Source of the DNA: an uncultured Clostridia bacterium
Lineage (GTDB): Bacteria; Bacillota; Clostridia; Christensenellales; Borkfalkiaceae
Direction: 5' to 3'
Assembly: GCA_904419075.1 (NCBI GenBank)
Contig: CAJFQM010000009.1
Span: 1-64,000 of the forward strand
Length of the DNA stretch: 64,000 nt
The notes below the pieces were generated by a model. The model was not told the DNA's origin, ran no database searches, and worked only from the letters and a program-made list of their open reading frames with translations. The first letter of the stretch is position 1, and each line of letters begins with the position of its first letter. This document shows positions 1 to 64,000 of the stretch, in pieces. Made by a program: the position numbers and the translations under genes.

Positions 1-1
1 C

Positions 2-253
2 GATCCCGAAAACGAATGGATGCTGCAAAACGCCATTCAGGAGCTGACGAAGTCCAAAACGGTCATTATGATCGCGCACAGATTAAAGACCGTGCGCCAC
101 GCAGACAAAATTATCGTACTCGACGGCGGCAGAATCGTCGAAGAGGGCACGCACAAAGAGCTTTTGGCAAAACAGGGCAAGTATGCCGAATTTATCGCCA
201 TGCGCGAGAAGTCTGTGGGCTGGAAACTCGGCGGAGCATCGCAAAATATATAG
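2..253 (+). CDS. ABC transporter ATP-binding protein, C-terminal fragment cut by window edge
   Basis: Only the last 83 residues are present, because the frame runs in open from the window start. It begins with the D-loop region (DPENE), then an H-loop in 'VIMIAHRLKTV', then 'KIIVLDGGRIVEEGTHKELL', the classical end of an exporter-type ABC nucleotide-binding domain (MsbA/MdlB-like permease-ATPase fusions). A methionine at base 20 is internal, not a start. The gene is plus strand and ends 17 bases before a strong terminator hairpin, so it closes the transcription unit entering from the left. The substrate cannot be told from this part. Confidence 0.9.
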   Translation, partial: DPENEWMLQNAIQELTKSKTVIMIAHRLKTVRHADKIIVLDGGRIVEEGTHKELLAKQGKYAEFIAMREKSVGWKLGGASQNI

Positions 254-270
254 CCGGAAACGGATTCTGG

Positions 271-312
271 AAAATAATAAATGCGTGGCAAGTACCGCGC
301 ATTTATTATTTT
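271..312. terminator. Long bidirectional hairpin terminator
   Basis: A perfect 15-base inverted repeat (271-285 with 298-312), extended by three further pairs to an 18-pair stem with a CAAGTA loop. The arms begin AAAATAATAAATGCG and end in a T-rich run, so it can stop the ABC gene on the plus strand and minus-strand transcripts coming from the small RNA region. Confidence 0.85.
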
Positions 313-329
313 GATGGCGACGATAAACA

Positions 330-465
330 GAAAAAAGAACGATACATAAAGTACCGTTCTTAGCAAGGTTTACGGAGTAATCCGACAACCGCCGTTCTTA
401 AAGGTCGAGTAATTTAAGGTGTCTTTGCCGTTTGTACACCCCTCGTAAAGGAACGTCAACCATTA
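330..465 (-). ncRNA. Predicted small structured RNA A (unidentified)
   Basis: A free-standing transcription unit without a convincing reading frame. On the minus strand a consensus promoter (TTGACT, 17 bases, TATAAT) is followed about 135 bases later by a hairpin (335-345 with 351-361, one mismatch) and a run of six T, a textbook intrinsic terminator. Internal complementarity includes CGGA/TCCG and GGTGT/ACACC pairs. It has the same architecture as the next unit. It may be a known ICE-associated structured RNA class that I cannot name from sequence alone. Confidence 0.6.
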
Positions 466-470
466 CAGAT

Positions 471-499
471 ATTATACGGCAAAGGTAGAAAAAAGTCAA
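471..499 (-). promoter_or_regulatory. Sigma-A promoter for small RNA A
   Basis: Read on the minus strand: -35 TTGACT (499-494), spacer of 17, -10 TATAAT (476-471). Transcription would start near base 464. Confidence 0.8.
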
Positions 500-520
500 G
501 GTGAATAAAAGCCAAAAAGT

Positions 521-600
521 AAAAAAGTAACGGGCAACAAAATGTTACCCGTTAACTGCGAATAGACTTCAAATGTCTGGTCGGAATATCCCGACGTCGC
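521..600 (-). ncRNA. Predicted small structured RNA B (unidentified)
   Basis: About 80 bases between a consensus minus-strand promoter and an intrinsic terminator (528-538 pairs with 544-554, one mismatch, then six T at 526-521). The body folds into two further small hairpins, GTCGG/CCGAC and AGAC/GTCT. There is no start codon with a ribosome site. It lies just upstream of RNA A, and the two units have closely similar promoter sequences. Confidence 0.6.
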
Positions 601-606
601 ATTGAT

Positions 607-635
607 ATTATATGGTAAAGCAAAGGAAAAGTCAA
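607..635 (-). promoter_or_regulatory. Sigma-A promoter for small RNA B
   Basis: Minus strand: -35 TTGACT (635-630), 17-base spacer, -10 TATAAT (612-607). The flanking sequence is nearly the same as the RNA A promoter, including the ATC after the -10. Confidence 0.8.
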
Positions 636-716
636 ACGGAAATGAGGGAAAGTCGAATAATTGAAAACGCCGGAATTTTGTTTTCCCCCTTAGCGAATGA
701 TTGCTCGATTCCCGTT

Positions 717-929
717 CTAATCGGTTTTCATTGCTTTGCTGAGTACAGCGTAAATGTCATGGTATGGAATATCGTCCGAGCAGATCCAGATGATGACGGA
801 AAGCTCTTCTATCGTTGCGCCTTCGCTGTTGCGTTGAAAGAAGCGGGTATATTGCCGGATATCTCCGCAGGTGAACCAGTTGTTGCGGATACAGAGTGTG
901 CGAAGTTCGCCGCTGTCTAATCTTTTCAT
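717..929 (-). CDS. Small conserved protein of conjugative-element operons
   Basis: This 70-residue protein starts at an ATG preceded by AAGGAG. It contains 'LCIRNNWFTCGDIRQY' and 'ATIEELSVIIWICSDD', a pattern I associate with short uncharacterised proteins next to methylase-like genes in clostridial integrative elements. It is acidic, without membrane segments or a signal peptide. It is the last gene of the long minus-strand operon, 16 bases after the methylase-like gene. Its function is unknown. The plus-strand frame covering the same bases has no ribosome site and is a shadow. Confidence 0.75.
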   Translation of the reverse strand: MKRLDSGELRTLCIRNNWFTCGDIRQYTRFFQRNSEGATIEELSVIIWICSDDIPYHDIYAVLSKAMKTD

Positions 930-945
930 TGTAAAATCTCCTTTG

Positions 946-1761
946 TCAGTTTAGATTGATGTATTTGCGGAACCGCAGGTATTGGAAAAGGAGCGCAGGC
1001 GTGTACCAAACGCCCCAAAGTTCGCGGGTGAGCGCGTTCTGATGCCGTACAACGGCAGGTACGCCCGCGAGGGAGAGTTGCAGATAGGTCATGTGAACGC
1101 AGCGCTCGTCTATGTCGCCCGCGTCAATGAAACAGTTTCGGGCATAGTTGACACCGCAGGATTGCAGGACGTCCAAAGCGGCGACGAGCATTCCGCCTCC
1201 TCCGCAGCACGGATCGTTGATGGTGATAACGCCGTCGCCCGCCGTTTTTTCTTTTATGAGAGTTTCGTCCATGACGCGCGCCATAAGTTCCGAGATATGG
1301 TACGGAGTAAAAAATTGTCCGGCGTTCTTGTTGCCGAGATTGCATTTCATGAACAACTCGCCGAGATTGTCGTTGAATTTGCCGTTGTCGTAGACGACGG
1401 AGGCGAGCAGAGCGTAAATCTTGCCGAAAATCTCCGCAAGTTTCTTTTGCAGGGCTGGCGTATAGCTTTTGATGATCTGCAAATACCGCTCTTCACGTTT
1501 CTCTTTCTGTGCGAGGTCGACCTGATTGGAAATTGCGATGGCGCCGCACTCGAACAAGTCCGAAACGAATTTGCGTTTATCCACCTGATAGGCGGAGCGT
1601 TCGATGTCTTTTACGATATCGTCAAGTTTCGGGATAGGGTACGGGCAGAGTTTTTTCTGTTCTTCAGGCGGAATGTTGAATGACAGTGCATTTTGCGGAA
1701 TGTCCGTTACCGTTACGTTCGGCGACTTGTCGGTAAAGTCAAACAGAAAAGAAGGCGCCAT
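946..1761 (-). CDS. N-6 adenine DNA methylase-like protein lacking the NPPY motif
   Basis: A 271-residue protein of the HsdM/N6-methylase fold. It has the motif X-like 'GQFFTPYHISELMA' (about residue 145) and the SAM-binding loop 'DPCCGGGGMLVAALDV' (about 182), followed by 'DIDERCVHMTYLQLSLAGV'. The catalytic motif IV (N/D-PP-Y/F), which should follow, is absent. In its place the chain runs through 'GVWYTPALLF' and ends. The family is common in clostridial conjugative elements. It binds SAM by inference, but methylation is doubtful. The ribosome site GGAGG lies inside the end of the preceding gene, one base away, so the two are translationally linked. Confidence 0.85.
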   Translation of the reverse strand: MAPSFLFDFTDKSPNVTVTDIPQNALSFNIPPEEQKKLCPYPIPKLDDIVKDIERSAYQVDKRKFVSDLFECGAIAISNQVDLAQKEKREERYLQIIKSYTPALQKKLAEIFGKIYALLASVVYDNGKFNDNLGELFMKCNLGNKNAGQFFTPYHISELMARVMDETLIKEKTAGDGVITINDPCCGGGGMLVAALDVLQSCGVNYARNCFIDAGDIDERCVHMTYLQLSLAGVPAVVRHQNALTRELWGVWYTPALLFQYLRFRKYINLN

Positions 1762-1762
1762 G

Positions 1763-2710
1763 TCACGCCTCCTTCAACTGTACGATCGCATACGAAACGT
1801 CTTTGAACCGGTTGCCGAGCTTGTCTATATATTCCTGTGCCTGTTTTACCGAGGCAAATTTTAAGGCATAGGCTTCCTCGTGGCAGAAGCGCAGAAAATA
1901 CTTGCCGAGCCGCTTTATGTAAATGCCCTGCGGGAATGCAGGGAAGAATGCTTTGATGCGATAAGGTTTCACATTGTGTTTCGTATCTGCGGAGATAAAT
2001 CGGAATTTACGCGGCAGATATTGCCCGTTGCGTGCGATGGCGTTTCTCGCGTCGGCGGGGCTGTCGAAAACGAGTGCCTGAGCGATGTCTGGGGATAAGG
2101 CGTAGCCGTGTGACGAAAGCTCGGAGAGGTATTTGTCGGCGCCTATGCGGAGAATGACCTTGCCCTCGGGTTCTCTGCGCGCGGCAATACAGAGCGGATC
2201 TCTGCCGTAAAGGGCGAGGCAGATGACGGCATAGCGTGAAACGGGTTTAAGTTCCTCCGCGCGGGCATACGCCATATCCAGCCAGTTTTCAAGCTCTTCG
2301 GTAGTATTGCAGTATTTCCATTCTTCCGTGCGGGATTCGTAAGAGCCTTTTATTCCGACGAGGATATAACAGGTCACGGACTGAACGGGTACGGCTCTGC
2401 GTATCTCTTCGATGGTGAGCGCTTCGCGGATTCCATTCTTTGCCCAGGTGATAAGCCCCTTGTCGTTCACGAACTTTCCGTTGGCATAAAAATGCTCCTG
2501 ATATTCGTTGCCGCAGAAGGTGTTGAGATAGGCGAGATATTCGTCGGGCGTAAATTCAATTTTGTCGTTTGCATATACGCTCCAGTGCCGTTCGCGCACT
2601 TCTCTGCCTCTGACGTATTCGGTGACGTTGTTGTCGCCGTGCAGGGCAAGCGGAATAATGCCGCGAGAAGTTTTGAGGAATTGTTTTCCGTACATGATGG
2701 TGTAACTCAT
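1763..2710 (-). CDS. Conserved hypothetical protein of the element operon
   Basis: 315 residues starting MSYTIMYGKQ at base 2710, chosen because AAAGGAG lies 9 bases upstream. A longer frame to 2785 has no ribosome site. No catalytic motif is recognised. The N-terminal half has 'LPLALHGDNN'-type segments rich in aromatic residues, and the C-terminal half ends in a short basic stretch and 'KQAQEYIDKLGNRF'. No signal peptide or membrane helix. It lies between the small 77-residue gene and the methylase-like gene, all in one operon. The function is unknown. Confidence 0.75.
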   Translation of the reverse strand: MSYTIMYGKQFLKTSRGIIPLALHGDNNVTEYVRGREVRERHWSVYANDKIEFTPDEYLAYLNTFCGNEYQEHFYANGKFVNDKGLITWAKNGIREALTIEEIRRAVPVQSVTCYILVGIKGSYESRTEEWKYCNTTEELENWLDMAYARAEELKPVSRYAVICLALYGRDPLCIAARREPEGKVILRIGADKYLSELSSHGYALSPDIAQALVFDSPADARNAIARNGQYLPRKFRFISADTKHNVKPYRIKAFFPAFPQGIYIKRLGKYFLRFCHEEAYALKFASVKQAQEYIDKLGNRFKDVSYAIVQLKEA

Positions 2711-2777
2711 AAAGATGATCTCCTTTGAAAATAGTAAAAAATCGGCTCGCCGCGGACAGCGGCGAGCCGTATAATTA

Positions 2778-3011
2778 TTAAGCACGGATAAATTCGGAAA
2801 GCGGGCAGCGCTGTCCGAAAAGGCGGATGTAAACGGATTTCGTTCCGTAATGGATTTTGAGCCTGTGGTAGGACTTTTTCCCGTTCCATGCGCCAGCCAC
2901 GAGGTAGACGTAATCGTCTATACCGTATTCGATGTGTTTTACTTCCAGCCCGCCCAGCCCGCTGTAATAAGCGACGGTAGGGCAATCGGTACAGTATTCT
3001 TTCTTCGTCAT
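2778..3011 (-). CDS. Small conserved protein with N-terminal CxxC
   Basis: 77 residues beginning MTKKEYCTDCPTVAYYSGLG, with a CTDC pair that could bind a metal with a partner and 'LEVKHIEYGIDDYVY' in the middle. The start codon overlaps the stop of the previous gene (ATGA), a sign of coupled translation. It resembles short proteins found in clostridial conjugative elements; no function is known to me. Confidence 0.75.
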   Translation of the reverse strand: MTKKEYCTDCPTVAYYSGLGGLEVKHIEYGIDDYVYLVAGAWNGKKSYHRLKIHYGTKSVYIRLFGQRCPLSEFIRA

Positions 3012-3295
3012 TTTGTGACCTCATATGATTTTCCGCAGACCGTAACGCGCGCACCGTCCTGAACGGGGCTGCCTTTGGCGCAGGCGCGTAAGAATATTTT
3101 GTCTTGCGATTCTTCGGCTTTGGGGAAATCTCCGTCAAGGAATTTTCTCTCGTTTCCGACTTCTATTATGTTGAAGCCCTTTTGCACGAGCATGGAACTG
3201 AACTGCCAAATAGCGTCGAACATTCCGTTGCTATCGAGGACGGCGCAGATGTCTTTCTGCGGGTGATATGCAGTGATTCTGAAATAGTTTGCCAT
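3008..3295 (-). CDS. Small hypothetical protein
   Basis: 95 residues from the second ATG (MANYFRITAY), which has the better spacing (9 bases) to AAGGAG; the first ATG, two codons earlier, is too close. The N-terminal 'YFRITAYHPQKDICAVLDSNGMF' is typical of short accessory proteins in conjugative elements. It is soluble. Its stop overlaps the start of the following 77-residue gene. Confidence 0.75.
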   Translation of the reverse strand: MANYFRITAYHPQKDICAVLDSNGMFDAIWQFSSMLVQKGFNIIEVGNERKFLDGDFPKAEESQDKIFLRACAKGSPVQDGARVTVCGKSYEVTK

Positions 3296-3310
3296 AAGCA
3301 TTTTCTCCTT

Positions 3311-4639
3311 TTAAGCGGCAAGTTTTTTGATAGTGCGGTTGGCATACGGCAGCCAGACTTTGTTGACGTAATGCAAAACGTCTTCGCTCGGCTTGTGGTC
3401 GTGTTCTCCGTAGCATTGCAGAACTTTGTGGTTGCGGAGAGAATATTCGAGCGTCACGAACGGAGTATCCGGCTGCTCTTTTGTACGGACAAAGAAGATG
3501 AGCGATTCTTCGCGGACAAAACGCTGGTCATAGTTCATACGTCCCACGCAGTGGTCTAACATTTCTCCTTCGCGGATAAGGTCGGCGGGAGAGCGGGCGA
3601 TGATACAGATAAATGCGCTGCGTTTATCGTGTTCAAGAGGCATATATTTCTTTGCTATGACGGCAAATTTTTTATACAGTTCCCGTCTTGCCTTTCTGTC
3701 TGCTTCCGCCTGAGCCGTGGCGTATTGGTCGATACGCATATCGTGCCAGTATTGGAAATCGTGGGGGAAACGGTTCTTCGGCAGCGACATATCTAAACCG
3801 AGGTAGTTGCAGGCTTTGAGATAATCGAGATAGGAGTGCGGGTTTGTTTTCTGTGCGGCAACGTATTCGAAGAAAGTAAACTGTTCCTTTTCCGTCGCAA
3901 ACAATTCCCGAACGGGGGCGAGAGCGTTATCGTGCTGCAGGCGCAGCCGTGCTTCCCAAAAGGCTTGGTGGGTATCAAGCGGTTTCCCCGTCTTATATGC
4001 CTGCATGATGACGCCGATGTAGTAAGAGTTCACCTGCAATTCGTGTTTATGAGCGAGCAGCCAGCGGCAGAAGTTCTTGTCTTTACCGACGCGCTTTAAG
4101 ACGGTAACACTCATGGCTATTTTCTCAAAACCGAGCTTCATCAGGATTTCGAGTTGCGGATATTGTTCGTAGCGGCGCAGGTATTTCAGGAGATTGACGC
4201 CGGGGAAGAGTTTATAGGCGCTGTATCGGTATTCGGGGAATTTTTCTACGAATTCGGGATTGACGATTTTCGCCCACGGATCGTAATATTTATCGTCTGC
4301 CCAACCGAGTCCCTGTTCAAACCATTTGCGATAGTTTTGCAAGCCTTCTTCGTACCAGCCTATCCGGAATCCGAAACCGACGAAACCGCAGTATTCGATG
4401 TCTTTGACAAAACATTTATCGGAATGTATGCCGTGCCAGGCGACCTGTTTGCAGTACCGCTTTTTGCGGTAGTGTTTTACGGCGACGGTCACTTTCGTAA
4501 GCTCACCCTGTATTTTGGTAAGGTAAGCGTAGAAACGGCATTGACCTTTCGGCGAGGGATTGTATTTGTCGTCAAGCCGTTTAATTTTTTGCAGTATGTA
4601 TTTGTGAATTGCTTTGATTTTTTCTTCTGTGATTTCCAT
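3311..4639 (-). CDS. PcfJ-like protein
   Basis: About 442 residues. The C-terminal third carries the PcfJ hallmark 'GEMLDHCVGRMNYDQRF' followed by 'PFVTLEYS' and 'VLQCYGEHDHKPS'. PcfJ proteins are encoded in the accessory operons of conjugative plasmids such as enterococcal pCF10 and of clostridial ICEs; their molecular role is unclear. The basic, aromatic-rich N-terminus may bind nucleic acid (inference). I prefer the ATG at 4639, preceded by AGGTGAGG; a GTG at 4648 overlaps the upstream stop and cannot be excluded. The gene directly follows the PcfK-like gene, the usual pairing. Confidence 0.88.
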   Translation of the reverse strand: MEITEEKIKAIHKYILQKIKRLDDKYNPSPKGQCRFYAYLTKIQGELTKVTVAVKHYRKKRYCKQVAWHGIHSDKCFVKDIEYCGFVGFGFRIGWYEEGLQNYRKWFEQGLGWADDKYYDPWAKIVNPEFVEKFPEYRYSAYKLFPGVNLLKYLRRYEQYPQLEILMKLGFEKIAMSVTVLKRVGKDKNFCRWLLAHKHELQVNSYYIGVIMQAYKTGKPLDTHQAFWEARLRLQHDNALAPVRELFATEKEQFTFFEYVAAQKTNPHSYLDYLKACNYLGLDMSLPKNRFPHDFQYWHDMRIDQYATAQAEADRKARRELYKKFAVIAKKYMPLEHDKRSAFICIIARSPADLIREGEMLDHCVGRMNYDQRFVREESLIFFVRTKEQPDTPFVTLEYSLRNHKVLQCYGEHDHKPSEDVLHYVNKVWLPYANRTIKKLAA

Positions 4640-4644
4640 GTTCC

Positions 4645-5730
4645 TCACCTCATTTCAATTTGCTCGCCGAGCAGTTCGTCTAAAATTGCGAGAGCCTCGG
4701 GATCGAATGCGGAGATGTCGAACGGAGGTTCGTCATCTGTTTCTTCGTCGAGATTATGCACAACGCCGTCCTCATCGATATAGGTCGTATCGTCCACCCA
4801 GTGCTTTACCGGTTTGTCGGGAGCGGGATCTGTTTGCACGGGAGGAGCCGTTTGCGGTTCGGGGTATTGCCTGACGGGTTGATCGCGCGATTCCGCGACG
4901 GCGATTTTCAAGCCTTTCCCCACGGCTTTGGAAATGTAGTTATCTGCGGCATGGTAGGGGAAGCCGACCATAAGCACGCGCTCGTTCAGTCCGCAGTCCC
5001 TGCTCGTAAGTGTAAGGTCGAGAGGCTCTGCGAGTAGTTTTGCGTTATTTCCGAAAATTTCGTAAAAATCCCCGACGCGGTAGGCAAGAATATGGTCGGG
5101 ATATTTGTTTTGCAACGCCGTATAGCTCTGCCAAAGGGGAGAGCCGGCGGGTTCGGGTGCAGGATTCTTTTCTGCTTCGCGTTCCTCTTCTGCAAGTTCC
5201 GCAAGGATCTCCTGCTTTTCTTCTTCGGTCGGCTCCTCGTTTTCGTCATCAGGGATATCCTTCGGTTCCGAGATCGAGGGGACGGCAGGAGTTTTTTGCT
5301 CTTTAGCCGGAACGTCGAGCATATCGAAGAGGGACATCTGCGGCTTGGGTTTGGGTGCGGGAGGAGGTGTTGCGGAAACGGCAGGCTTTGTCTTTGCAAC
5401 GGACTTCGGCGGCTTGTATTCCGTGCCGTCCTCGTTATAGAGCGTGCCCTCGATGGAATCCTCCTCGAAAAAGTGTACCGCCCAGCCGAAAACAACGGAC
5501 TGTCCGACGCATGCGGAGTTTGCGCCCTTTTCGGAAATTTTCCTGGCTTCTCCAGTCGCGTAAGATATAAAACCGTCCAGCGTCTTTTTGTTGATGAGCG
5601 TCTTGCCGTCTTTTTGAATGCGGACGCCGTTATTGATTTTATCGGCGAGGATTTCGGAAGCGTTCTCTTCGAGGTACGCTTTGACGAGTTCCTGCGCTTC
5701 GTTTTTTGTTTTTAGATTTAATTTCGGCAT
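4645..5730 (-). CDS. PcfK / AcrIIA9-family protein fused to a MutS domain I-like segment
   Basis: 361 residues in three parts. Residues about 1-110 match the PcfK-like family ('KTLINKKTLDGFISYA', 'SVVFGWAVHFFEEDSIEGTL'), which includes the Cas9 inhibitor AcrIIA9. Residues 111-195 are a proline- and glutamate-rich linker containing 'MSLFDML'. Residues about 197-280 resemble the N-terminal mismatch-recognition domain of MutS ('ILAYRVGDFYEIFG', 'LDLTLTSRD', 'MVGFPYHAADNYISK'), which carries a Phe-x-Glu-like element here as Phe-Tyr-Glu. The tail is acidic. A good ribosome site (AAGGAG) precedes the ATG. Inhibition of Cas9 is possible but not shown. Confidence 0.85.
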   Translation of the reverse strand: MPKLNLKTKNEAQELVKAYLEENASEILADKINNGVRIQKDGKTLINKKTLDGFISYATGEARKISEKGANSACVGQSVVFGWAVHFFEEDSIEGTLYNEDGTEYKPPKSVAKTKPAVSATPPPAPKPKPQMSLFDMLDVPAKEQKTPAVPSISEPKDIPDDENEEPTEEEKQEILAELAEEEREAEKNPAPEPAGSPLWQSYTALQNKYPDHILAYRVGDFYEIFGNNAKLLAEPLDLTLTSRDCGLNERVLMVGFPYHAADNYISKAVGKGLKIAVAESRDQPVRQYPEPQTAPPVQTDPAPDKPVKHWVDDTTYIDEDGVVHNLDEETDDEPPFDISAFDPEALAILDELLGEQIEMR

Positions 5731-5780
5731 ATGATTTCTCCTTGTAAGATTTTAGGATAAAAAGAAAGAGAGGGGGCGTC

Positions 5781-6026
5781 CTAAAAAGGACACTCCCGCC
5801 AGATACCGCGTAAGACTTCTTTTCTCGTGATAGGGAGAATGAGCCATGTCGGTTTATTAAGTTGTCGGTTCGTTTCCCGCTCTCGCGGAGGGTAACGGCT
5901 GTAAAATTGTTTCATGTCTACGGCCTTTTTATAGCCATGGACGATGAAATACCGCACGATCGTTTTGGAACGATGTTCCCTATAACAGACTTTGTAGCCG
6001 TATGGATTATGCAGGTCGGGTTTCAT
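5781..6026 (-). CDS. Small basic hypothetical protein
   Basis: 81 residues from the ATG at 6026 (MKPDLHNPYGYKVCYREHRS). A TTG nine codons upstream is an alternative start. The ribosome site is weak (GGAA). It is rich in Arg, Lys and Tyr, with 'YFIVHGYKKAVDMKQFYSRYPP' and no membrane helix. It overlaps the end of the upstream gene by 20 bases. Function unknown. Confidence 0.6.
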   Translation of the reverse strand: MKPDLHNPYGYKVCYREHRSKTIVRYFIVHGYKKAVDMKQFYSRYPPRERETNRQLNKPTWLILPITRKEVLRGIWRECPF

Positions 6027-6564
6027 GTGTTTTTCCGTAGATAAAATCTGCAAAGTGCGGCAGGGCTGAAAAGAAATTGCTTTTCATAATGCTGCGGTGC
6101 AGCGCCCGGTTGTGTGCAAAGCAATGCCTGTCAGCGTATTCTGCTCCTTTGTCAGTCAGGCGTTTAAGTTCATAGAGGTCATGTCCGTCGTGGTGATAGA
6201 CCTCTATGTAAAAATGTCCGTTTTGTTCGTAAATCTTTAGCGTGTCGAGATGTTGAATGAAAGAGCGGAAGTCGTCCCAGTCTGTTATAAAGTTCCCGCC
6301 CTCGCAGGGGCCGTTCCATCTGCCGCAGGTTCCCGTTATGAGGAATGTGTGTTTTTTGAGCAGGCGTTTGAACGCGTCGGAGAAATATTTCCATTCCGCC
6401 TCGTTCTGTAAAGAGATCTCATCCCAGACCATATCGGCGGGAACGTCGTTGATACTTGTCCAGTCCTGGCTTTCGCAGAAAGATTCGTACACGGCTTGTT
6501 CCGCTTCGTCGTATTTGGAGTAGTCGTCCGTGTTGTCGAAAAAGATGATGTCCGTGTTTTTCAT
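6007..6564 (-). CDS. Hypothetical acidic protein of the element operon
   Basis: 185 residues from MKNTDIIFFDNTDDYS at 6564, two bases after the upstream stop and with GAGGAC as ribosome site. The longer frame would run into the upstream gene. Features include 'HTFLITGTCGRWNGPCEGGNFI' (described here in part), 'DGHDLYELKRLTDKG' and no signal peptide. It looks like a soluble DNA-mimic-sized accessory protein, but that is only an impression; no family is recognised with certainty. Confidence 0.7.
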   Translation of the reverse strand: MKNTDIIFFDNTDDYSKYDEAEQAVYESFCESQDWTSINDVPADMVWDEISLQNEAEWKYFSDAFKRLLKKHTFLITGTCGRWNGPCEGGNFITDWDDFRSFIQHLDTLKIYEQNGHFYIEVYHHDGHDLYELKRLTDKGAEYADRHCFAHNRALHRSIMKSNFFSALPHFADFIYGKTHETRPA

Positions 6565-6565
6565 A

Positions 6566-7006
6566 TCAGCAGTCCTCGCAGTGTTTGAGATAATCCCTTT
6601 CGGCTTTTTGCAAACCGCGCAGAAGCCGTTTGTCCGCATTGATTTCTTCGACGGTAAGCCCTAGCGCGTTGAACGTATCCTCATAGTCGTAAGTAATGCA
6701 GTATTCATGGTCGGCAAGTTCGGCAAGAAACATCTGATAAATATACCCGTTGCCGGTCTTGTCTGCGGCGATAGCCGCTTTGCGTTCCTGCTCGTGCCTG
6801 TCGAGCATCTCGTGAAAAGCGGCGTGATCGCACTTGCGGATATAGCAGCCAAAGCCTATGGAATAGATCTTGTCCGTATCGTTTACGGTCATGCCCCATT
6901 GGTGCATCATATCGGCAAACTGTTCCTTGCTGTAACACGCGCCGACGGGAAAGGCGTTCATTTCTTTCTGCTGTCTGTTTTTCAGTTCGCGGTATAAATT
7001 TTTCAT
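6566..7006 (-). CDS. Conserved hypothetical protein of conjugative elements
   Basis: 146 residues from MKNLYRELKNRQQKEMNAFP, with AAGGAG nine bases upstream of the ATG at 7006. Characteristic stretches are 'DTDKIYSIGFGCYIRK', 'GYIYQMFLAELADHEYCI' and 'LGLTVEEINADKRLLRGL', a widely distributed uncharacterised family in clostridial mobile elements. Soluble, mostly helical by composition. The function is not known to me. Confidence 0.8.
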   Translation of the reverse strand: MKNLYRELKNRQQKEMNAFPVGACYSKEQFADMMHQWGMTVNDTDKIYSIGFGCYIRKCDHAAFHEMLDRHEQERKAAIAADKTGNGYIYQMFLAELADHEYCITYDYEDTFNALGLTVEEINADKRLLRGLQKAERDYLKHCEDC

Positions 7007-7020
7007 GTTCGTATCTCCTT

Positions 7021-7164
7021 TCAATAAATTTCTTCCTGCTCTAAAAAGTCCATAAAGTCCTCATCGAGCAGTTGCATGCCGTAGTAGTTTGTAAAAAGCT
7101 GGGCGACGGTCTCGCCGTCCAGTTTTATGAGCATATCCCAGATTTTTATCTGCATTTCCGACAT
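7021..7164 (-). CDS. Micro-protein of 47 residues
   Basis: A short frame, MSEMQIKIWDMLIKLDGE to ...EQEEIY, with an ideal AAGGAGG ribosome site in front of its ATG. The start overlaps the end of the upstream 71-residue gene by 19 bases and the stop lies 14 bases before the next gene, so it fits the dense minus-strand operon. 'LDGETVAQLFTNYYG' and an acidic tail suggest a small folded helical protein. Function unknown. Confidence 0.65.
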   Translation of the reverse strand: MSEMQIKIWDMLIKLDGETVAQLFTNYYGMQLLDEDFMDFLEQEEIY

Positions 7165-7361
7165 ATTCTTGCCTCCTTGCCGTACAGATCGACGAGCCTG
7201 ATGCGTTTGTGTTCCAGCCCGAATTCTTTGCGGAATTTTTGCAACGCTTCGTGGAACGAATAGAACATATAGCTACGGCAGGTATAATTTCCGTCCGAAT
7301 CGCTGTATCGGAATACAAGCCCTGCGTATCTGTTGTAGTAATAATAGATAGTTCTGCTCAT
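7146..7361 (-). CDS. Small tyrosine-rich hypothetical protein
   Basis: 71 residues, MSRTIYYYYNRYAGLVFRYS to ...CRKCR. The ATG overlaps the stop of the preceding gene (ATGA) and has GGAGG upstream. 'YMFYSFHEALQKFRKEFGL' is probably an amphipathic helix. The last residues are encoded by the ribosome site of the next micro-gene. An alternative frame across the same bases (7061-7318) lacks a ribosome site and was not called. Confidence 0.65.
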   Translation of the reverse strand: MSRTIYYYYNRYAGLVFRYSDSDGNYTCRSYMFYSFHEALQKFRKEFGLEHKRIRLVDLYGKEARICRKCR

Positions 7362-7555
7362 TCGTTTATCCTCCCGTACACGTCGTCTGCGTAGTAAGTG
7401 CAGTTGAAGGGGTTAAAAATAGCGGAGCATTTCACTCCGCGATAGTCCACGATATATATTGTCTGTCTGCCGTCCTCTTTTATATCGAGGACGGTTATTT
7501 CGTCTATTGCTCCGTCCAGGGAATGGATGTGTGCCTGCGTCTTAAACGGTGTCAT
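7358..7555 (-). CDS. Small hypothetical protein
   Basis: 65 residues, beginning MTPFKTQAHIHSLDGA, with 'ITVLDIKEDGRQTIYIVDYRG' suggesting a small beta-rich fold. ATGA overlaps join it to both the gene before and the gene after, and GGAGG lies upstream. No family recognised. Confidence 0.65.
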   Translation of the reverse strand: MTPFKTQAHIHSLDGAIDEITVLDIKEDGRQTIYIVDYRGVKCSAIFNPFNCTYYADDVYGRINE

Positions 7556-7800
7556 TTTCGGTATTCCTCCAAATATTTTTCGTATTGCGTGTCAGCTTTC
7601 AGTACCTGCATGACTTCGGACATGATTTGTTCTTTTGTTTTGCCGATACAAGAGAGTATAAGCAGGTTAGTATTTGCGCCGAACAGTCTGCGGAACGCGT
7701 AATCGAGGATAAGGGAAATGTCTTTATCCTCGTGTTCGCCCGTCCTGTTGATGGCAAATATCGCTGTCAGGATTGCTTTTACTTCTTTGGTGTTTTTCAT
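7552..7800 (-). CDS. Small hypothetical protein
   Basis: 82 residues from MKNTKEVKAILTAIFAINRT at base 7800; the longer frame to 7848 lies inside the upstream gene. GGAGG is about 12 bases before the ATG, a long but usable spacing. Helical, with 'LILDYAFRRLFGAN' and 'EQIMSEVMQVL'. Stop and start overlap with the following gene. Confidence 0.65.
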   Translation of the reverse strand: MKNTKEVKAILTAIFAINRTGEHEDKDISLILDYAFRRLFGANTNLLILSCIGKTKEQIMSEVMQVLKADTQYEKYLEEYRK

Positions 7801-7805
7801 GGCAG

Positions 7806-8081
7806 CTACAAAACCTCCTTGATTTCGATGGAGATATAAGTGTAACATTCGGTTTCGTCGGCATCGCTACGGCGGTCGAGGAAGTCGAGTTCTATTTTAT
7901 CGTCTTTCGGCACGCCGTTTTCCCATTTAAGTTCGCCTACCCAGGAATTGTCGGGGTTCTTTTCGCTTTCGATAAGTTCTTTGAATTTGGCATATGCTTT
8001 TTCATAGGTACTATACACGGTCAATTCGACATCGCTGCTGTCTTCGGTAGACCAGTCCAGTTTGACGAGATATACTTTCAT
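7806..8081 (-). CDS. Small protein sharing a domain with the zinc-ribbon protein upstream
   Basis: 91 residues beginning MKVYLVKLDWSTEDSSDVEL, with AGGAGG before the ATG. The whole protein resembles the C-terminal part of the protein at 8649-9416: both have Y-L-x-x-LDW-x-TED, then a 'YEKAYAKF' / 'PEKAFELF' helix, then 'NSWVGE' / 'FSWVGE'. The two are therefore paralogous domains in one operon, flanking ardA. The role is unknown. Confidence 0.75.
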   Translation of the reverse strand: MKVYLVKLDWSTEDSSDVELTVYSTYEKAYAKFKELIESEKNPDNSWVGELKWENGVPKDDKIELDFLDRRSDADETECYTYISIEIKEVL

Positions 8082-8091
8082 AAAAAGCCTC

Positions 8092-8637
8092 CTATAAAAT
8101 TTCGATGATGCCGCCCGAATATTCTTCGGCGCAGCTCAAGCCTGTCGATCTTCCGTACTCCTCAAAGTCAAAGTAGTCGATAAGGTCGTCGTCCAGATGC
8201 CTGTCGCTGTTTTCAAACAGTTCTCTGCCGTAATCTTCCCAGTCATAGTTTTCATAGACGTAGATGTCGTCATTCCAGTTATTTCCGAGCTTTTCCACCC
8301 GTTCGGCAAATTCATGGAAAGAACGTACTTCCAGATAGGCGCAGAGGACGGTATACAGATACTCGCTATGCAAGACGCCGCTCTCTTTGAGCGTTTCAAA
8401 GAGTTCTTTCGGGCTTATGTAATCCCAGTTTTCGCAGTTAGAGGGGAGACCGTCTATATCCTGCACGAACAGTTCTTTGTCGGTATCGTCAAGGCGAAAA
8501 TCCTGTGTTTTGAGCGCCGCTGCTATTTCGTCCCAGTTTTTGTAATTTGCAAGATTGAGCCATTCGGAGCCGAGCGCGCGTTCGTTGCAGGTACTGTACG
8601 AGCCCCACGAGCCGATCACGATTTTGATTGTGTTCAT
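8092..8637 (-). CDS. ardA: ArdA antirestriction protein
   Basis: 181 acidic residues with the ArdA pattern: 'GSWGSYSTCNERALGS' near the N-terminus, 'DDTDKELFVQDIDGLPSN', 'ELFETLKESGVL', 'CAYLEVRSF' and 'YENYDWEDYGRELFE'. ArdA is an elongated DNA mimic that occupies type I restriction enzymes and protects incoming conjugative DNA. The length fits the Tn916 ORF18/ArdA family (about 165-185). A strong AGGAGG site precedes the ATG. It sits in the middle of the element operon, consistent with early expression after transfer. Confidence 0.95.
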   Translation of the reverse strand: MNTIKIVIGSWGSYSTCNERALGSEWLNLANYKNWDEIAAALKTQDFRLDDTDKELFVQDIDGLPSNCENWDYISPKELFETLKESGVLHSEYLYTVLCAYLEVRSFHEFAERVEKLGNNWNDDIYVYENYDWEDYGRELFENSDRHLDDDLIDYFDFEEYGRSTGLSCAEEYSGGIIEIL

Positions 8638-8648
8638 ATACTTTCCTC

Positions 8649-9416
8649 CTATTGCAACAGTACCCTGCGCAGGTAAATATCGGAAAATCGACCTGTATCA
8701 TCGTCCGAAACGCACCAACGGCTGGCTGTGGCGAACGTGTCGTCTTCCAGAGCATCGAGAATATAGCCTTCTTTTACGCCGCCGTCTTCGGCGAATACTT
8801 CTTCGCCTACCCAGGAAAATTGCGGATTCATCTCTTGGTCTATTCGTTTATGAAAAAGTTCGAATGCTTTTTCGGGTGTGGCGCAGATATCGAACTCGAA
8901 GCCTTTGTCGTCTTCGGTAGCCCAGTCGAGCGTTATGAGATAGACATATTTCTTGTTGGAGACGGGAGAGGCGGGAAGATTATTGAGCGCGTCCCCGTAG
9001 AACTCGTTGAGTTCATTTACCGTTTCTTCCGAAAGGGGGTATGCCGCAGTTTCGCATAACCCGTATAGTTTCACGGCGCTCTCATCTGTGTCGATATAGA
9101 TGCTTGGCCCGCATGCGGAAACGAGCAGCTTTATGCTGACAAATTGTCCGTATTTGTCTAATAGATATTCGATATCGAGTATGCTTTCGCTCATGAGATA
9201 ATCCGAAAGCGAGAGTTGTTGCAGGTCTTTCATCGGGAACGATTTTTTGCAATACGGGCACGCGTAAGTATTGCCCGCAGCATCGTAGCCGGAGAAATTC
9301 CAGATAAATTCTTCTCCGCAGGCAGGGCAGCGGTACATTTCGCCCTTGCGATATGCTTCCACGGTTTTGGCAATGTACTCGCATTGTTCCAGATTCTTCT
9401 TAAGTTTGTTTTCCAT
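8649..9416 (-). CDS. Zinc-ribbon protein with C-terminal repeat domain
   Basis: 255 residues from MENKLKKNLEQCEYIAKTVE at 9416, with AGGAG ten bases upstream; a longer frame has no site. Residues about 27-65 hold two CxxC pairs (CPACGEEF and CPYCKKSF), a probable zinc ribbon. The last 100 residues match the small protein at 7806-8081. The middle part has no known motif. It might read nucleic acid or proteins through the ribbon, but the function is not known. Confidence 0.8.
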   Translation of the reverse strand: MENKLKKNLEQCEYIAKTVEAYRKGEMYRCPACGEEFIWNFSGYDAAGNTYACPYCKKSFPMKDLQQLSLSDYLMSESILDIEYLLDKYGQFVSIKLLVSACGPSIYIDTDESAVKLYGLCETAAYPLSEETVNELNEFYGDALNNLPASPVSNKKYVYLITLDWATEDDKGFEFDICATPEKAFELFHKRIDQEMNPQFSWVGEEVFAEDGGVKEGYILDALEDDTFATASRWCVSDDDTGRFSDIYLRRVLLQ

Positions 9417-9429
9417 TGATAGCGTTCTC

Positions 9430-9756
9430 CTAAAATTTATATTTCTCGATTTTATTGAGGTTGAGCCGATAAAGGGGATAGACGACAAAACCGGAGGGCA
9501 TCGTCACGCCTGTGGGAGTGATAAAGCCCTGTTCTTCCAGAAACAGAAGCAAATCTCTGTCTGCGTTGTTCACGTCGATAAACGCAAGCCCTTTGCCGAG
9601 CTGCATATCCAGATTGACTGTTAAATCGCAGTACGGTTCGATACAATCGTTCTCTTTGCAGTTGATCCCGACGTAGGTATTGCCGGTGGTGGAGTAAGTG
9701 CTTGTCGTGAAAGTAAACTCTAAATTTTTGTGGATCGGTGTTTTGAAAGTTTTCAT
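9430..9756 (-). CDS. Small hypothetical protein, DUF4313-like
   Basis: 108 residues beginning MKTFKTPIHKNLEFTFTTST. The segment 'YCDLTVNLDMQLGKGLAFID' followed by 'VNNADRDLLLFLEEQGFI' resembles the DUF4313 family of mobile-element proteins (from memory, unverified). AAGGAG lies upstream. Beta-rich and soluble. It is operon-embedded between the zinc-ribbon protein and another small protein. Confidence 0.72.
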   Translation of the reverse strand: MKTFKTPIHKNLEFTFTTSTYSTTGNTYVGINCKENDCIEPYCDLTVNLDMQLGKGLAFIDVNNADRDLLLFLEEQGFITPTGVTMPSGFVVYPLYRLNLNKIEKYKF

Positions 9757-9758
9757 GT

Positions 9759-9998
9759 TCAGTTGTTCTCCTTATTTTCAAAATCGTCGATGTGGATATG
9801 TTCTTGTCCCGCAACGCCGTACTCGAAATACAGTCCGTTTTCATCGGTGAACAGGTCATAATCGGTTACGGTAATTTTTCCGCATTTGGTGACGGCAACC
9901 GTGATTTTGTTGTTATCGGTGTTCAGTTCGACAATGTTGAAGATAACATCATCTTCTCCGTCAAAGTGCTGAAATTCTTTGAGATAAAATTTGTTCAT
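9759..9998 (-). CDS. Small acidic hypothetical protein
   Basis: 79 residues, MNKFYLKEFQHFDGEDDVIF to ...ENKENN, with AAGGAG before the ATG. It is strongly acidic and predicted beta-rich, of the size and charge seen in small antirestriction-type proteins, but no motif supports that role. It stops three bases before the next gene begins. Confidence 0.7.
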   Translation of the reverse strand: MNKFYLKEFQHFDGEDDVIFNIVELNTDNNKITVAVTKCGKITVTDYDLFTDENGLYFEYGVAGQEHIHIDDFENKENN

Positions 9999-10021
9999 AT
10001 GAGTTTCTCCTTTCAGATTTT

Positions 10022-10336
10022 TTAGTCGGTAATTTTGTACCAGATGGAATAGTTGAATTCAACTTCGCGCTTTTCATAGCCCGTGCTGTCGCCGCTCGAT
10101 GTTTTCTTTTCGAATTCGATTTCGCGGATCTCGTAATGTGCGCCGCGATATTCGTTGTCTCTGCCGGATATGGGGTGGCAGTTTTTGACGCAATCCTCAA
10201 ATACCCGTATATACGGCTTTCCGCTTTTGCTTATGCAGGCGGTGATGAGATCGGTATCGGTAATATATCCGACACCTGTCGTCTTGGTATTTTCATACCT
10301 TCCTTGCTTTGTGACAGCAAACACTACTTTTTTCAT
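10022..10336 (-). CDS. Small hypothetical protein behind an attenuator-like leader
   Basis: 104 residues, MKKVVFAVTKQGRYENTKTT to ...NYSIWYKITD. It has 'GVGYITDTDLITACISKSGKPYIRVFEDC' as its core (quoted in part) and no recognisable enzyme motif. GGAGA lies 12 bases before the ATG. Its 5' region is a ~290-base leader with a terminator that is repeated upstream of the gene at 11041. Its ATG overlaps the stop of the leader reading frame (ATGA). Confidence 0.72.
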   Translation of the reverse strand: MKKVVFAVTKQGRYENTKTTGVGYITDTDLITACISKSGKPYIRVFEDCVKNCHPISGRDNEYRGAHYEIREIEFEKKTSSGDSTGYEKREVEFNYSIWYKITD

Positions 10337-10641
10337 TTTGGTTTACATCTCCGAATTTTTATTGCCGGTTTCGGCGAAGGCGGAGAAGCATAGGACGGTG
10401 ACGGGCGAGGCTCTTTCTGAATATAGTCTGCGGAAGTCAACGGAAAAAGGGAAAATTGGTGCATAGGCGTTGTTTGAACTGCGGATAAAAAAGTCCGGGC
10501 AAGGTTTCCTTGCCCGGCTGCGGATAGAGGATATGCAAGTTTTAAGCGGCAATTTACCCGCCGTTTACTTCCGCGAGGAACTATGCTACGATAGCCAAAC
10601 CGAAAACGCAAAAATTCGGAAAGGGGGAAACTGTCGTTCAT
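10333..10641 (-). CDS. Leader reading frame crossing an internal terminator (putative)
   Basis: A 102-codon frame with an excellent ribosome site (GGAGGTACTATC before the ATG). The N-terminus contains 'FLRFRFGYRSIVPRGSKR', and the same peptide pattern (FFRFR-GE-SIVPRGSKR) is encoded in the second copy of this leader near 11560-11612. The frame passes through the terminator hairpin at 10487-10517 and ends in an ATGA overlap with the next gene. Translation could therefore block termination and couple to the downstream start. The C-terminal half is of low complexity, so the product itself may not matter. Confidence 0.4.
   Translation of the reverse strand: MNDSFPLSEFLRFRFGYRSIVPRGSKRRVNCRLKLAYPLSAAGQGNLARTFLSAVQTTPMHQFSLFPLTSADYIQKEPRPSPSYASPPSPKPAIKIRRCKPK
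10337..10625 (-). repeat. Repeated leader, copy 1
   Basis: This stretch and 11323-11612 are diverged direct copies. Shared blocks, read on the plus strand, are CGGAAGTCAACGG, a hairpin built on GCAAGG/CCTTGCCCGG, and TTTACTTCCGCGAGGAACTA followed by TGCTAC. Each copy sits immediately upstream of a minus-strand gene. Confidence 0.75.
10487..10517 (-). terminator. Intrinsic terminator inside leader copy 1
   Basis: CCGGGCAAGG (10495-10504) pairs perfectly with CCTTGCCCGG (10508-10517) around a 3-base loop. On the minus strand it is followed by six T. It stands about 150 bases before the start of the gene at 10336, so it must be overcome for that gene to be read from upstream. Confidence 0.8.
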
Positions 10642-10745
10642 GATAGTACCTCCGTTTTTTGACAACGGCGTTCGACCGTGTTGTGTGTGTTCCATAAATA
10701 GACTTCCCGTTATTCTGTGTATCCGTAAAGTACGGCGTTCATAAG

Positions 10746-10877
10746 CTATTGCTTATTATAAATGGGATCTGCCGGGAAATTACTGCCGCATGATGTATCG
10801 AAACAGAAATATTTCGCGCGCCTGTTTTCTTCCAGCGATTGCAGCAGCTTTGCCGCGCAATTGCCTTGTTCAACCAT
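10746..10877 (-). CDS. Micro-protein of 43 residues
   Basis: A short frame beginning MVEQGNCAAKLLQSLEENRR and ending ...DPIYNKQ. Its ATG overlaps the stop of the preceding 48-residue gene by one base (TGATG), the mark of termination-reinitiation. It contains 'AKYFCFDTSCGSNFP', with two cysteines. It is the last gene before leader copy 1. Function unknown. Confidence 0.55.
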   Translation of the reverse strand: MVEQGNCAAKLLQSLEENRRAKYFCFDTSCGSNFPADPIYNKQ

Positions 10878-11023
10878 CAGCACAGGATATGTTCTTTGAG
10901 TTCTTCATAGATCAGAACTCGGTATTCGCCCCAGTTTCGCACAAAGATTTTGCGTGCCATATCGTCTAAAGTCATGTTATCATTATTTACCCAGCGTTTG
11001 AGGGTGCGGAAAATATTGCTCAT
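10877..11023 (-). CDS. Micro-protein of 48 residues
   Basis: Begins MSNIFRTLKRWVNNDNMTLD and ends ...YEELKEHILC, preceded by GAGGAGG. Helical; 'MTLDDMARKIFVRNWGEY' looks like a compact conserved core. It lies 17 bases after the gene at 11041-11322 and overlaps the next micro-gene by one base. No family known to me. Confidence 0.6.
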   Translation of the reverse strand: MSNIFRTLKRWVNNDNMTLDDMARKIFVRNWGEYRVLIYEELKEHILC

Positions 11024-11040
11024 CTTTTGCTGTCCTCCTC

Positions 11041-11322
11041 TCAGTTCGTAACGGTTTTGCCGACGGGATATGTCGCTTTATATTCATCGAACGATAAAAA
11101 GTCGCAAGAAGCATAGCGACCGGCGAAATGTTTTGCATAGATTTTGAGGTCGTAAGCGACCATGTTTGTTTGCTTGAGAAACAAATGAAACATAAGTCCG
11201 TCATCTCGTGTGATTGTGTCGACGACGCAGAGAGGGGTGGCGAGGGACGGATCGTGCTTGTGTTTTGAGTTGCAGACGACAAGCCACTGTTTGTAATCTT
11301 TCATGGAAGTGTATTTTTTCAT
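11041..11322 (-). CDS. Small hypothetical protein, first gene of the element operon
   Basis: 93 residues, MKKYTSMKDYKQWLVVCNSK to ...PVGKTVTN, with GGAGG upstream. It is basic and soluble, with 'LMFHLFLKQTNMVAYDLKIY'. It is the most upstream gene of the minus-strand operon in this window and follows leader copy 2 directly. No function is recognised. Confidence 0.7.
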   Translation of the reverse strand: MKKYTSMKDYKQWLVVCNSKHKHDPSLATPLCVVDTITRDDGLMFHLFLKQTNMVAYDLKIYAKHFAGRYASCDFLSFDEYKATYPVGKTVTN

Positions 11323-11612
11323 TTTGGAAACCTCCGAAAATTTTCTATTTGCCGTTTTCCGGCAGGGCGAAAAGGAGCATGGGACGGTGAGAAGCGGGCT
11401 ATTTGAAAGTACAGGGTGCGGAAGTCAACGGTACAAAGGAAAATCCTGCGTCCGAATTAAAATATTTAATATAGCAAAAAAGCGCCGAGCAAGGAAAACC
11501 TTGCCCGGCGCTGCTGATATTTGGATTATGAAGTTTTATGCCAGATTTTCCGACCGTTTACTTCCGCGAGGAACTATGCTACACTCGCCCCAACGGAAAC
11601 GGAAAAATTTAA
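11323..11612 (-). repeat. Repeated leader, copy 2
   Basis: Diverged copy of 10337-10625 with the same order of elements: peptide-like block, terminator, CGGAAGTCAACGG block, gene start. The peptide block ends in a stop before the terminator, unlike copy 1, and lacks an ATG in frame, so this copy may be altered. Confidence 0.72.
11475..11512 (-). terminator. Intrinsic terminator inside leader copy 2
   Basis: A 14-pair stem (11481-11494 with 11499-11512, one mismatch) with an AAAA loop, followed on the minus strand by six T. About 153 bases separate it from the gene start at 11322, the same distance as in copy 1. Confidence 0.8.
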
Positions 11613-11635
11613 TTGTTCAATTGGGTTGCCTTTTC

Positions 11636-11645
11636 GGGGGGGGGG
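11636..11645. repeat. Homopolymer tract of ten G
   Basis: Ten consecutive G lie between a TTGGGT and a TACAGT that could act as -35 and -10 of the lipoprotein promoter (19-base spacer), and next to the end of leader copy 2. Such tracts change length by slippage; they are also common sites of sequencing error. Confidence 0.6.
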
Positions 11646-11691
11646 TACAGTGATACAATATATAGTAGTACTTTAAGGAGGTACACTATAT

Positions 11692-12750
11692 ATGATGAAA
11701 ATTTTTAAAAGTATTTTTTGTACGGGCATAGCAGTAGCGCTCGCGGCTTCTTTTGCAGGGTGTGGCTCCGACGGCGGCGACAGCAATAACGGCGAAAGCG
11801 GCGAGAAATCTGCTTATACAATTACCGTTACGCAACCCGCTGCGGGGGTGACCCTTTCGGCTCCCGCGTCCGCAGAGGAGGGAGAAACGGTTACTGTTAC
11901 GGCGACAATCGAGGCGGATTATTATGTCGAATCCGTTTCCTACGACGATTATGAGTGCGAGGAAGTTGACGGTGGCTGGAAGTTTTCCATGCCTGCCCAC
12001 GACGTTACGGTAACGGCGGAAACGGGCAAATACGAGGAAAAACTCTCGGACGGGTTCATGTCGTTTACGGGCTTTATCCCCGACGAACTCGGAATATACG
12101 AAAACGAGTTTGGCAATGCGCATACGCTGAATTTTGAATTTTCGGAAATTGTTACGAATGCGGAAGCCGAAAAACTTACTTCCTCCGATCAGGACGTTAT
12201 TCCCGACAGCGCGTTGGCAGTGAGATTTCAGGGCGACGGAAGCCTAAAGACGAGCGGAATCCTCTCCGTTGACGCCAACGATATTAAGGAAGGCATCGCC
12301 TATATTACGCTTACGGTAGCAAGCCCCAACACCGGGGAAAGTGCCACCGTCGTGAAAAAAATCACGGTCGTGAAAGAGGCGACCTACGAAACTATGAAAG
12401 CGACGCTTGTCTTCGATTTAAGTAAAATTGCCGGCGAAGAAGAGGAATTTATGGTGCAGGTAAGTACCGAAAATACGATTTATGGAGCCACGAATCAGAC
12501 GCTGTACCAAGAGACGGTAACTTCCGAAGAGGCCGCCGAGGGTGAGATAACGATCGAAATGGATTACATCGTCGGTTGTTCGTATAGGGTAACCGTGTTT
12601 CCCAATCCGTACACAGGCGGAGATACGTATCCTATCAACAATTGGGTCGGCAAAGGAGATTCCGAAACGGGCTTTAATCAGCTTAAAGACGGTATACTTA
12701 CGTTGATAACGCCCGATATGACCGTCGAATTGACGGCGAGAAATAATTGA
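11692..12750 (+). CDS. Secreted lipoprotein with InlB/Ig-like repeat
   Basis: 352 residues. The N-terminus is a lipoprotein signal: a basic start, a hydrophobic core and a lipobox ending 'SFAGC', so the mature protein would be lipid-anchored at the outer face of the membrane. An acidic Ser/Asn/Gly linker follows. Residues about 40-125 hold a beta-rich repeat ending 'GWKFSMPAHDVTVTAE', typical of InlB B-like or bacterial repeat domains. The C-terminal part is further beta-rich sequence. AAGGAGG precedes the ATG. Ligand and role are unknown; adhesion or polymer binding would be a guess. Confidence 0.8.
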   Translation: MMKIFKSIFCTGIAVALAASFAGCGSDGGDSNNGESGEKSAYTITVTQPAAGVTLSAPASAEEGETVTVTATIEADYYVESVSYDDYECEEVDGGWKFSMPAHDVTVTAETGKYEEKLSDGFMSFTGFIPDELGIYENEFGNAHTLNFEFSEIVTNAEAEKLTSSDQDVIPDSALAVRFQGDGSLKTSGILSVDANDIKEGIAYITLTVASPNTGESATVVKKITVVKEATYETMKATLVFDLSKIAGEEEEFMVQVSTENTIYGATNQTLYQETVTSEEAAEGEITIEMDYIVGCSYRVTVFPNPYTGGDTYPINNWVGKGDSETGFNQLKDGILTLITPDMTVELTARNN

Positions 12751-12796
12751 CGGGATTTCGCCGAAATAAAGACGGAAAATTTGACGGGACTCCGCA

Positions 12797-12825
12797 GAGA
12801 AAACATTTTCGCGGAAAATTTTCTC
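12797..12825. terminator. Weak hairpin after the lipoprotein gene
   Basis: GAGAAA/TTTCTC and ATTTTC/GAAAAT arms around a GCG loop with a small bulge. It is AT-rich and has no long T run, so termination strength is uncertain. Confidence 0.35.
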
Positions 12826-12844
12826 AAAAGCCTTATAAAAACGG

Positions 12845-12873
12845 TTGCAAAACGTACAAAATAATGGTATAAT
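12845..12873 (+). promoter_or_regulatory. Sigma-A promoter of the rimP-nusA-infB operon
   Basis: TTGCAA (12845-12850), a 17-base spacer ending TGG, and TATAAT (12868-12873). It leaves a leader of about 90 bases before rimP. Confidence 0.85.
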
Positions 12874-12900
12874 GAGGATACTTAATAATCAGTAATGAGT

Positions 12901-12926
12901 ATTGAGAGTGGCTTGCCACTCTCAAT
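12901..12926 (+). promoter_or_regulatory. Perfect hairpin in the nusA operon leader
   Basis: ATTGAGAGTGGC pairs over 12 bases with GCCACTCTCAAT around a TT loop. It is not followed by a T run, so it is not an intrinsic terminator. It lies between promoter and rimP and could affect mRNA stability or pausing. Confidence 0.6.
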
Positions 12927-12966
12927 ATTGCTATGTAAGGGCATTTGCGCGCGGAACGGAGGGCGT

Positions 12967-13437
12967 ATGAAAGTAAAATCCATCGAGGAAATCAAAGCGG
13001 TTTTACAGCCGATTGCCGACGAAATGAATATCGAGCTCGTGGACGCGGAGTTCAGACAGGGACATTCGCCCTCGCTCACCGTCTACATCGACACAGACGG
13101 GGGCGTGGACCTCGTTACCTGCGAACGGTTTCACCGCGCGATCGACGGGCCGCTCGACGAATTGGACCCGACGTTCGGCGCCGCGTATACCTTGAACGTT
13201 TCCAGCCCCGGCCTCGACAGACCGCTTAAAACGCCGCGGGATTTTGAAAAGTGCAGAGGAGAACGGGTAGAGGTAAAATTGTTTGCGCCGCTCAAAGGGA
13301 AAAAGTTCTTTGAAGCTACGCTTCTGGGACTCGACGGGGGGTGCGTGCTCCTTTCCTCCGAAGACGGGGAAATCAAGCTGGAACTCAACCGCATTGCGAA
13401 AATCAATCGCGCAATCGATTTAGACGACCTCGAATGA
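12967..13437 (+). CDS. rimP: Ribosome maturation factor RimP
   Basis: 156 residues starting MKVKSIEEIKAVLQPIADEM, with GGAGGG before the ATG; the longer frame upstream crosses the leader hairpin. It has the RimP pattern 'SLTVYIDTDGGVDLVTCERF', 'YTLNVSSPGLDRPLKTPRDF' and a C-terminal SH3-like domain ('INRAIDLDDLE'). RimP binds the 30S precursor and aids its late assembly. It is the first gene of the nusA-infB operon, 45 bases before nusA, the usual bacterial arrangement. Confidence 0.95.
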   Translation: MKVKSIEEIKAVLQPIADEMNIELVDAEFRQGHSPSLTVYIDTDGGVDLVTCERFHRAIDGPLDELDPTFGAAYTLNVSSPGLDRPLKTPRDFEKCRGERVEVKLFAPLKGKKFFEATLLGLDGGCVLLSSEDGEIKLELNRIAKINRAIDLDDLE

Positions 13438-13482
13438 GGACGGAAAGTAAAATCAGGGAATTCAATTAGGAGAGCGAATACA

Positions 13483-14718
13483 ATGGTAAACAAGGAGTTT
13501 TTTGCGGCACTGGCCGATCTGGTGAAGGAAAAGGGGATCAGCGAAGAGGCGTTTATAGAAACGCTGAAAAACGCGCTCGCGTCCGCGTATAAGAAACAAT
13601 ACGAGGGCGGCGCGGAAGTGCTGGTGGAGCTCGATCCCGAGAGAGGCACCATCGAATTCAAAGCGATTCAGCACGTCGTCGCGGAGGTCGTCGATCGGGA
13701 TAAGGAAATTTCCGTCGAGGACGCACAGGAGCTCAATCCCGCCTACAAGGAGGGCGACGAAATCGTGAGGACTTTCGTTCCGAAGGATTTCGGCCGCATT
13801 GCCGCACAGACCGCAAAACAGGTGATTTTGCAAAAACTCCACGAGACGGAGCGCGACAATACGTTCTCCGCTTTCTCCGACAAGGAGGGAGAACTCATGG
13901 AAGGCGTCGTCCGCAAGCTCGACGACCGCAACGTCTATGTGGAACTCAGCGAAAAGAAAATCGAAGGGGTCATGCTCCCGCAGGATCAGACGCCCACCGA
14001 ACGCTATGTGCCGGGAGACAGGCTGAAAGTATTCGTGAAGCGGGTGAAGAACAGCGGAAAAAATTCACAGATTCTCGTATCCCGCGCCGCGCCCGGGCTC
14101 GTCAAGAAATTGTTTGAAGAACAGGTGCCCGAAATCGCGCAGGGAATCGTGGAAATCAAGGCGATTTCCAGAGAACCGGGACACCGCACGAAAATGGCGA
14201 TCTGTTCCAACGATAACCGCGTCGATGCCGTCGGCGCCTGCGTGGGCAATAAGGGTTCGAGAGTAAACGCCGTCGTCGAGGAACTCGGCGGAGAAAAGAT
14301 TGATATTATTCTTTGGAGCGAAAATCCCCTCGAATTTATCGCAAAGGCACTTTCTCCCGCGGCCGTCATTTCCGTGACGCAGACGAACGAAAAGGGCGCC
14401 GTAGCCGTCGTTCCCGACGACAAACTGTCGCTGGCAATCGGCAGAGACGGCCAAAACGCCCGCCTCGCCGCGCGGCTTACGGGCTGGAAAATAGACGTCA
14501 AGAGCCTTTCCGCCGCTGAGAAGATGAATCTTTTCGGAAACGAGGAGGAAGAGGACGCCGACGAAAGCGGGGCCGCCACGGAAGAGGAAGCTCAAACGGC
14601 GGGAGAGGTCGGCAAAGAGGCGGAGGAAGAGTCCGCCGTTCCCGCGGAAGAAAATGCGGAAGAACCCGTCAAAGCGGCGGACGAATCTGCCGAAAACGAG
14701 GAAAAAGAAGGCGAATAA
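13483..14718 (+). CDS. nusA: Transcription termination/antitermination factor NusA
   Basis: 411 residues. An N-terminal RNA polymerase-binding domain ('MVNKEFFAALADLVKEKG') is followed by an S1 domain (about 135-200), then KH1 and KH2 ('VGACVGNKGSRVNAVVEELG', 'AIGRDGQNARLAARLTGW'). The C-terminal 70 residues are an Ala/Glu-rich acidic tail instead of the acidic repeats of enterobacterial NusA. NusA modulates pausing, termination and antitermination. AGGAG lies upstream. Its stop overlaps the ylxR start (TAATG). Confidence 0.97.
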   Translation: MVNKEFFAALADLVKEKGISEEAFIETLKNALASAYKKQYEGGAEVLVELDPERGTIEFKAIQHVVAEVVDRDKEISVEDAQELNPAYKEGDEIVRTFVPKDFGRIAAQTAKQVILQKLHETERDNTFSAFSDKEGELMEGVVRKLDDRNVYVELSEKKIEGVMLPQDQTPTERYVPGDRLKVFVKRVKNSGKNSQILVSRAAPGLVKKLFEEQVPEIAQGIVEIKAISREPGHRTKMAICSNDNRVDAVGACVGNKGSRVNAVVEELGGEKIDIILWSENPLEFIAKALSPAAVISVTQTNEKGAVAVVPDDKLSLAIGRDGQNARLAARLTGWKIDVKSLSAAEKMNLFGNEEEEDADESGAATEEEAQTAGEVGKEAEEESAVPAEENAEEPVKAADESAENEEKEGE

Positions 14719-14990
14719 TGGCAAAGACGAAATCCGTCCCCGCCAGAATGTGCATCGCCTGCCGCGAGATGAAGCCGAAAAGGGATATGCTTCGGATCGT
14801 GAAGAACGCCGAAGGGGAAATCAAATTGGATTTTTCGGGAAAAGCTCCGGGCAGGGGCGCGTATATCTGCAACAACGGGGAATGTATCGCAAAGCTCAAA
14901 AAGCAGAAACTTCTCCATAAGGTCTTTTCTGCGGATGTCCCCGCGGAGATTTACGCGGGAATCGAGGAGGAATTTTTTGGCAAACGGTAA
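14718..14990 (+). CDS. ylxR: YlxR (DUF448) nucleic-acid-binding protein
   Basis: 90 residues with the YlxR signature: 'RMCIACREMKPKRDMLRIV', then 'GRGAYICNNGECIAKLKKQK'. The family binds RNA, and B. subtilis YlxR has been linked to RNase P and to regulation of many genes. The start shares a base with the nusA stop. It lies in its conserved place between nusA and the L7Ae-like gene. Confidence 0.93.
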   Translation: MAKTKSVPARMCIACREMKPKRDMLRIVKNAEGEIKLDFSGKAPGRGAYICNNGECIAKLKKQKLLHKVFSADVPAEIYAGIEEEFFGKR

Positions 14991-15306
14991 AATCGGGACG
15001 TATCTCGGCTTCTGCATCCGTTCGGGAAAGCTCGTTTTCGGCGTGGACGGAGCGGAAAAGCTCAAAATGGACGTTTACTTGTTGATCGCGGACGAAACTC
15101 TGTCGGAAAATTCCCTGAAAGCACTTTTCAAAATCAAAGAGAAATTTTCTTGTCCCCTTCTCGTCACAAAGGAAAATCTGGGCGAACTTCTGCACCGCCC
15201 CGCCGTAAAGGCGGCGGCCGTCAGGGACAAAAATCTCGCCGCGGCGATTCTTACCTCCGCCGAGGGCGACGCGCAATATAAATTATATTCGGGAGGAAAC
15301 AACTGA
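14977..15306 (+). CDS. ylxQ: L7Ae/YlxQ-family RNA-binding protein
   Basis: 109 residues. I choose a TTG start at 14977 because GAGGAGG lies five bases upstream and the L7Ae fold begins right after ('GKIGTYLGFCIRSGKLVFG'); the ATG at 14935 lies inside ylxR without a ribosome site. The core has 'GAEKLKMDVYLLIADETLSE' and 'CPLLVTKENLGELL'. Members bind kink-turn RNA. It overlaps the end of ylxR by 14 bases and precedes infB by 4. Confidence 0.88.
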   Translation: MANGKIGTYLGFCIRSGKLVFGVDGAEKLKMDVYLLIADETLSENSLKALFKIKEKFSCPLLVTKENLGELLHRPAVKAAAVRDKNLAAAILTSAEGDAQYKLYSGGNN

Positions 15307-15310
15307 ACCT

Positions 15311-18205
15311 ATGGCAAAAAAATACGAAAATGTGGAAAAAGTAACGGAATTGCTCGGAGAAAAGCAACTGGGACAGCTGCAAAAACGTATCTCTTCCACA
15401 GAAAAGAGCCTGGCGGAAATTTTGAAAAAACTTTCCGCGCTGGAAGCCGATAAATCGGAAAAAGACGCCCTTCTCGCACAGGAAGAAGCGGCGCGCGCCG
15501 AAGCATCGGTGGTTTCCGCACCCGAAAAATCCGCTCCCGAGGCGGCGAAGGAAGCCGAAAAGACGGCCGCGGAAATTCCCGCACAGCCGACCCCCTCGCC
15601 CGAGTCGTCTCCCGCGGCAAAGGAGCCTGCCGCTTCCGTAAAGGAAACCGAGGAGAAAACCGCCGCGAAAAAGCCGGTTTCCGAACCGACCGCGGAAAAG
15701 CCTTCTCCCGAAGAACCGAAAACGGCAAAAGAAAAGTCGGAAAAACCCGTAAAGGCAGAAAAACCCGTAAAATCGGAAAAATCGGAGGAAGTTGCACAAA
15801 CGTCTTCAAAGGCCGAAGTTCCCTCGGAAAGCGCGAAATCCGCGGCGGACGAAAAGAGACCTTCGACGGAACAAACGCCTGTATCCGAAAAGACCGCTGC
15901 GGCGGAGAAAAAATTCTCCGATGCCGTTTCGTCCGCGGCGCCTTCCAGGCCCGCTTCGGCCGCCTCGGCTCCGACTGCGGGACGTCCCGCGCCGTCGGCT
16001 CCCGCCGCGCCCCGCGCGCCGAGATATTTCCGCAACGGGCAGGAGCAGGGCGTATATATCGCCAAACCCGGCGTAGATGCGAATGCGGGCGTGGGGTCTA
16101 CCTATCGTTCCCGCACCGAGAGACCCGCTCGGCCGCAGGGAGAACGTCCGTCCCGCCCGCAAGGCGACAGGCCTTATCAGAACCGCCAGGGAGGAACGGG
16201 CGCCAGACCCCGTCCCGCCGTCGGCGGCATTGCCGCGGCGCCCATTGTTCCGAAGGAGAAAAGTTTCTCCTCGCCGCCCAAGAAAAAGACCTTCGATAAG
16301 ACCTATGTCGAAAAGAAGCCCGTATCCAAGCGCGCGCTCATCAAACAGCAGGGTATGACCGTGGAGGACTTCGACGAAGACAAGACGGGGTACAGGAAGC
16401 TCCGCACGCCGAAGAAACAGAAGCGGCAGGAAATTCAGACGGTGAAAATCGATCACGCGGTCGTCACGACGGAGGAAATCCCTTTGAAAGTCTTGTCCGA
16501 AAAGCTGGGCATTTCGGCGGTCGAAATTTCCAAGCGGCTGTTCAAGGAAGGGATTATGAAGAGCATAAACGATTCCATCGATTACGACAACGCGGCGTTG
16601 ATTGCCGCCGATCTCGGCATAGATCTCGAATACAAGCCCGAAAAGACGGCGGAGGAAGTATTGCAGGATACGGTCGTGACGGAGGAGGATGCCTCCAAGC
16701 TCGTACCCCGCGCGCCCGTCGTTACGGTCATGGGACACGTCGACCACGGCAAGACCTCTCTGCTCGACAAAATCCGTTCGACGTCCGTCACCGCAGGCGA
16801 GGCGGGCGGCATAACCCAGAGCATCGGCGCCTATACGGTGACGGCGAAGGGCAAGCAGATCACCTTTATCGATACGCCCGGTCACGCGGCGTTCACGGCC
16901 ATGCGCGCGCGCGGCGCTCAGGTCACGGATATCGTAATCCTCGTGGTGGCCGCGGACGACGGAATCATGCCGCAGACGATTGAGGCCATCAATCACGCCA
17001 AAGCGGCGGGTGTACCCATCATCGTCGCCATGAATAAAATGGATAAATACGAAGTGAACCCCGACCGCGTGAAACAGGGGCTCATCGAACAGAATCTCGT
17101 CCCCGAAGAATGGGGCGGCGATACGATGATCGTGCCCGTATCCGCAAAGACGGGCATGGGCATCGACGACCTTCTCGACGCAGTCAATTTGCAGGCGGAA
17201 ATGCTGGAACTCAAAGCCAATCCCGACCGTCCCGCAAAGGGCACGATCATCGAGGCGAAGCTGGATAAGGGCAAGGGCCCCGTGGCGAGCATCATCGTCC
17301 AGCTCGGCACTCTGCATACGGGGGACAATATCATTTCGGGCACGACGATGGGCAGAGTGCGCGCCATGTTCGACGACAAGGGGCGCGCGGTCAAGGCCGC
17401 GGGACCGTCCATGGCGGTTTCCGTGCTCGGACTTGAAGACGTTCCCAACGCCGGCGACAGCATCATGGCCGTCGATCAGGCGCTCATGAAGCAGGTTCAG
17501 GAAGAAAGAAAGAACAAAGAGCGCGAAAGCATGATCAAACAGCAGAGCCGCGTTACTTTGGACGACGTGTTCGCGCAGGTCGAAGAAGGAAAGATCAAGA
17601 ACCTCAATCTCGTCGTCAAGGGCGACGTTCAGGGCAGCGTGGAGGCGGTGAAGCAATCGCTCGAAAAGCTCGGCAACGAGGAAATCCGCGTCAAGGTCAT
17701 TCACGCGGCGGCGGGCGCCATCAACGAGAGCGACGTCATGCTCGCGGACAGTGCCAACGCGATTATCATCGGTTTCAACGTCCGTCCCGACACGAAGGCG
17801 AAAAAGCTGGCGGAGAGCAGCAAAGTGGACGTCAGGAGCTACCGCATTATTTACGAGCTCATAGACGATATGGAAGCGGCGCTCAAAGGCATGCTCGCGC
17901 CCAAGCTCAAAGAGACGCTCACGGGCAAGTGCGAAGTACGCCAGACATTCAACATCACGGGCGTGGGTACCGTCGCGGGCTGTTACGTCACGGACGGCAA
18001 AATCGTGCGCGGCGGCAAGCTGAGAATTTACCGCGAGGACATCATGATTTGCGAAGGCGGAGTCAAACAGCTCAAACGCTTCAAGGACGACGTCAAAGAG
18101 GTGGCCAAAGGCTATGAATGCGGTTGCGCCATCGACGGATTTAACGAAATCCGCGTGGGCGATATCATCGAATGTTACGTGACGGAGGAAGTCAAACCCG
18201 CATGA
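15311..18205 (+). CDS. infB: Translation initiation factor IF-2
   Basis: 964 residues, at the long end for the family because of an extended, Ala/Glu/Lys/Pro-rich disordered N-terminus (about residues 40-330). Then come the IF2-N domain, the GTPase domain with G1 'GHVDHGKTS', G3 'DTPGHAAF' and G4 'NKMD', followed by the EF-Tu-like domain II and the C-terminal fMet-tRNA-binding domains ('[20 protein letters not shown]'). It places initiator tRNA on the 30S subunit and promotes subunit joining. The stop overlaps the rbfA start as ATGA. The N-terminal repeats create long false frames on the opposite strand. Confidence 0.97.
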
Positions 18206-18582
18206 AAGTTTCGAGAAGCTCTCGCCTGAACGGCGAATATCAGAAGGAGATCAGCGAGATTATCCGCACCCGTCTCAAAGATAAGGAGCCCGCTCTGTCG
18301 GGCATTATCTCCGTGACGGAGGCGGACGTCGCGCCCGATCTCAAAACGGCGAAAATTTATATCAGCATTTACGCGAAGGACGAGGCGGAAAAACTCAGAT
18401 CCTTCGATATTATCTCCGAAAACGCGGGCTTTATCCGCCATGAGCTGTCTCAGGTCATGCGCATGCGCACGGTGCCCGCGCTCACCTTTCTTTGGGACGG
18501 GAGCATGGCTTACGGCGCGAAGATGGACGAGCTTTTCAAAAAAATTCACGACAGTGAAGAGAAGAAAGACGGAGACGACTGA
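18202..18582 (+). CDS. rbfA: Ribosome-binding factor A
   Basis: 126 residues from [20 protein letters not shown] at 18202, in ATGA overlap with infB; upstream in-frame codons lie inside infB. The KH-like core includes 'SGIISVTEADVAPDLKTAKI' and 'RHELSQVMRMRTVPALTF'. RbfA binds the 30S subunit near helix 1 of 16S rRNA and is needed for maturation and cold adaptation. It is followed by the DHH phosphoesterase, as usual. Confidence 0.94.
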   Translation: MKVSRSSRLNGEYQKEISEIIRTRLKDKEPALSGIISVTEADVAPDLKTAKIYISIYAKDEAEKLRSFDIISENAGFIRHELSQVMRMRTVPALTFLWDGSMAYGAKMDELFKKIHDSEEKKDGDD

Positions 18583-18596
18583 AAGAGAGGAATTTT

Positions 18597-19568
18597 GTGA
18601 GCGTGATAAACAATACACTCGAAGAGATAGCGGAGAGAATCAAACGGGCTAAAAGCGCGGTCATTCTGACGCACATGCGCCCCGACGGCGACGCGATCGG
18701 AAGCGCATTGGCGCTTTCCCGTGCTTTGGATGTGCTGGGAATTGAAAATTCCGTCTCCGACGAATCGGATATTCCCTCCAACCTCTCCTTTCTCACGGGG
18801 ACAGAAAAGCTCGGAAAAACCTTGTTTAAGGAAGCCGATTTATATATCGCGGTGGACTCGGCGGACGAACAGCGGCTCGGCGCCCTTGCGGACGATTTCC
18901 GCGCCGTTTCCCGAAAAAAAGATACCGTCAATATCGACCACCACGTTTCCAACACCCGTTTTGCAAAATATAATTACGTGCGTGAATGTTCCGCAAACTG
19001 CATGAATATCGCCGCGCTCGTCGAAAAGCTCGGGGTGCCGCTCGACAAAGAGCTCGCGCAGTATCTCCTTTTGGGGCTTTTGACGGATTCGGGGAATTTT
19101 TCTCACGACGACGTGACGGAGGAAACTTTTCTGACGGCGGCGAAGCTCGTGAAAGCGGGGGCGGATATCCGTTGGCTGAACTATAATCTGTTCAAGAAAC
19201 AATCTGCCGTGCGCGCGGCGCTCTTTGCCGATACCATGAGCCGTATACGCTACTTTTTCGAGGGAAAGTTCGCGGCGATCGTCATTTCCCGCGAAGCCAT
19301 GAAAAAATTCGGCGCGGATAACGGCATGACGGAAGGATTTGTCGATTTCCCCCTTTCCGTGGATACGGTGGAGGTCTGCGCTTCCGTCATGGAAGTGAAA
19401 AAGGGACAGTATAAAATCTCTCTCCGCTCCAAAAATTATGCCGACGTCAACAAGGTCGCGGGAACATACGGCGGGGGCGGACACGTCCGCGCCGCGGGCT
19501 GTATGCTCTTCGGAGAAATCGAAGACGTTCTGGACAGATTGTCCTATACGGTCTCCCAATATTTATAA
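18597..19568 (+). CDS. nrnA: Bifunctional oligoribonuclease / pAp phosphatase NrnA (DHH family)
   Basis: 323 residues starting with GTG behind GAGAGG. DHH-family motifs are 'THMRPDGDAIGSALAL' (motif I), 'YIAVDSADEQR' (II), 'NIDHHVSN' (III, the DHH signature) and 'GLLTDSGNFSH' (IV). The C-terminal DHHA1 domain contains 'GTYGGGGHVRAAGC'. NrnA degrades nano-RNAs and dephosphorylates pAp with Mn. In many Firmicutes truB and ribF follow; here the operon ends in a terminator instead. Confidence 0.93.
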   Translation: MSVINNTLEEIAERIKRAKSAVILTHMRPDGDAIGSALALSRALDVLGIENSVSDESDIPSNLSFLTGTEKLGKTLFKEADLYIAVDSADEQRLGALADDFRAVSRKKDTVNIDHHVSNTRFAKYNYVRECSANCMNIAALVEKLGVPLDKELAQYLLLGLLTDSGNFSHDDVTEETFLTAAKLVKAGADIRWLNYNLFKKQSAVRAALFADTMSRIRYFFEGKFAAIVISREAMKKFGADNGMTEGFVDFPLSVDTVEVCASVMEVKKGQYKISLRSKNYADVNKVAGTYGGGGHVRAAGCMLFGEIEDVLDRLSYTVSQYL

Positions 19569-19587
19569 ATATTTTCGGAATAAAGAC

Positions 19588-19630
19588 AAGCTCTCCCTTT
19601 GAATAACGGAAAGGGGGGCTTTTATTTTGT
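19588..19630 (+). terminator. Terminator of the nusA-infB-nrnA operon
   Basis: AAGCTCTCCCTTT pairs with GAAAGGGGGGCTT (with G-T pairs), followed by TTTATTTT. It separates nrnA from the helicase gene. Confidence 0.8.
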
Positions 19631-19689
19631 CGACTGCTGACGAAAACAATTTATTCTCCTCAAAAGCGAGGGGAATTTTTCGGAAAGGG

Positions 19690-19718
19690 TTGATTTTTTT
19701 TTCGATTAAGAGTATAAT
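19690..19718 (+). promoter_or_regulatory. Sigma-A promoter of the DUF4011 helicase gene
   Basis: TTGATT (19690-19695), 17-base spacer containing a T run, TATAAT (19713-19718). Its position rules out the in-frame start at 19627 and supports the ATG at 19756. Confidence 0.8.
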
Positions 19719-19755
19719 AGAAGAGAAAATTTATGCAGGTTGCGGAATAGACGAT

Positions 19756-22700
19756 ATGGCACAGAAAAACAAGAAAACAGAAGAATTTATTTCCCTGACG
19801 GCAGAGGCGCTCAAAGTCGTTTCCTATGCCGACTACTTTACACAAACTCCGCTGTTTACCTCGTTGCAGATCAAAAACGCGGGGTCGGACGCGGTGACGG
19901 ATCTGACGCTCGCCGTATCCAACGAAAACGGACTGTTGACGGCCTGTGTCAAGCCGATCGCGGAGGTTCCGTTCGAGAGCTCCGTCGAAGTGGACGTCGG
20001 AAATATCCTTTCTCCGCTCTATTTCGTGGGCCTCGAAGAGGTAAGAGACGAGCGGATTTATATCGAACTCAAAAAGGACAAGCAGACGATTGCCTCCGAA
20101 ACGTTGACGGTGACGGCGCTTCCCTTCGACTATTGGCAGGGCGCTTCGGGCAATGCCGAGCTGCTCGCTTCTTTCGTGCGTCCCAAACTCGCGGATTGCG
20201 CGAGATTGCAGACGGAAATCGGCGCTCAGCTGAAAAAGTGGGGCGTGACCGTCGAGGGCGGAGGCTATGAGGGCAGCGATAAAAATACCGTCCGCCAGAC
20301 CGCGGCGGCGCTCTATGCCTGCATCCGCCGCTACGCCTTCCAGCGCGAGGAGAGCGATATTTCTTCGCCCGTCGAAGCGGGCGGAGGCGTCAAGCTCCTT
20401 TCCGAGCGCCGCGCCACTCCCCTCGAAATGGCGCTGTTCGTCGGCGCGTGTCTCGAAAATCTGGGACTGCACCCCGTTTTGATTCTGGGCGAAAAAGAGA
20501 TTACCTGCGGCGTATGGCTGTACGATAATTGCTTTATGGATACCGTCTCCGACGATTTGCAGCGCCTCGGAAAATATATCGCGGACGGCATCAACAATTT
20601 AAGCTGTTTCGACGTGAACGACCTCTTTTCGGACAAGAACGTCGCCTATTCCACTTCGGAAGCGCATTTCGTGCAAAAGCTCGATGCGGGGAACTATTAC
20701 GACAAATACGTGGATATCCGCCGCTGCCGCATTGCGCATCTTCTGCCGCTTCCCTTACGCGCGCGCAATCTGAAAGGTTATGAAATCCTCTCCGAAGAGG
20801 ACATGTCCCCGGACGCCGCGCCGAAAATGCTCACGTCCGTCAAAAAGCTCAGTCTCGACGGCAAGCAGACGAAGGATAAACAATGGGAGCGCAGGCTCCT
20901 CGATCTGTCCTTAAAAAATACGCTGCTCAATTTCTCCCCCGAAAAGCTGGTTTTGCACGTTCTGTCGGCGGACCCCGATTCCACGCTGAAAGCGTTGACC
21001 GAAAAGGGAGAAATGACGCTGGCGCGGGCGACGCAGCCCGCGTCCGAGATCGCAAAGAGAAAAGTGTTTTTCGGCGCGGCCTCGGAAACCAAGAATATGC
21101 GCGAGCTGATCGCCCTCGAAATTTCTGGCGGGATCATGCGGACGTTTTCGGAAGAAGTGGTCTTGCAGGAGACGGTGAATCGGCTCATAAAGCGCAGCAA
21201 GGAGGCGGACGAGGAATCGGGAACGAAAATCCTCTATCTGGCGCTGGGATTTCTCAGGTGGTACTCCCGCGAGGACGGGAAAGAAAACTATGCGCCTCTC
21301 GTCCTGCAACCCGTCGTACTGAAAAAGGGCAAAGGGGGCGTGGGGTTTGCGATTGCTCCCACCGACGAAGATTTTTCCATAAACTCGACCTTGCTCGAAT
21401 TTCTCAAACAGGAATTCAATATCGATATCCGAGGTTTGGACGGCGCTTTGCAGGGCCTGAAAATTTCCGAAATCCTCGCCATGGTGCGCATGGAAATCGT
21501 CAATATGAAGGATTGGGAGGTGTTCGACGACGTATACGTCGCCGCGTTCTCCTTCGCCCGTTATCAGATGTGGCAGGACTTGCGCCGCAATATGGACGAG
21601 TTCTCCAAAAACGAGCTGATTTCCTCCCTGCTCAACAACCGCTGCGAGATCAAAGATACCAAGGACGTGGAATTCAAGGAGGACGAATGCCCCGTCACGC
21701 AGACGCTCATGCCCCTTTGGGCGGACTCCTCGCAATGGGAGGCGGTGGCGCTCTCGCAGACGGGAAAGACCTTCGTCCTGCACGGCCCTCCGGGAACGGG
21801 CAAGAGCCAGACCATCACCAACATGATCGCCAACGCCCTGAACGACGGAAAGCGGGTGCTGTTCGTCGCGGAAAAACAGGCGGCGCTGTCCGTCGTCAAA
21901 AAGCGGTTGGACGCGCTCGGACTGGGGGATTTCTGCCTCGAACTCCATTCCAATAAGACGAATAAAGCGGAAGTGCTGCAAAAACTGAATACGACGCTCT
22001 CGCTCGCGGGAACGCAGGAGAGCGTGAGCCTTTCGGAAAAAGCCGCTTCCATAACGCAGCTGAAAACGGATTTGTCCGAACCTCTGTCCGCACTGCATAA
22101 AAAGCGCCGTCTCGGGGTTTCGGTCTATGAAGCGCTGCTCATTTGTCTGCGCAACAAAAACGCGCCCGACATCATGAATATCGAGAGCACCTTCTATGAC
22201 AGCCTGACCAAGGAAAAGATAGAGACGTATGAAAATATGATGGTGCAGGCGGCGGCCGCGGCGAAGGAATGCGGCGGGGTATATAATTCCCCGTTCGCGA
22301 ACGTCAATCTGACGGAATACAGCCGGGACAAGCGGGACGCCATTTATTGCTCTTCCGAAGTCGTGATCGCGGAAATCAAGCACCTCAAAAATTATGTCGC
22401 GCTCTTTTTGGAGCTTTACCGCCAACGCATCAGCACGCTGACGAGAAAGAAGCTCGACACGCTGGCGGCGGTGGCAAAGCTGCTGGACGGCGGTACGTTC
22501 AATAAATATTTCAAGGAAAACGAAGACGAATTTTACGCATTCTTCAACGCCAATAAACGCCTGGACGCCTGTCTCGAATACTATTTCAAACACTTTAAGA
22601 AGCTGGTGGATATCGGAAAGGATTACAAGGAGCTGAGCGCGTGGCTGGATAAGGGCGGCGTCGATTATTCGCGGGATAAAACGGCTTCTTCGGTCGTGAA

Positions 22701-25413
22701 GAAGCTGTCGAAGGTCTCCCTCGCACCGCTTCGGGAGGAGGACGCCGTCAAGCACCTCGAAAACATTTCGGAAATCTACGAGGCGATGGACCGAATCCGC
22801 TCCAATACCAAACTTTCGCAGAATTTTACCTCCGCGTTCGGCAGGGTGGATTTCTTCGACGGACGCAAAAATTTCCTCTCCGATCTCTATACCCTGCACG
22901 ACTTATGCGCTACGCTGTTCATGGACTATAATCCCGACAGCTTCAACAGTATGTGCGTCCGCGCGGCAAACGACTACACGAAGCCCGTCCTGAAAGGCCT
23001 GCTCCGTTCGGTGGACAGCTTCCGCGCGGCGGAAGAAAGTTTCCTTTCCATCACCAATGCCGACAGAAGGCAGATTCCCGAAGAGGACGTCCTCGAATTT
23101 TATACCGCGAAGGCGGGCGCGCTCATCGACAATATCGACATGCTCGCCAACTGGTGCATGTACCGCGCAACGGCGCAGAAGCTCGACGAGGCGGGGCTCA
23201 CCTTCATGACCGACGCTTTGGAAAACGGTTCGGTGACGGGCGAAAATATCGTGGACAGCTTTGAGAAAAACATCTATAAAAATTTCTTGCAGACGAATAT
23301 CCCCCTCGACCCCGTTTTATCCCGTTTCTCCGCGGCTTTGCAGGAGGAGGAGACGGAATCGCTCCGACTCGCTCTGGACGAGTTTGCAAAGCTCTCCCGC
23401 GAGAGTATCCGCGCCAAGCTCATTTCCCGTCTCCCGACGCCTTCGACGGAGGGGAGCCTGAGTCTCGAACTCGTCAATTTTCAGAGGCTCTATAAGAGCA
23501 ATCTCCGCGGCACGGGGCTGAGAAAGCTGTTCGAGGAAATTCCCGAACTTTCCAAGGTGGTCGCGCCCTGTCTTCTGATGAGCCCGATCACGGTATCGCA
23601 GTATTTGCAGCCGGAAAACGGCATGTTCGACATGGTCATTTTCGACGAAGCGTCGCAGATGCCCACTTCGGAAGCGATCGGCTCCCTGGCGCGCGCAAAA
23701 TGCGCCGTCGTCGTCGGAGACCCCAAGCAGCTGCCGCCGACCGCTTTCTTCAACACCAATTACGTGGACGAGGAAAATCTCGAAAACGAGGACATGGAGA
23801 GCGTTTTGGACGACTGTCTCGCGCTCGGTATCCCGCAGCGGCATCTCACATGGCATTATCGGAGCAAGCACGAAAGCCTGATCGCTTTTTCCAATATCAT
23901 GTACTACGGCAACAAGCTGTGCACTTTCCCGTCGCCCGACGCCCCCGACAGCAAGGTGAAATTTATCCGCGTGGAGGACGGCGTATACGACCGCGGCTTC
24001 ACCAAGCGGAATAAGCCGGAGGGGGACGCCCTAGTTGCGGAGGTAGTTCGCCGCTTGCAGGATCCCGCGGCGAAAAAGTCGAGCATCGGCATCGTCACGT
24101 TCAGCAACGTGCAGAAGGATTACATCGAGCGCAAGCTGACCGCGGCGATTGCGGAAAAGCGGTTGGAGGACGTCGCCTACGACCGCGAGGAGCCCATTTT
24201 CGTCAAAAATCTCGAAAACGTACAGGGCGACGAGCGGGACGTCATTCTCTTTTCCGTCTGTTACGGTCCCGACAGATCGGGGCGGATTTCCCTCAATTTC
24301 GGGCCTTTGAATCAGGCCGGCGGCTGGCGGCGGCTCAACGTCGCGGTGTCGCGCGCGAGGGAGGAGATGGTCATTTTCTCGTCCATGACGGGCGCGATGA
24401 TAGATTTGTCCAAAACGGGTTCCAAGGGCGTCGCGGGGCTCAAAGCCTTCCTCGAATTTGCGGAAAAGGGCCGCACGACGCTGGCGATTCCCTCGGGAAA
24501 TCTCGTCGCCAAAAAACCGGGAATCGGAAAGTATATCGCGGAGGAGCTTTCTTCCTACGGTTATGACTGCCGCTATGACGTGGGCGTGTCAGACTTCAAA
24601 ATCGACGTCGCGGTTACCGATCCCAGAAATAAGCATAAATTTATTCTCGCCGTCATGTGCGACGGGCCGAACACCTTTTCCGTCAAAGACAGGAACGTTT
24701 TGCAGATTCAGACCTTGAAGCGCAATAACTGGAACGTCGTGCGCGTCTATTCCATCAACTATTACAATAACCCCAAACGCGAGATCAAGAAGATCAAGGA
24801 TCTGCTCGATAAATTGACGGGGGCGGATAAACGGGGCGGAACGGGGCTCAATCGCAGCAAGAAGCCGTATAAGGCGGCCGCGCTCGAACAGCGTTTCGAG
24901 AACGCCACCTTCATTACGTCGGGGGATAACGATTCGGAAATCATTTCCCGCCTCAAATCGATCGTGACGGCGGAAGAGCCCATTTCCTACGATTTTCTCG
25001 TGCGGCGCTGCCTTACGAGCCTCGGCGTCGTCAAATACGGCGCAAAGGTGGATTCCCGCATGCAGGCGCTCGTCGCGCTGTGCGGATTCCGTTACGAAAA
25101 GATCTTAGGAACGGCGTATTACCGCAAGACGGATAAAAATATCGGTTTCGACCGTTACCGCGTGGAGACGGGCGAGACTTTGCGAAAGAGCGAGACGGAT
25201 TTCACGCCTTACGAAATCATTGCGCTCATCCGCGCCGCGCTGGAAGATAAGGTTGCGCTGTATATGGACGAAATCATGGTCATCGTCTGCAATCTGCTCC
25301 GCGTTTCCAAGACCACGGATAAATTCGCCGTATATGTCAACGACTGCGTGACGCTCGGCGAAGAGAAGGGCCTGTTCGTGCGTTCCGTTTCGGACAGGAT
25401 CTCTCTCGCTTGA
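19756..25413 (+). CDS. Giant SF1 helicase with DUF4011, REase-like and DUF3320 domains
   Basis: 1,885 residues. Order: beta-rich N-terminus; a transglutaminase-like segment (about 210-280) whose usual Cys and His are replaced ('RRATPLEMALFVGACLE'); DUF4011 ('LLDLSLKNTLLNF', about 377); SF1 helicase with Walker A 'GPPGTGKSQT' (about 677), Walker B 'FDEASQMPTS' (about 1296), motif III 'GDPKQLPPT' and motifs V-VI 'VQGDERD' and 'NVAVSRAR'; a MTES_1575-type nuclease fold ('DVGVSDFKIDVAV', 'CDGPN'); then DUF3320. It belongs to COG1112-like helicases, some of which act in phage defence. It has its own promoter and no partner gene. The ribosome site is weak. Confidence 0.88.
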   Translation: MAQKNKKTEEFISLTAEALKVVSYADYFTQTPLFTSLQIKNAGSDAVTDLTLAVSNENGLLTACVKPIAEVPFESSVEVDVGNILSPLYFVGLEEVRDERIYIELKKDKQTIASETLTVTALPFDYWQGASGNAELLASFVRPKLADCARLQTEIGAQLKKWGVTVEGGGYEGSDKNTVRQTAAALYACIRRYAFQREESDISSPVEAGGGVKLLSERRATPLEMALFVGACLENLGLHPVLILGEKEITCGVWLYDNCFMDTVSDDLQRLGKYIADGINNLSCFDVNDLFSDKNVAYSTSEAHFVQKLDAGNYYDKYVDIRRCRIAHLLPLPLRARNLKGYEILSEEDMSPDAAPKMLTSVKKLSLDGKQTKDKQWERRLLDLSLKNTLLNFSPEKLVLHVLSADPDSTLKALTEKGEMTLARATQPASEIAKRKVFFGAASETKNMRELIALEISGGIMRTFSEEVVLQETVNRLIKRSKEADEESGTKILYLALGFLRWYSREDGKENYAPLVLQPVVLKKGKGGVGFAIAPTDEDFSINSTLLEFLKQEFNIDIRGLDGALQGLKISEILAMVRMEIVNMKDWEVFDDVYVAAFSFARYQMWQDLRRNMDEFSKNELISSLLNNRCEIKDTKDVEFKEDECPVTQTLMPLWADSSQWEAVALSQTGKTFVLHGPPGTGKSQTITNMIANALNDGKRVLFVAEKQAALSVVKKRLDALGLGDFCLELHSNKTNKAEVLQKLNTTLSLAGTQESVSLSEKAASITQLKTDLSEPLSALHKKRRLGVSVYEALLICLRNKNAPDIMNIESTFYDSLTKEKIETYENMMVQAAAAAKECGGVYNSPFANVNLTEYSRDKRDAIYCSSEVVIAEIKHLKNYVALFLELYRQRISTLTRKKLDTLAAVAKLLDGGTFNKYFKENEDEFYAFFNANKRLDACLEYYFKHFKKLVDIGKDYKELSAWLDKGGVDYSRDKTASSVVKKLSKVSLAPLREEDAVKHLENISEIYEAMDRIRSNTKLSQNFTSAFGRVDFFDGRKNFLSDLYTLHDLCATLFMDYNPDSFNSMCVRAANDYTKPVLKGLLRSVDSFRAAEESFLSITNADRRQIPEEDVLEFYTAKAGALIDNIDMLANWCMYRATAQKLDEAGLTFMTDALENGSVTGENIVDSFEKNIYKNFLQTNIPLDPVLSRFSAALQEEETESLRLALDEFAKLSRESIRAKLISRLPTPSTEGSLSLELVNFQRLYKSNLRGTGLRKLFEEIPELSKVVAPCLLMSPITVSQYLQPENGMFDMVIFDEASQMPTSEAIGSLARAKCAVVVGDPKQLPPTAFFNTNYVDEENLENEDMESVLDDCLALGIPQRHLTWHYRSKHESLIAFSNIMYYGNKLCTFPSPDAPDSKVKFIRVEDGVYDRGFTKRNKPEGDALVAEVVRRLQDPAAKKSSIGIVTFSNVQKDYIERKLTAAIAEKRLEDVAYDREEPIFVKNLENVQGDERDVILFSVCYGPDRSGRISLNFGPLNQAGGWRRLNVAVSRAREEMVIFSSMTGAMIDLSKTGSKGVAGLKAFLEFAEKGRTTLAIPSGNLVAKKPGIGKYIAEELSSYGYDCRYDVGVSDFKIDVAVTDPRNKHKFILAVMCDGPNTFSVKDRNVLQIQTLKRNNWNVVRVYSINYYNNPKREIKKIKDLLDKLTGADKRGGTGLNRSKKPYKAAALEQRFENATFITSGDNDSEIISRLKSIVTAEEPISYDFLVRRCLTSLGVVKYGAKVDSRMQALVALCGFRYEKILGTAYYRKTDKNIGFDRYRVETGETLRKSETDFTPYEIIALIRAALEDKVALYMDEIMVIVCNLLRVSKTTDKFAVYVNDCVTLGEEKGLFVRSVSDRISLA

Positions 25414-25425
25414 ACGCAGCCGAAC

Positions 25426-27021
25426 ATGAAGAAGTCGGGCGCCGTCGAAAACTCGGCGGGCGGAAAATTGTTCAATTTCCGTCCCGTCCTGTTTTCGGCG
25501 GCGTTTTTTGCGCTCGGAATCGCCTTCGCTTACGGGCGGAGGTATTTCGGGCTTTCCTTTTGGTGGCTGGCGGCGGGGATTCCCGCCTTTGTCCTCGCCC
25601 TGCTCTTTTCCGCCGCAAAGCGGAAGGCCGCGGCGGTCTGCGCCGCGCTCGCTTTGTGTTTCGCGCTGGGAACGCTCGGATTTTCGGCGGAAATTTCGGC
25701 TTTTACCGAAGGGAGCCGATATTCGGGAGAATACGCGGTCACGGGTACCGTTGCGGAAAAGAAGGAGTACGATAAAATTTCCGTCCTTCTTCTCGAAAAC
25801 GTCACTATCGGCGGGACGAAGGAACAGGGGAAGATAAACGCAACCCTGCCTGCTTCTCTGTCTGCGTCCGTGGCCGTCGCCGACAAAGTGACTGTATTCG
25901 GAAAGGTGGAGACGAATACGGAGGCCTTCGATGATTACGGTTTTCGTGCGGAGGAAGTGTCGGGACGGGTGCGTTTCCAGATCGACGTCTCTTCCCTGAC
26001 CGTGACGGGAAAAAGTAAAAATCCTTTTCTCGCCGTGCGTTCGAGACTGGTGGAAACTTTATACGCGGGTATGGACGAAGAATCCGCGGCCGTCACCTGC
26101 GCGCTTTTGACGGGGGACACCTCGGGGATCGAAAGCGGGCTTCTCGAAAACGTCAGGCGGGGAGGCATCGCGCATATCTTCGCCGTTTCGGGCCTGCATA
26201 TAGGGGCGTTATACGCTTTCTGCCTGTTCCTTTTCCGAAAGACAAAACTCTCCGCCTGTCCCCGCGGAATAAAATTTTTCCTCGTCGCCGCGCTTTTGTT
26301 TTTTTACGGCGGAGTATGCGGCTTTTCGCCCTCCGTCGTCCGCGCCTGCGTCATGTGTATCGTACTGTATGCGCATATGCTCATCGGCGTCAAGTCCGAT
26401 CTGCTCGAAAGCGCGGGGCTCGCGGCGCTCCTTTTGCTGCTTGTCCGTCCCTCCTTTCTCTTCGAGGTCGGATTTCAACTTTCTTTCGCGGCCTGCCTTT
26501 CCATCGGCGTCCTGTCGAGGCCCCTGAAACGGCTGTCGTTCAAGATTTTTAAGGTCAAAGAGGGGCCGTATCTCGGGGAACGGGTCAAGAAATCCGTCGC
26601 TTCTTTTGTCTCCGTTTCGCTCGCCGCACAGCTTGGAACCGCGCCCGTCCTTCTCGATACCTTCGGATACATTTCTCTTTGGAGTCTCCTCCTCAACGGC
26701 GTTTTCGTCCCTCTCGTGGGCGCGGTTTTTGCGGGCCTGCTCGCGATTGCTTTCGTGGCGGCCATGTTGCCCCTTGCGGCTGCGCCCGTGCTGCTGTACG
26801 TGCCTTCCGTGCTGTGGTCGGCGGTTTTGCTCGTCTTTCATGCCTTCGACTTCTCTCTTCCCGCCATACAGGGCTGGCGTTTCGGGCGCGGCGCCGTACT
26901 CTATTACGCCGCGCTTTGCGCGGCTTCGGATAAAATCAATCTGTCGGCGAAAGCTCGGGGGGTGTCGGCGCTGCTTTTGGCGGCGGGAACCGTTTTGGCC
27001 GTCGTCGGAATCAATCTTTGA
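25426..27021 (+). CDS. comEC: ComEC/Rec2-type DNA uptake channel, without the nuclease domain
   Basis: 531 residues. There are two or three N-terminal membrane helices, an OB-like extracellular stretch with DUF4131-type sequence, then the Competence domain beginning 'HIFAVSGLHIGALYAF' (about residue 249) with about eight helices. The metallo-beta-lactamase domain that follows in full-length ComEC (700-800 residues) is absent. ComEC forms the membrane channel for single-stranded DNA in transformation. It lies 12 bases after the helicase stop and may be co-transcribed. Confidence 0.9.
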   Translation: MKKSGAVENSAGGKLFNFRPVLFSAAFFALGIAFAYGRRYFGLSFWWLAAGIPAFVLALLFSAAKRKAAAVCAALALCFALGTLGFSAEISAFTEGSRYSGEYAVTGTVAEKKEYDKISVLLLENVTIGGTKEQGKINATLPASLSASVAVADKVTVFGKVETNTEAFDDYGFRAEEVSGRVRFQIDVSSLTVTGKSKNPFLAVRSRLVETLYAGMDEESAAVTCALLTGDTSGIESGLLENVRRGGIAHIFAVSGLHIGALYAFCLFLFRKTKLSACPRGIKFFLVAALLFFYGGVCGFSPSVVRACVMCIVLYAHMLIGVKSDLLESAGLAALLLLLVRPSFLFEVGFQLSFAACLSIGVLSRPLKRLSFKIFKVKEGPYLGERVKKSVASFVSVSLAAQLGTAPVLLDTFGYISLWSLLLNGVFVPLVGAVFAGLLAIAFVAAMLPLAAAPVLLYVPSVLWSAVLLVFHAFDFSLPAIQGWRFGRGAVLYYAALCAASDKINLSAKARGVSALLLAAGTVLAVVGINL

Positions 27022-27066
27022 CAAACGTTCTTCGGCGGAGCGGCAAAAACAGGTAAAACGATTTTC

Positions 27067-27095
27067 TTGCGTTTTTGAAGAGAATATGGTATAAT
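27067..27095 (+). promoter_or_regulatory. Sigma-A promoter of holA
   Basis: TTGCGT (27067-27072), 17 bases ending TGG, TATAAT (27090-27095); the start codon is 65 bases downstream. Confidence 0.85.
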
Positions 27096-27159
27096 AAAAC
27101 GGAAAATCGGAAAGTCGGGCGGTTTTTTATAAATTTTCAGACAGGAGGTCGGAATAAAT

Positions 27160-28176
27160 ATGAAATACGTCGAATTCAGGAAGTTTACCGATGAAAACGG
27201 CGCGCTTCCCGTCTATTTGTTCGAGGGCGAGGAAACTTATTTCCGCGAACGCGGGAGCGAACTGTTGCTGAAGCGTTTTCTCAAAGAGCCGACTCTCGAT
27301 TTTACCGCCTTTGACGGGGGGACGCTGAAAGGGGAGAAACTGAAAGCACTGGCGGACGCCGTCAACAGTTTTCCTTTTTTGAGCGAAAAGCGGTTCATCA
27401 AAGTGACGGAATTTTACCCCACGGAAAAGGAGTACGATTTTTATCTCAGACCGATTTTTGAAAATCCGCCCAAGGACAGCGTTCTCATGATCGTCAATTC
27501 GGGCAAAGGCAAAGCCGGATGTGCGGCGCTTGCGAAAAAGCCGAACGTCACGTATGTGGATTGCGGCAGGTCGGACGAGGAGACGATTAAGAAATGGATA
27601 TACGTCACCTGCAAACGTGCGGGCGTATATGCGGACGGCGTTACCTGCGGAAAAATTGCGGCCTACTGCGTGAACGATATGTCGAGAATCGCAAAGGAAA
27701 CGGAAAAACTGCTCGTCTATTGCAGTGCGACGGGCGCCGCCCGTCTGACGGACGAGATCGTGGACGAGGTCGTTTATCCCGATTCGGAATATAAAATTTA
27801 CGAGCTCGCAAACGCTCTTTCCCGAAAAAATTATTCGGCCTACGTGAAGATTTTGAGCGAGCTTTCCTCCAAGGGCTTCGACGAGATTTCCCTGCTCAAT
27901 TCTCTCTGCTACTATTTCAAGGGGCTGTACGAGGTGTCTTTGAGCCGCGGAAGCGACCGCGAGGTTGCGGGGGCGCTCGGAATCAAGGAGTATGCCGCAA
28001 AGAAGAATCGGGAACAGGCCGCAAAATTCCCCAAAGGGGAATTGTTTCGCTGTTACAGGGACGTTTACGAGGCCATAGGGGGAATCAAATGCGGGGAGTT
28101 GACCCCGTCTTCCGCTTTGAAAGCGGTCACCGCGCGGGTATTTTTCGGGAGCGAAAGCCGAAAAGTTCCCCTTTAA
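27160..28176 (+). CDS. holA: DNA polymerase III subunit delta
   Basis: 338 residues with AGGAGG upstream. The pattern fits HolA: 'GALPVYLFEGEETYFRERGS' at the N-terminus, 'VNSFPFLSEKRFIKVTEFYP', 'KWIYVTCKRAGV', 'AAYCVNDMSRIAKETEKLLVY' (in part) and the C-terminal collar domain 'FDEISLLNSLCYYFKGLYEV'. Delta opens the beta clamp as part of the clamp loader. It follows comEC as in many Firmicutes (comEC-holA) but has its own promoter. Confidence 0.93.
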   Translation: MKYVEFRKFTDENGALPVYLFEGEETYFRERGSELLLKRFLKEPTLDFTAFDGGTLKGEKLKALADAVNSFPFLSEKRFIKVTEFYPTEKEYDFYLRPIFENPPKDSVLMIVNSGKGKAGCAALAKKPNVTYVDCGRSDEETIKKWIYVTCKRAGVYADGVTCGKIAAYCVNDMSRIAKETEKLLVYCSATGAARLTDEIVDEVVYPDSEYKIYELANALSRKNYSAYVKILSELSSKGFDEISLLNSLCYYFKGLYEVSLSRGSDREVAGALGIKEYAAKKNREQAAKFPKGELFRCYRDVYEAIGGIKCGELTPSSALKAVTARVFFGSESRKVPL

Positions 28177-28219
28177 GGCGAAAAAAAGGTGAAAAACGAA
28201 AAAAAGCGGATTAAAATAC

Positions 28220-28248
28220 TTTCCTTTTGGACGGATATCTTATATAAT
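28220..28248 (+). promoter_or_regulatory. Probable promoter of cdaA
   Basis: TATAAT (28243-28248) with only a weak -35 (TTTCCT, 17 bases upstream), so the unit may need an activator or be weakly expressed. Confidence 0.5.
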
Positions 28249-28315
28249 ATATCCAAGTGAGAATAGTTGTTTTGAACGCTCGCCGTGAATATACTTTATC
28301 AGAGGAGGCAGGATT

Positions 28316-29185
28316 ATGGAAGCATACGCTTTGGCCGCGGGGATCACCGCGACGTTGACGAAGCTCGGCGAAGACATCATCGGGTTCTTTTCCGGATTCT
28401 CCGTCGCTTACGTAGTGGAAATCCTTCTTTTTTACCTGCTCATTTATTACGTTTCGAAGGTTTTGCGCGATAACGACGCAACGCGGCTGATGCTCGTCTA
28501 TTGGGGCGTTATTCTGGTCATGGGCGTCATGAAATATGCCGTCGAGCTGTTCGACACAAAGTTCTATTTCTATTTTGTGCTCGTACTTTCCATGTTCATG
28601 CTCATTCTGTTCAACGTGGAGGTGAAAAAGAGCCTTTGGGACGTTCACAATTCCCCGGTGGAAAAAGCGGAAAGGTTGATCGGCGGAGCCGAAGCTCGTT
28701 CGCGAGCGGAAGTGGAGCGCTGTATTTCCGATATCATCAAAGCGCTTCAAAATATGTCGAAAAATAACGTGGGAGCTCTGATTGTTCTGTCGAAAGGGAA
28801 TTTACCCAAGCAGGTGCTGCAAAGCGGCGTGATGCTGGATGCGGAGATTTCCACACAGCTCATCGAAGGGATATTCTTTCCCAAGGCACCCCTGCACGAC
28901 GGCGCGATGATTATTCGGGGACATAAAATACAGGCGGCGGGCTGTTTCCTGCCTCTGACGCAAAAGACAAGCTATCCCAAGGAGTTCGGTACCCGTCACC
29001 GCGCGGGAATCGGCATCACGGAGGTAGCTAACGTCGTTTCGCTGGTCGTTTCGGAGGAGACGGGAATCATTTCGATCATCAAACAGGGCAACGTGCAGCG
29101 TTATGCGGATTACGACATGCTGAAGGGCGCATTGAGGGATTATTATTGGCAGGAACTGCCCCTGTCGGATAAAAAGAATAAGTAA
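28316..29185 (+). CDS. cdaA: Membrane diadenylate cyclase CdaA (DacA)
   Basis: 289 residues. Three membrane helices (about 28-100: 'VVEILLFYLLIYYVS', 'MLVYWGVILVMGVMKYAV', 'FYFVLVLSMFMLILF') precede a DAC domain with the catalytic 'LHDGAMII' (about 193) and 'GTRHRAGIG' (about 225). It makes cyclic di-AMP from two ATP, the signal that controls potassium, osmolytes and cell-wall stress. An AGGAGG site precedes the ATG. Usually cdaR (YbbR repeats) and glmM follow; here only a 35-codon CdaR-like stub follows. Confidence 0.96.
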   Translation: MEAYALAAGITATLTKLGEDIIGFFSGFSVAYVVEILLFYLLIYYVSKVLRDNDATRLMLVYWGVILVMGVMKYAVELFDTKFYFYFVLVLSMFMLILFNVEVKKSLWDVHNSPVEKAERLIGGAEARSRAEVERCISDIIKALQNMSKNNVGALIVLSKGNLPKQVLQSGVMLDAEISTQLIEGIFFPKAPLHDGAMIIRGHKIQAAGCFLPLTQKTSYPKEFGTRHRAGIGITEVANVVSLVVSEETGIISIIKQGNVQRYADYDMLKGALRDYYWQELPLSDKKNK

Positions 29186-29196
29186 GGAGGCCGTGC

Positions 29197-29304
29197 ATGA
29201 ATAAGTTTGCAAAATTTTTTAAAAACGTTTTCGTCAACAAATTGTGGATAAAGCTAATTGCCGCTTTTCTGGCGTTGTTCGTGACGGTACTTCTCAATAT
29301 CTGA
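29197..29304 (+). CDS. 35-residue membrane anchor, remnant of CdaR/YbbR
   Basis: A short frame, MNKFAKFFKNVFVNKLWIKL to ...VTVLLNI, with an AGGAGG site, 11 bases after cdaA. It matches in style and position the N-terminal anchor of CdaR ('NKLWIKLIAAFLALFVT' is a typical YbbR start), yet ends in TGA before any YbbR repeat. No YbbR sequence resumes in other frames downstream. It is either a degraded gene or a working single-helix CdaA partner. Confidence 0.6.
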   Translation: MNKFAKFFKNVFVNKLWIKLIAAFLALFVTVLLNI

Positions 29305-29436
29305 ACGCACTTTGCGCGCGGCTCGTTCATATAATAAAACAGGGAGTTCTACGTATAAAAATCGGGGAGAATGAGAAAATTTCAGACGGAGGGAAAAGGC
29401 TTCCATGCCTTTTCGGAATAGAGAAAGAGGTCTTTT

Positions 29437-30753
29437 ATGGGCATCAAAGTTTGTAAATTCGGCGGCACGTCCATGGCGGACGGAAATATTATCCGCTCGG
29501 TTGCGAAAATCGTAAATTCTGACGAGGCCCGACGATATGTCGTAGTCTCCGCGCCCGGAAAACGTTTCAGCGGAGATATCAAGGTAACCGATCTTTTGTA
29601 TGAATGCAGTGACGAAGCCGCCACCGGCATGAAACGCAGCGAAGTTTTTTCAAAAATCCGGACCCGTTTTTTGAGCATCGAAAAAGAAATCGGAATGGAT
29701 ATCGGTCTCGAAGCGATGCTGGACGAAATCGAGTGGAATATCGTCTCCGGAGCGGGAAAGGACTATTGTGCTTCCCGTGGGGAATATCTTTCGGGGCGAA
29801 TTATGGCGGCGGTTCTCGGTATTCCGTTCGTGGACGCGGCAGACGTCATTCAATTTAAGGCGGACGGCTCGTTGGACGAAAGTACATATTCTTTAATGGC
29901 CTCCGTTCTCAAAAAATATCCCAAGGCAGTAATTCCGGGCTTTTACGGGAAGGGCGTGGACGGGAAAATCAAGACCTTTTCCCGCGGCGGGAGCGATATC
30001 ACGGGCGCGATAGTAGCTCGGGCAGTGAAGGCTTCGCTCTATGAGAACTGGACGGACGTCAGTGGATTTTTCGCCTGCGACCCCAAAATCGTGCCTTCCG
30101 CAAAGTGTATCAAGGAGCTTTCCTATCAGGAGCTTCGGGAACTTTCCTATATGGGTGCAAACGTATTGCACAGCGATTCCATTTTTCCCGTCAAAGCTGC
30201 GGGGATTCCCATTCGGATTCGCAATACCTTCCGTCCTCAGGACGAAGGTACTCTGATCGTGGACAGCGACGTGCGCAATCCCGAGGGAAACGTCGTTACA
30301 GGCATTGCGGGAAAGAAGGACTTTACGGTCATTCTGCTCGAAAAGTCCATGATGAACGCGGAAGTGGGGTTTGCGGCGAACGTGCTCAAAGTACTCTGCC
30401 ATCACGGAATTTCCTTTGAACATCTCCCTTCGGGAATCGATACCATGTCCGTGGTTATCGAGAATAAATATCTCGAAGAAGTCAGTTTGGACGATATTTT
30501 ACAGGAAATTCGGGACGCGGTGCACCCCGATTATATCCATACGCGGGAAAGCGTGGCTCTCGTCGCGACGGTGGGACACGGCATGGCGGAGAGCGTCGGT
30601 ACTTCCGGGCGGCTTTTCAAGGCGCTTTCGGATGCGGAAATCAACGTCATCATGATAGACCAGGGTTCCAGCGAGTTAAATATCATCGTCGGTGTGGACA
30701 ACGAGGATTGTGCGGCGTGTATCCGCGCGATTTACCGCGAATTTTTCGGTTGA
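29437..30753 (+). CDS. lysC: Aspartate kinase
   Basis: 438 residues, monofunctional. The N-terminal 'IKVCKFGGTSMADG' is the aspartokinase signature; 'SRGGSDITGAIVARAV' and 'ENWTDVSGFFACDPKIVP' complete the kinase domain. Two C-terminal ACT domains follow ('VGFAANVLKVLCHHGISFEH', 'TSGRLFKALSDAEINVIMID'), where lysine or threonine would inhibit. It phosphorylates aspartate, the first step to lysine, threonine, methionine and diaminopimelate. The N-terminus resembles the class found in Clostridia. It is not linked to other amino-acid genes here. Confidence 0.93.
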   Translation: MGIKVCKFGGTSMADGNIIRSVAKIVNSDEARRYVVVSAPGKRFSGDIKVTDLLYECSDEAATGMKRSEVFSKIRTRFLSIEKEIGMDIGLEAMLDEIEWNIVSGAGKDYCASRGEYLSGRIMAAVLGIPFVDAADVIQFKADGSLDESTYSLMASVLKKYPKAVIPGFYGKGVDGKIKTFSRGGSDITGAIVARAVKASLYENWTDVSGFFACDPKIVPSAKCIKELSYQELRELSYMGANVLHSDSIFPVKAAGIPIRIRNTFRPQDEGTLIVDSDVRNPEGNVVTGIAGKKDFTVILLEKSMMNAEVGFAANVLKVLCHHGISFEHLPSGIDTMSVVIENKYLEEVSLDDILQEIRDAVHPDYIHTRESVALVATVGHGMAESVGTSGRLFKALSDAEINVIMIDQGSSELNIIVGVDNEDCAACIRAIYREFFG

Positions 30754-30868
30754 GGCTCAATCGAAAGAAACGACCGATTTTTCGTTGAGGAACGCGCACG
30801 GTTCGGGCGGTTTTCGATTTCGTCTTTATTTGATCGGCAGCGAAAGACAGTTATTAATTTTTTCTATC

Positions 30869-30921
30869 GCCGTTTTTCCCGTACCTTTCGGCTAAGCCTT
30901 GAAAGGTACGGGAAAAACGGC
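30869..30921 (+). promoter_or_regulatory. 21-base perfect inverted repeat in front of the LTA-synthase-like gene
   Basis: Bases 30869-30889 pair without mismatch with 30901-30921 (arms contain CGTTTTTCCCGTACC), with a GGC-TAA-GCC mini-stem in the loop. The last stem base touches the first of two ATG codons, and the ribosome site GGAGG follows at once. No T run follows on either strand, so this is not a standard terminator. Confidence 0.65.
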
Positions 30922-30933
30922 ATGGAGGAAGCT

Positions 30934-33264
30934 ATGGACAAGTTATTCAAGAAAAAAGCGAGTTTTGCTTTCCTATATGCCGCTACGGCAATTTTGATAG
31001 AAATTATTTCTTTCTGTGCCATGGGCATGGGGGGAATACCCTCCTTTTGGGGAATAGATCTCGCGTTCATTTTGGGCTTTGCCGTCATTATTTTCGTTTT
31101 GCCCTGTACGGCGTCCATCGTTTTCAACAGCATTATACTTTTGATTCAGGTTATCCTTGCGTTTGTCAACGAAGCGCTGCAAAGTATGAGCGGCATGGTG
31201 TTCAGTTTCGATATGCTCAATTTGGCCAAGGAAGTCGGCGGAGCCTTTAATTCCGATTTCGTCAATTGGTGGCTTCTCGTGGGACTTTTGGCTCTCTATG
31301 CGGCTGAAATGACGGGCCTTATTCTTTTGCATAAGTATGTCAAAACCCGACGCATGCATTTTTCGCGCAATGCCGTCGTCATTCTTCTCCTCGTATGTCT
31401 CATCGGAGAGAATGCGTCCATGATTCTCTATCATACGACGGTCAGTGCTTTTCAGACTTCCACTGCTGCCGATGAATTTGCCGATTACAACGACGACAAT
31501 CTGTTGTATACGACGCAGTTCATTCCTTCAAAAGCCTTGAAGAAATTCGGAACGTTCGGGTTTTATTTTATAAATATCTCCAATGTTTTGAACGAGCTTT
31601 TCGGAAAATCTACCAACGATACCTCTTTGAGACAGGGGCTTTCCGCGCTCGACAATTATTTTTCGGAAGGGCAGATGAGCAGCGAGGCCTATGGCGACGC
31701 GAATCTCTATACGGGCTCGCTGAAGGGAAAGAACATCGTGCTGATCGTCATCGAATCGGGAGAATGGTACGGCATCAATAAAGAATATACGCCTACGCTC
31801 TATGAAATGGCGACACAGGGAATCGCCTTTACGGAATATTACGCGAGGGATAAGACGAATCATTCGGAGGCGATGTCTATCCTCGGCAGTTATCCCCTGA
31901 ACAGCGATCCTGTGACAAAGCTGAAAAATGCAGAGCTCTCTTTCACGCTTCCCAATCTTCTCGGGAATCTGGGTTATACGACGAACTATTTCCATGCGAA
32001 CAACAAATCTTTCTACAATCGCGACGTGACGCACGGATCGGGCGGGGTTTACGGGTTCGATACGGCGCATTTTTTGGACGATATGCCCGCGTTGGAAGGG
32101 TGTGACGACGAAGGAAACGTCATTAAAAAGAGCTTCTATAATTTCGATAAAGATGCTTTGATTGCGGAGAACTATTTCCCCGAATATACGCATAAAGAGA
32201 CGGGGGACGAGGCTTTTTTCACGATGCACATGACGCTTTCTTCCCACGGAGCGTACGACGACCTTTTGGATTTCGGAGATTATCCCTTTACGGACGATCG
32301 CTATTACGATACCGATATGACGGAAGAGGAACGGGCGGAACATCAGAAGAAGCTCCAAGAGGAGTTTTCCAAGAAATGTACGGTGAAAGGCTTTGAAAAA
32401 TATTATGAGATAATCGATTCCTATCCTTCCACGTTCGTGGCGGATAAAGGGATAAAGTTTTCCGAAGAAGCGACGGAGGAAGCCCGAGCGGAAGAGATTT
32501 ATCTTCGTTATAAGCGTTTTCAGGCGGGAATGATGGATCTCGACGAAGCGGTCAATTCTCTCGTTTACGATTTGGCGCGTACGGGTCAATTGGACGATAC
32601 GGCGTTTTTGTTCTATGCCGACCATACCGCATACTATAACAATCAGAATTACTATTTGAAAGGCGTGGAGACCGGGGACAGCTGGAATACCGATCTTTAC
32701 AATATTCCTTCGTTCCTTTGGTACGGCGGAAGCATGAATTGCAACGTTTCTCCTGCGGAAGATTTTTACGAGGACTATCACGAAATTTCTTTTGCGGCGA
32801 AAAAGGATAAAAACAGTCCTTTGCAGGGCGGAAGGACGATAGATAAATTCACGTGTTCTTTCGATATTATGCCTACGATTTTGCAACTTGCGGGATACGA
32901 TTATAATTTGAATTTATATCAGGGCGTCAGCATGTTCTCCGACCTTAAAAGTATTTTTGTCAGTCGGGAATCGGGAATTTTTACCGACGACATTTATTAC
33001 GACGGAATTACCGTTTCCGTACGTCAGGAAGACGGAACGTGGAAACAGTACGACTATGAAGGGACGATTTATTCGGAGGAAGGATTTTCGGACGAAGTAA
33101 AAGAATTTTTGAAGGCCAGCCTCCGATATTACGATAAACAGCAGATGCTGGAAGAGATGTATAAGCTGGATTATTTTGCAAAGCGTCCCATTTTCCGCGA
33201 AGTGTCCAAAGAAGGAAAGATTTTTTATTACGTGCGTGAATATAACGGCACGTCCGCAGCCTGA
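30934..33264 (+). CDS. LTA synthase-like membrane sulfatase-fold transferase
   Basis: 776 residues from the second ATG (MDKLFKKKASFAFLYA), which has GGAGG five bases upstream. Five membrane helices (about 10-175) are followed by an extracellular alkaline-phosphatase-like domain: 'KNIVLIVIESGEWYG', nucleophile region 'DKTNHSEAMSILGSYP' with Thr as likely nucleophile, and metal site 'FYADHTAYY' (ADH in place of the common GDH). LtaS enzymes transfer glycerol-phosphate from phosphatidylglycerol to lipoteichoic acid. The insert around 480-540 is unusually acidic. Substrate not certain. Confidence 0.85.
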   Translation: MDKLFKKKASFAFLYAATAILIEIISFCAMGMGGIPSFWGIDLAFILGFAVIIFVLPCTASIVFNSIILLIQVILAFVNEALQSMSGMVFSFDMLNLAKEVGGAFNSDFVNWWLLVGLLALYAAEMTGLILLHKYVKTRRMHFSRNAVVILLLVCLIGENASMILYHTTVSAFQTSTAADEFADYNDDNLLYTTQFIPSKALKKFGTFGFYFINISNVLNELFGKSTNDTSLRQGLSALDNYFSEGQMSSEAYGDANLYTGSLKGKNIVLIVIESGEWYGINKEYTPTLYEMATQGIAFTEYYARDKTNHSEAMSILGSYPLNSDPVTKLKNAELSFTLPNLLGNLGYTTNYFHANNKSFYNRDVTHGSGGVYGFDTAHFLDDMPALEGCDDEGNVIKKSFYNFDKDALIAENYFPEYTHKETGDEAFFTMHMTLSSHGAYDDLLDFGDYPFTDDRYYDTDMTEEERAEHQKKLQEEFSKKCTVKGFEKYYEIIDSYPSTFVADKGIKFSEEATEEARAEEIYLRYKRFQAGMMDLDEAVNSLVYDLARTGQLDDTAFLFYADHTAYYNNQNYYLKGVETGDSWNTDLYNIPSFLWYGGSMNCNVSPAEDFYEDYHEISFAAKKDKNSPLQGGRTIDKFTCSFDIMPTILQLAGYDYNLNLYQGVSMFSDLKSIFVSRESGIFTDDIYYDGITVSVRQEDGTWKQYDYEGTIYSEEGFSDEVKEFLKASLRYYDKQQMLEEMYKLDYFAKRPIFREVSKEGKIFYYVREYNGTSAA

Positions 33265-33331
33265 CTTTTCGGTAAGGGCTGATCAGCGGGTCAAAATACG
33301 CCTTACGGCGAAAATATATGGAGTAAGAAAG

Positions 33332-34162
33332 ATGAAAAATTATAAGGTATCGTTGAAAGAAACGTACGGCATCGAGGGCGGAGAGTTGGAGTGTATCCTT
33401 CTTGACCTTCCTTTCGACAGGGAAACTCCCGAATGGAGGCGTCCCGCAGTCATCGTAGTGCCCGGCGGCGGGTATTATATGGTTAGCAAGAGGGAGGGCG
33501 AACCGATCGCTTCCGCGTTTCTCTCGCGGGGCTTTCAGGTCTTTGTCCTGACCTATACGACCGCGCCCGAAGGCGCGGCCTATCCCGACCAGCTCATTCA
33601 GCTTGCCGCGGCGGTGGATTACGTCAAAAAACATGCGGAGGAATGTTTTGTCAATCCCGAAGAAGTATTCGTCGTCGGATTTTCGGCCGGCGGACATCTC
33701 ACGGCGGATTTGGCGGTAGAGTACGCTTCCGTGCCGCAGAAATCGGGATTGGAACTCGATTGCCGTCCGAGCGCCGTAGGTCTCGGCTATCCCGTAATCA
33801 GCTCCAAAGCGGGCCATGTGGATTCGTATAACAATATCTTGTCGGGTTACACGGAAGAGGCAAAGGCCGAAGCGATGAAATCTCTCGATCTCGACGAACG
33901 GGTCACGGACGATACTCCGCCCGCATTCCTTTGGTCGACGAGCGAGGACACGACGGTTCCTTCCGAAAATTCGCTGTTGTATGCTTTGGCGCTCGCGCGA
34001 CATAAAATCCCTTATGAATTGCACGTATATCCGAAGGGATGGCACGGTCTCGCTTCCTGCGACTGCGAGGTAAATTCTCCCCAGGATTTTCTCAGAAAGA
34101 ATTCACATTGGCTGGACGACTGTGCGCAGTTCTTCCGCCTGTTCACGAAAGAGACATTTTAA
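33332..34162 (+). CDS. Alpha/beta hydrolase, acetyl-esterase-like
   Basis: 276 residues from MKNYKVSLKETYGIEGGELE at 33332, with GGAG upstream; earlier in-frame codons lie in the previous gene. Motifs: 'VIVVPGGGYYMVSKREGE' (oxyanion HGG-like), nucleophile elbow 'VVGFSAGGHL', the acid in 'STSEDTTVP' and a His in 'PKGWHGLA'. It resembles BD-FAE/acetylxylan esterase-type hydrolases that deacetylate sugars. No signal peptide, so it acts in the cytoplasm. Confidence 0.85.
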   Translation: MKNYKVSLKETYGIEGGELECILLDLPFDRETPEWRRPAVIVVPGGGYYMVSKREGEPIASAFLSRGFQVFVLTYTTAPEGAAYPDQLIQLAAAVDYVKKHAEECFVNPEEVFVVGFSAGGHLTADLAVEYASVPQKSGLELDCRPSAVGLGYPVISSKAGHVDSYNNILSGYTEEAKAEAMKSLDLDERVTDDTPPAFLWSTSEDTTVPSENSLLYALALARHKIPYELHVYPKGWHGLASCDCEVNSPQDFLRKNSHWLDDCAQFFRLFTKETF

Positions 34163-34180
34163 TCGGATGAATCGAAATGC

Positions 34181-34214
34181 GGCGGCCCCGACTATGGCGG
34201 GGCCGCCGTTTTAT
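34181..34214. terminator. GC-rich terminator after the esterase gene
   Basis: GGCGGCCCCG (34181-34190) pairs perfectly with CGGGGCCGCC (34198-34207), followed by GTTTTATT. Confidence 0.88.
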
Positions 34215-34320
34215 TGAGCAAATTCGATGATTTTTACCTATAACTATCCTTAGCGCCGAGTGTCCTCGGTTTGATGATCCGCAAAACCGCTTTTCTGAAT
34301 CCGATTTCCCAAAAAGCCGA

Positions 34321-35166
34321 TTATCCCTGTTTAAAGTGCGTATAGACTTTTCCCGTCAGAAGCGGTTGCCCCAGCGCCTTGGAGAGCTGCGACACGTTGA
34401 CGACCTGATATCCCGCTTCATAGAGCTTGGGCAGCAGCATTTGAACCGCTTCGGCGGTATGCGGATAAGCGTCGTGCATCAAAACGATCGCTCCCGGGGC
34501 TTTATTTTTCCAGACGTTTTCGTATATCTGCCGTGTGGATACCCCTTTTTTCCAATCCTCGGGATCAATCGACCAGTCGATCATCGGCGCTTTTGCCTGC
34601 GCGACGACTTTTTCGTTGAAATTGCCGTAAGGGACGCGGAGGAGATGCCGCGCTTTCCCGTCGAGTTTTCTCAAAAGAAAATCCACCGAATCGATTTCCT
34701 CTCGGATTTTTTCGGGCGGAAGCAATTTCAGATTCTTGTGCGACTGCGTGTGGTTTCCCAGCTCGAACCCAGCGCCGTGCGCCCGTTCGAGATAAGAGTA
34801 AGTTTTTTGATTGACGAGGATTCCGTTGACGAAAATCGTCGCGGAAGCGGGGCAATCGGGGTTTTTTTCGTTGAAGTTTTCAAAGACCTCCAAAGTCTTT
34901 TTCAGCGTATAGTTGGGTGCGTCGTCGAACGTAAAAGCGATGAGCTTTTTTTCCGTATCCACCCTTGAAACGTCTACGTCCGCCGTACTCCAAACCGTTT
35001 CGGCTTTTTCTCCCGTCCCCGCTGAGAATTCCTTTTCCGCCGCCGCGACGATTTCGGATTTTCCCGCGAGATTTTTCGTACGTTCTTGCGCGGCGCGCAG
35101 CCCGGACGGCGCGAACGCGACGAAAAGAAACAGCGCGGAGAACGCCGCGCAAAATAGCTTTTTCAT
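34321..35166 (-). CDS. Secreted polysaccharide deacetylase (CE4/NodB family)
   Basis: 281 residues with a cleavable signal peptide (MKKLFCAAFSALFLFVAFAP, cleavage near 'LRAAQ'). NodB motifs: 'FTFDDAPNYTLK' with the catalytic Asp and metal-binding Asp, 'ELGNHTQSHKNL' with the two metal His, 'RVPYGNFNE', and 'IVLMHDAYPHTAEA'. Such enzymes remove acetyl groups from peptidoglycan or other extracellular polysaccharides and confer lysozyme resistance. It lies 67 bases after deoR on the same strand and may be read with it. Confidence 0.9.
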   Translation of the reverse strand: MKKLFCAAFSALFLFVAFAPSGLRAAQERTKNLAGKSEIVAAAEKEFSAGTGEKAETVWSTADVDVSRVDTEKKLIAFTFDDAPNYTLKKTLEVFENFNEKNPDCPASATIFVNGILVNQKTYSYLERAHGAGFELGNHTQSHKNLKLLPPEKIREEIDSVDFLLRKLDGKARHLLRVPYGNFNEKVVAQAKAPMIDWSIDPEDWKKGVSTRQIYENVWKNKAPGAIVLMHDAYPHTAEAVQMLLPKLYEAGYQVVNVSQLSKALGQPLLTGKVYTHFKQG

Positions 35167-35233
35167 GACCGTTGAACTCCTCTATGGCAGTTGACAACAG
35201 TATTCGCTTTTGGGGACGGAGTTATGCGGAATT

Positions 35234-35971
35234 TCAATAGACGAATGGAATTCTTCCGTCGTCGAATTCCGCGGGCGGAGGCGCATCGGTCGCCACGCAG
35301 TCGAATTCTTCCAGCCCCGTCAGCCGATAGGAGGCGTTTGCCGAAAATTTTGTATGGTCCACGACGAGGATTTTTTTCGCGCTTCTGAGAAAGGCCGCCC
35401 GCTTGATTTCCTTTTGATCGAGCGACCGCTCGAAGGCGGCTTTTTCTTTTACGGCGGCGCAGGACGACAGCATGAGATCGAAGGAAAAATCTTCGAGCTG
35501 TCTCGTCGTCCAGCTCCCCGTTGCGGAGTTGGTGTTGAATTGTACGCTCCCGCCGAGGAGAATGAGGGTGACGTTTGGCTTTTTCGATAACTGCATCGCC
35601 GTCTGCAAATTGTTCGTGACCACCGTTTTGAAACTTAAATCCATGCGCGCCGCCAAGGCCAAAGCAGTGGAGGAACTGTCTATGAATACGGTCTTGAAAT
35701 CGGGCAGGATTTTGAGCGCCACGCTCGCCGCGCGTTCCTTTTCCCGCGCATTTTTGTTGATCCGCACGAACATGGAAATTTCGTCCGCGTTTTCGGGCAG
35801 AACCGCTCCGCCGTGACTCCGCTCGATCAGCCCCATTTTTTTCAGCTCCGCGAGGTCGCGGCGGATCGTCGCTTCGCTCGCGTATAAAGAATGCGCAAGC
35901 TCCCGCACGTACGCGGTCTTGTGCTCTTTGAGAAAATCCATGATCTTATTCTGTCGCTCGTTGGTAAACAT
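35234..35971 (-). CDS. DeoR-family regulator, probable rhamnose operon repressor
   Basis: 245 residues. The winged helix-turn-helix 'RELAHSLYASEATIRRDLAE' followed by 'KMGLIERSHGGAV' is the DeoR signature; the rest is a DeoRC sugar-phosphate sensor domain ('KTVFIDSSSTALALA', 'VTNNLQTAMQLS', 'KILVVDHTKFSANAS'). It is transcribed divergently from the rhamnose genes, and a candidate operator overlaps its own promoter. By analogy with RhaR/DeoR repressors in Firmicutes, the effector would be a rhamnose catabolic sugar phosphate (inference). Confidence 0.9.
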   Translation of the reverse strand: MFTNERQNKIMDFLKEHKTAYVRELAHSLYASEATIRRDLAELKKMGLIERSHGGAVLPENADEISMFVRINKNAREKERAASVALKILPDFKTVFIDSSSTALALAARMDLSFKTVVTNNLQTAMQLSKKPNVTLILLGGSVQFNTNSATGSWTTRQLEDFSFDLMLSSCAAVKEKAAFERSLDQKEIKRAAFLRSAKKILVVDHTKFSANASYRLTGLEEFDCVATDAPPPAEFDDGRIPFVY

Positions 35972-35990
35972 AAATTCTTTTCCTTGCGCG

Positions 35991-36024
35991 TTTATGATTG
36001 TTTATGCTCATATTGTATCATAAA
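35991..36024. promoter_or_regulatory. Candidate operator for the DeoR regulator
   Basis: TTTATGAT (35991-35998) and ATCATAAA (36017-36024) form an inverted repeat; GTTTATG is also directly repeated ten bases apart (35990 and 36000). The site covers the -10 of the deoR promoter. Confidence 0.45.
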
Positions 36025-36040
36025 AATGCTTTTTTGTCAA
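36012..36040 (-). promoter_or_regulatory. Sigma-A promoter of the deoR gene
   Basis: Minus strand: TTGACA (36040-36035), 17 bases, TACAAT (36017-36012). Confidence 0.8.
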
Positions 36041-36055
36041 TATTTCAAACATATA

Positions 36056-36084
36056 TAGACAAGGCCGGAAATATGTGGTATAAT
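36056..36084 (+). promoter_or_regulatory. Sigma-A promoter of the rhamnose operon
   Basis: TAGACA (36056-36061), 17-base spacer ending TGG, TATAAT (36079-36084). Only 15 bases separate it from the divergent deoR promoter. Confidence 0.8.
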
Positions 36085-36177
36085 AAATCAAGAAAAGAAA
36101 TGCTTGTGCGGACAACGAATCCTGCACGGCACAATCTGGCGGTAAGGAAAATATACGCAGGGAGCGATGTTACGTAT

Positions 36178-37557
36178 ATGAAATATTATCTGGCAATCGA
36201 TATCGGCGCGTCGTCGGGACGACACATTCTCGCGCATATGGAAGGCGGCAGAATGGTCACGGAGGAAATCTATCGCTTTTCCAACGGCCCGAAGGCGGTT
36301 TTTGAAGGGAACGGACAATGTTTGACCTGGGATGCGCCCAGACTGTTCAAAGAGATTTTAATCGGGCTGAAACGGGCGAAGGAGCTCGGAAAAATCCCCG
36401 ATTTCGTCGCGGTGGATACTTGGGGGGTAGACTATGCGCTCCTCGACGAACGGGACGAACCGATCGGGGAAATTTACTGCTACCGCGACGGACGGACAAA
36501 GACGGCCGTTCCCGCCGTTCACGAAAGGATTCCCTTTTCGCGGCTGTACGAAAGGACGGGAATACAGTATCAGCCTTTCAATACCGTCTATCAGCTTTTC
36601 GCCGATAAGCGTTCGGGACGGCTTTCGGGCGCAAAGAGCTTTTTGATGCTGCCCGACTATTTCCATTTCCTCCTGACGGGCGTCAAGAAGCAGGAGTATA
36701 CCAACGCCACCACGACGGGCATGGTCAATGCGCTCACCAGAAGCTGGGACGAAGAAATTCTCGATGCGCTCGGGTTCGACCGTTCGCTGTTTGGGGCGCT
36801 GTCCCGTCCGGGCGAACGAGTGGGAAAATTCAAAAAGGAAGTGGCGGATTTTGTAGGCTATGAAGCGGAAGTGATGTTGCCCGCGACGCACGACACGGCC
36901 AGCGCGGTCTTGGCGGCGCCGCTTTCGGGACGGACTCCGTATATTTCGAGCGGCACGTGGTCTCTGCTCGGCGTGGAGCGCCCCGAAGCCTGTACGACGG
37001 ACGAAGCGCGGGAAAAGAATTATTCCAACGAAGGGAGCATAAACGGCGATTTCCGCTTGCAGCAGAATATCATGGGGCTTTGGATGATTCAGCAGGTGCG
37101 GCACGAGCTGGACGATAAATACAGCTTTGACGAGCTGGTGACGCTGGCGCGGGAACACCCGATCGAAGAGACGGTGGACGTCGAGGACGAAAAATTTCTC
37201 GCGCCCGAAAGCATGCTGAAAGCGGTGCATTCTTCCGTCGGCAGAGAGCTTTCGGTCGGGGAGACGGCGTACTGTATCTTCAACAGTCTCGCCAAGGGCT
37301 ATGCGGAGAGCCTGTCGGCTCTGGAAGCCCTGACGGGGGAGAAATATAAGACTCTCAATATCATCGGCGGCGGGAGCAAAAACGGGTTTCTCAACGAACT
37401 GACCGCAAAGTATACGGGCAAAAAGATCGTCACGGGCCCGACGGAGGGGACGGCGATCGGGAATTTTATCATGCAGATGGTCGGCGCGGGGGAAATCTCC
37501 TCCGTGGCGGAGGGCAGAAAGATCGTCAGGGCGTCTTTCGATATCAAAGAACTTTAA
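36178..37557 (+). CDS. rhaB: Rhamnulokinase
   Basis: 459 residues from MKYYLAIDIGASSGRHILAH at 36178; longer frames begin before or at the promoter. FGGY-kinase motifs: phosphate-1 loop 'IDIGASSGRH', 'VDTWGVDYALLDE', 'PATHDTASAVLA', 'ISSGTWSLLGVE' and 'NIIGGGSKNGFLNELTA'. It phosphorylates L-rhamnulose at O1 with ATP. The residues 'GTWSLLG' and 'DTWGVD' are typical of RhaB rather than xylulokinase. It is the first gene of the rhamnose operon. Confidence 0.95.
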   Translation: MKYYLAIDIGASSGRHILAHMEGGRMVTEEIYRFSNGPKAVFEGNGQCLTWDAPRLFKEILIGLKRAKELGKIPDFVAVDTWGVDYALLDERDEPIGEIYCYRDGRTKTAVPAVHERIPFSRLYERTGIQYQPFNTVYQLFADKRSGRLSGAKSFLMLPDYFHFLLTGVKKQEYTNATTTGMVNALTRSWDEEILDALGFDRSLFGALSRPGERVGKFKKEVADFVGYEAEVMLPATHDTASAVLAAPLSGRTPYISSGTWSLLGVERPEACTTDEAREKNYSNEGSINGDFRLQQNIMGLWMIQQVRHELDDKYSFDELVTLAREHPIEETVDVEDEKFLAPESMLKAVHSSVGRELSVGETAYCIFNSLAKGYAESLSALEALTGEKYKTLNIIGGGSKNGFLNELTAKYTGKKIVTGPTEGTAIGNFIMQMVGAGEISSVAEGRKIVRASFDIKEL

Positions 37558-37585
37558 CGGAAAAAAGGAAAAAGGAGATTTTTAT

Positions 37586-38830
37586 ATGTCAAGATACGAA
37601 GAAGCGAAAAAGATGTACGCCGCTTACGGCGTGGACACGGAAGAGGCGCTTCGCCGCCTGAAAGAAATCCCCGTCAGCGTGCACTGCTGGCAGGGGGACG
37701 ACGTTTTGGGTTTCGACGGGAGCGATTCTCTTTCGGGCGGAATCCAGACCACGGGCAACTATCCCGGCAAAGCGGTGGGGCCCGAGCAGCTCATGGCGGA
37801 CATTAAAAAGGCGTTTTCTTTAATGCCCGGCAAAAAGCGTTTGAATCTGCATGCGAGCTATGCCGTTCTCGGCGCGGACAAAGGCAAGGTGGACAGAGAC
37901 GCCTATACGTATAAATATTTCGAGCCTTGGGTAAAATTCGCCAAGGAAAACGGCATTTCGGGCATCGATTTCAACCCTACGTTTTTCGCGCATCCGAAGA
38001 TGAAGGACGGACTTTCCCTGTCCTCTCCCGACGAACCCACCCGCAAATTCTGGGTCGATCACGGCAAGGCCTGCATGAAGATAGCGGCGGAGCTCGGCAA
38101 AGCCATGGGCAGCCCCTGTCTCGTGAATATCTGGATACCCGACGGGTATAAGGACATTCCCGCCGACAGACTTTCCCCCCGTTTGCGCCTGAAAAAATCC
38201 CTCGACGAAATTCTCGAAGACTACGACAAAGAATGGGTGATCCCCGCGGTGGAGAGCAAGGTATTCGGAATCGGGCTGGAAAGCTACACGGTCGGAAGCA
38301 ACGAATTTTATCAGAACTATGCGGCGAAGGCGGGTATTTGTTGCCTTTTGGACAACGGGCATTATCACCCGACGGAGGTCGTTTCCGATAAGATTCCCGC
38401 GCTGCTCGCCTTTTACGATAAGGTGGCTCTGCATGTCACCCGCCCCGTGCGCTGGGACAGCGACCATGTCGTTCTGTTCGAGGACGAACTCAAAGAGATC
38501 GCAAAGGAAATTATCCGCAACGGAGCGGAACAGAAAGTGCTCATCGGGCTCGACTATTTCGACGCCTCCATCAACCGCATCGGCGCGTGGGTGACGGGCG
38601 AAAGGTCCATGCAGAAGGCGCTGCTGTTTGCGTTGCTTCTTCCGAACGAGACGCTCAAAGAATTGCAGGATACGGCGAATTTCGGGAAACTGATGTATCT
38701 GAATGAGGAGCTCAAACTGCTTCCGCTCGGGGATATCTGGAACGAATATCTCGCTCGTCAGGGTATGAATAACGAATGGTACGCGGAAGTGGAGAAGTAC
38801 GAAAAAGAAGTGCTTTCCCTTCGCAAATAA
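37586..38830 (+). CDS. rhaA: L-rhamnose isomerase
   Basis: 414 residues, usual length. Begins MSRYEEAKKMYAAYGVDTEE; conserved stretches include 'VSVHCWQGDDVLGFD', 'GNYPGKA', 'LNLHASYAV', 'FNPTFFAHPK', 'CLLDNGHYHPTE' and 'VTRPVRWDSDHVV', which carry the metal-binding Glu/Asp/His residues. It converts L-rhamnose to L-rhamnulose with a divalent metal in the cytoplasm. AAGGAG precedes the ATG, 28 bases after rhaB. Confidence 0.96.
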   Translation: MSRYEEAKKMYAAYGVDTEEALRRLKEIPVSVHCWQGDDVLGFDGSDSLSGGIQTTGNYPGKAVGPEQLMADIKKAFSLMPGKKRLNLHASYAVLGADKGKVDRDAYTYKYFEPWVKFAKENGISGIDFNPTFFAHPKMKDGLSLSSPDEPTRKFWVDHGKACMKIAAELGKAMGSPCLVNIWIPDGYKDIPADRLSPRLRLKKSLDEILEDYDKEWVIPAVESKVFGIGLESYTVGSNEFYQNYAAKAGICCLLDNGHYHPTEVVSDKIPALLAFYDKVALHVTRPVRWDSDHVVLFEDELKEIAKEIIRNGAEQKVLIGLDYFDASINRIGAWVTGERSMQKALLFALLLPNETLKELQDTANFGKLMYLNEELKLLPLGDIWNEYLARQGMNNEWYAEVEKYEKEVLSLRK

Positions 38831-38854
38831 GAGGAAAAAAGGAGAAAATTCATC

Positions 38855-39709
38855 ATGGGATTCATGGACGATTTGAAAAAGAGCGCAGGAAAGCTCTTGA
38901 AAAAGAATATTTTGGATGCGCCGTTTGTACAGGAGATGTGCAGGACGACCGCCAACATGTACCGTCTCGGCTGGGACGAAAGAAACGGCGGGAATATCAG
39001 TTATCTGTTGAAAGAGGAGGAAGTTGCGGAATATCTCGATTTGAACGAAGTGATCCGCACGATTCCGACGGGCTTTGACGCAAAGCCGCTGATCGGAAAA
39101 ATCTTCATCGTGACGGGTACGGGAAAATATTTCAAGAACGTGGAATTCGATCCCGAAACCAATCTCGGAATTATCCGTATCGCCTCGGACGGCACCACGG
39201 CGGAGCTTCTTTGGGGATATAAGGACGGCGGAAGATTTACTTCCGAGCTTCCCGCCCACCTCATGAGCCATATATCCCGCCTTTCGATAGATCCTCTGCA
39301 TCGGGTGGTCATGCATTCTCATCCCACGTATACGATAGCGATGAACGCGGTTTGTCCCGTGGACGAAAAGGATTTCACGCATAAGCTCTGGCAGTCGAAT
39401 ACCGAATCGATCGTGGTATTCCCCGACGGCGTGGGAATTTTGCCCTGCATGGTCTGCGGAACGAACGAAATCGGGGAAGCGACGGCGGAGAAAATGAAAA
39501 AATTCCGTCTCGTCGTATGGACGAATCACGGAATTTACGGCACGGGCAGAGATATGGACGAAGCGTTCGGGCTTATCGAGACGGTGGAAAAGACCGCGCA
39601 GATTTACATGCTCGCATTGGGACATACCGTCAACGTCATTCCCGACGAGACCTTGAAGGCACTCGCAAAGCGCTTTGACGTGACGCCGTTGGAAGGCGTG
39701 CTCGAATAA
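38855..39709 (+). CDS. rhaD: Rhamnulose-1-phosphate aldolase
   Basis: 284 residues. Class II aldolase family: 'VMHSHPTYTIAMNAV' with two zinc-binding His, 'VWTNHGIYGTGRDMDEA' with the third, and 'GWDERNGGNISYLL' at the substrate phosphate site. It cleaves L-rhamnulose-1-phosphate to dihydroxyacetone phosphate and L-lactaldehyde. AAAAGGAG lies upstream. The final step, reduction of lactaldehyde, is encoded two genes on. Confidence 0.96.
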   Translation: MGFMDDLKKSAGKLLKKNILDAPFVQEMCRTTANMYRLGWDERNGGNISYLLKEEEVAEYLDLNEVIRTIPTGFDAKPLIGKIFIVTGTGKYFKNVEFDPETNLGIIRIASDGTTAELLWGYKDGGRFTSELPAHLMSHISRLSIDPLHRVVMHSHPTYTIAMNAVCPVDEKDFTHKLWQSNTESIVVFPDGVGILPCMVCGTNEIGEATAEKMKKFRLVVWTNHGIYGTGRDMDEAFGLIETVEKTAQIYMLALGHTVNVIPDETLKALAKRFDVTPLEGVLE

Positions 39710-39717
39710 AGCGGATT

Positions 39718-40035
39718 ATGGAAAGATATGCTTGGAAAGCCGTATTGAAGGAAGGACAGAGGGAAGAATATATCCGCCGCCATAAACAGATCTGGCCGGA
39801 AATGAAGGACGTGCTGAAAACGGCGGGAATCGTCAATTACTCTATATGGCTTTCGGGGAATGAACTCTTCGGATATTACGAATGTGAGAAGGGCAGCGCT
39901 TATGCCGCGAAGATACAGGCGGAAAGTCCTGTCGTCCGAAAATGGAACGAGTTCATGAAGGACGTCATGCTCATGGAAACGGACGAACGGACGGGCGCTC
40001 AACCCCTTCTCGAAGAGGTATTCTATCTCGCTTGA
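39718..40035 (+). CDS. rhaM: L-rhamnose mutarotase
   Basis: 105 residues, the normal length. 'MERYAWKAVLKEGQREEYIR', 'HKQIWPEMKDVLKTAGIVNY', 'SIWLSGNELFGYYEC' and the C-terminal 'ERTGAQPLLEEVFYL' match RhaM (YiiL). It interconverts the alpha and beta anomers of L-rhamnose ahead of the isomerase. It starts eight bases after rhaD and so is co-transcribed. Confidence 0.94.
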   Translation: MERYAWKAVLKEGQREEYIRRHKQIWPEMKDVLKTAGIVNYSIWLSGNELFGYYECEKGSAYAAKIQAESPVVRKWNEFMKDVMLMETDERTGAQPLLEEVFYLA

Positions 40036-40043
40036 CGGGGCGT

Positions 40044-40072
40044 TTGAAGTGCGAATAGCGCGGTTATATATA
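40044..40072 (+). promoter_or_regulatory. Possible separate promoter of fucO
   Basis: TTGAAG (40044-40049), 17-base spacer, TATATA (40067-40072), in the 194-base gap between rhaM and fucO. Three copies of TACGGTA follow at about 40140-40165. The gap holds no gene. Confidence 0.55.
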
Positions 40073-40229
40073 AGTAACGCGGCTCCATAGTTGACGCAGT
40101 ATTATAAGGGTGTGGAGTATTTATATGTCGGCGCGGCATTACGGTACTACGGTATTACGGTACGGAAAAATTTTTCTGAAGATAAAGAAACAAATCAAAA
40201 AATAATAAAGAATAAGGAGATAAAAAACA

Positions 40230-41375
40230 ATGGCAAGAATCGTTTTGAACGAGACGAGTTATCACGGCGCGGGCTCTATCAACGAGATCCCGGGGGAAAT
40301 TGCGAGAAGAGGACTGAAAAAAGCATTTGTTTGCTCCGATCCCGACCTCGTAAAATTCGGCGTTACGAAAAAGGTGCTCGACGTATTGGACGGCGCCAAG
40401 ATTCCGTATACTTTGTATTCGGACATCAAGCCCAATCCCACGATCGAGAACGTGCAGACGGGCGTTGCGGCGTTTAAGGAGAGCAAGGCGGATTGCCTCG
40501 TCGCGATCGGCGGCGGTTCTTCTATGGATACGGCGAAGGCGATCGGCATTATCATTGCGAATCCCGAATTTGCGGACGTGCGTTCGCTGGAAGGCGTAGC
40601 GCCCACCAAGAACCCTTCCGTTCCCATTATCGCGGTTCCCACGACGGCAGGCACCGCGGCGGAGGTCACTATCAATTACGTCATCACCGATGTGGAAAAG
40701 AAACGTAAATTTGTCTGCGTGGACGTCCACGATATTCCCGTCGTCGCAGTGGTAGATCCCGAAATGATGTCCACGATGCCCAAGGGGCTTACGGCCGCGA
40801 CGGGCATGGATGCGCTCACGCACGCAATCGAGGGCTATATCACGAAAGGCGCTTGGGAAATGACGGATATGTTCCACCTCAAAGCGATCGAAATCATTTC
40901 CAAATCTCTCCGCGGCGCAGTCGCCAATACGAAGGAAGGCAGAGAGGGCATGGCGCTCGGACAGTACATCGCGGGTATGGGATTCTCCAACGTCGGGCTG
41001 GGAATCGTTCACTCCATGGCGCACGCATTGGGCGCAGTTTACGATACGCCCCACGGCGTGGCGAACGCCATTCTTCTGCCCACCGTCATGGAATATAACG
41101 CCGAAGCGACGGGCGAAAAGTACCGCGACATCGCCAAAGCGATGGGTGTCGAGGGCACCGAAAAAATGTCTCAGGCCGAATACAGAAAAGCGGCCGTGGA
41201 AGCGGTCAGACAGCTTTCCAAGGACGTCGGTATTCCTCAGGATTTGAAGGCTATCGTCAAGGATGAGGACGTGGACTTCCTCGCACAGTCCGCCATGGAC
41301 GACGCCTGCCGTCCCGGCAATCCCAAAGATCCCACGCTCGATGACATCAAGGCGCTGTATCGTTCTTTAATGTAA
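40230..41375 (+). CDS. fucO: Lactaldehyde reductase (1,2-propanediol oxidoreductase)
   Basis: 381 residues of the iron-dependent alcohol dehydrogenase family: 'LVAIGGGSSMDTAKAIGI' (NAD binding), 'AVPTTAGTAAEVT', and the iron-binding His in 'GIVHSMAHALGAVYDTPHG' with Asp in 'ATGMDALTHAIEG'. It reduces the L-lactaldehyde from RhaD to (S)-1,2-propanediol with NADH, an anaerobic redox outlet. AAGGAG precedes the ATG. It is in the rhamnose cluster but may have its own promoter. Propanediol microcompartment genes are not seen. Confidence 0.93.
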   Translation: MARIVLNETSYHGAGSINEIPGEIARRGLKKAFVCSDPDLVKFGVTKKVLDVLDGAKIPYTLYSDIKPNPTIENVQTGVAAFKESKADCLVAIGGGSSMDTAKAIGIIIANPEFADVRSLEGVAPTKNPSVPIIAVPTTAGTAAEVTINYVITDVEKKRKFVCVDVHDIPVVAVVDPEMMSTMPKGLTAATGMDALTHAIEGYITKGAWEMTDMFHLKAIEIISKSLRGAVANTKEGREGMALGQYIAGMGFSNVGLGIVHSMAHALGAVYDTPHGVANAILLPTVMEYNAEATGEKYRDIAKAMGVEGTEKMSQAEYRKAAVEAVRQLSKDVGIPQDLKAIVKDEDVDFLAQSAMDDACRPGNPKDPTLDDIKALYRSLM

Positions 41376-41392
41376 TGATAAATGATAAAGAG

Positions 41393-41423
41393 ACGCCGGA
41401 CCTGAAAGGTCCGGCGTTTTTTT
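41393..41423 (+). terminator. Terminator of the rhamnose cluster
   Basis: ACGCCGGACC (41393-41402) pairs with GGTCCGGCGT (41408-41417), followed by seven T. Confidence 0.9.
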
Positions 41424-41469
41424 CATATAGTCATTATAATTATTGTATTTATAGAAGAAAGAGGGTAAT

Positions 41470-41487
41470 CGTTTTATCGATAAAACG
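41470..41487. repeat. 18-base perfect palindrome
   Basis: CGTTTTATCGATAAAACG, in the AT-rich gap between fucO and the acetyltransferase gene. It could be a protein binding site; nothing else in the gap except the next hairpin is recognised. Confidence 0.6.
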
Positions 41488-41507
41488 TCCCGAAAAAGGA
41501 ATTCCCG

Positions 41508-41535
41508 CGGAGGTTTTGAAAAACTCCGTTTTTTA
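41508..41535 (+). terminator. Second terminator-like hairpin
   Basis: CGGAGGTTTT pairs with AAAACTCCG (one bulged G), followed by six T. Confidence 0.6.
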
Positions 41536-41553
41536 TTGTCCGATAAATTACAT

Positions 41554-42087
41554 TTAACAATTTAAGTAAAATATAATGTCAATTTTCCCTTCTTGCGCCG
41601 TCCCATTATAAAACATAGTATCTATTCCGCCGATTTCAAAGCCCGTTTTCAAATAAAATTTACAGGCAATCAGGTTGTTATCCTGTGCTTGCGTATAGAT
41701 TCCTTTATAGCCGTTCGCAGTCGCTATCTTTTTACCTTCTTCTATTAATTTTTTACCTATTCCGTTATGACGATACTTTGCATTGACTTTCAAATCATAT
41801 AAATAGAGGTATTTGTTACAGGATTTTTGAAATATCGCCAATCCGATACAATCTTCATTTTCCGTATATGCGCCCACAAAAAAACTATTAGAGGAAAGTA
41901 GGGTGTAATCATAGTGCTCATTCGGAAATGTCATTTCATAACGCTGTTCATTCGGATATAAACTTATATGATAATTCCAAGTCCCGTTGTATTCGGGATA
42001 CAATTTCCCTATGATTGAAAATGGTTCGTTCGGGATATTTATATCGTTGAAACGAGCCGCATCGATTTTCTTTATCGTAAAATCCAT
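41554..42087 (-). CDS. GNAT acetyltransferase, SatA-like (streptothricin) family
   Basis: 177 residues from MDFTIKKIDAARFNDINIPN, with GGAG ten bases upstream. It resembles streptothricin N-acetyltransferases (SatA/SAT4): 'NIPNEPFSIIGKLYPEYNG', 'DCIGLAIFQKSCNKYLYLYD', the acetyl-CoA loop 'RHNGIGKKLIEEG', 'AQDNNLIACKFYLKTGFEIG' and 'DTMFYNG'. Those enzymes acetylate a lysine amine of streptothricin. The gene is much richer in AT than its neighbours and has A/T-ending codons, a sign of acquisition. Other amine substrates are possible. Confidence 0.82.
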   Translation of the reverse strand: MDFTIKKIDAARFNDINIPNEPFSIIGKLYPEYNGTWNYHISLYPNEQRYEMTFPNEHYDYTLLSSNSFFVGAYTENEDCIGLAIFQKSCNKYLYLYDLKVNAKYRHNGIGKKLIEEGKKIATANGYKGIYTQAQDNNLIACKFYLKTGFEIGGIDTMFYNGTAQEGKIDIIFYLNC

Positions 42088-42139
42088 CTTTAACGTCTCC
42101 GCCAAATAACTTTTTATTCTGCTTTCCGTTAAAAGTAAA

Positions 42140-42190
42140 ATAAATAAGCGCACCGCCTCGCTTGCAAGGCATAGTGCGCTTTACTTACTT
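42140..42190 (-). terminator. Terminator of rpsF-ssb-rpsR
   Basis: On the minus strand AAGCGCA...TGCGCTT encloses GCCT/AGGC pairs, followed by ATTTATTTT. The rest of the 134-base gap holds nothing recognisable. Confidence 0.75.
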
Positions 42191-42221
42191 ATTGCAGTAA
42201 AAATCCTGTTCGGGCTTGCTT

Positions 42222-42470
42222 TTATTCACCCTTGAAAGGGAGAAGAGAAGCGATTCTCGCGCGCTTGATGGCGGTGGCGAGCAATCTTTGATGCGCGGCG
42301 CAGGTACCGCTCATTCTGCGGGGAACGATTTTGCCGCCTTCCGTGACAAACTTTTTCAAGCGGTTGATATCTTTATAATCGATCGCGTCGATTTTTTCCT
42401 GACAGAAAGCGCATACCTTTTTGCGAGGCATTTTTTTATAGCTCTTTTTAACGGCAGTCTTTTCTTCCAT
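42222..42470 (-). CDS. rpsR: Ribosomal protein S18
   Basis: 82 residues, basic. '[20 protein letters not shown]' followed by '[20 protein letters not shown]' and '[20 protein letters not shown]' is the S18 signature. The 'CAFC' pair may hold zinc. S18 pairs with S6 on the 30S platform. It is the last gene of rpsF-ssb-rpsR, 37 bases after ssb. Confidence 0.97.
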
Positions 42471-42507
42471 GACTCATTACTCCTTATGTTATTATTCCCG
42501 TCCGATA

Positions 42508-42942
42508 TCAGAAGGGGATATCGCTGTCGTCGTCCAGACTTTGAAGGACGGGTTTCTTTTTAGCGGGAGCGGCCGCAGAACGTGCGGGAGCCATCGGCGC
42601 ATCGTCGTCGAACGAATCGCCCGAAGCTTTGGGCGTAAGGAATTCCACGTCCTGAACGATAATATCTACCGCAGTGCGTTTCACGCCCTGATTGTCCTCG
42701 TAGTTCCGAAGCTGAATGCTTCCGCTGACGGCAACTTTGTTGCCCTTTTTGGTATAACGCGCCACAGTTTCCGCCGTCGCACGCCACGCCGTACAGTTAA
42801 AAAAGTCGGTTTGGCGTTCGCCGTCCTGAGAGGAATAATTCCTGTTGACGGCAATGGCGAAGTGACAAACCGCCACGCCGCTGGGCGTTTCGGTGAGTTC
42901 GGGGTCGCGCGTTAAATTTCCGATTAAAAAAACTTTGTTCAT
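42508..42942 (-). CDS. ssb: Single-stranded DNA-binding protein
   Basis: 144 residues. The OB fold starts 'MNKVFLIGNLTRDPELTETP' and includes 'VCHFAIAVNRNYS', 'DFFNCTAWRATAETVARY' and 'KVAVSGSIQLRNYED'. A short linker leads to the acidic tip 'DDDSDIPF', which recruits partner proteins of replication and repair. Its place between rpsF and rpsR is conserved in Firmicutes. Confidence 0.97.
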   Translation of the reverse strand: MNKVFLIGNLTRDPELTETPSGVAVCHFAIAVNRNYSSQDGERQTDFFNCTAWRATAETVARYTKKGNKVAVSGSIQLRNYEDNQGVKRTAVDIIVQDVEFLTPKASGDSFDDDAPMAPARSAAAPAKKKPVLQSLDDDSDIPF

Positions 42943-42956
42943 GATTTCCTTACCTA

Positions 42957-43241
42957 TCAGTTCAGTTTTGTGATCATGCGTCTCAAAACTTCGCCGTCGA
43001 TGCCCGCTACGCGGTCAAGCTCATTGACAACTTTTCCGTCGGCTTCGAACTTCATGAGGACGTAATACGCTTCGTTCTTGAACTTAATCGGATACGCAAG
43101 TTTTTTCGTTCCCCATTTGTCCGTGGATTCTACGGAGCCGTTCATCGATTTTACGATCGTTTCGTATTTTTCGATTTCGGCGGCTTTCGCTTCGTCCGTG
43201 GCGTCGTTGTTGAGCAAATAGAGCATTTCGTACTTTGCCAT
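42957..43241 (-). CDS. rpsF: Ribosomal protein S6
   Basis: 94 residues, 'MAKYEMLYLLNNDATDEAKA', 'VESTDKWGTKKLAYPIKFKN' and 'YYVLMKFEADGKVVNELDRV' match S6. It forms a dimer with S18 on 16S rRNA. GGGAGGTG precedes the ATG. It is the first gene of its operon, under a consensus promoter with a structured leader. Confidence 0.96.
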   Translation of the reverse strand: MAKYEMLYLLNNDATDEAKAAEIEKYETIVKSMNGSVESTDKWGTKKLAYPIKFKNEAYYVLMKFEADGKVVNELDRVAGIDGEVLRRMITKLN

Positions 43242-43257
43242 AGTTTTGTTTCACCTC

Positions 43258-43315
43258 CCGGTCTTATTCGGCATGCCTTCCCGACATGCAAGGCTATATA
43301 CAGCTTGTCTTAAAA
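43258..43315 (-). promoter_or_regulatory. Candidate S6:S18 mRNA leader structure
   Basis: Between the promoter and rpsF the minus strand can pair GCATG with CATGC around TCGGGAAGG, next to CCGAATAAGACCGG. Ribosomal S6:S18 leaders in many bacteria mimic rRNA with a CCG element and feed back on this operon. The match is by eye only. Confidence 0.4.
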
Positions 43316-43326
43316 ACTGTATTCTT

Positions 43327-43355
43327 ATTATATCCCATTTCCGTTTTTTAGTCAA
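43327..43355 (-). promoter_or_regulatory. Sigma-A promoter of rpsF-ssb-rpsR
   Basis: Minus strand: TTGACT (43355-43350), 17 bases ending GGGA, TATAAT (43332-43327). Confidence 0.85.
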
Positions 43356-43406
43356 TTGATTTTCGGGCAAAATACCGCGAATTTTGAGGGATTTTGTCAT
43401 TTTTGA

Positions 43407-43437
43407 AAACCCGAACGAAAATTTTCCGTTCGGGTTT
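43407..43437 (-). terminator. Terminator of the repeat-protein gene
   Basis: AAACCCGAACG (43407-43417) pairs perfectly with CGTTCGGGTTT (43427-43437); on the minus strand TTTTC follows. It ends the unit six bases after the 1,064-residue frame. Confidence 0.8.
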
Positions 43438-43442
43438 CCCTT

Positions 43443-46400
43443 TCATGCTTTTTGTGCTTGATTGAGCGCCTGTAACACTTTGGTAACGTAATCGAGCATT
43501 TCCGTAATCGTCAGTTCTCCGATTTTCGTCTTTTTCTGTCCGTCTTCGTTCTCGATAGGGTCAATGTTGAAAATCGTTGTTCCTCCGACCACGTATTTAT
43601 AAAGAATATCGGTCTCCAAAAAAGCAGTATTGTCGGTCGTGATAATACCGTCTTTATGTAAATCCTCCAAGGTCGCGCTTTGGACGTTGTCCGTCATATT
43701 CGTGACTAACTTATCGATTTCAGAGATTTTATATTCTACCTCTTCTCCGTTCTCGGTTAAAAGATATTTCCAGGTTCCTTGCAGTACTCTTTCCGATTCG
43801 GTCTCGGCTTCAAAAGTCGGAGAGGTGTAATACTTACCGTCTTTTTCGTAAAGCCTGTTTCCGTCTTTGTCGACAAAATAAACGACGGCGGTTTCTCCTT
43901 CTTCTGTCTTTTCGGTCTTGTAGATTTTATCCGCAAATACCTGTTGAACGGTGAGGTCGTTGAGGTCTTTTGCCAACGTTTTGATCGTGGAATCTTTGAG
44001 ATGTTTGAGATAAATATTTCCTTCGACGTCCGTCGCTCCGAGAATTTCCGTCAAAGTGAGCGTATTGATCTTTGCGCTCAGCTGGTCGATAGGGGTATCT
44101 TTGAGACTGATGAGGAGCGCGGAGGTTTCTTCGTCGTTTTCGTCTATGGAGATAACGTCCCCCAACGTGAGGTCCCGCGTAAGCGTGGAGATAGGGGAAT
44201 CTTTGCCCGAAAGGTCTCCTATCGTGCGGGGCGTTTTGCCTTCTTCCATGACGACGTTTCCGTTTTCGTCTACCGTGTAATCCTGTCCTTCCACGCCGTA
44301 GAGAATATACATGGTGATTTTATCTTTGGGATCGGGGGTGATAATCGCGGACAGGCGGACAGAGTCAATCGTGCTCTTGTCTTTCAGATCCTTGACGGTG
44401 CGGGGCGATTTCCCTTCTTTCATGACGATTTCTTTTGTGCCGTCGTCGTTCGTGACGATTTCATAATCCTCGCCCTCGTTTCCGTAAGCGATGGACATAA
44501 GGATAGCGTTATCCGAGGCCGCGTCGAGGGAAAGGACCGTAGAAATATACATTTCGTCGATGATTTCCGAGCCGTTCTTCAAATCCTCTATGGTGCGGGG
44601 AGCCTTGCCTTCCGCCCAAACGATTTCCCCGTTTTCTATCGTATAGTCCGCCCCTTCGTTTCCGTAAGCGAGCGCGACCATTACGGGATCGGAATCGGGG
44701 TTGAGGGGAGACACGCCGAGGACGTCTGCCAGTTTGAGCCCGTTCAAAAGCTCGCTTGCCTTTTCGTCGTCGCGGAGATCGCCCACCGTCGTAGGAGCCT
44801 TCCCGCCTTCTATGCGGACGATCGTATTCGTTTCTGTATCTATCGCATAATCGACGCCTTCGCTTCCGTAGGCGAGTGCGAGTAACATGGAATCGGAATC
44901 GCCGTCGAGCCCCATGAGGGTACCGAGCTCTATATCGTCGAGGAGATGGGAGCCTTCTCCGTCCATGAGGTCGCCGAGCGTCGTCTTTTCGTAGAGCAGT
45001 TTTTCGCCCGAGCAGTCCTCTTCTTCATAGAGATAGAAATCAGTATCGCCTTCCTTGTCGGCTTTCGCGTAATAAATTTTTTCGCCGCGCAGGATTTTGT
45101 AAATACCGTTTTCGGGTGTTTCTGTCGTTTCCGTCGTGGCGGGTTCTCCTTTTTCGTCGTATAAAACGCCGTCTTTTAAGGTATAGACGAGGGGGAGCAT
45201 TTGGATTTCAAACTCGCCTTCCCCGACTTCGACGACCTTGTAGCTTTTGTTTTTCGTCCCGTAAGCGAGGGCGCACATGAGGTCATCGTTCGGGTCTACT
45301 TTCAGCACGGCGCCGAGCTCCATTTTGTCGAACAGTTCGCTGGTATCGCCGTCCGTGAGGGAACCGATCGTATTCGGCTCGGTAATCGGGACGATTTTTC
45401 CGTTTTCGACGACATAATCCTTTCCCTCGCTGCCGTAGGCGAGCGAAATGAGGATTGCATCGGATTCCGGCGTCACGTTGAGAACGTCTCCGAGACGCAT
45501 ATCCTCAAATACCTCCGTCACGTTTCCGCTCGTCAGGGAGCCTATGGACAGCGGCTTGTGTTTAATGAGCTTTCCCGACTTGTCATACGCTTCATAAGAG
45601 CCCGCCGTTGCGGTCGCTTTCAGATTGCAGACGATTTCATTTTCGGACGTGTAGACGATAAAGGCATATTGTTCATCGTTCTCGTCGGAGAGGGCGCAAG
45701 CCGCGGCTTGCGCAGCCTTGACAGGCTGCGCGGAAATATAATTTCCGTTTTCTGCTATCCAGCGTTCCGCCGTTTCGTCGTAGGAGTATACGACGCCGTC
45801 GGGGTCGGTAATCGTATTCGCCGCCCCGTCGTATTTGTAGGAAAGGGGAAGCATTTCCACGGTATTTGTCGCTTCGTCGTATGTATACGTTTCGCCCTCG
45901 GCGCCGTAAAGTAGTGCGCGAATCATGGGGTCGGAGTTGTCTACATTTCCCATGACGGCGGACAGACTGACCTTGTCGAGCACCTGATTGGTGTCGGCGG
46001 TCAGCGAGCCGAAGGTAGTGGGTTTTGCATCGCCCAGCATGACGACGTTGCCCGCCTGGTCGAAGGTATAATCCTCTCCTTCCTCGCCGTAGCAAAGGGC
46101 CATGAGGAGGGAATAACTGTCGTTTGTCTCCTCCAACATACCCGCCTTGTCGAGCATGGTGCCTATTTCTATATCGTTTACGGTGTCCTTAAAAAAGGTG
46201 CTCATTTCTGACAGGGGCGTTTCGAGGAACACGTCCGCGTCGACGACGACGCCGTATTCTCCCATCTGTTCCGTCAGTTTTTCGGCGGTTTTGCGCACCA
46301 TGGGGGAGAATTTTTCCAAAGAAGAAAGGCTGGCGTTGCCGTTTTGGAAGTCGGAGGCGAGCTGATTTAAGTCTTTGAGAAGGCCGTAAACCGTCTTTTG

Positions 46401-46637
46401 AGCGTACTCTTCGGTGATATATTCCGTATAATCAATATCGCTTCCCGTAATTTTATTGACGGTATCAAATCCGTCCTTGATTTTTATCTTTGCAAAAAGC
46501 ACATATCCGAGCCCCGCGAGTCCGCCGAGCGTACAGATGAGCCCCAGGATAAAACCGAGCAGGACGGCGAGAAATTTGCTCCAAAAGTGACTTTTGCGTT
46601 CAGGTTCGTATTCGTAATCTTCTTCGTAGTGTGCCAT
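43443..46637 (-). CDS. Membrane-anchored extracellular repeat protein, 1,064 residues
   Basis: A short acidic cytoplasmic start (MAHYEEDYEYEPERKSHFWS) is followed by one membrane helix (about 20-50) and a very acidic outer part. From about 165 to 850 a unit of 60-110 residues recurs eight times. Each has a '-L-x-LAYG-x-EG-x-DY' strand pair, a '-NGxIV' strand, '-TIGDL-' and a short '-LxLGDVLG-' helix. Examples are 'LLALAYGSEGVDYAI', 'MVALAYGNEGADYTI' and 'LMSIAYGNEGEDYEI'. The C-terminus ends with more '-LTITEML-' helices. No known family. It is read with the small cupin-like gene from a consensus promoter. A surface or envelope-spanning role is inferred. Confidence 0.8.
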   Translation of the reverse strand: MAHYEEDYEYEPERKSHFWSKFLAVLLGFILGLICTLGGLAGLGYVLFAKIKIKDGFDTVNKITGSDIDYTEYITEEYAQKTVYGLLKDLNQLASDFQNGNASLSSLEKFSPMVRKTAEKLTEQMGEYGVVVDADVFLETPLSEMSTFFKDTVNDIEIGTMLDKAGMLEETNDSYSLLMALCYGEEGEDYTFDQAGNVVMLGDAKPTTFGSLTADTNQVLDKVSLSAVMGNVDNSDPMIRALLYGAEGETYTYDEATNTVEMLPLSYKYDGAANTITDPDGVVYSYDETAERWIAENGNYISAQPVKAAQAAACALSDENDEQYAFIVYTSENEIVCNLKATATAGSYEAYDKSGKLIKHKPLSIGSLTSGNVTEVFEDMRLGDVLNVTPESDAILISLAYGSEGKDYVVENGKIVPITEPNTIGSLTDGDTSELFDKMELGAVLKVDPNDDLMCALAYGTKNKSYKVVEVGEGEFEIQMLPLVYTLKDGVLYDEKGEPATTETTETPENGIYKILRGEKIYYAKADKEGDTDFYLYEEEDCSGEKLLYEKTTLGDLMDGEGSHLLDDIELGTLMGLDGDSDSMLLALAYGSEGVDYAIDTETNTIVRIEGGKAPTTVGDLRDDEKASELLNGLKLADVLGVSPLNPDSDPVMVALAYGNEGADYTIENGEIVWAEGKAPRTIEDLKNGSEIIDEMYISTVLSLDAASDNAILMSIAYGNEGEDYEIVTNDDGTKEIVMKEGKSPRTVKDLKDKSTIDSVRLSAIITPDPKDKITMYILYGVEGQDYTVDENGNVVMEEGKTPRTIGDLSGKDSPISTLTRDLTLGDVISIDENDEETSALLISLKDTPIDQLSAKINTLTLTEILGATDVEGNIYLKHLKDSTIKTLAKDLNDLTVQQVFADKIYKTEKTEEGETAVVYFVDKDGNRLYEKDGKYYTSPTFEAETESERVLQGTWKYLLTENGEEVEYKISEIDKLVTNMTDNVQSATLEDLHKDGIITTDNTAFLETDILYKYVVGGTTIFNIDPIENEDGQKKTKIGELTITEMLDYVTKVLQALNQAQKA

Positions 46638-46649
46638 AAGTCCGTTACC

Positions 46650-46964
46650 TCACTTTCTGACGACTAAAAATTTAGGGGAGCCGTTGACTTCGTATTCGCC
46701 CGCGGCCTCGATTTCGAAACATTCTCCCGGGGCGAAAGGGGTTTCGCCCTTTTTCCATTTGAAATGTCCGTTTCCTTCCAGAATTTTCAAAAAATCCTTT
46801 CCTTCCGAGAATAATTTGAAGCGTTGAGCTTCTTTTACGAGGAGCGCGCCGCCGTTTTTTCCGAGCTTTGCGCCCTGAACGCGGCCGTCCTTAAAGACAA
46901 AACTCTCTTCGGATAAGGAAAAAATGCCTTGCGTTTCCGCTTCCTGTATTTTTATGATATGCAT
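46650..46964 (-). CDS. Small cupin-like protein
   Basis: 104 residues from MHIIKIQEAETQGIFSLSEE at 46964 with GGAG upstream (a GTG two codons earlier is less likely). The end, 'GETPFAPGECFEIEAAGEYE' then 'VNGSPKFLVVRK', resembles the C-terminal cupin strand pattern of mannose-6-phosphate isomerase-type proteins. It is too short for catalysis and lacks obvious metal ligands. It precedes the repeat-protein gene by 12 bases in the same unit. Confidence 0.6.
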   Translation of the reverse strand: MHIIKIQEAETQGIFSLSEESFVFKDGRVQGAKLGKNGGALLVKEAQRFKLFSEGKDFLKILEGNGHFKWKKGETPFAPGECFEIEAAGEYEVNGSPKFLVVRK

Positions 46965-46992
46965 AAACACTTCTCCGTTTGATATTGATTAT

Positions 46993-47021
46993 ATTATAAC
47001 ATATTCCGAATAAAAATGCAA
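46993..47021 (-). promoter_or_regulatory. Sigma-A promoter of the cupin-like and repeat-protein genes
   Basis: Minus strand: TTGCAT (47021-47016), 17 bases, TATAAT (46998-46993). Confidence 0.8.
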
Positions 47022-47047
47022 GTATTTCTCCGCCGTTGACGATGCGA

Positions 47048-48235
47048 TCAGTATTTTCCGTCCGCGGGAGGAGTGTCGGCGGGGAAATCGGACAGAAGTC
47101 CGCCGCCCGAACTTCCGAGGTCGACGTCTTTGAGCTTTTTTGCGATAATTCTCGTCCTTCCCGCGGCGTTTTCTATGGTATCCTGCGCCTCCTGCAATTT
47201 TTTCTGCGTCTTTTCGAGCACGTCGGTGAACTTTCCGAACTCGTGCTTGAATACCGCCAAAAGCTGCCAAAGTTCCTGAGAGCGGCGTTCTATCGCGGAT
47301 ACTTTGAAGCCCGTCTGCAACGTGGAGAGGAGGGCGCTCAGATTGGTGGGGCCGCAGACGAGGATTCGCCTTAAAGAGAGATATTCGCTCAGATCGGGGA
47401 TTTTGAGCACTTCCGCATATAAACTTTCTATCGGGAGATACATGACGGCGAAATCGGTCGTGCGAGGGGGGAGGATATATTTGGAAGCGATGGAATCCGC
47501 CTGTAATTTGACTGCCCGGCCGAGGTTTTTCAAGGCCCGTTCCTCCGCTTCGCGGTTGCAGGCGTTTTCTGCGTCGATGAGCCGCTGATATTCTTCTATG
47601 GGAAATTTGCTGTCTATGGGCAGATAGACGCAGGCGCCGTTTTTTTCGGGCAGGAGCACGGCGAAATCGACCATGGAATCCGTCAGCGGATTGAGCTTGA
47701 CCGAAGCCGCGTATTGATTGGGCGCCAGCATTTGCGAAAGCAGGGCGCCGAGCTGCATTTCTCCCCAGGTGCCGCGCAGTTTGACGTTGGAGAACACCTT
47801 TTTGATGTCGGAGACGCTGGCGGCGAGGCTCTGTACCTCTCCGATGCCGCGGTATACGGCTTCCAGGCGCTGTTGAATGACGGAATAGCTTTCCGTCAGC
47901 TTGCTTTCGAGCGTTTCGGACAGCTTGTCGTTCACGGTGCGGCGTATTTCGTCGAGCGCCCGCTGGTTGTTTTCCGCGACGTAGCGGAGCTGTTCTCCGA
48001 CCGTCTTTTGCATGTTGTTGAGTCGGTATTCCGTCATGGAGCCGAGCGAAGTGATCGCCTTATTCGTGTAGTCGGCGACGCCGCCGAGCTTGTCGAGTTT
48101 TTCCTTCACCGCGTCCATGCCTGTGTCGTTTCCGTTCTGCGCGCCTTTCGGTTTCCTTGAAATCAGGACGAGCAGCAGGAGGACGACGAGCAGCAACAGG
48201 GCGATGCAGATAACGATGAGCGTTTTTTCCGTCAT
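47048..48235 (-). CDS. rmuC: RmuC-family DNA recombination protein
   Basis: 395 residues: an N-terminal membrane anchor (about 4-25), a coiled coil (about 40-130), then the RmuC nuclease-like core with 'NVKLRGTWGEMQLGALLSQM', 'VYLPIDSKFPIEEYQRLIDA' and 'FAVMYLPIESLYAEVL'. The core has the restriction-endonuclease fold; E. coli RmuC limits inversions at short inverted repeats. It follows cca by 54 bases on the same strand. Confidence 0.93.
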   Translation of the reverse strand: MTEKTLIVICIALLLLVVLLLLVLISRKPKGAQNGNDTGMDAVKEKLDKLGGVADYTNKAITSLGSMTEYRLNNMQKTVGEQLRYVAENNQRALDEIRRTVNDKLSETLESKLTESYSVIQQRLEAVYRGIGEVQSLAASVSDIKKVFSNVKLRGTWGEMQLGALLSQMLAPNQYAASVKLNPLTDSMVDFAVLLPEKNGACVYLPIDSKFPIEEYQRLIDAENACNREAEERALKNLGRAVKLQADSIASKYILPPRTTDFAVMYLPIESLYAEVLKIPDLSEYLSLRRILVCGPTNLSALLSTLQTGFKVSAIERRSQELWQLLAVFKHEFGKFTDVLEKTQKKLQEAQDTIENAAGRTRIIAKKLKDVDLGSSGGGLLSDFPADTPPADGKY

Positions 48236-48289
48236 GATTTTTTCCTCGTGATTTTTTCTTGGGTATTTGGTTTTGTCGTGGCACTGTTT

Positions 48290-49654
48290 TTATTTGCCGT
48301 CTGCGCCGTACTTTTTGCCCCGTGCGAGCGAGAGGAGTTTTTCCTTTCGGTTCAAGGCGGGGCAGAGCGCGCATTGCAGCAAAAGCTCGTCGAGGACGAG
48401 CGAGATGGAGGACGGGGGGATTTCCGCGTCTTTCAGGTCTCCGCCCGAAACGGCGAGTTCGGACTTTTTGAGCGGCGCGCCCTCCGCGCGCATTTTTTGA
48501 AGGAGCGCTTCCCATTTCAGATTGGTGGGGCAGACGGAAAGATCGTCCTTGCAGCCCGAATAGTCCGCCTGTTTCAGAAGCATCAGCTTTTCGAGCAGGT
48601 CGAAGCGGAGAACGAAAAATCTTCTGAGCTTTCCCTCCCGCACTTTTCCGTCGAAGTCGTACATGTGCAGGCGGACGAGCGCTTTTATCTCTGTCGTCTC
48701 TTTCTTGGGGGCGCGGAATCGGGCGAGGATTTCTCCCGCGATGCGTTCCCCCTCTTCGGGGTGTAAAAAGGCGTTGCCGTCCCGTTTCATGCAGAAGGGC
48801 TTTCCGACGTCGTGCAAAAGGGCGGCGGCTCTCACGCGCTCGTCCGCGTACAGGACGGCGCGGAGGGTGTGTTCGAGGACGTCGTGCGCGTGGAAATCGC
48901 TTCTCTGGACCATGCCTCGCCCGAGCGCGAGTTCGGGCAGGATATAGTCGAGCACGCCCGTTTTATCGAGGATTTTCAGCCCCTCGTAATGTCCCCGGCG
49001 GTTGCCGTATTTTTTATCCGCGCGGAGAATGGCGTTCAGTTCCGCCCATATCCGTTCGGGGGAGATGTCCGAGATGAGGGAGGCGTTGGCCGCCGCGCCT
49101 TCGATGCATTCCGCCGTCGGCGTAAAGCCGAGCTGTCCCGCCTGTCTTGCAAGCCGCATGAGCCGAAGTCCGTCTTCTCCGAATACTTTTCCCGCATCGT
49201 CGACCGTTTTCAGCCGTTTTTGTTCGATGTCCGCTCTGCCGCCGAGCGGGTCGAGAAATTTATCGGCGGCGATGTCGTAATAGACGGCGTTGGCGGTGAA
49301 GTCCCGCCGTTTCGCGTCGAGGGAAATGTCTTCGGTGAAAAAGATTTCGGACGGGACATGGGTGCCGCGCACGTATTTGTCCGAACGGAAGCAGGTATAT
49401 TCGTAGTCGATTCCGTCTCCTTTGAGCTTGACGGTACCCGTGTTTTTGTATACCGCCTCCGCGCGGAATCCACAGGCTTCGGCGGCGGAGACGAGCTCCT
49501 CCGTGCTCATGGGGGAGCAAATATCCCAATCGCTTGTTTCTCTCGTGAGCCCCGCGAGAAAATCGCGCACGCTTCCGCCCACCACGTAGAGGGGGCGGGG
49601 GCAGCTTCGGGCCAAACGGAGGAGTTTTTCGGGAATGATTCGCTGCATAGACAA
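48290..49654 (-). CDS. cca: CCA tRNA nucleotidyltransferase
   Basis: 454 residues of class II type. The head has 'YVVGGSVRDFLAG' and 'ETSDWDICSPMS' with the catalytic DxD (Asp-Trp-Asp), 'RRDFTANAVYYD' and 'DGLRLMRLARQAGQLGF'; the C-terminus carries an HD domain ('HDVLEHTLRAV', 'ALLHDVGKPF'). It adds or repairs the 3' CCA of tRNAs. Its promoter shares its -35 hexamer with the divergent lipid kinase. Confidence 0.95.
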   Translation of the reverse strand: MSMQRIIPEKLLRLARSCPRPLYVVGGSVRDFLAGLTRETSDWDICSPMSTEELVSAAEACGFRAEAVYKNTGTVKLKGDGIDYEYTCFRSDKYVRGTHVPSEIFFTEDISLDAKRRDFTANAVYYDIAADKFLDPLGGRADIEQKRLKTVDDAGKVFGEDGLRLMRLARQAGQLGFTPTAECIEGAAANASLISDISPERIWAELNAILRADKKYGNRRGHYEGLKILDKTGVLDYILPELALGRGMVQRSDFHAHDVLEHTLRAVLYADERVRAAALLHDVGKPFCMKRDGNAFLHPEEGERIAGEILARFRAPKKETTEIKALVRLHMYDFDGKVREGKLRRFFVLRFDLLEKLMLLKQADYSGCKDDLSVCPTNLKWEALLQKMRAEGAPLKKSELAVSGGDLKDAEIPPSSISLVLDELLLQCALCPALNRKEKLLSLARGKKYGADGK

Positions 49655-49681
49655 AATTCCTCAAAAATTTTTTTCTTTTAC

Positions 49682-49710
49682 AGTATACCAAATTATAAAA
49701 TAAATTGCAA
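49682..49710 (-). promoter_or_regulatory. Sigma-A promoter of cca
   Basis: Minus strand: TTGCAA (49710-49705), 17-base spacer, TATACT (49687-49682). The -35 is palindromic and also serves the plus-strand promoter. Confidence 0.8.
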
Positions 49711-49733
49711 TTATCGGTAAAGTATTATATAAT
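49705..49733 (+). promoter_or_regulatory. Sigma-A promoter of the lipid kinase gene
   Basis: TTGCAA (49705-49710), 17-base spacer, TATAAT (49728-49733), sharing its -35 hexamer with the cca promoter. Confidence 0.82.
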
Positions 49734-49819
49734 ATATCCGAACAATTTTTTGTCTGCACGAGAAAAAAGACGGAAAATGTCAGACGGCTTTAACAAATTT
49801 CACAAAGGAAAACGCTAAA

Positions 49820-50683
49820 ATGTATTGTATTATCGTCAATCCGAACGCGGGAAAAGGAAAGGGAAGAAAAAATCTGAAAACGGCATTGAAACTTTTTTCG
49901 GAGCGCGGCGCGGAATATTCCGTTTTCGAGACGACCCGTGCGGGCGAAGCGAAGGAGTTTTCCGAACGGCTGACCTCGTCGGGGAAAAAGGAAATCATCG
50001 TCGTTGGCGGCGACGGCACATTGCACGAAGTCCTGAACGGCATTTCCGACCCTTCCTCTTGCCGTCTCGGATTAATCCCGTCGGGCACGGGGAATGATTT
50101 TGCCGCCGCGGCGGGGCTTCCGTCGAACGCGGCGCGGGCGGCGGAAATCATTTTAAGCGGGGAGACGAAGGCGACGGATTTTCTTTGCGTCGGGGGCGTC
50201 CGCTGCATGAACGTGGGCGGGCTGGGCATGGACGTAGACGTTTTGGTTCGGTGCAAGAAGGGGCGTTTCGTCAAGGGAAAGATCAAATATCTTTTAAGCC
50301 TGTTGCAGAGCCTGTTCACCTTTAAGGGCTATGAAATCGAGATAGAGAGCGGGGAACGCAGGGAAACCCATAAAGCGCTGATCGCGGTGGCGTGCAACGG
50401 CACGCAGATCGGCGGAGGAATCCGCATCTGTCCCGCGTCCGTCATAGACGACGGAAAAATCGACGTCATGGCGGTGGAATGTATGGGAAAGGCGCAAATT
50501 GTCAAGGCTTTTCTCTATCTCATGAAAGGAAAAGTCTTGGATTATCCCGCCGCGGAGCACTTTTTGTGCGAGCGGGTGAAAATAGTTCCGTCGCAGCCCT
50601 GTACGGTGCAGCTGGACGGGGAGTTGTACGACGGATTGGAGTTTGACGCGCGGATCGAGCGCGGTTTGAAAATGTACCGCTGA
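49820..50683 (+). CDS. Diacylglycerol/lipid kinase (DagK/YegS family)
   Basis: 287 residues. Begins 'MYCIIVNPNAGKGKGRKNLK'; 'IIVVGGDGTLHEVLNGI' is the nucleotide-binding signature, then 'GLIPSGTGNDFAAAAGLP' and 'CTVQLDGELYDG'. Such kinases return diacylglycerol to phosphatidic acid, which matters when LTA synthase releases diacylglycerol; an LTA-synthase-like gene is elsewhere in the window. The gene overlaps no neighbour and is followed by the phosphatase 29 bases on. Confidence 0.92.
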   Translation: MYCIIVNPNAGKGKGRKNLKTALKLFSERGAEYSVFETTRAGEAKEFSERLTSSGKKEIIVVGGDGTLHEVLNGISDPSSCRLGLIPSGTGNDFAAAAGLPSNAARAAEIILSGETKATDFLCVGGVRCMNVGGLGMDVDVLVRCKKGRFVKGKIKYLLSLLQSLFTFKGYEIEIESGERRETHKALIAVACNGTQIGGGIRICPASVIDDGKIDVMAVECMGKAQIVKAFLYLMKGKVLDYPAAEHFLCERVKIVPSQPCTVQLDGELYDGLEFDARIERGLKMYR

Positions 50684-50712
50684 CGCGCGGAGACGAGGAG
50701 AAAGGATAGGGA

Positions 50713-51801
50713 ATGTTAGGCGGAATTTACAAAAAGATATTGAACAGAATGCCCGCGGGGATATTCGTGTTCGACGACAGACTGCGCGTGCGATTTACGA
50801 ACGCCGCTTTCCGCCGCTGTTTTTCCGACCGCGCGAAGGGAAAGGGCAGCTTAAAAGAAGCGCTCGGCTGCGGCGAGGAAGCGAAGGCCTGCGGCGAAGG
50901 CGCCTCGTGCGTATATTGCGCGTTTCGGAACGTCATGCAGGCGGCGGTCAAAGACCAGGCGGAGAAGTCGGACACCGTTTCCGCCGACGTCCGCCGCGCG
51001 GACAGGACGGATAAAATCACCGTTCGCATCCGCATTTTACCCGCGGACGATAAAGGGAAACTTTTTTTGGGGCTTACGGACGGCACCTATCAGACGGAGC
51101 TGGCGCGGGAAATGCTGTCCGCGCGGCGGATTCAGCAGCGGCTTCTTCCCGCGGGAAAGAGCGCGGGCGGAATCTCCTATGCCTATCTGTATATTCCCTG
51201 TCTGGAAATCGGCGGCGACCTGCCCGACGTGTACGAGCTGAACGGCCAGACCTACGGAATACTGTCCGACGTTTCGGGCAAGGGAATTTCCGCGGGAATG
51301 TTATCCGCGTTCGTCAAGGCGGGCTTTGACCGCAAGCAGGTTTCCCTCGCGGACGCGCTCTGCCTGCTGAGCGGAAAATTCAAGGAACTCAATCTCGACG
51401 AACGGTCGTACATCACGGTAGCGGCGGTGAGGATCGACGAAAGGGAGAAAAAAATCCGCTATGCGGCGGCGGGGCACAACGCGCCCATTCTCTTGAAGAA
51501 CGGCCCGGGAATCAACGAAATAGAATCTCCCGCGCCGCCCATTTCCAATTGGATTCCCGATTTTGTCTATGCGGAGCGGGAAATTCCCTTTGAAAAGGGA
51601 GACGTTTTGGTTTTGCTCACGGACGGAGTCACGGAATGCGCCAATTCCGCGGGGGATTTGTTCGGCATAGAACGCGCGGAGAGCGTGCTTCTTCAATCGC
51701 ACGGCGCGGAAGATTTTATCTCGAAGTTAAAGACGGCGCTCACGGTATTTTCGGGCGGAAAATTTTCCGACGACATCACGGCGATCGCTTTTGATTTGTA
51801 A
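50713..51801 (+). CDS. PAS-containing PP2C (SpoIIE-type) serine phosphatase
   Basis: 362 residues. The N-terminal PAS-like domain (about 8-130) carries four Cys ('GCGEEAKACGEGASCVYCAF') that could bind metal or sense redox. The SpoIIE domain follows: 'EIGGDLPDVYELNGQTYGIL', 'SDVSGKGISAGMLSAF', 'AAAGHNAPILLKNG' and 'VLVLLTDGVTECAN', with the metal-binding Asp residues present. It would dephosphorylate anti-anti-sigma type regulators. No sigma or STAS genes are adjacent. It is in one unit with the lipid kinase. Confidence 0.9.
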   Translation: MLGGIYKKILNRMPAGIFVFDDRLRVRFTNAAFRRCFSDRAKGKGSLKEALGCGEEAKACGEGASCVYCAFRNVMQAAVKDQAEKSDTVSADVRRADRTDKITVRIRILPADDKGKLFLGLTDGTYQTELAREMLSARRIQQRLLPAGKSAGGISYAYLYIPCLEIGGDLPDVYELNGQTYGILSDVSGKGISAGMLSAFVKAGFDRKQVSLADALCLLSGKFKELNLDERSYITVAAVRIDEREKKIRYAAAGHNAPILLKNGPGINEIESPAPPISNWIPDFVYAEREIPFEKGDVLVLLTDGVTECANSAGDLFGIERAESVLLQSHGAEDFISKLKTALTVFSGGKFSDDITAIAFDL

Positions 51802-51897
51802 AACTTTGAGACTTTGCGGCGGATTGAGATATGCCGTCATTCCCATGGCGATTTTTGTCGCAAGCCTGGCATTTTATCGCTCAAAGGATAAAAAATA

Positions 51898-51937
51898 AGA
51901 CAGGGTACGCAAGGCGCGCACTCTGTCTGTTTTTTTG
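51898..51937. terminator. Bidirectional terminator between the phosphatase and ECF genes
   Basis: AGACAGGGTACGC pairs (two G-T/A-C changes) with GCGCACTCTGTCT, flanked by AAAAAATA on the left and eight T on the right, so it can stop both convergent genes. Confidence 0.82.
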
Positions 51938-51947
51938 TGTCGAATTT

Positions 51948-52532
51948 TCAGCCGAGCTTCGGAAAGAAGTTGCGGACGGGGCGCAGGGGATACAGCGCTC
52001 CCGCCAGAAGCGCGGAGCCGAACAGCGCGACCAAGCCTTGCAGGACGTTGCTCACGATTCCCGCGGCAGCCCCTAATCCGAGGCCGAGGCATACCGCTTC
52101 GTAGAAGAAGTAACCGCCGACCATGAGGGATTCCGCGGCGATTGCGGAGAGGATACGGGGAAGCACGTCGAGCTTTTCCTTTTTAATGAATTTTTTGAAT
52201 AATTTGGCGATAAAATAAGCGAGGACGGCCATGGCGACTTTGATGACGAAAGTAGCGGGTGCATAAATCGCGCCGTCGAGCGCGAGGTCCGCCAAAGCGC
52301 AACCCAGGCCTGCGGCAACGGCGCCGTAAGCGGGACCGAGAAACCAGCCCGAGAGGAGAACGAACGCATCTCCGAGGTTGAAATATCCGCCCGAGGGCTG
52401 GGGGATTTTTACGATGACGGTCGCGACGAAACAGAGCGCCGCAAAGACGCCCGTAAAGGAGATGTGTTTGGCTATGCTGCCCGTGCGTCTTTTGCGTTCC
52501 GAAGCGGGGACGCCTTTGTTCCGTGCTGTCAT
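51948..52532 (-). CDS. ECF transporter S component (vitamin uptake)
   Basis: 194 residues, five or six membrane helices after a basic start. 'SGGYFNLGDAFVLLSGWFLG' followed by 'GLGCALADLALDGAIYAPAT' is typical of the S components that bind small vitamins or precursors (HmpT/ThiW/PdxU-like). The A, A' and T subunits are not in the window and are probably shared. It is divergent from the purine operon. The exact ligand cannot be told. Confidence 0.85.
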   Translation of the reverse strand: MTARNKGVPASERKRRTGSIAKHISFTGVFAALCFVATVIVKIPQPSGGYFNLGDAFVLLSGWFLGPAYGAVAAGLGCALADLALDGAIYAPATFVIKVAMAVLAYFIAKLFKKFIKKEKLDVLPRILSAIAAESLMVGGYFFYEAVCLGLGLGAAAGIVSNVLQGLVALFGSALLAGALYPLRPVRNFFPKLG

Positions 52533-52580
52533 TTTCCGAAACTCCTTTTTGCCGTCATAGGCGAAATATCTTTGGGATAC

Positions 52581-52609
52581 ATTATATTCCGAAGATGAAA
52601 ATTTGTCAA
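52581..52609 (-). promoter_or_regulatory. Strong consensus promoter of the ECF S component gene
   Basis: Minus strand: TTGACA (52609-52604), 17 bases, TATAAT (52586-52581), a perfect match to consensus. The -35 lies in ATTTGTCAAAT, whose complement recurs at 52640-52650. Confidence 0.85.
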
Positions 52610-52713
52610 ATACAGGGGAAAAATCGGCGAAAAAAAACGATTTGACAAATTTATTACTCGATTTGTGAAAAAATTACAAAGAAGGAAGGGAACGTTTTTT
52701 CTCTTTCAGCCGT

Positions 52714-52742
52714 TTGCTTTTCGCGTCCGATTTTGGTATAAT
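52714..52742 (+). promoter_or_regulatory. Sigma-A promoter of the purine operon
   Basis: TTGCTT (52714-52719), 17 bases ending TGG, TATAAT (52737-52742). It gives a leader of about 350 bases before purE. No purine riboswitch or clear PurR box was recognised. Confidence 0.82.
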
Positions 52743-52820
52743 ATAGTCGCGAATCGAAATCGGGAAATAAAAAATCGGAAAACACAATAAAAAACGAAAG
52801 AGAAAAGAGGTTTTGATTTC

Positions 52821-52961
52821 ATGAAACGCAAGCGTGACGGACTCTATAACAGACTTCTGCGCCTCATATCGGGCGGCGTTTCTTCTTTGTGCGGAAAGAA
52901 TTTTCGCATAGATTTTTCAAAGGGGAATTCAGCCCCCTTATTTTCCGATACAGTCTTGTGA
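52821..52961 (+). CDS. Possible 46-residue leader peptide of the pur operon
   Basis: Starts MKRKRDGLYNRLLRLISGGV and ends just before a terminator-like hairpin. The ribosome site (GAGG, ten bases upstream) is weak. It is basic, and its tail overlaps an AAGGGG/CCCCTT hairpin. It may be a regulatory reading frame rather than a working protein. Confidence 0.35.
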   Translation: MKRKRDGLYNRLLRLISGGVSSLCGKNFRIDFSKGNSAPLFSDTVL

Positions 52962-52966
52962 ACGAA

Positions 52967-53002
52967 GTACAGGCCGCACTCTTGCGGTGGCTGTGCTTTT
53001 TT
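52967..53002 (+). terminator. Terminator-like hairpin in the pur leader
   Basis: GTACAG/CTGTGC outer pairs and CCGCA/TGCGG inner pairs with a CTCT loop, followed by six T. It lies about 100 bases before purE, the position expected for an attenuator. Confidence 0.6.
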
Positions 53003-53033
53003 CATTTTTGATAATCGTGCGGAAGGAGAAAAA

Positions 53034-53072
53034 ATGCCCCGTTTTTTTACGGAACGGCATTTTGTGTTTTGA
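53034..53072 (+). CDS. Possible 12-residue leader peptide just before purE
   Basis: MPRFFTERHFVF with an ideal GGAAGGAG ribosome site. The frame lies inside a hairpin (53031-53063, AAAATGCC/GGCATTTT with CCGT/ACGG inside), so ribosome position would decide its folding. It ends 30 bases before purE. Confidence 0.4.
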   Translation: MPRFFTERHFVF

Positions 53073-53102
53073 AAGAATATTGACGGGAGGTCAGGTATAA
53101 AT

Positions 53103-53591
53103 ATGGCGAAAGCGGCAATTTTAATGGGCAGTAAATCGGATTTTGAAGTGGTAAAACCCGCGGCGGCGGTCTTGAAGAAGTTCGGCGTGGAGACGGAGGT
53201 GCGGGTCATTTCCGCGCACCGTACGCCCGAGGAAGCGCATGAGTTTGCATCTTCCGCGCGGAAGAACGGCGTTGAAGTAATCATCTGTGCGGCGGGAAAG
53301 GCGGCGCACCTCGGCGGAGTCATTGCCGCGTCGACGACGCTTCCCGTGATAGGGCTTCCCGTCAAGACGGACATGATGGGCGGGCTGGACAGCCTTTTGT
53401 CGATCGTGCAGATGCCTTCGGGAATCCCCGTGGCGACGGTGGGCGTCAACGGCGGGGAGAACGCGGGGCTTTTGGCGTTGCAGATTTTGGGAATCAAATA
53501 TCCCGAAATCGCGGCGAAGCTGGAAGATTATAAGGCGGAAATGCGCGTAAAGATCAACGCCGACGACAAGGCGTTGCAGGAAATGCTTTAA
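53103..53591 (+). CDS. purE: N5-carboxyaminoimidazole ribonucleotide mutase
   Basis: 162 residues with 'AAILMGSKSDFEVVKPAAAV', 'VRVISAHRTPEEAHEFASSA', 'IICAAGKAAHLGGVIAAST' and 'PVIGLPVKTDMMGGLDSLLS', the class I PurE pattern. It isomerises N5-CAIR to CAIR. The partner PurK is not in the window. GGGAGG precedes the ATG. First structural gene of the purine operon. Confidence 0.96.
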   Translation: MAKAAILMGSKSDFEVVKPAAAVLKKFGVETEVRVISAHRTPEEAHEFASSARKNGVEVIICAAGKAAHLGGVIAASTTLPVIGLPVKTDMMGGLDSLLSIVQMPSGIPVATVGVNGGENAGLLALQILGIKYPEIAAKLEDYKAEMRVKINADDKALQEML

Positions 53592-53635
53592 CTTTAACGA
53601 ACGGAAAAATCAAGCAGATTTAAGGAGATAGAAAA

Positions 53636-54346
53636 ATGGAAAAGAAAGAACAGATGTATGAAGGAAAAGCGAAAAAAGTATTCGCCACCGACAATCCCGA
53701 TTTGGTCATCGTCGATTATAAGGACGACGCGACGGCGTTCAACGGTCTGAAAAAGGGCACGATTGCGGGCAAAGGTGTCATCAATAACAAGATGAGCAAC
53801 ATGATGTTCCGTTTAATGGAGAAGAAGGGGATTCCCACCCATTACGTAGAGGAAATTTCCGATCGGGAAACGATCGTGAAGAAGGTTCAGATCGTACCTT
53901 TGGAGGTGATTATCCGCAATACGGCCGCGGGGAGCATGTCCAAGCGTTTGGGGATTCCCGAGGGCACGAAACTCGCTTGTCCCGTGCTCGAATTCAGCTA
54001 TAAGAACGACGATCTGGGCGACCCCATGATCAACGATTATCACGCGCTCGCCATGGAGCTTGCAACGAAGGAAGAGATCGAGACGATCAAGAACATGGCG
54101 TTTGCCATCAACGACATCATGATCGAGTTCTTCAAGAAGATGAATATCAATCTCATCGACTTCAAGCTGGAATTCGGCCGTTATCACGGCGAGATCGTGC
54201 TGGCGGACGAAATTTCGCCCGATACCTGCCGTTTCTGGGACATGACGACGGGCGAGAAGCTGGATAAGGACAGATTCCGCCGCGACATGGGCGGCGTTGA
54301 GGACGCTTACAAGGAAGTATTCAAACGGCTGTCCGAAGCCGAATAA
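53636..54346 (+). CDS. purC: SAICAR synthetase
   Basis: 236 residues: '[20 protein letters not shown]', '[20 protein letters not shown]', '[20 protein letters not shown]' then '[17 protein letters not shown]', and '[15 protein letters not shown]'. It joins aspartate to CAIR with ATP. AAGGAG lies upstream; 44 bases after purE. Confidence 0.97.
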
Positions 54347-54436
54347 AACGGCGATTCAGCGGTTTGCGCCTCTTTACTTTGGCGGTAAAGGGGCCTTTGC
54401 CGTTTTTTGTCCGAAAGTATATTCAAAGGAAAACAT

Positions 54437-55861
54437 ATGTATTCGAGAGACATAAAACCCGTGTTTGACGGCATGCACGAAGAGTGCGGCGTGTTCGGGG
54501 TATATTCCCCCGAGACGCGCGACGTGGGGAATACGGTGTATTACGGGCTGTACGCCTTGCAGCACCGCGGCCAGGAGAGCTGCGGAATCGCTGTGGCTTA
54601 CGCGAATAAAATCGAGTATCAAAAAGGCATGGGGCTGATTCCCGAAGTATTTTCCGGGAACGCCCTGTCGTCCCTTCCCGAAGGGGATATCGCCATCGGC
54701 CACGTGCGCTATTCGACGACGGGGGCGAGCCTCGCGGTCAATGCGCAGCCCATCGTGTTTACGGGAAAGTGCGGCAAAATGGCGGTGGCGCATAACGGCA
54801 ATCTCACCAATGCCGACCGCCTGCGGGCAGAGCTCATCGCCGACAACGCGGTTTTTCAGACGACCGTGGATTCGGAAGCGATAGCCATGCTCATCAATAA
54901 GTTTTCCGACGGGGACATCGTGCGGGGCGTGTTGAAGGCGTGCGAATGTTTCAAGGGCTCCTATGCGCTCGTCGTCATGACGACGGATAAGCTCATCGCG
55001 GTGCGCGATCCTTACGGAATCCGTCCTTTGTGTGTCGGGAAAAATATGGACGATATCGTAGTCGCTTCCGAGAGCTGCGCGCTGGACGCCGTGGGCGCGA
55101 ATTTTCTCAGGGATATAGAGCAGGGCGAAGTGCTGGTGATAGACAGCGCGGGAATGCACTCGCACCGCATAGCGGGCAGGTGCAAGCCTGCGGCGTGTAT
55201 TTTCGAATACGTGTATTTTTCCCGTCCCGACAGTATTCTCGACGGTTGCAGCGTGTACGAAACCCGCATGGCCGCGGGGAGAATTTTGGCGCAGAACTAT
55301 CCCGTGGAAGCGGACATCGTTTCGGGAGTACCCGATTCCGCCATCGTCGCGGCGAGGGGCTATTCTCAGGTTTCGGGAATCCCGTACGTAGAGGCGCTGG
55401 AAAAGAACCGCTATGTGGGCAGGACGTTCATTCAGCCCGACCAGAAAATGCGGGAGGACAGCGTCAGCGTAAAGATGAACCCTCTGCGGGCGAACATTCA
55501 GGGAAAGAGATTGGTGCTCATCGACGATTCCATCGTTCGGGGAACGACGTCGCGGCGCATCGTGCGCATGCTCAAAGAAGCGGGCGCGAAAGAGGTGCAT
55601 TTGCGCATCTGTTCCCCCGTCATCAGGCACCCCTGCCATCTCGGAATCGACATGCAGTCGTATAGCCAGCTCATCGGCGCCAATAAGACGGAAAGGGAAA
55701 TCTGCGAATATATCGGCGCGGATTCTTTGAAATATCTGACGATAGACCAGCTCACGGAAAGCTGTAAAGCGGCAAAAATCGGCTTTTGCCTCGGCTGTTT
55801 TGACGGAAAGTATCCATACAGTCCTGAGGGTGAAGAGTCCGGAAAATTCAAATTTGAGTAA
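54437..55861 (+). CDS. purF: Amidophosphoribosyltransferase
   Basis: 474 residues from MYSRDIKPVFDGMHEECGVF at 54437, with AAAGGA upstream. The short propeptide would be cut before the catalytic Cys in 'EECGVFGVYSPE'. 'VLIDDSIVRGTTSRRIVRML' is the PRPP loop. Cysteines in 'KPAACIFEYVYF', 'RICSPVIRHPCHLG' and 'GFCLGCFDGKYP' match the iron-sulfur PurF of Bacillus type. It makes phosphoribosylamine, the committed step of purine synthesis, and is feedback-inhibited by nucleotides in related enzymes. Confidence 0.96.
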   Translation: MYSRDIKPVFDGMHEECGVFGVYSPETRDVGNTVYYGLYALQHRGQESCGIAVAYANKIEYQKGMGLIPEVFSGNALSSLPEGDIAIGHVRYSTTGASLAVNAQPIVFTGKCGKMAVAHNGNLTNADRLRAELIADNAVFQTTVDSEAIAMLINKFSDGDIVRGVLKACECFKGSYALVVMTTDKLIAVRDPYGIRPLCVGKNMDDIVVASESCALDAVGANFLRDIEQGEVLVIDSAGMHSHRIAGRCKPAACIFEYVYFSRPDSILDGCSVYETRMAAGRILAQNYPVEADIVSGVPDSAIVAARGYSQVSGIPYVEALEKNRYVGRTFIQPDQKMREDSVSVKMNPLRANIQGKRLVLIDDSIVRGTTSRRIVRMLKEAGAKEVHLRICSPVIRHPCHLGIDMQSYSQLIGANKTEREICEYIGADSLKYLTIDQLTESCKAAKIGFCLGCFDGKYPYSPEGEESGKFKFE

Positions 55862-55909
55862 ATTTTGGTAAATATAACATTACGGAAGTAAAGAGGAGTA
55901 AACAAGGTT

Positions 55910-56935
55910 ATGGCAATATCCTATAAAGACAGCGGCGTAGACGTGACGCGCGGCTACAAAGCGGTGGAACTCATGAAAAAATATGTCAAGACCACATACG
56001 ATGACAATGTTTTGGGCGATATCGGCTCGTTCGGCGGTTTCTATTCGATCGCGGGCGAGAAAATGGAGGAGCCCGTTCTGGTGGCGGGAACGGACGGCGT
56101 GGGAACGAAGCTCAGATACGCCATTCTGCTCGGCAAGCACGACACCATCGGGATCGACGCGGTCGCGATGTGCGTAAACGATATCGTGTGCCAAGGTGCG
56201 AAACCTCTTTTCTTTCTCGATTATTACGCCTGCGGAAGACTGTACCCCGAGGCGGAAGCGGAGGTCGTCAAAGGAATCGCGGCGGGCTGCCGCATGGCAG
56301 GGTGTGCGCTCATCGGCGGGGAGACGGCGGAAATGCCCGGCTTCTATCCCGACGGCGAATACGACCTCGCGGGATTTGCGGTCGGTATCGTCGATAAAAA
56401 GAAAGTGATCAACGGCAAAGATATCGCGGCGGGGGACGTCCTTCTCGGCATCAAATCCAGCGGAATCCATTCCAACGGCTATTCTCTGGTGAGAAAGCTG
56501 TTCGGGGATTCGGATAAAGCGGAAATGGAGAAATACGACGACCGCCTCGGCGGCACGCTCGCGGAAGTCCTGCTGACGCCGACGAAAATTTACGTCAGGA
56601 GTATTCTTTCGCTGATAGAAAAGGTCCCCGTAAAGGGAATCGCGCATATCACGGGCGGCGGGTTTATCGAAAACATTCCGCGTATTTTCCCTGAGGGAAT
56701 CGGCTGTGAAATCGATAAACATTCGTATGAAGTGCCCGCGGTGTTCCGCGTCATGCAGGAAAAGGCGGGAATTTCCGACGAGCAGATTTATAATACCTTT
56801 AATATGGGCATCGGAATGGTGGTGTGCGTATCTCCCGAAAACGCCGCGGCGGCGAAAAAATCTCTCGAAGAGAGCGGCGAGGAAGTCGTCTTGCTCGGAA
56901 AGACCGTTTCGGGCAAGGGCGTGACGCTGAAATGA
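55910..56935 (+). CDS. purM: AIR synthetase
   Basis: 341 residues: 'GVDVTRGYKAVELMKKYVK', 'VAGTDGVGTKLRYAILLGKH', 'GIDAVAMCVNDIVCQGAKPL', 'LIGGETAEMPGFYPDGEYDL' and 'HITGGGFIENIPRIFPEG'. It closes the imidazole ring of FGAM with ATP. Its stop overlaps the purN start as ATGA. Confidence 0.97.
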   Translation: MAISYKDSGVDVTRGYKAVELMKKYVKTTYDDNVLGDIGSFGGFYSIAGEKMEEPVLVAGTDGVGTKLRYAILLGKHDTIGIDAVAMCVNDIVCQGAKPLFFLDYYACGRLYPEAEAEVVKGIAAGCRMAGCALIGGETAEMPGFYPDGEYDLAGFAVGIVDKKKVINGKDIAAGDVLLGIKSSGIHSNGYSLVRKLFGDSDKAEMEKYDDRLGGTLAEVLLTPTKIYVRSILSLIEKVPVKGIAHITGGGFIENIPRIFPEGIGCEIDKHSYEVPAVFRVMQEKAGISDEQIYNTFNMGIGMVVCVSPENAAAAKKSLEESGEEVVLLGKTVSGKGVTLK

Positions 56936-57570
56936 AAAGGATTGCGGTATTCGCTTCGGGCGGCGGCACGGATTTTCAGTCGATTATCGACGCCAACGAG
57001 CGGGAAAAATTTTGTGAAATCAAATACCTGATTGCCTCCAAGGCGGGGATCGGAGCGATTGCCCGCGCGGAAAAAGCGGGGATAAAGACGGCGGTATTTT
57101 CCAAGTCGGACTATCCCTCTTTGGAGGAGCTCTATAAAAAGCTGACGGAGCTGTTGCAGAGCGGCGGAGTGGACTATATCGTTCTTGCAGGCTGGCTGAA
57201 AATCATTCCCGCGGGCTTTCTGGATACTTTCAAAGACAGGGTCATCAATATTCATCCGTCGCTGATCCCCTGCTTTTGCGGCAAGGGCTTTTACGGACTC
57301 AAAGTGCACGAGGCGGCGATAGAGTACGGGGTCAAGGTCAGCGGCGCCACGGTGCATTTTGTGGAGGCGGACGTAGACGCGGGCGCGATCATCATGCAGC
57401 GCGCGGTTCCCGTCGAGGACGGCGACACGCCCGAATCTTTGCAGGCGCGTATCCTCAAAATCGAGCATGAGATTTTACCGCTCTGCGTAAAATTATTATG
57501 CGAAGGCAAAATCGAAAAGACGGGACGTAAGACCCGCATACTCGATGAAATGCCGATAAATATAAAGTGA
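56932..57570 (+). CDS. purN: GAR transformylase
   Basis: 212 residues from MKRIAVFASGGGTDFQSIID in ATGA overlap with purM. The catalytic set is present: Asn-His-Pro-Ser in 'VINIHPSLIPCFCGKGFYG' and Asp in 'VEADVDAGAIIMQ'. The loop GGGT-D-F has Asp where Asn is common. It transfers formyl from 10-formyl-THF to GAR. It is followed by a regulator-like gene, not purH. Confidence 0.95.
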   Translation: MKRIAVFASGGGTDFQSIIDANEREKFCEIKYLIASKAGIGAIARAEKAGIKTAVFSKSDYPSLEELYKKLTELLQSGGVDYIVLAGWLKIIPAGFLDTFKDRVINIHPSLIPCFCGKGFYGLKVHEAAIEYGVKVSGATVHFVEADVDAGAIIMQRAVPVEDGDTPESLQARILKIEHEILPLCVKLLCEGKIEKTGRKTRILDEMPINIK

Positions 57571-57597
57571 GAAATCCTGTTCAATAAGGGGAAGAGA

Positions 57598-58602
57598 ATG
57601 GATAAGGAGAAATGCGGAAAGTATATCCGCGAAAAGCGGGAAGCGCTCGGACTGACGAAGGAGGAGCTCGCGGAAAAATTAAACGTCGGCGCGTACGACG
57701 TAGATTGCTGGGAAGCGGGGTTTTTCCCTTCGGCGGAATTTCTGCTGCCGCTTTCCGACGCCTTGCACATCGATGTCGAAGAGCTTCTGTCGGGCGAAGA
57801 TCTTGCGGAAAAAAACTCCGCCGCGCCCGCTTTTCCGTTCTCCGTTTCCGAGCCGTCATTTCATGCGTCGTCTGAGGTTAAACGCCCGTTGGTTTCTGAT
57901 GCTTTGTCTGATTCGGAAGGTTCGTCGATTTCCGAAAGAGCTTCCGACGTTTTGTCCGATAGCGAACGCTCGTCGGTTTCTGAAACAGATTCCTCCTCTT
58001 CGCCCGATATCGAATGCCCGTCGGCGCCCGAATTGTCCGCCACTCCCGTATCTCCTGCTTCTTCTCCCTCAGCTTCCTCTCCGACCGTCGCTCCCGCCGA
58101 AAAGAGCTATTACGAAGAATTGCGGGAAAAGATGAACGATACGGATTGGGAAAATGTCGAGGTTTTGCCTTCGGGAGAAAACGGATTTTCGGACGGGGAG
58201 CGAAGATTCGGAAAGGTTCTCTGTATCTGTTTTATCCTTCTCGTTCTGATGATTCAGGGAATACGTTTTTTCGGGTATCTCAACAGAGACAGGGAATTGA
58301 CGCTCGAAAACTATCGGGAATACATAGAAATTTCGGTGTATGCGACTGGCGGACAGAACGGATTTGTTACCAATCCCGACGAATACACGGTGAAAATAAC
58401 GGCGAAAAAGGACATCGGAGAATTTTCCGTCGCGATAGAAGTGACTTTTAGAAATATTCTATATGAAGACATAGTCCGCACGGTAAACATCGGCGGAGAA
58501 TCCTTATCGGAGGGAAACGCTGCGGAAGAAACGCTTTCGTTCGATACGGTTGTCATGGAAACGGGGTATGAAGTCATATCCGTGGAGGGAAAATTGCCGT
58601 GA
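57598..58602 (+). CDS. Membrane-anchored HTH protein inside the purine operon
   Basis: 334 residues. An XRE/Cro-type helix-turn-helix occupies about residues 5-62 ('GKYIREKREALGLTKEELAE', then 'NVGAYDVDCWEAGFFP'). A Ser/Glu/Pro-rich linker (about 70-165) includes two 16-residue copies ('DALSDSEGSSISERAS', 'DVLSDSERSSVSETDS'). One membrane helix (about 205-225) and a small outer domain follow. The build resembles RodZ-like or other membrane-bound regulators. Start and stop are tightly spaced between purN and the next gene (ATG 28 bases after purN). The target is unknown. Confidence 0.8.
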   Translation: MDKEKCGKYIREKREALGLTKEELAEKLNVGAYDVDCWEAGFFPSAEFLLPLSDALHIDVEELLSGEDLAEKNSAAPAFPFSVSEPSFHASSEVKRPLVSDALSDSEGSSISERASDVLSDSERSSVSETDSSSSPDIECPSAPELSATPVSPASSPSASSPTVAPAEKSYYEELREKMNDTDWENVEVLPSGENGFSDGERRFGKVLCICFILLVLMIQGIRFFGYLNRDRELTLENYREYIEISVYATGGQNGFVTNPDEYTVKITAKKDIGEFSVAIEVTFRNILYEDIVRTVNIGGESLSEGNAAEETLSFDTVVMETGYEVISVEGKLP

Positions 58603-58910
58603 ATAAGGGAAGAAAAGACAGAAATATGATGATCATGCTATGTATAACGGCCGTTGTCGGTGCGACGAACATTCTCATTAACGGAAACTTTGTGTTTTTG
58701 CTTCCGTATCTGTTGCTCATGGCGATTTCCGTACCGACGCTGTATTTCAATTATTCTCTCTGTAAGTGGGAAAATAAATGGCATTCCTGCTGGAACGAGC
58801 GTACCCCTTGCGACGGAGAACCGAGTTCCTATCGCTTGACAATGGGTAAAATCGGCGAATGGGCGGTGTTTATAATAGGATTGATATTGGCTTTGATTCC
58901 TGCGATATAA
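58599..58910 (+). CDS. Small membrane protein
   Basis: 103 residues starting with GTG in overlap with the preceding stop (GTGA). It has about three membrane helices ('MIMLCITAVVGATNILI', 'FVFLLPYLLLMAISVPTLYF', 'WAVFIIGLILALIPAI') and a short loop 'CKWENKWHSCWNERTPCD' with three Cys and a His. It is probably a partner of the HTH membrane protein, since the two are translationally coupled. Function unknown. Confidence 0.7.
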   Translation: MNKGRKDRNMMIMLCITAVVGATNILINGNFVFLLPYLLLMAISVPTLYFNYSLCKWENKWHSCWNERTPCDGEPSSYRLTMGKIGEWAVFIIGLILALIPAI

Positions 58911-58931
58911 AGTTTGAAAAAAGGAGAAAAC

Positions 58932-60206
58932 ATGAACGTTTTGGTTATCGGCAACGGCGGCAGAGAGCATGCCGTGATACAGGCGCTGAAAAAATCGCCG
59001 AAAGTAGATAAGATTTACGCGATGAAGGGCAATGCGGGAATAGGCGAACTTGCCGAGCTCGTAGACGTGGACTACTGCGACGCGAAGGCGGTAGGCGATT
59101 GGCTGGACGCGCATAAAGACGTCGGATATACCGTGGTTACGCCCGACGATCCCTTGGCGCTGGGCGTCGTGGACGAGCTGGAAAACCGCGGGCATCGCGC
59201 GTTCGGGCCGAACCGCCGCGCGGCGATCATCGAGGCGAGCAAGGCTTTTTCCAAAGAGCTCATGAAAAAATACGGAATTCCGACGGCAAAATACGAAATT
59301 TTCGACGAATATGAAAAGGCGCTCGCCTATATCCGAAACGGCGCGTTTCCCGTGGTTCTCAAAGCGGACGGTCTGGCGCTGGGCAAGGGCGTTCTCATCT
59401 GTCGCGATTTGAAGGAAGCGGAGGAGGGATTAAAGGAAATCATGCTGGACAAGAAGTTCGGGGCGGCGGGGAATAAAGTCGTCGTCGAAGAATTTCTGGA
59501 AGGTCCCGAAGTTTCCGTGCTCGCGTTTACGGACGGAAAGACGATAGTCCCCATGGTGACGAGCTGTGACCATAAACGCGCGCTGGATAACGACGAGGGG
59601 CTGAATACGGGCGGTATGGGCACGTTTTCCCCCGCGCCCTTCTATGGGGAGAAGACGGAACGGGAGACCATGGAAAAGATCATGCTTCCCACGATCGCCG
59701 CGATGAACGCGGAAGGAAGGACGTTCAAAGGCGTGCTGTATTTCGGGCTCATGAAGACGAAGGACGGAATGAAGGTCATCGAGTATAATTCCCGTTTCGG
59801 AGACCCCGAGACGCAGGTCGTCCTGCCCATGTTAAAGACGGATCTCATGGAAATTTTCGAGGCGGTGACGGACGGGCGCCTTTCGGAAATCAAAGTGGAA
59901 TGGGAGCGGGGCGCATGCGTGTGCGTGGTGCTTGCGAGCGGCGGCTATCCTCTGAAATACGAAAAGGGCAAGGAAATCAGCATCGGAGCGCTGGACAGCG
60001 ACGTCATACTTTGTCATGCGGGCACGAAGAGGAAGGACGGCAAGCTGGTGACGGACGGAGGGCGCGTGCTCGGGGTATGCGCGAAGGGCGCGACGATAGA
60101 GGAAGCGCGGCAGAAGGCGTATAGAAACGTCGAAAAAATTCACTTCGAAGGCATGCATTACAGGAAGGACATCGGAATCAAATATCGGGACATCCCCGCC
60201 GAATAA
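58932..60206 (+). CDS. purD: GAR synthetase
   Basis: 424 residues from MNVLVIGNGGREHAVIQALK at 58932 with AAGGAG upstream. ATP-grasp motifs: 'FPVVLKADGLALGKGVLICR', 'EEFLEGPEVSVLAFTDGKTI', 'GLNTGGMGTFSPAPF' and 'NSRFGDPETQVVLPMLKTD'. It ligates glycine to phosphoribosylamine. Confidence 0.97.
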   Translation: MNVLVIGNGGREHAVIQALKKSPKVDKIYAMKGNAGIGELAELVDVDYCDAKAVGDWLDAHKDVGYTVVTPDDPLALGVVDELENRGHRAFGPNRRAAIIEASKAFSKELMKKYGIPTAKYEIFDEYEKALAYIRNGAFPVVLKADGLALGKGVLICRDLKEAEEGLKEIMLDKKFGAAGNKVVVEEFLEGPEVSVLAFTDGKTIVPMVTSCDHKRALDNDEGLNTGGMGTFSPAPFYGEKTERETMEKIMLPTIAAMNAEGRTFKGVLYFGLMKTKDGMKVIEYNSRFGDPETQVVLPMLKTDLMEIFEAVTDGRLSEIKVEWERGACVCVVLASGGYPLKYEKGKEISIGALDSDVILCHAGTKRKDGKLVTDGGRVLGVCAKGATIEEARQKAYRNVEKIHFEGMHYRKDIGIKYRDIPAE

Positions 60207-60217
60207 TAAGGAGACGT

Positions 60218-63200
60218 ATGATTTACAGAATTTTTGTAGAGAAGAAGGACAACGTACAGGCGAAAAAGGAAGCGGCGGACATCAAGACCCTGCTGAATAT
60301 CGATACGGAGGATTTCCGTTTGATTTTGAGATACGACGTGGAGGGATTGAGCGAGGCGGAACTCTCCGCGGCGCTCGGCACGGTTTTTTCCGAACCTCCC
60401 GTGGATAACGTATATTTGGAAACCATGGAAATTCCCGAAGGCTATAAGGTATTTGCCGTCAGTTTTCTGACGGGTCAGTACGATCAGCGCGCGGACAGTG
60501 CGGCGCAGTGCGTGCAGCTCCTCACGAAAAAGTCGCGTCCCCTCGTCAAATGCGCGAAGGTGTACGCGGTGAAAGGCGTCACGGACGAACAGCTTTCCGC
60601 CATCAAAAAGCACCTTATCAACCCCGTGGAGAGCGAGGAAGTCGGTTTGGAAAAGCCCGCGACGCTCAGGCGCGAAACGTTGGAAAGCGCGGACGTCAAA
60701 AACGTGGAGGGCTTTATCGGCCGGACGGACGAAGAAATTGCCGCCTACCATAAAAAAATCGGCTTTGCGATGAGCACGGAGGATCTCGCTTTCGTGCGCG
60801 ATTATTTCAAGGACGAGGGCAGGGACCCGACGGAGACGGAGCTCAAAGTCATCGATACGTATTGGTCGGATCACTGCCGCCACACCACGTTTGCGACGGA
60901 ATTGAGAAACATAAAAATCACCTCCGAAAACCGTTCTGTGGAGAAGGCGTATCATCTCTATCGCGATTTGTACGAGGAAATCAACGGTTCCCGCCCCGAT
61001 AAATATCCCTGTCTGATGGACCTTGCGACGATTGCGGCAAAGAAGCTGAAAAAGGACGGAAAGCTCGACAACCTCGACGTTTCGGACGAAATCAACGCCT
61101 GCTCTATCTGTATCGACGCGGAAATCGACGGAAAAACGGAAAAATATCTCGTCATGTTCAAGAACGAGACGCATAACCACCCCACGGAAATCGAGCCGTT
61201 CGGCGGCGCGGCGACCTGTCTGGGCGGCGCCATCCGCGACCCGCTCAGCGGCCGCACGTACGTCTATCAGGCGATGCGCGTGACGGGCGCTTCCGACCCG
61301 CGGGAAAAGCTGGAAGACACGCTTGCGGGAAAACTCCCCCAGCGCGCGATCACCCAACGCGCGGCGGCGGGTTTCTCCTCCTACGGCAACCAGATCGGCC
61401 TTGCGACGGGAATCGTGGACGAAGTCTATCACGAGGGCTATAAAGCCAAGCGTCTGGAAACGGGCTTTGTCGTCGGCGGCGCGCGTAAGGACATGGTCTA
61501 CCGCGAAGCGCCGAAGGCGGGGGATATTATCCTCCTTTTGGGCGGCGAGACGGGGCGCGACGGCTGCGGCGGAGCGACGGGCTCTTCCAAGGCGCACGAC
61601 GCGCACTCGGTGGAGACCTGCGGCGCGGAGGTGCAGAAGGGCAACCCCTTGACCGAGCGCAAATTGCAGCGTCTGTTCCTCAATAAGGAGGCGACACGGA
61701 AAATCAAAAAATGCAACGACTTCGGCGCTGGCGGCGTGTCGGTGGCAATCGGCGAGCTTGCGGACGGACTGACGATAGACCTCGATAAGGTTCCCAAGAA
61801 ATACGAGGGCTTGTCGGGCACGGAGCTGGCAATTTCCGAATCTCAGGAACGCATGGCGGTGGTGGTGGACGCGAAGGACGCGGATGCGTTCATCGCGCTT
61901 GCGGCGGAGGAGAACCTCTCCGCGACGCCCGTGGCGGTCGTCACGGATACGGGCAGAATGAAGATGCTCTTTAAGGGGCGCCCCATCGTGGACATTTCCC
62001 GCGAATTTCTCAACACCAACGGCGTGAAACAGACCGCCGACGCGGAGATTTCGGACAAAGTCACGCATTGGTTCGATAAAAAACAGGTGGATTTCAAGGA
62101 AAAGACGAAGGAAGTTCTTTCCGACCTCAACGTCTGCGCGAAAAAGGGGCTTTCGGAGACTTTCGATTCCACGATCGGCGCGCGGTCGGTGTATATGCCT
62201 TGGGGCGGCAAGAACCAGCTTACGCCCGCAATCGCCATGGCGGCGAAAATCTGCGGCGGCGAAACGGACGTCTGCACGGTCTCCGCTTACGGCTATTCCC
62301 CGTATCTCATGGAAACCAGCCCCTTTGTCGGCGCGATTTATTCCATCGTCGCTTCCGTGTCCAAAGTAGTGGCGGCGGGCGCGGATTATCGGAATATCCG
62401 CCTGACGTTGCAGGAATTTTTCCGGCGCATGATCCCCGACGCGAAAGTATGGGGCGTCCCGACGTCGGCGCTTCTCGGCGCGGTGTATGCGCAGATAGGT
62501 CTGGGCTTGGGCGCCATCGGCGGCAAGGACAGCATGAGCGGCACCTTCGAGCATATCCACGTCCCTCCCACGCTCATTTCCTTTGCGCTCGCGCCTGCGA
62601 AAGCGAGCAAGCTCATCGATAACGTATTGAAGGGCGGAGAGAAGCTGTGGCGGCTTCCCGTTCCGAAGGACGGACAGTTCGTCCCCGACTTTGAAAAATT
62701 GAAGTCGGTCTATGCGGAAACGTATAAGAATATCGTAAACGGGAATATTACTTTTGCGACGGTCGTCGAGAACGGCGGCGCGGGAGCGGCGGTCATCAAG
62801 AGCGCTTTGGGCAACGGCGTGGGCGTAAACTTTGCGCAGGGCGCCTCGGATTTGTATCGGGAATCTTACGGCGATCTGATCGTCGCCGTAAAGGACGAAA
62901 AACTGCTTTCAAAGGAAATCGAAAAGGAATATATCGGCGAAGCGACGGGGAACGCGTTCGTTTCGGACGGAGAGAGCGTTTCCCTGTCCGACGCGATAAA
63001 CGCATACCTGACCCCGCTCGAAAGCGTCTTTGCGACGACGGCGCCCGCGGAGGGAAAGGCGGAAAACTGCGATTTTGCCGCGTCGAAGAAATATGTGAAC
63101 ATTTCGACGAAATGCGCGCGGCCGCGCGTGTTCATTCCCGTGTTCCCCGGCACGAACTGCGAGCTCGACACGGCTCGGAAATTCCGCCTTGCGGGGGCGG

Positions 63201-63916
63201 AGACGGAGACGGTCGTCGTAAAGAACCGTTCCGCTTCGGACATCGAGGAGAGCGTCAAGGCGATCGCGGGCGCGATTGCCCGCGCGAACATCATTGCGTT
63301 CCCCGGCGGTTTTTCGGGCGGCGACGAACCGGACGGCAGCGGAAAATTCATTGCCACGACGTTCAGAAATCCGTATATCGCGGAGGAGATTGAAAAGCTC
63401 CTTCAAACCCGCGACGGATTGATTTTGGGAATCTGCAACGGTTTTCAGGCGCTCATCAAGCTGGGGCTCGTGCCTTACGGGAAAGTGCTTCCCATGACGG
63501 AAAAATCCCCGACGCTGACGTTCAATAACATTTCCCGTCACGTCTCCACAGTGGTGGATATCCGCGTGGCTTCGGATTTGTCCCCTTGGCTTTCCGCCTG
63601 TAAGGTGGGCGAAGTGTATAAAGTCCCCGTCTCTCACGGGGAAGGAAAAATCGTCGCGCCTTCGGAAGCGCTCGAAGAAATGCGGAAAAACGGCCAGATC
63701 GCCACGCAGTACGCGGATTTGAGCGGAAGCCCTACCATGCAGTCGCCCTATAATCCCAACGGCTCGATGTGGGCGATCGAAGGAATCACCTCTCCCGACG
63801 GCAGGGTGTTCGGGAAAATGGGGCATTCGGAACGCACGGGCGAAAACCTGTATAAGAATATCGAAGGGAACTTCAACATGAAGATTTTCGAAAGCGGCGT
63901 GAAGTATTTCAGATAA
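60218..63916 (+). CDS. purL: FGAM synthase, large fused type
   Basis: 1,232 residues, the single-chain form with PurS-like N-terminus, two AIR-synthetase-type halves and a C-terminal class I glutaminase. Key stretches: 'YWSDHCRHTTFATELRNIKI', 'NETHNHPTEIEPFGGAATCL', 'GGKDSMSGTFEHIHVPPTL', and the glutaminase 'FPGTNCELDTARKFRLAGAE', 'LILGICNGFQALIKLGL' with nucleophile Cys, and 'VPVSHGEGK' with His. It converts FGAR to FGAM with ATP and glutamine. It follows purD by 11 bases with AAGGAG. Most Firmicutes use separate PurS, PurQ and PurL; this fused form occurs in some Clostridia. Confidence 0.95.
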   Translation: MIYRIFVEKKDNVQAKKEAADIKTLLNIDTEDFRLILRYDVEGLSEAELSAALGTVFSEPPVDNVYLETMEIPEGYKVFAVSFLTGQYDQRADSAAQCVQLLTKKSRPLVKCAKVYAVKGVTDEQLSAIKKHLINPVESEEVGLEKPATLRRETLESADVKNVEGFIGRTDEEIAAYHKKIGFAMSTEDLAFVRDYFKDEGRDPTETELKVIDTYWSDHCRHTTFATELRNIKITSENRSVEKAYHLYRDLYEEINGSRPDKYPCLMDLATIAAKKLKKDGKLDNLDVSDEINACSICIDAEIDGKTEKYLVMFKNETHNHPTEIEPFGGAATCLGGAIRDPLSGRTYVYQAMRVTGASDPREKLEDTLAGKLPQRAITQRAAAGFSSYGNQIGLATGIVDEVYHEGYKAKRLETGFVVGGARKDMVYREAPKAGDIILLLGGETGRDGCGGATGSSKAHDAHSVETCGAEVQKGNPLTERKLQRLFLNKEATRKIKKCNDFGAGGVSVAIGELADGLTIDLDKVPKKYEGLSGTELAISESQERMAVVVDAKDADAFIALAAEENLSATPVAVVTDTGRMKMLFKGRPIVDISREFLNTNGVKQTADAEISDKVTHWFDKKQVDFKEKTKEVLSDLNVCAKKGLSETFDSTIGARSVYMPWGGKNQLTPAIAMAAKICGGETDVCTVSAYGYSPYLMETSPFVGAIYSIVASVSKVVAAGADYRNIRLTLQEFFRRMIPDAKVWGVPTSALLGAVYAQIGLGLGAIGGKDSMSGTFEHIHVPPTLISFALAPAKASKLIDNVLKGGEKLWRLPVPKDGQFVPDFEKLKSVYAETYKNIVNGNITFATVVENGGAGAAVIKSALGNGVGVNFAQGASDLYRESYGDLIVAVKDEKLLSKEIEKEYIGEATGNAFVSDGESVSLSDAINAYLTPLESVFATTAPAEGKAENCDFAASKKYVNISTKCARPRVFIPVFPGTNCELDTARKFRLAGAETETVVVKNRSASDIEESVKAIAGAIARANIIAFPGGFSGGDEPDGSGKFIATTFRNPYIAEEIEKLLQTRDGLILGICNGFQALIKLGLVPYGKVLPMTEKSPTLTFNNISRHVSTVVDIRVASDLSPWLSACKVGEVYKVPVSHGEGKIVAPSEALEEMRKNGQIATQYADLSGSPTMQSPYNPNGSMWAIEGITSPDGRVFGKMGHSERTGENLYKNIEGNFNMKIFESGVKYFR

Positions 63917-64000
63917 TCGGTTGAAAAAATAAGAACCAAATCAGAGAAAGATAAGAACCGAAACGATATGATAAGCTCCCGTCGATTTTTGCGGCGGAGA
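63917..64000. other. Window end after purL, nothing recognised
   Basis: 84 bases containing the direct repeat AATAAGAACC / GATAAGAACC; no gene or terminator is visible. Confidence 0.5.

Follow-up and report, generated by a model that had tools for sequence, protein, structure and literature searches.

MutS domain I has already been described outside MutS, in the polyvalent proteins, which the paper describing them calls the only instance to date (PMC5512222). In E. coli MutS, Phe36 and Glu38 touch the mispaired base; the F36A substitution impairs specific binding and E38Q impairs discrimination (PMC3848065; PMC12292046). MSH6 has the Phe-x-Glu as well (PMC3848065). MutS also carries a clamp-binding motif (PMC8744996), and the consensus of beta-clamp ligands is QL(S/D)LF, with much variability allowed (PMC9690074). 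A PcfK domain is carried by AcrIIA9 (PMC6739104), which came from human gut libraries and inhibits SpyCas9 (PMC10328345), and acrIIA7-10 came from a functional selection (PMC6739867).

The stretch of DNA analysed here (the window, 64,000 nucleotides from an uncultured Clostridia bacterium) encodes a 361-residue protein in which a PcfK-family domain is joined to a MutS domain I. The open reading frame begins with ATG and contains no internal stops. Between the two domains lies the sequence QMSLFD, which was absent from the first-pass annotation of this DNA and which we consider the best clue to function. The features of the protein and of its partner gene are as follows.

4645-5730, minus strand: PcfK - clamp-type motif - MutS_I fusion protein, 361 aa (ORF, Pfam, AlphaFold2, Foldseek)
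5401-5730, minus strand: PcfK-family (PF14058) globular domain, residues 1-110 (Pfam, AlphaFold2, profile-profile match)
5341-5400, minus strand: Pro/Lys-rich linker, residues 111-130, low pLDDT (sequence, AlphaFold2)
5323-5340, minus strand: QMSLFD, residues 131-136, a motif of the beta-sliding-clamp-binding type (consensus QL(S/D)LF, PMC9690074; family conservation)
5146-5310, minus strand: acidic linker, residues 141-195, in which residues 169-188 are predicted to form a helix (sequence, AlphaFold2)
4873-5142, minus strand: MutS domain I, residues 197-286 (Pfam, phmmer, Foldseek)
5059-5067, minus strand: Phe222-Tyr-Glu224, aligned with Phe36/Glu38 of E. coli MutS (gap-free alignment)
4648-4707, minus strand: C-terminal segment, residues 342-361, with a predicted helix at 344-357 (AlphaFold2, comparison of relatives)
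3311-4648, minus strand: PcfJ (PF14284, E 1.2e-28), partner gene, beginning at the stop codon of PcfK or immediately after it (Pfam)

The C-terminal part of the protein matches Pfam MutS_I at residues 198-285 (E 8.4e-24, 84.4 bits against a cut-off of 20.6), and its predicted structure matches MutS domain I in the PDB by Foldseek with a best E of 1.5e-8 (7oto_A, rmsd 1.3 over 85 columns). When PDB sequences were searched with phmmer, all 16 matches below E 1e-12 were bacterial MutS proteins aligned inside residues 192-286, and the 12 weaker matches were MSH3, MSH6 and NF-Y subunits. The protein scores 91.9 bits with the NCBIfam model of MutS, below its cut-off of 480. Pfam finds no connector, core, lever/clamp or ATPase domain of MutS in the 361 residues, MutS_I and PcfK being the only domains reported. 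The first-pass annotation had described this part as a segment like MutS domain I without the ATPase, and both points agree with these results.

The same annotation had likened the N-terminal part to the PcfK family that includes AcrIIA9. The Pfam match to PcfK (PF14058, residues 44-94, E 6.6e-6) is borderline, with 26.7 bits marginally below the cut-off of 27, and reaches 32.4 bits, above the cut-off, once adjacent stretches of the frame are counted. In hhalign, a profile of 97 PcfK domains, the window's included, matches a profile of 11 canonical proteins at 99.5% (E 2.6e-23, 85 columns). We therefore accept the kinship with canonical PcfK on the basis of the Pfam score and the profile comparison. 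Folded alone with AlphaFold2, the PcfK domain reaches a pLDDT of 92.8 and a pTM of 0.83, and its model has no Foldseek match at E <= 0.001 among PDB structures. A kinship of the domain with the NF-Y histone fold came up in a profile search of PDB sequences with E values of 0.4-0.6 only, and we do not take it as evidence.

The AlphaFold2 model of the whole fusion, built on 94 aligned sequences, has pLDDT values of at least 90 in each ten-residue block of residues 1-110 and 201-290, and values of 38-69 across the linker blocks 111-170. The mean pLDDT is 61 at residues 131-140, so that QMSLF (131-135) sits in a flexible region. The linker had been called proline-rich, which is right for residues ~106-130, while the remainder (140-195) is acidic. 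Structure prediction recovers the MutS-I fold, and the profile comparison leaves the kinship with the AcrIIA9 family in place.

Of the 60 other genomes searched, four (G001, G013, G031 and G051) encode relatives with this layout. From a scan of genome contigs the best 80 of 145 relatives were kept, and a scan of viral contigs gave 38. MutS_I is present in 68 of the 153 PcfK ORFs collected and absent from 85; several of these loci look like one record reached twice, so the counts are not independent, and the non-redundant tests below correct for this. The fusion is therefore no artefact of this assembly. The acidic linker and ends resembling the C-terminal segment (342-361) are common to many PcfK proteins with and without MutS_I, and MutS_I acts like a cassette within them. 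L131, which seems to have lost the domain, retains no more than its first residues, and in L091 PcfK and MutS_I lie on separate overlapping ORFs. Given the 85 ORFs without MutS_I and the loss in L131, MutS_I is dispensable to the PcfK-PcfJ core. The fusion is under purifying selection, with a dN/dS of 0.134 overall and 0.086 in MutS_I relative to the nearest relative (L066). In a mostly unresolved tree of MutS_I (107 rows, 96 columns), a single clade of the 36 fusion rows is not rejected (p-AU 0.977) and 34 of the 36 lie on a starred branch; the fused domains are compatible with one origin on this weakly resolved tree.

PcfJ lies behind PcfK in 67 of the 80 genome loci, at a distance of 40 bases or less in 65 and of 93 and 500 bases in the others. 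Twelve of the 13 loci without PcfJ have fewer than 410 bases of contig left, the exception being L099. In viral loci, where presence was scored, PcfJ was found in 33 of 34. In the window's order, PcfK-PcfJ is located within a compact chromosomal gene row (window ~400-11650), which also contains genes for an ArdA antirestriction protein and a short N6-methyltransferase-like protein (window 8092-8637 and 946-1761, respectively, minus strand). The relatives we read are in compact chromosomal islands, often downstream of tRNA-Ser, or beside phage replication genes. A tRNA on the same strand, ~2-4 kb upstream of PcfK, is present in 20 of the 48 loci scanned (tRNA-Ser in 17); in two further loci a tRNA lies elsewhere, and the other 26 are without one. 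The window has no tRNA gene in positions 1-16000. In the fetched flanks of 20 loci, the tRNA 3' end is not repeated beyond chance, as an attachment repeat would require. A hairpin-like GGAAC...GTTCC stretch follows the CCA end of tRNA-Ser in L069, L071 and L085, and variants of it follow other tRNAs. These three loci belong to CALWRH01, which has four PcfK-PcfJ copies (L069, L071, L082 and L085) at different sites, with ~5 kb alike between copies. A search for tyrosine integrases gave 10 matches across three carrier genomes. Near the upstream end of the window's gene row, two similar stretches (~10480-10620 and ~11480-11620) can be seen by eye, each with a CCTTGCCCGGC repeat and TTTACTTCCGCGAGGAACTATGCTAC; Rfam gives no RNA family at E <= 0.1 in window positions 1-14000.

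The ten flanking proteins of five loci include no transfer gene; they are a glutamine synthetase, a sigma factor, GerA, two glycosidases, a serine recombinase (L101), DUF4238 and three unmatched proteins. PcfK-PcfJ adjoins genes for a DnaA-like protein and a DNA replication protein in phage Freya_1, and helicase and nuclease genes in phage BS-TP3. On a Bacteroides plasmid, it is near SSB, toprim, TraM-recognition and ArdC genes. Neither the fusion nor PcfJ matches anti-phage defence models.

The linker motif is conserved across the PcfK family. For the motif counts, eight of the 153 PcfK ORFs were dropped as they had no anchor, thinning of the other 145 at 70% identity left 69, and removal of one truncated row gave 68. 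The pattern Q-x-[STNDPA]-[LMIVF]-F occurs after the PcfK domain in 57 of these 68 non-redundant proteins, compared with 0.59 expected from shuffled linkers, and in 30 of the 31 non-redundant fusions. With W or L also allowed at the last position, it occurs in 59 of 68, compared with 1.77 expected. Without thinning, 135 of the 153 ORFs have the motif (66 of the 68 fusions, 69 of the 85 ORFs without MutS_I). As a control, we took 521 other ORFs of at least 150 aa from the same 80 genome loci, longest first; the motif is found anywhere in 24 of them (49 with W or L also allowed), and since they were picked mechanically, not all need be genes. Across 60 aligned fusions, the motif positions are Q in 58, S/T in 57, L/M/I/F in 60, F in 60 and D/E in 59, and the mean majority fraction over 94 aligned rows is 0.73 in the motif versus 0.29 in the remaining linker. 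We note a bias in these figures: the motif was part of the alignment from which the scans and the HMM were derived, though it was not in the scan patterns, and the 80 loci are those most similar to the query. The QxxxF form is missing from 11 of the 68 non-redundant proteins. The viral PcfK proteins L155, L158, L161 and L165-L168 end in ELFS, ELFT, DLFS or DFFS, not in QxxxF; these ends are possibly a variant motif or a site for another partner.

A set of canonical PcfK proteins from plasmids and phages shares this bias less. It was found with L036 as the query and comprises 13 proteins picked by hand from 58 matching records (35 plasmids and 23 phages), among them two near-identical pairs (L272/L277 and L280/L281). 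Q-x-[ST]-[LM]-F is present in 10 of the 13 fetched proteins, and [MEA]-P-[ST]-L-F in the remaining three. In nine of the 10, the motif is at the C-terminus or at most four residues from it, and in the tenth (L272) it is ahead of a fused PcfJ. L036 itself ends in QPNLFDNL, and L037 ends in PNLFD, without the Q. The tenth case is a Phocaeicola plasmid ORF (L272:2501-4156) with PcfK and PcfJ in one frame, annotated as 'Cas9 inhibitor AcrIIA9 family protein'.

Similar motifs are found in host and viral replication and repair proteins. DnaE of the host genome reads AQISLFGD, at a position that we take to be the clamp site of E. coli DnaE; a control search for PolC of the host gave no match above the cut-off. 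Such a motif is present within ~60 residues of the C-terminus in 11 of the 15 MutS proteins of the viral-contig scan, as QMSLFDTVK in three (L197-L199) and as QPDLF, QADLF and similar forms in others, and it is missing in four, two of which are truncated. L195, a MutS from a gut 'phage' record, carries QMSLFDTVKD, and the MutS proteins bearing QMSLFD look clostridial. Among nine MutS proteins of the window's order, QxxxF is missing in seven, namely those of the window's own genome and four congeners (L180, L285, L286, L287 and L291), G055 and G058, and is present in G051 (QMSMF) and G046 (QASLF). Clamp docking of MutS may therefore not be universal in these hosts. As judged from its sequence, QMSLFD fits a bacterial beta-clamp-binding motif and may well bind the clamp; against this reading, short motifs can serve other partners.

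The residues that read mismatches in MutS are retained in the fusion. GDFxE is present in 68 of 69 fusion-type domains, the exception being L119 with L in place of F, and in all 25 MutS proteins from the window's own and related genomes. Residues C255, C279, Q281 and P285 are invariant in those 25 MutS proteins and variable in the fusions. A search for orphan MutS_I domains in viral contigs gave 75 loci, with 46 complete non-MutS ORFs below 700 aa, of which 34 are non-redundant. GDF[YF]E is found in 28 of the 34; of the other six, three retain F-x-E beside a changed neighbour and three do not. Six of the 34 have the clamp-type motif in a loose form (0.3 expected) and five in a strict form (0.02 expected), near the N-terminus in L230 and L239 and behind MutS_I in L218, L231 and L238. 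The other 28 have no such motif, and neither do the MutS_I proteins L181 and L192. A helicase on a Chroococcidiopsis plasmid has MutS_I at 999-1091 and QLSLFD at 1130. The pairing of MutS_I with a clamp-type motif seems to have arisen more than once, yet it is no rule. We also observed a viral ORF (L208:985-2145) in which a ParB N-terminal domain and an HTH domain are followed by MutS_I.

On balance, and by a slight inclination, we think that the protein is probably a clamp-docked adaptor of a mobile-element replisome, in which PcfK works with PcfJ and carries an ATPase-less reader of mismatches or DNA distortion. The PcfK part would act together with PcfJ, the product of the adjacent gene, and QMSLFD would dock on the host beta sliding clamp (DnaN), in its cleft for peptide ligands; DnaN is the proposed target because the motif equals or resembles those of MutS and host DnaE. 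MutS_I, freed of the ATPase, core, lever and clamp domains, could then read the DNA encircled by the ring, with Phe222 and Glu224 wedging at mispairs or other weak spots of the duplex, and the host clamp would stand in for the parts of MutS that embrace DNA. PcfK-PcfJ would thereby reach those parts of the element's DNA that are heteroduplex or newly replicated, and the bound protein would tend to keep MutS away. Having no ATPase and no connector, it cannot signal like MutS and should not start mismatch repair, and damping of mismatch repair is likelier than repair. The protein looks more like a stripped-down MutS on the replication machinery than a Cas9 blocker. A wider proposal is tentative, and we incline against it: members of the PcfK/AcrIIA9 family might be sliding-clamp ligands in general, and mobile elements might several times have built ATPase-less MutS_I sensors on a host-clamp tether (in PcfK-PcfJ, in viral proteins of ~140-250 aa and in the cyanobacterial plasmid helicase), steering or silencing mismatch recognition on their own DNA.

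Other explanations share parts of this evidence. The protein may be a decoy against mismatch repair, which fills the clamp clefts and the mispairs and so prevents host MutS-MutL from rejecting or repairing the element's heteroduplexes. It has both features by which MutS locates mismatches, a domain I with Phe-x-Glu and a clamp-type motif, and no other MutS domain. Isolated MutS domain I may bind DNA weakly, however, MutS_I is missing from other PcfK-PcfJ units (85 of the 153 ORFs), and competition for the clamp may be irrelevant in a genome whose own MutS has no QxxxF; we regard a decoy as rather unlikely. The adaptor reading takes the clamp as a docking site, whereas QxxxF could instead bind a non-clamp partner such as PcfJ or another protein of the element, with MutS_I as a plain DNA-binding tag. 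The motif and PcfJ are indeed both common across the PcfK family, but the motif matches the clamp consensus, equals or resembles those of MutS and DnaE, and recurs in MutS_I proteins without PcfK, and we give a non-clamp partner little chance. Protection of DNA at entry is about equally improbable in our estimate. In this case, incoming DNA would be bound by MutS_I where its duplex is imperfect or where short stretches are single-stranded, a role suggested for the MutS-I of polyvalent proteins (PMC5512222), and conjugative elements provide the precedent. ArdA in the window's gene row, and the ArdC and SSB genes near PcfK on one plasmid, point the same way. Such protection leaves the motif unexplained, and many PcfK carriers are viral contigs or phages. 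The first-pass annotation had also placed the protein where single-stranded DNA enters; the ten neighbours of five loci, which include no transfer gene, and the contexts of islands and phage replication do not bear this out, the contrary case being the one Bacteroides plasmid with ArdC, SSB and TraM-recognition genes.

An inhibitor of Cas9 with a DNA-binding add-on, the nuclease-blocking role envisaged in the first-pass annotation, is in our estimate very improbable. AcrIIA9 belongs to the same Pfam family (PMC6739104; PMC10328345), and one canonical PcfK-PcfJ ORF is annotated as an inhibitor of this kind, but the conserved clamp-type motif points elsewhere. Cas9_REC was found in none of 25 genomes of the same genus, the window's own included and several of them incomplete, in three of 41 relatives, and in 58 of 396 genomes of the order. 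PcfK is present in 45 of 396 genomes of the order, and the two occur together in eight, compared with 6.6 expected (Fisher p 0.51), a figure that takes both 396-genome draws as the same genomes. These counts lend no support to a Cas9-blocking role in this genus; an inhibitor aimed at the Cas9 of other hosts is compatible with them. Overall, both domain assignments of the earlier annotation stand and its functional part finds no support, apart from contact with DNA or mispairs, which is plausible because the Phe-x-Glu is kept.

In the open-access literature, we found no PcfK-MutS_I fusion, no clamp motif in PcfK, no joint mention of PcfJ or PcfK with the clamp, and none of MutS-I with clamp and bacteriophage; none of the matches listed for AcrIIA9 with clamp terms combined the two. 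If our preferred reading, an adaptor docked on the clamp, is correct, the sliding clamp would become a testable site of action for the widespread PcfK-PcfJ pair and the AcrIIA9 family, and the question would arise whether Cas9 inhibition is the main role of the family. Mismatch reading would then be separable from the MutS ATPase and run from the host clamp. In this way mobile DNA might escape mismatch repair, a limiter of interspecies recombination, or turn it to its own use.

The comparison with known systems is as follows. The N-terminal domain, the PcfJ partner and the QxxxF motif are shared with the PcfK family (PF14058), including AcrIIA9, and the window's protein belongs to a divergent subfamily, set apart by MutS_I, by a long acidic extension and by an insert at ~residues 36-50. 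Like the polyvalent proteins, it has MutS domain I outside MutS, in mobile elements of Firmicutes/Bacteroidetes, but the MutS-I of those proteins co-occurs with ArdC-N in ~80% (PMC5512222), whereas here it is on a 361-aa PcfK protein with a clamp-type motif. Polyvalent proteins unite several conflict-related domains on a single chain encoded by a mobile element; for the window's protein, the Pfam result consists of two domains, to which the motif is added, with no ArdC-N or metallopeptidase domain, and the main text of the polyvalent-protein paper has 0 occurrences of PcfK, PcfJ or clamp (PMC5512222). The fold of domain I, the Phe-x-Glu and the QMSLFD found at the C-terminus of some MutS proteins are shared with bacterial MutS; the fusion differs from MutS in having no connector, core, lever/clamp or ATPase, and its motif is ahead of domain I instead of C-terminal. 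In eukaryotic MSH6, an N-terminal PCNA-binding box is followed by domain I. The window's protein resembles MSH6 in having a flexible, putatively ring-binding peptide before a domain I with Phe-x-Glu, a likeness that implies no descent, and differs from it in that MSH6 is a full MutS homolog with an ATPase.
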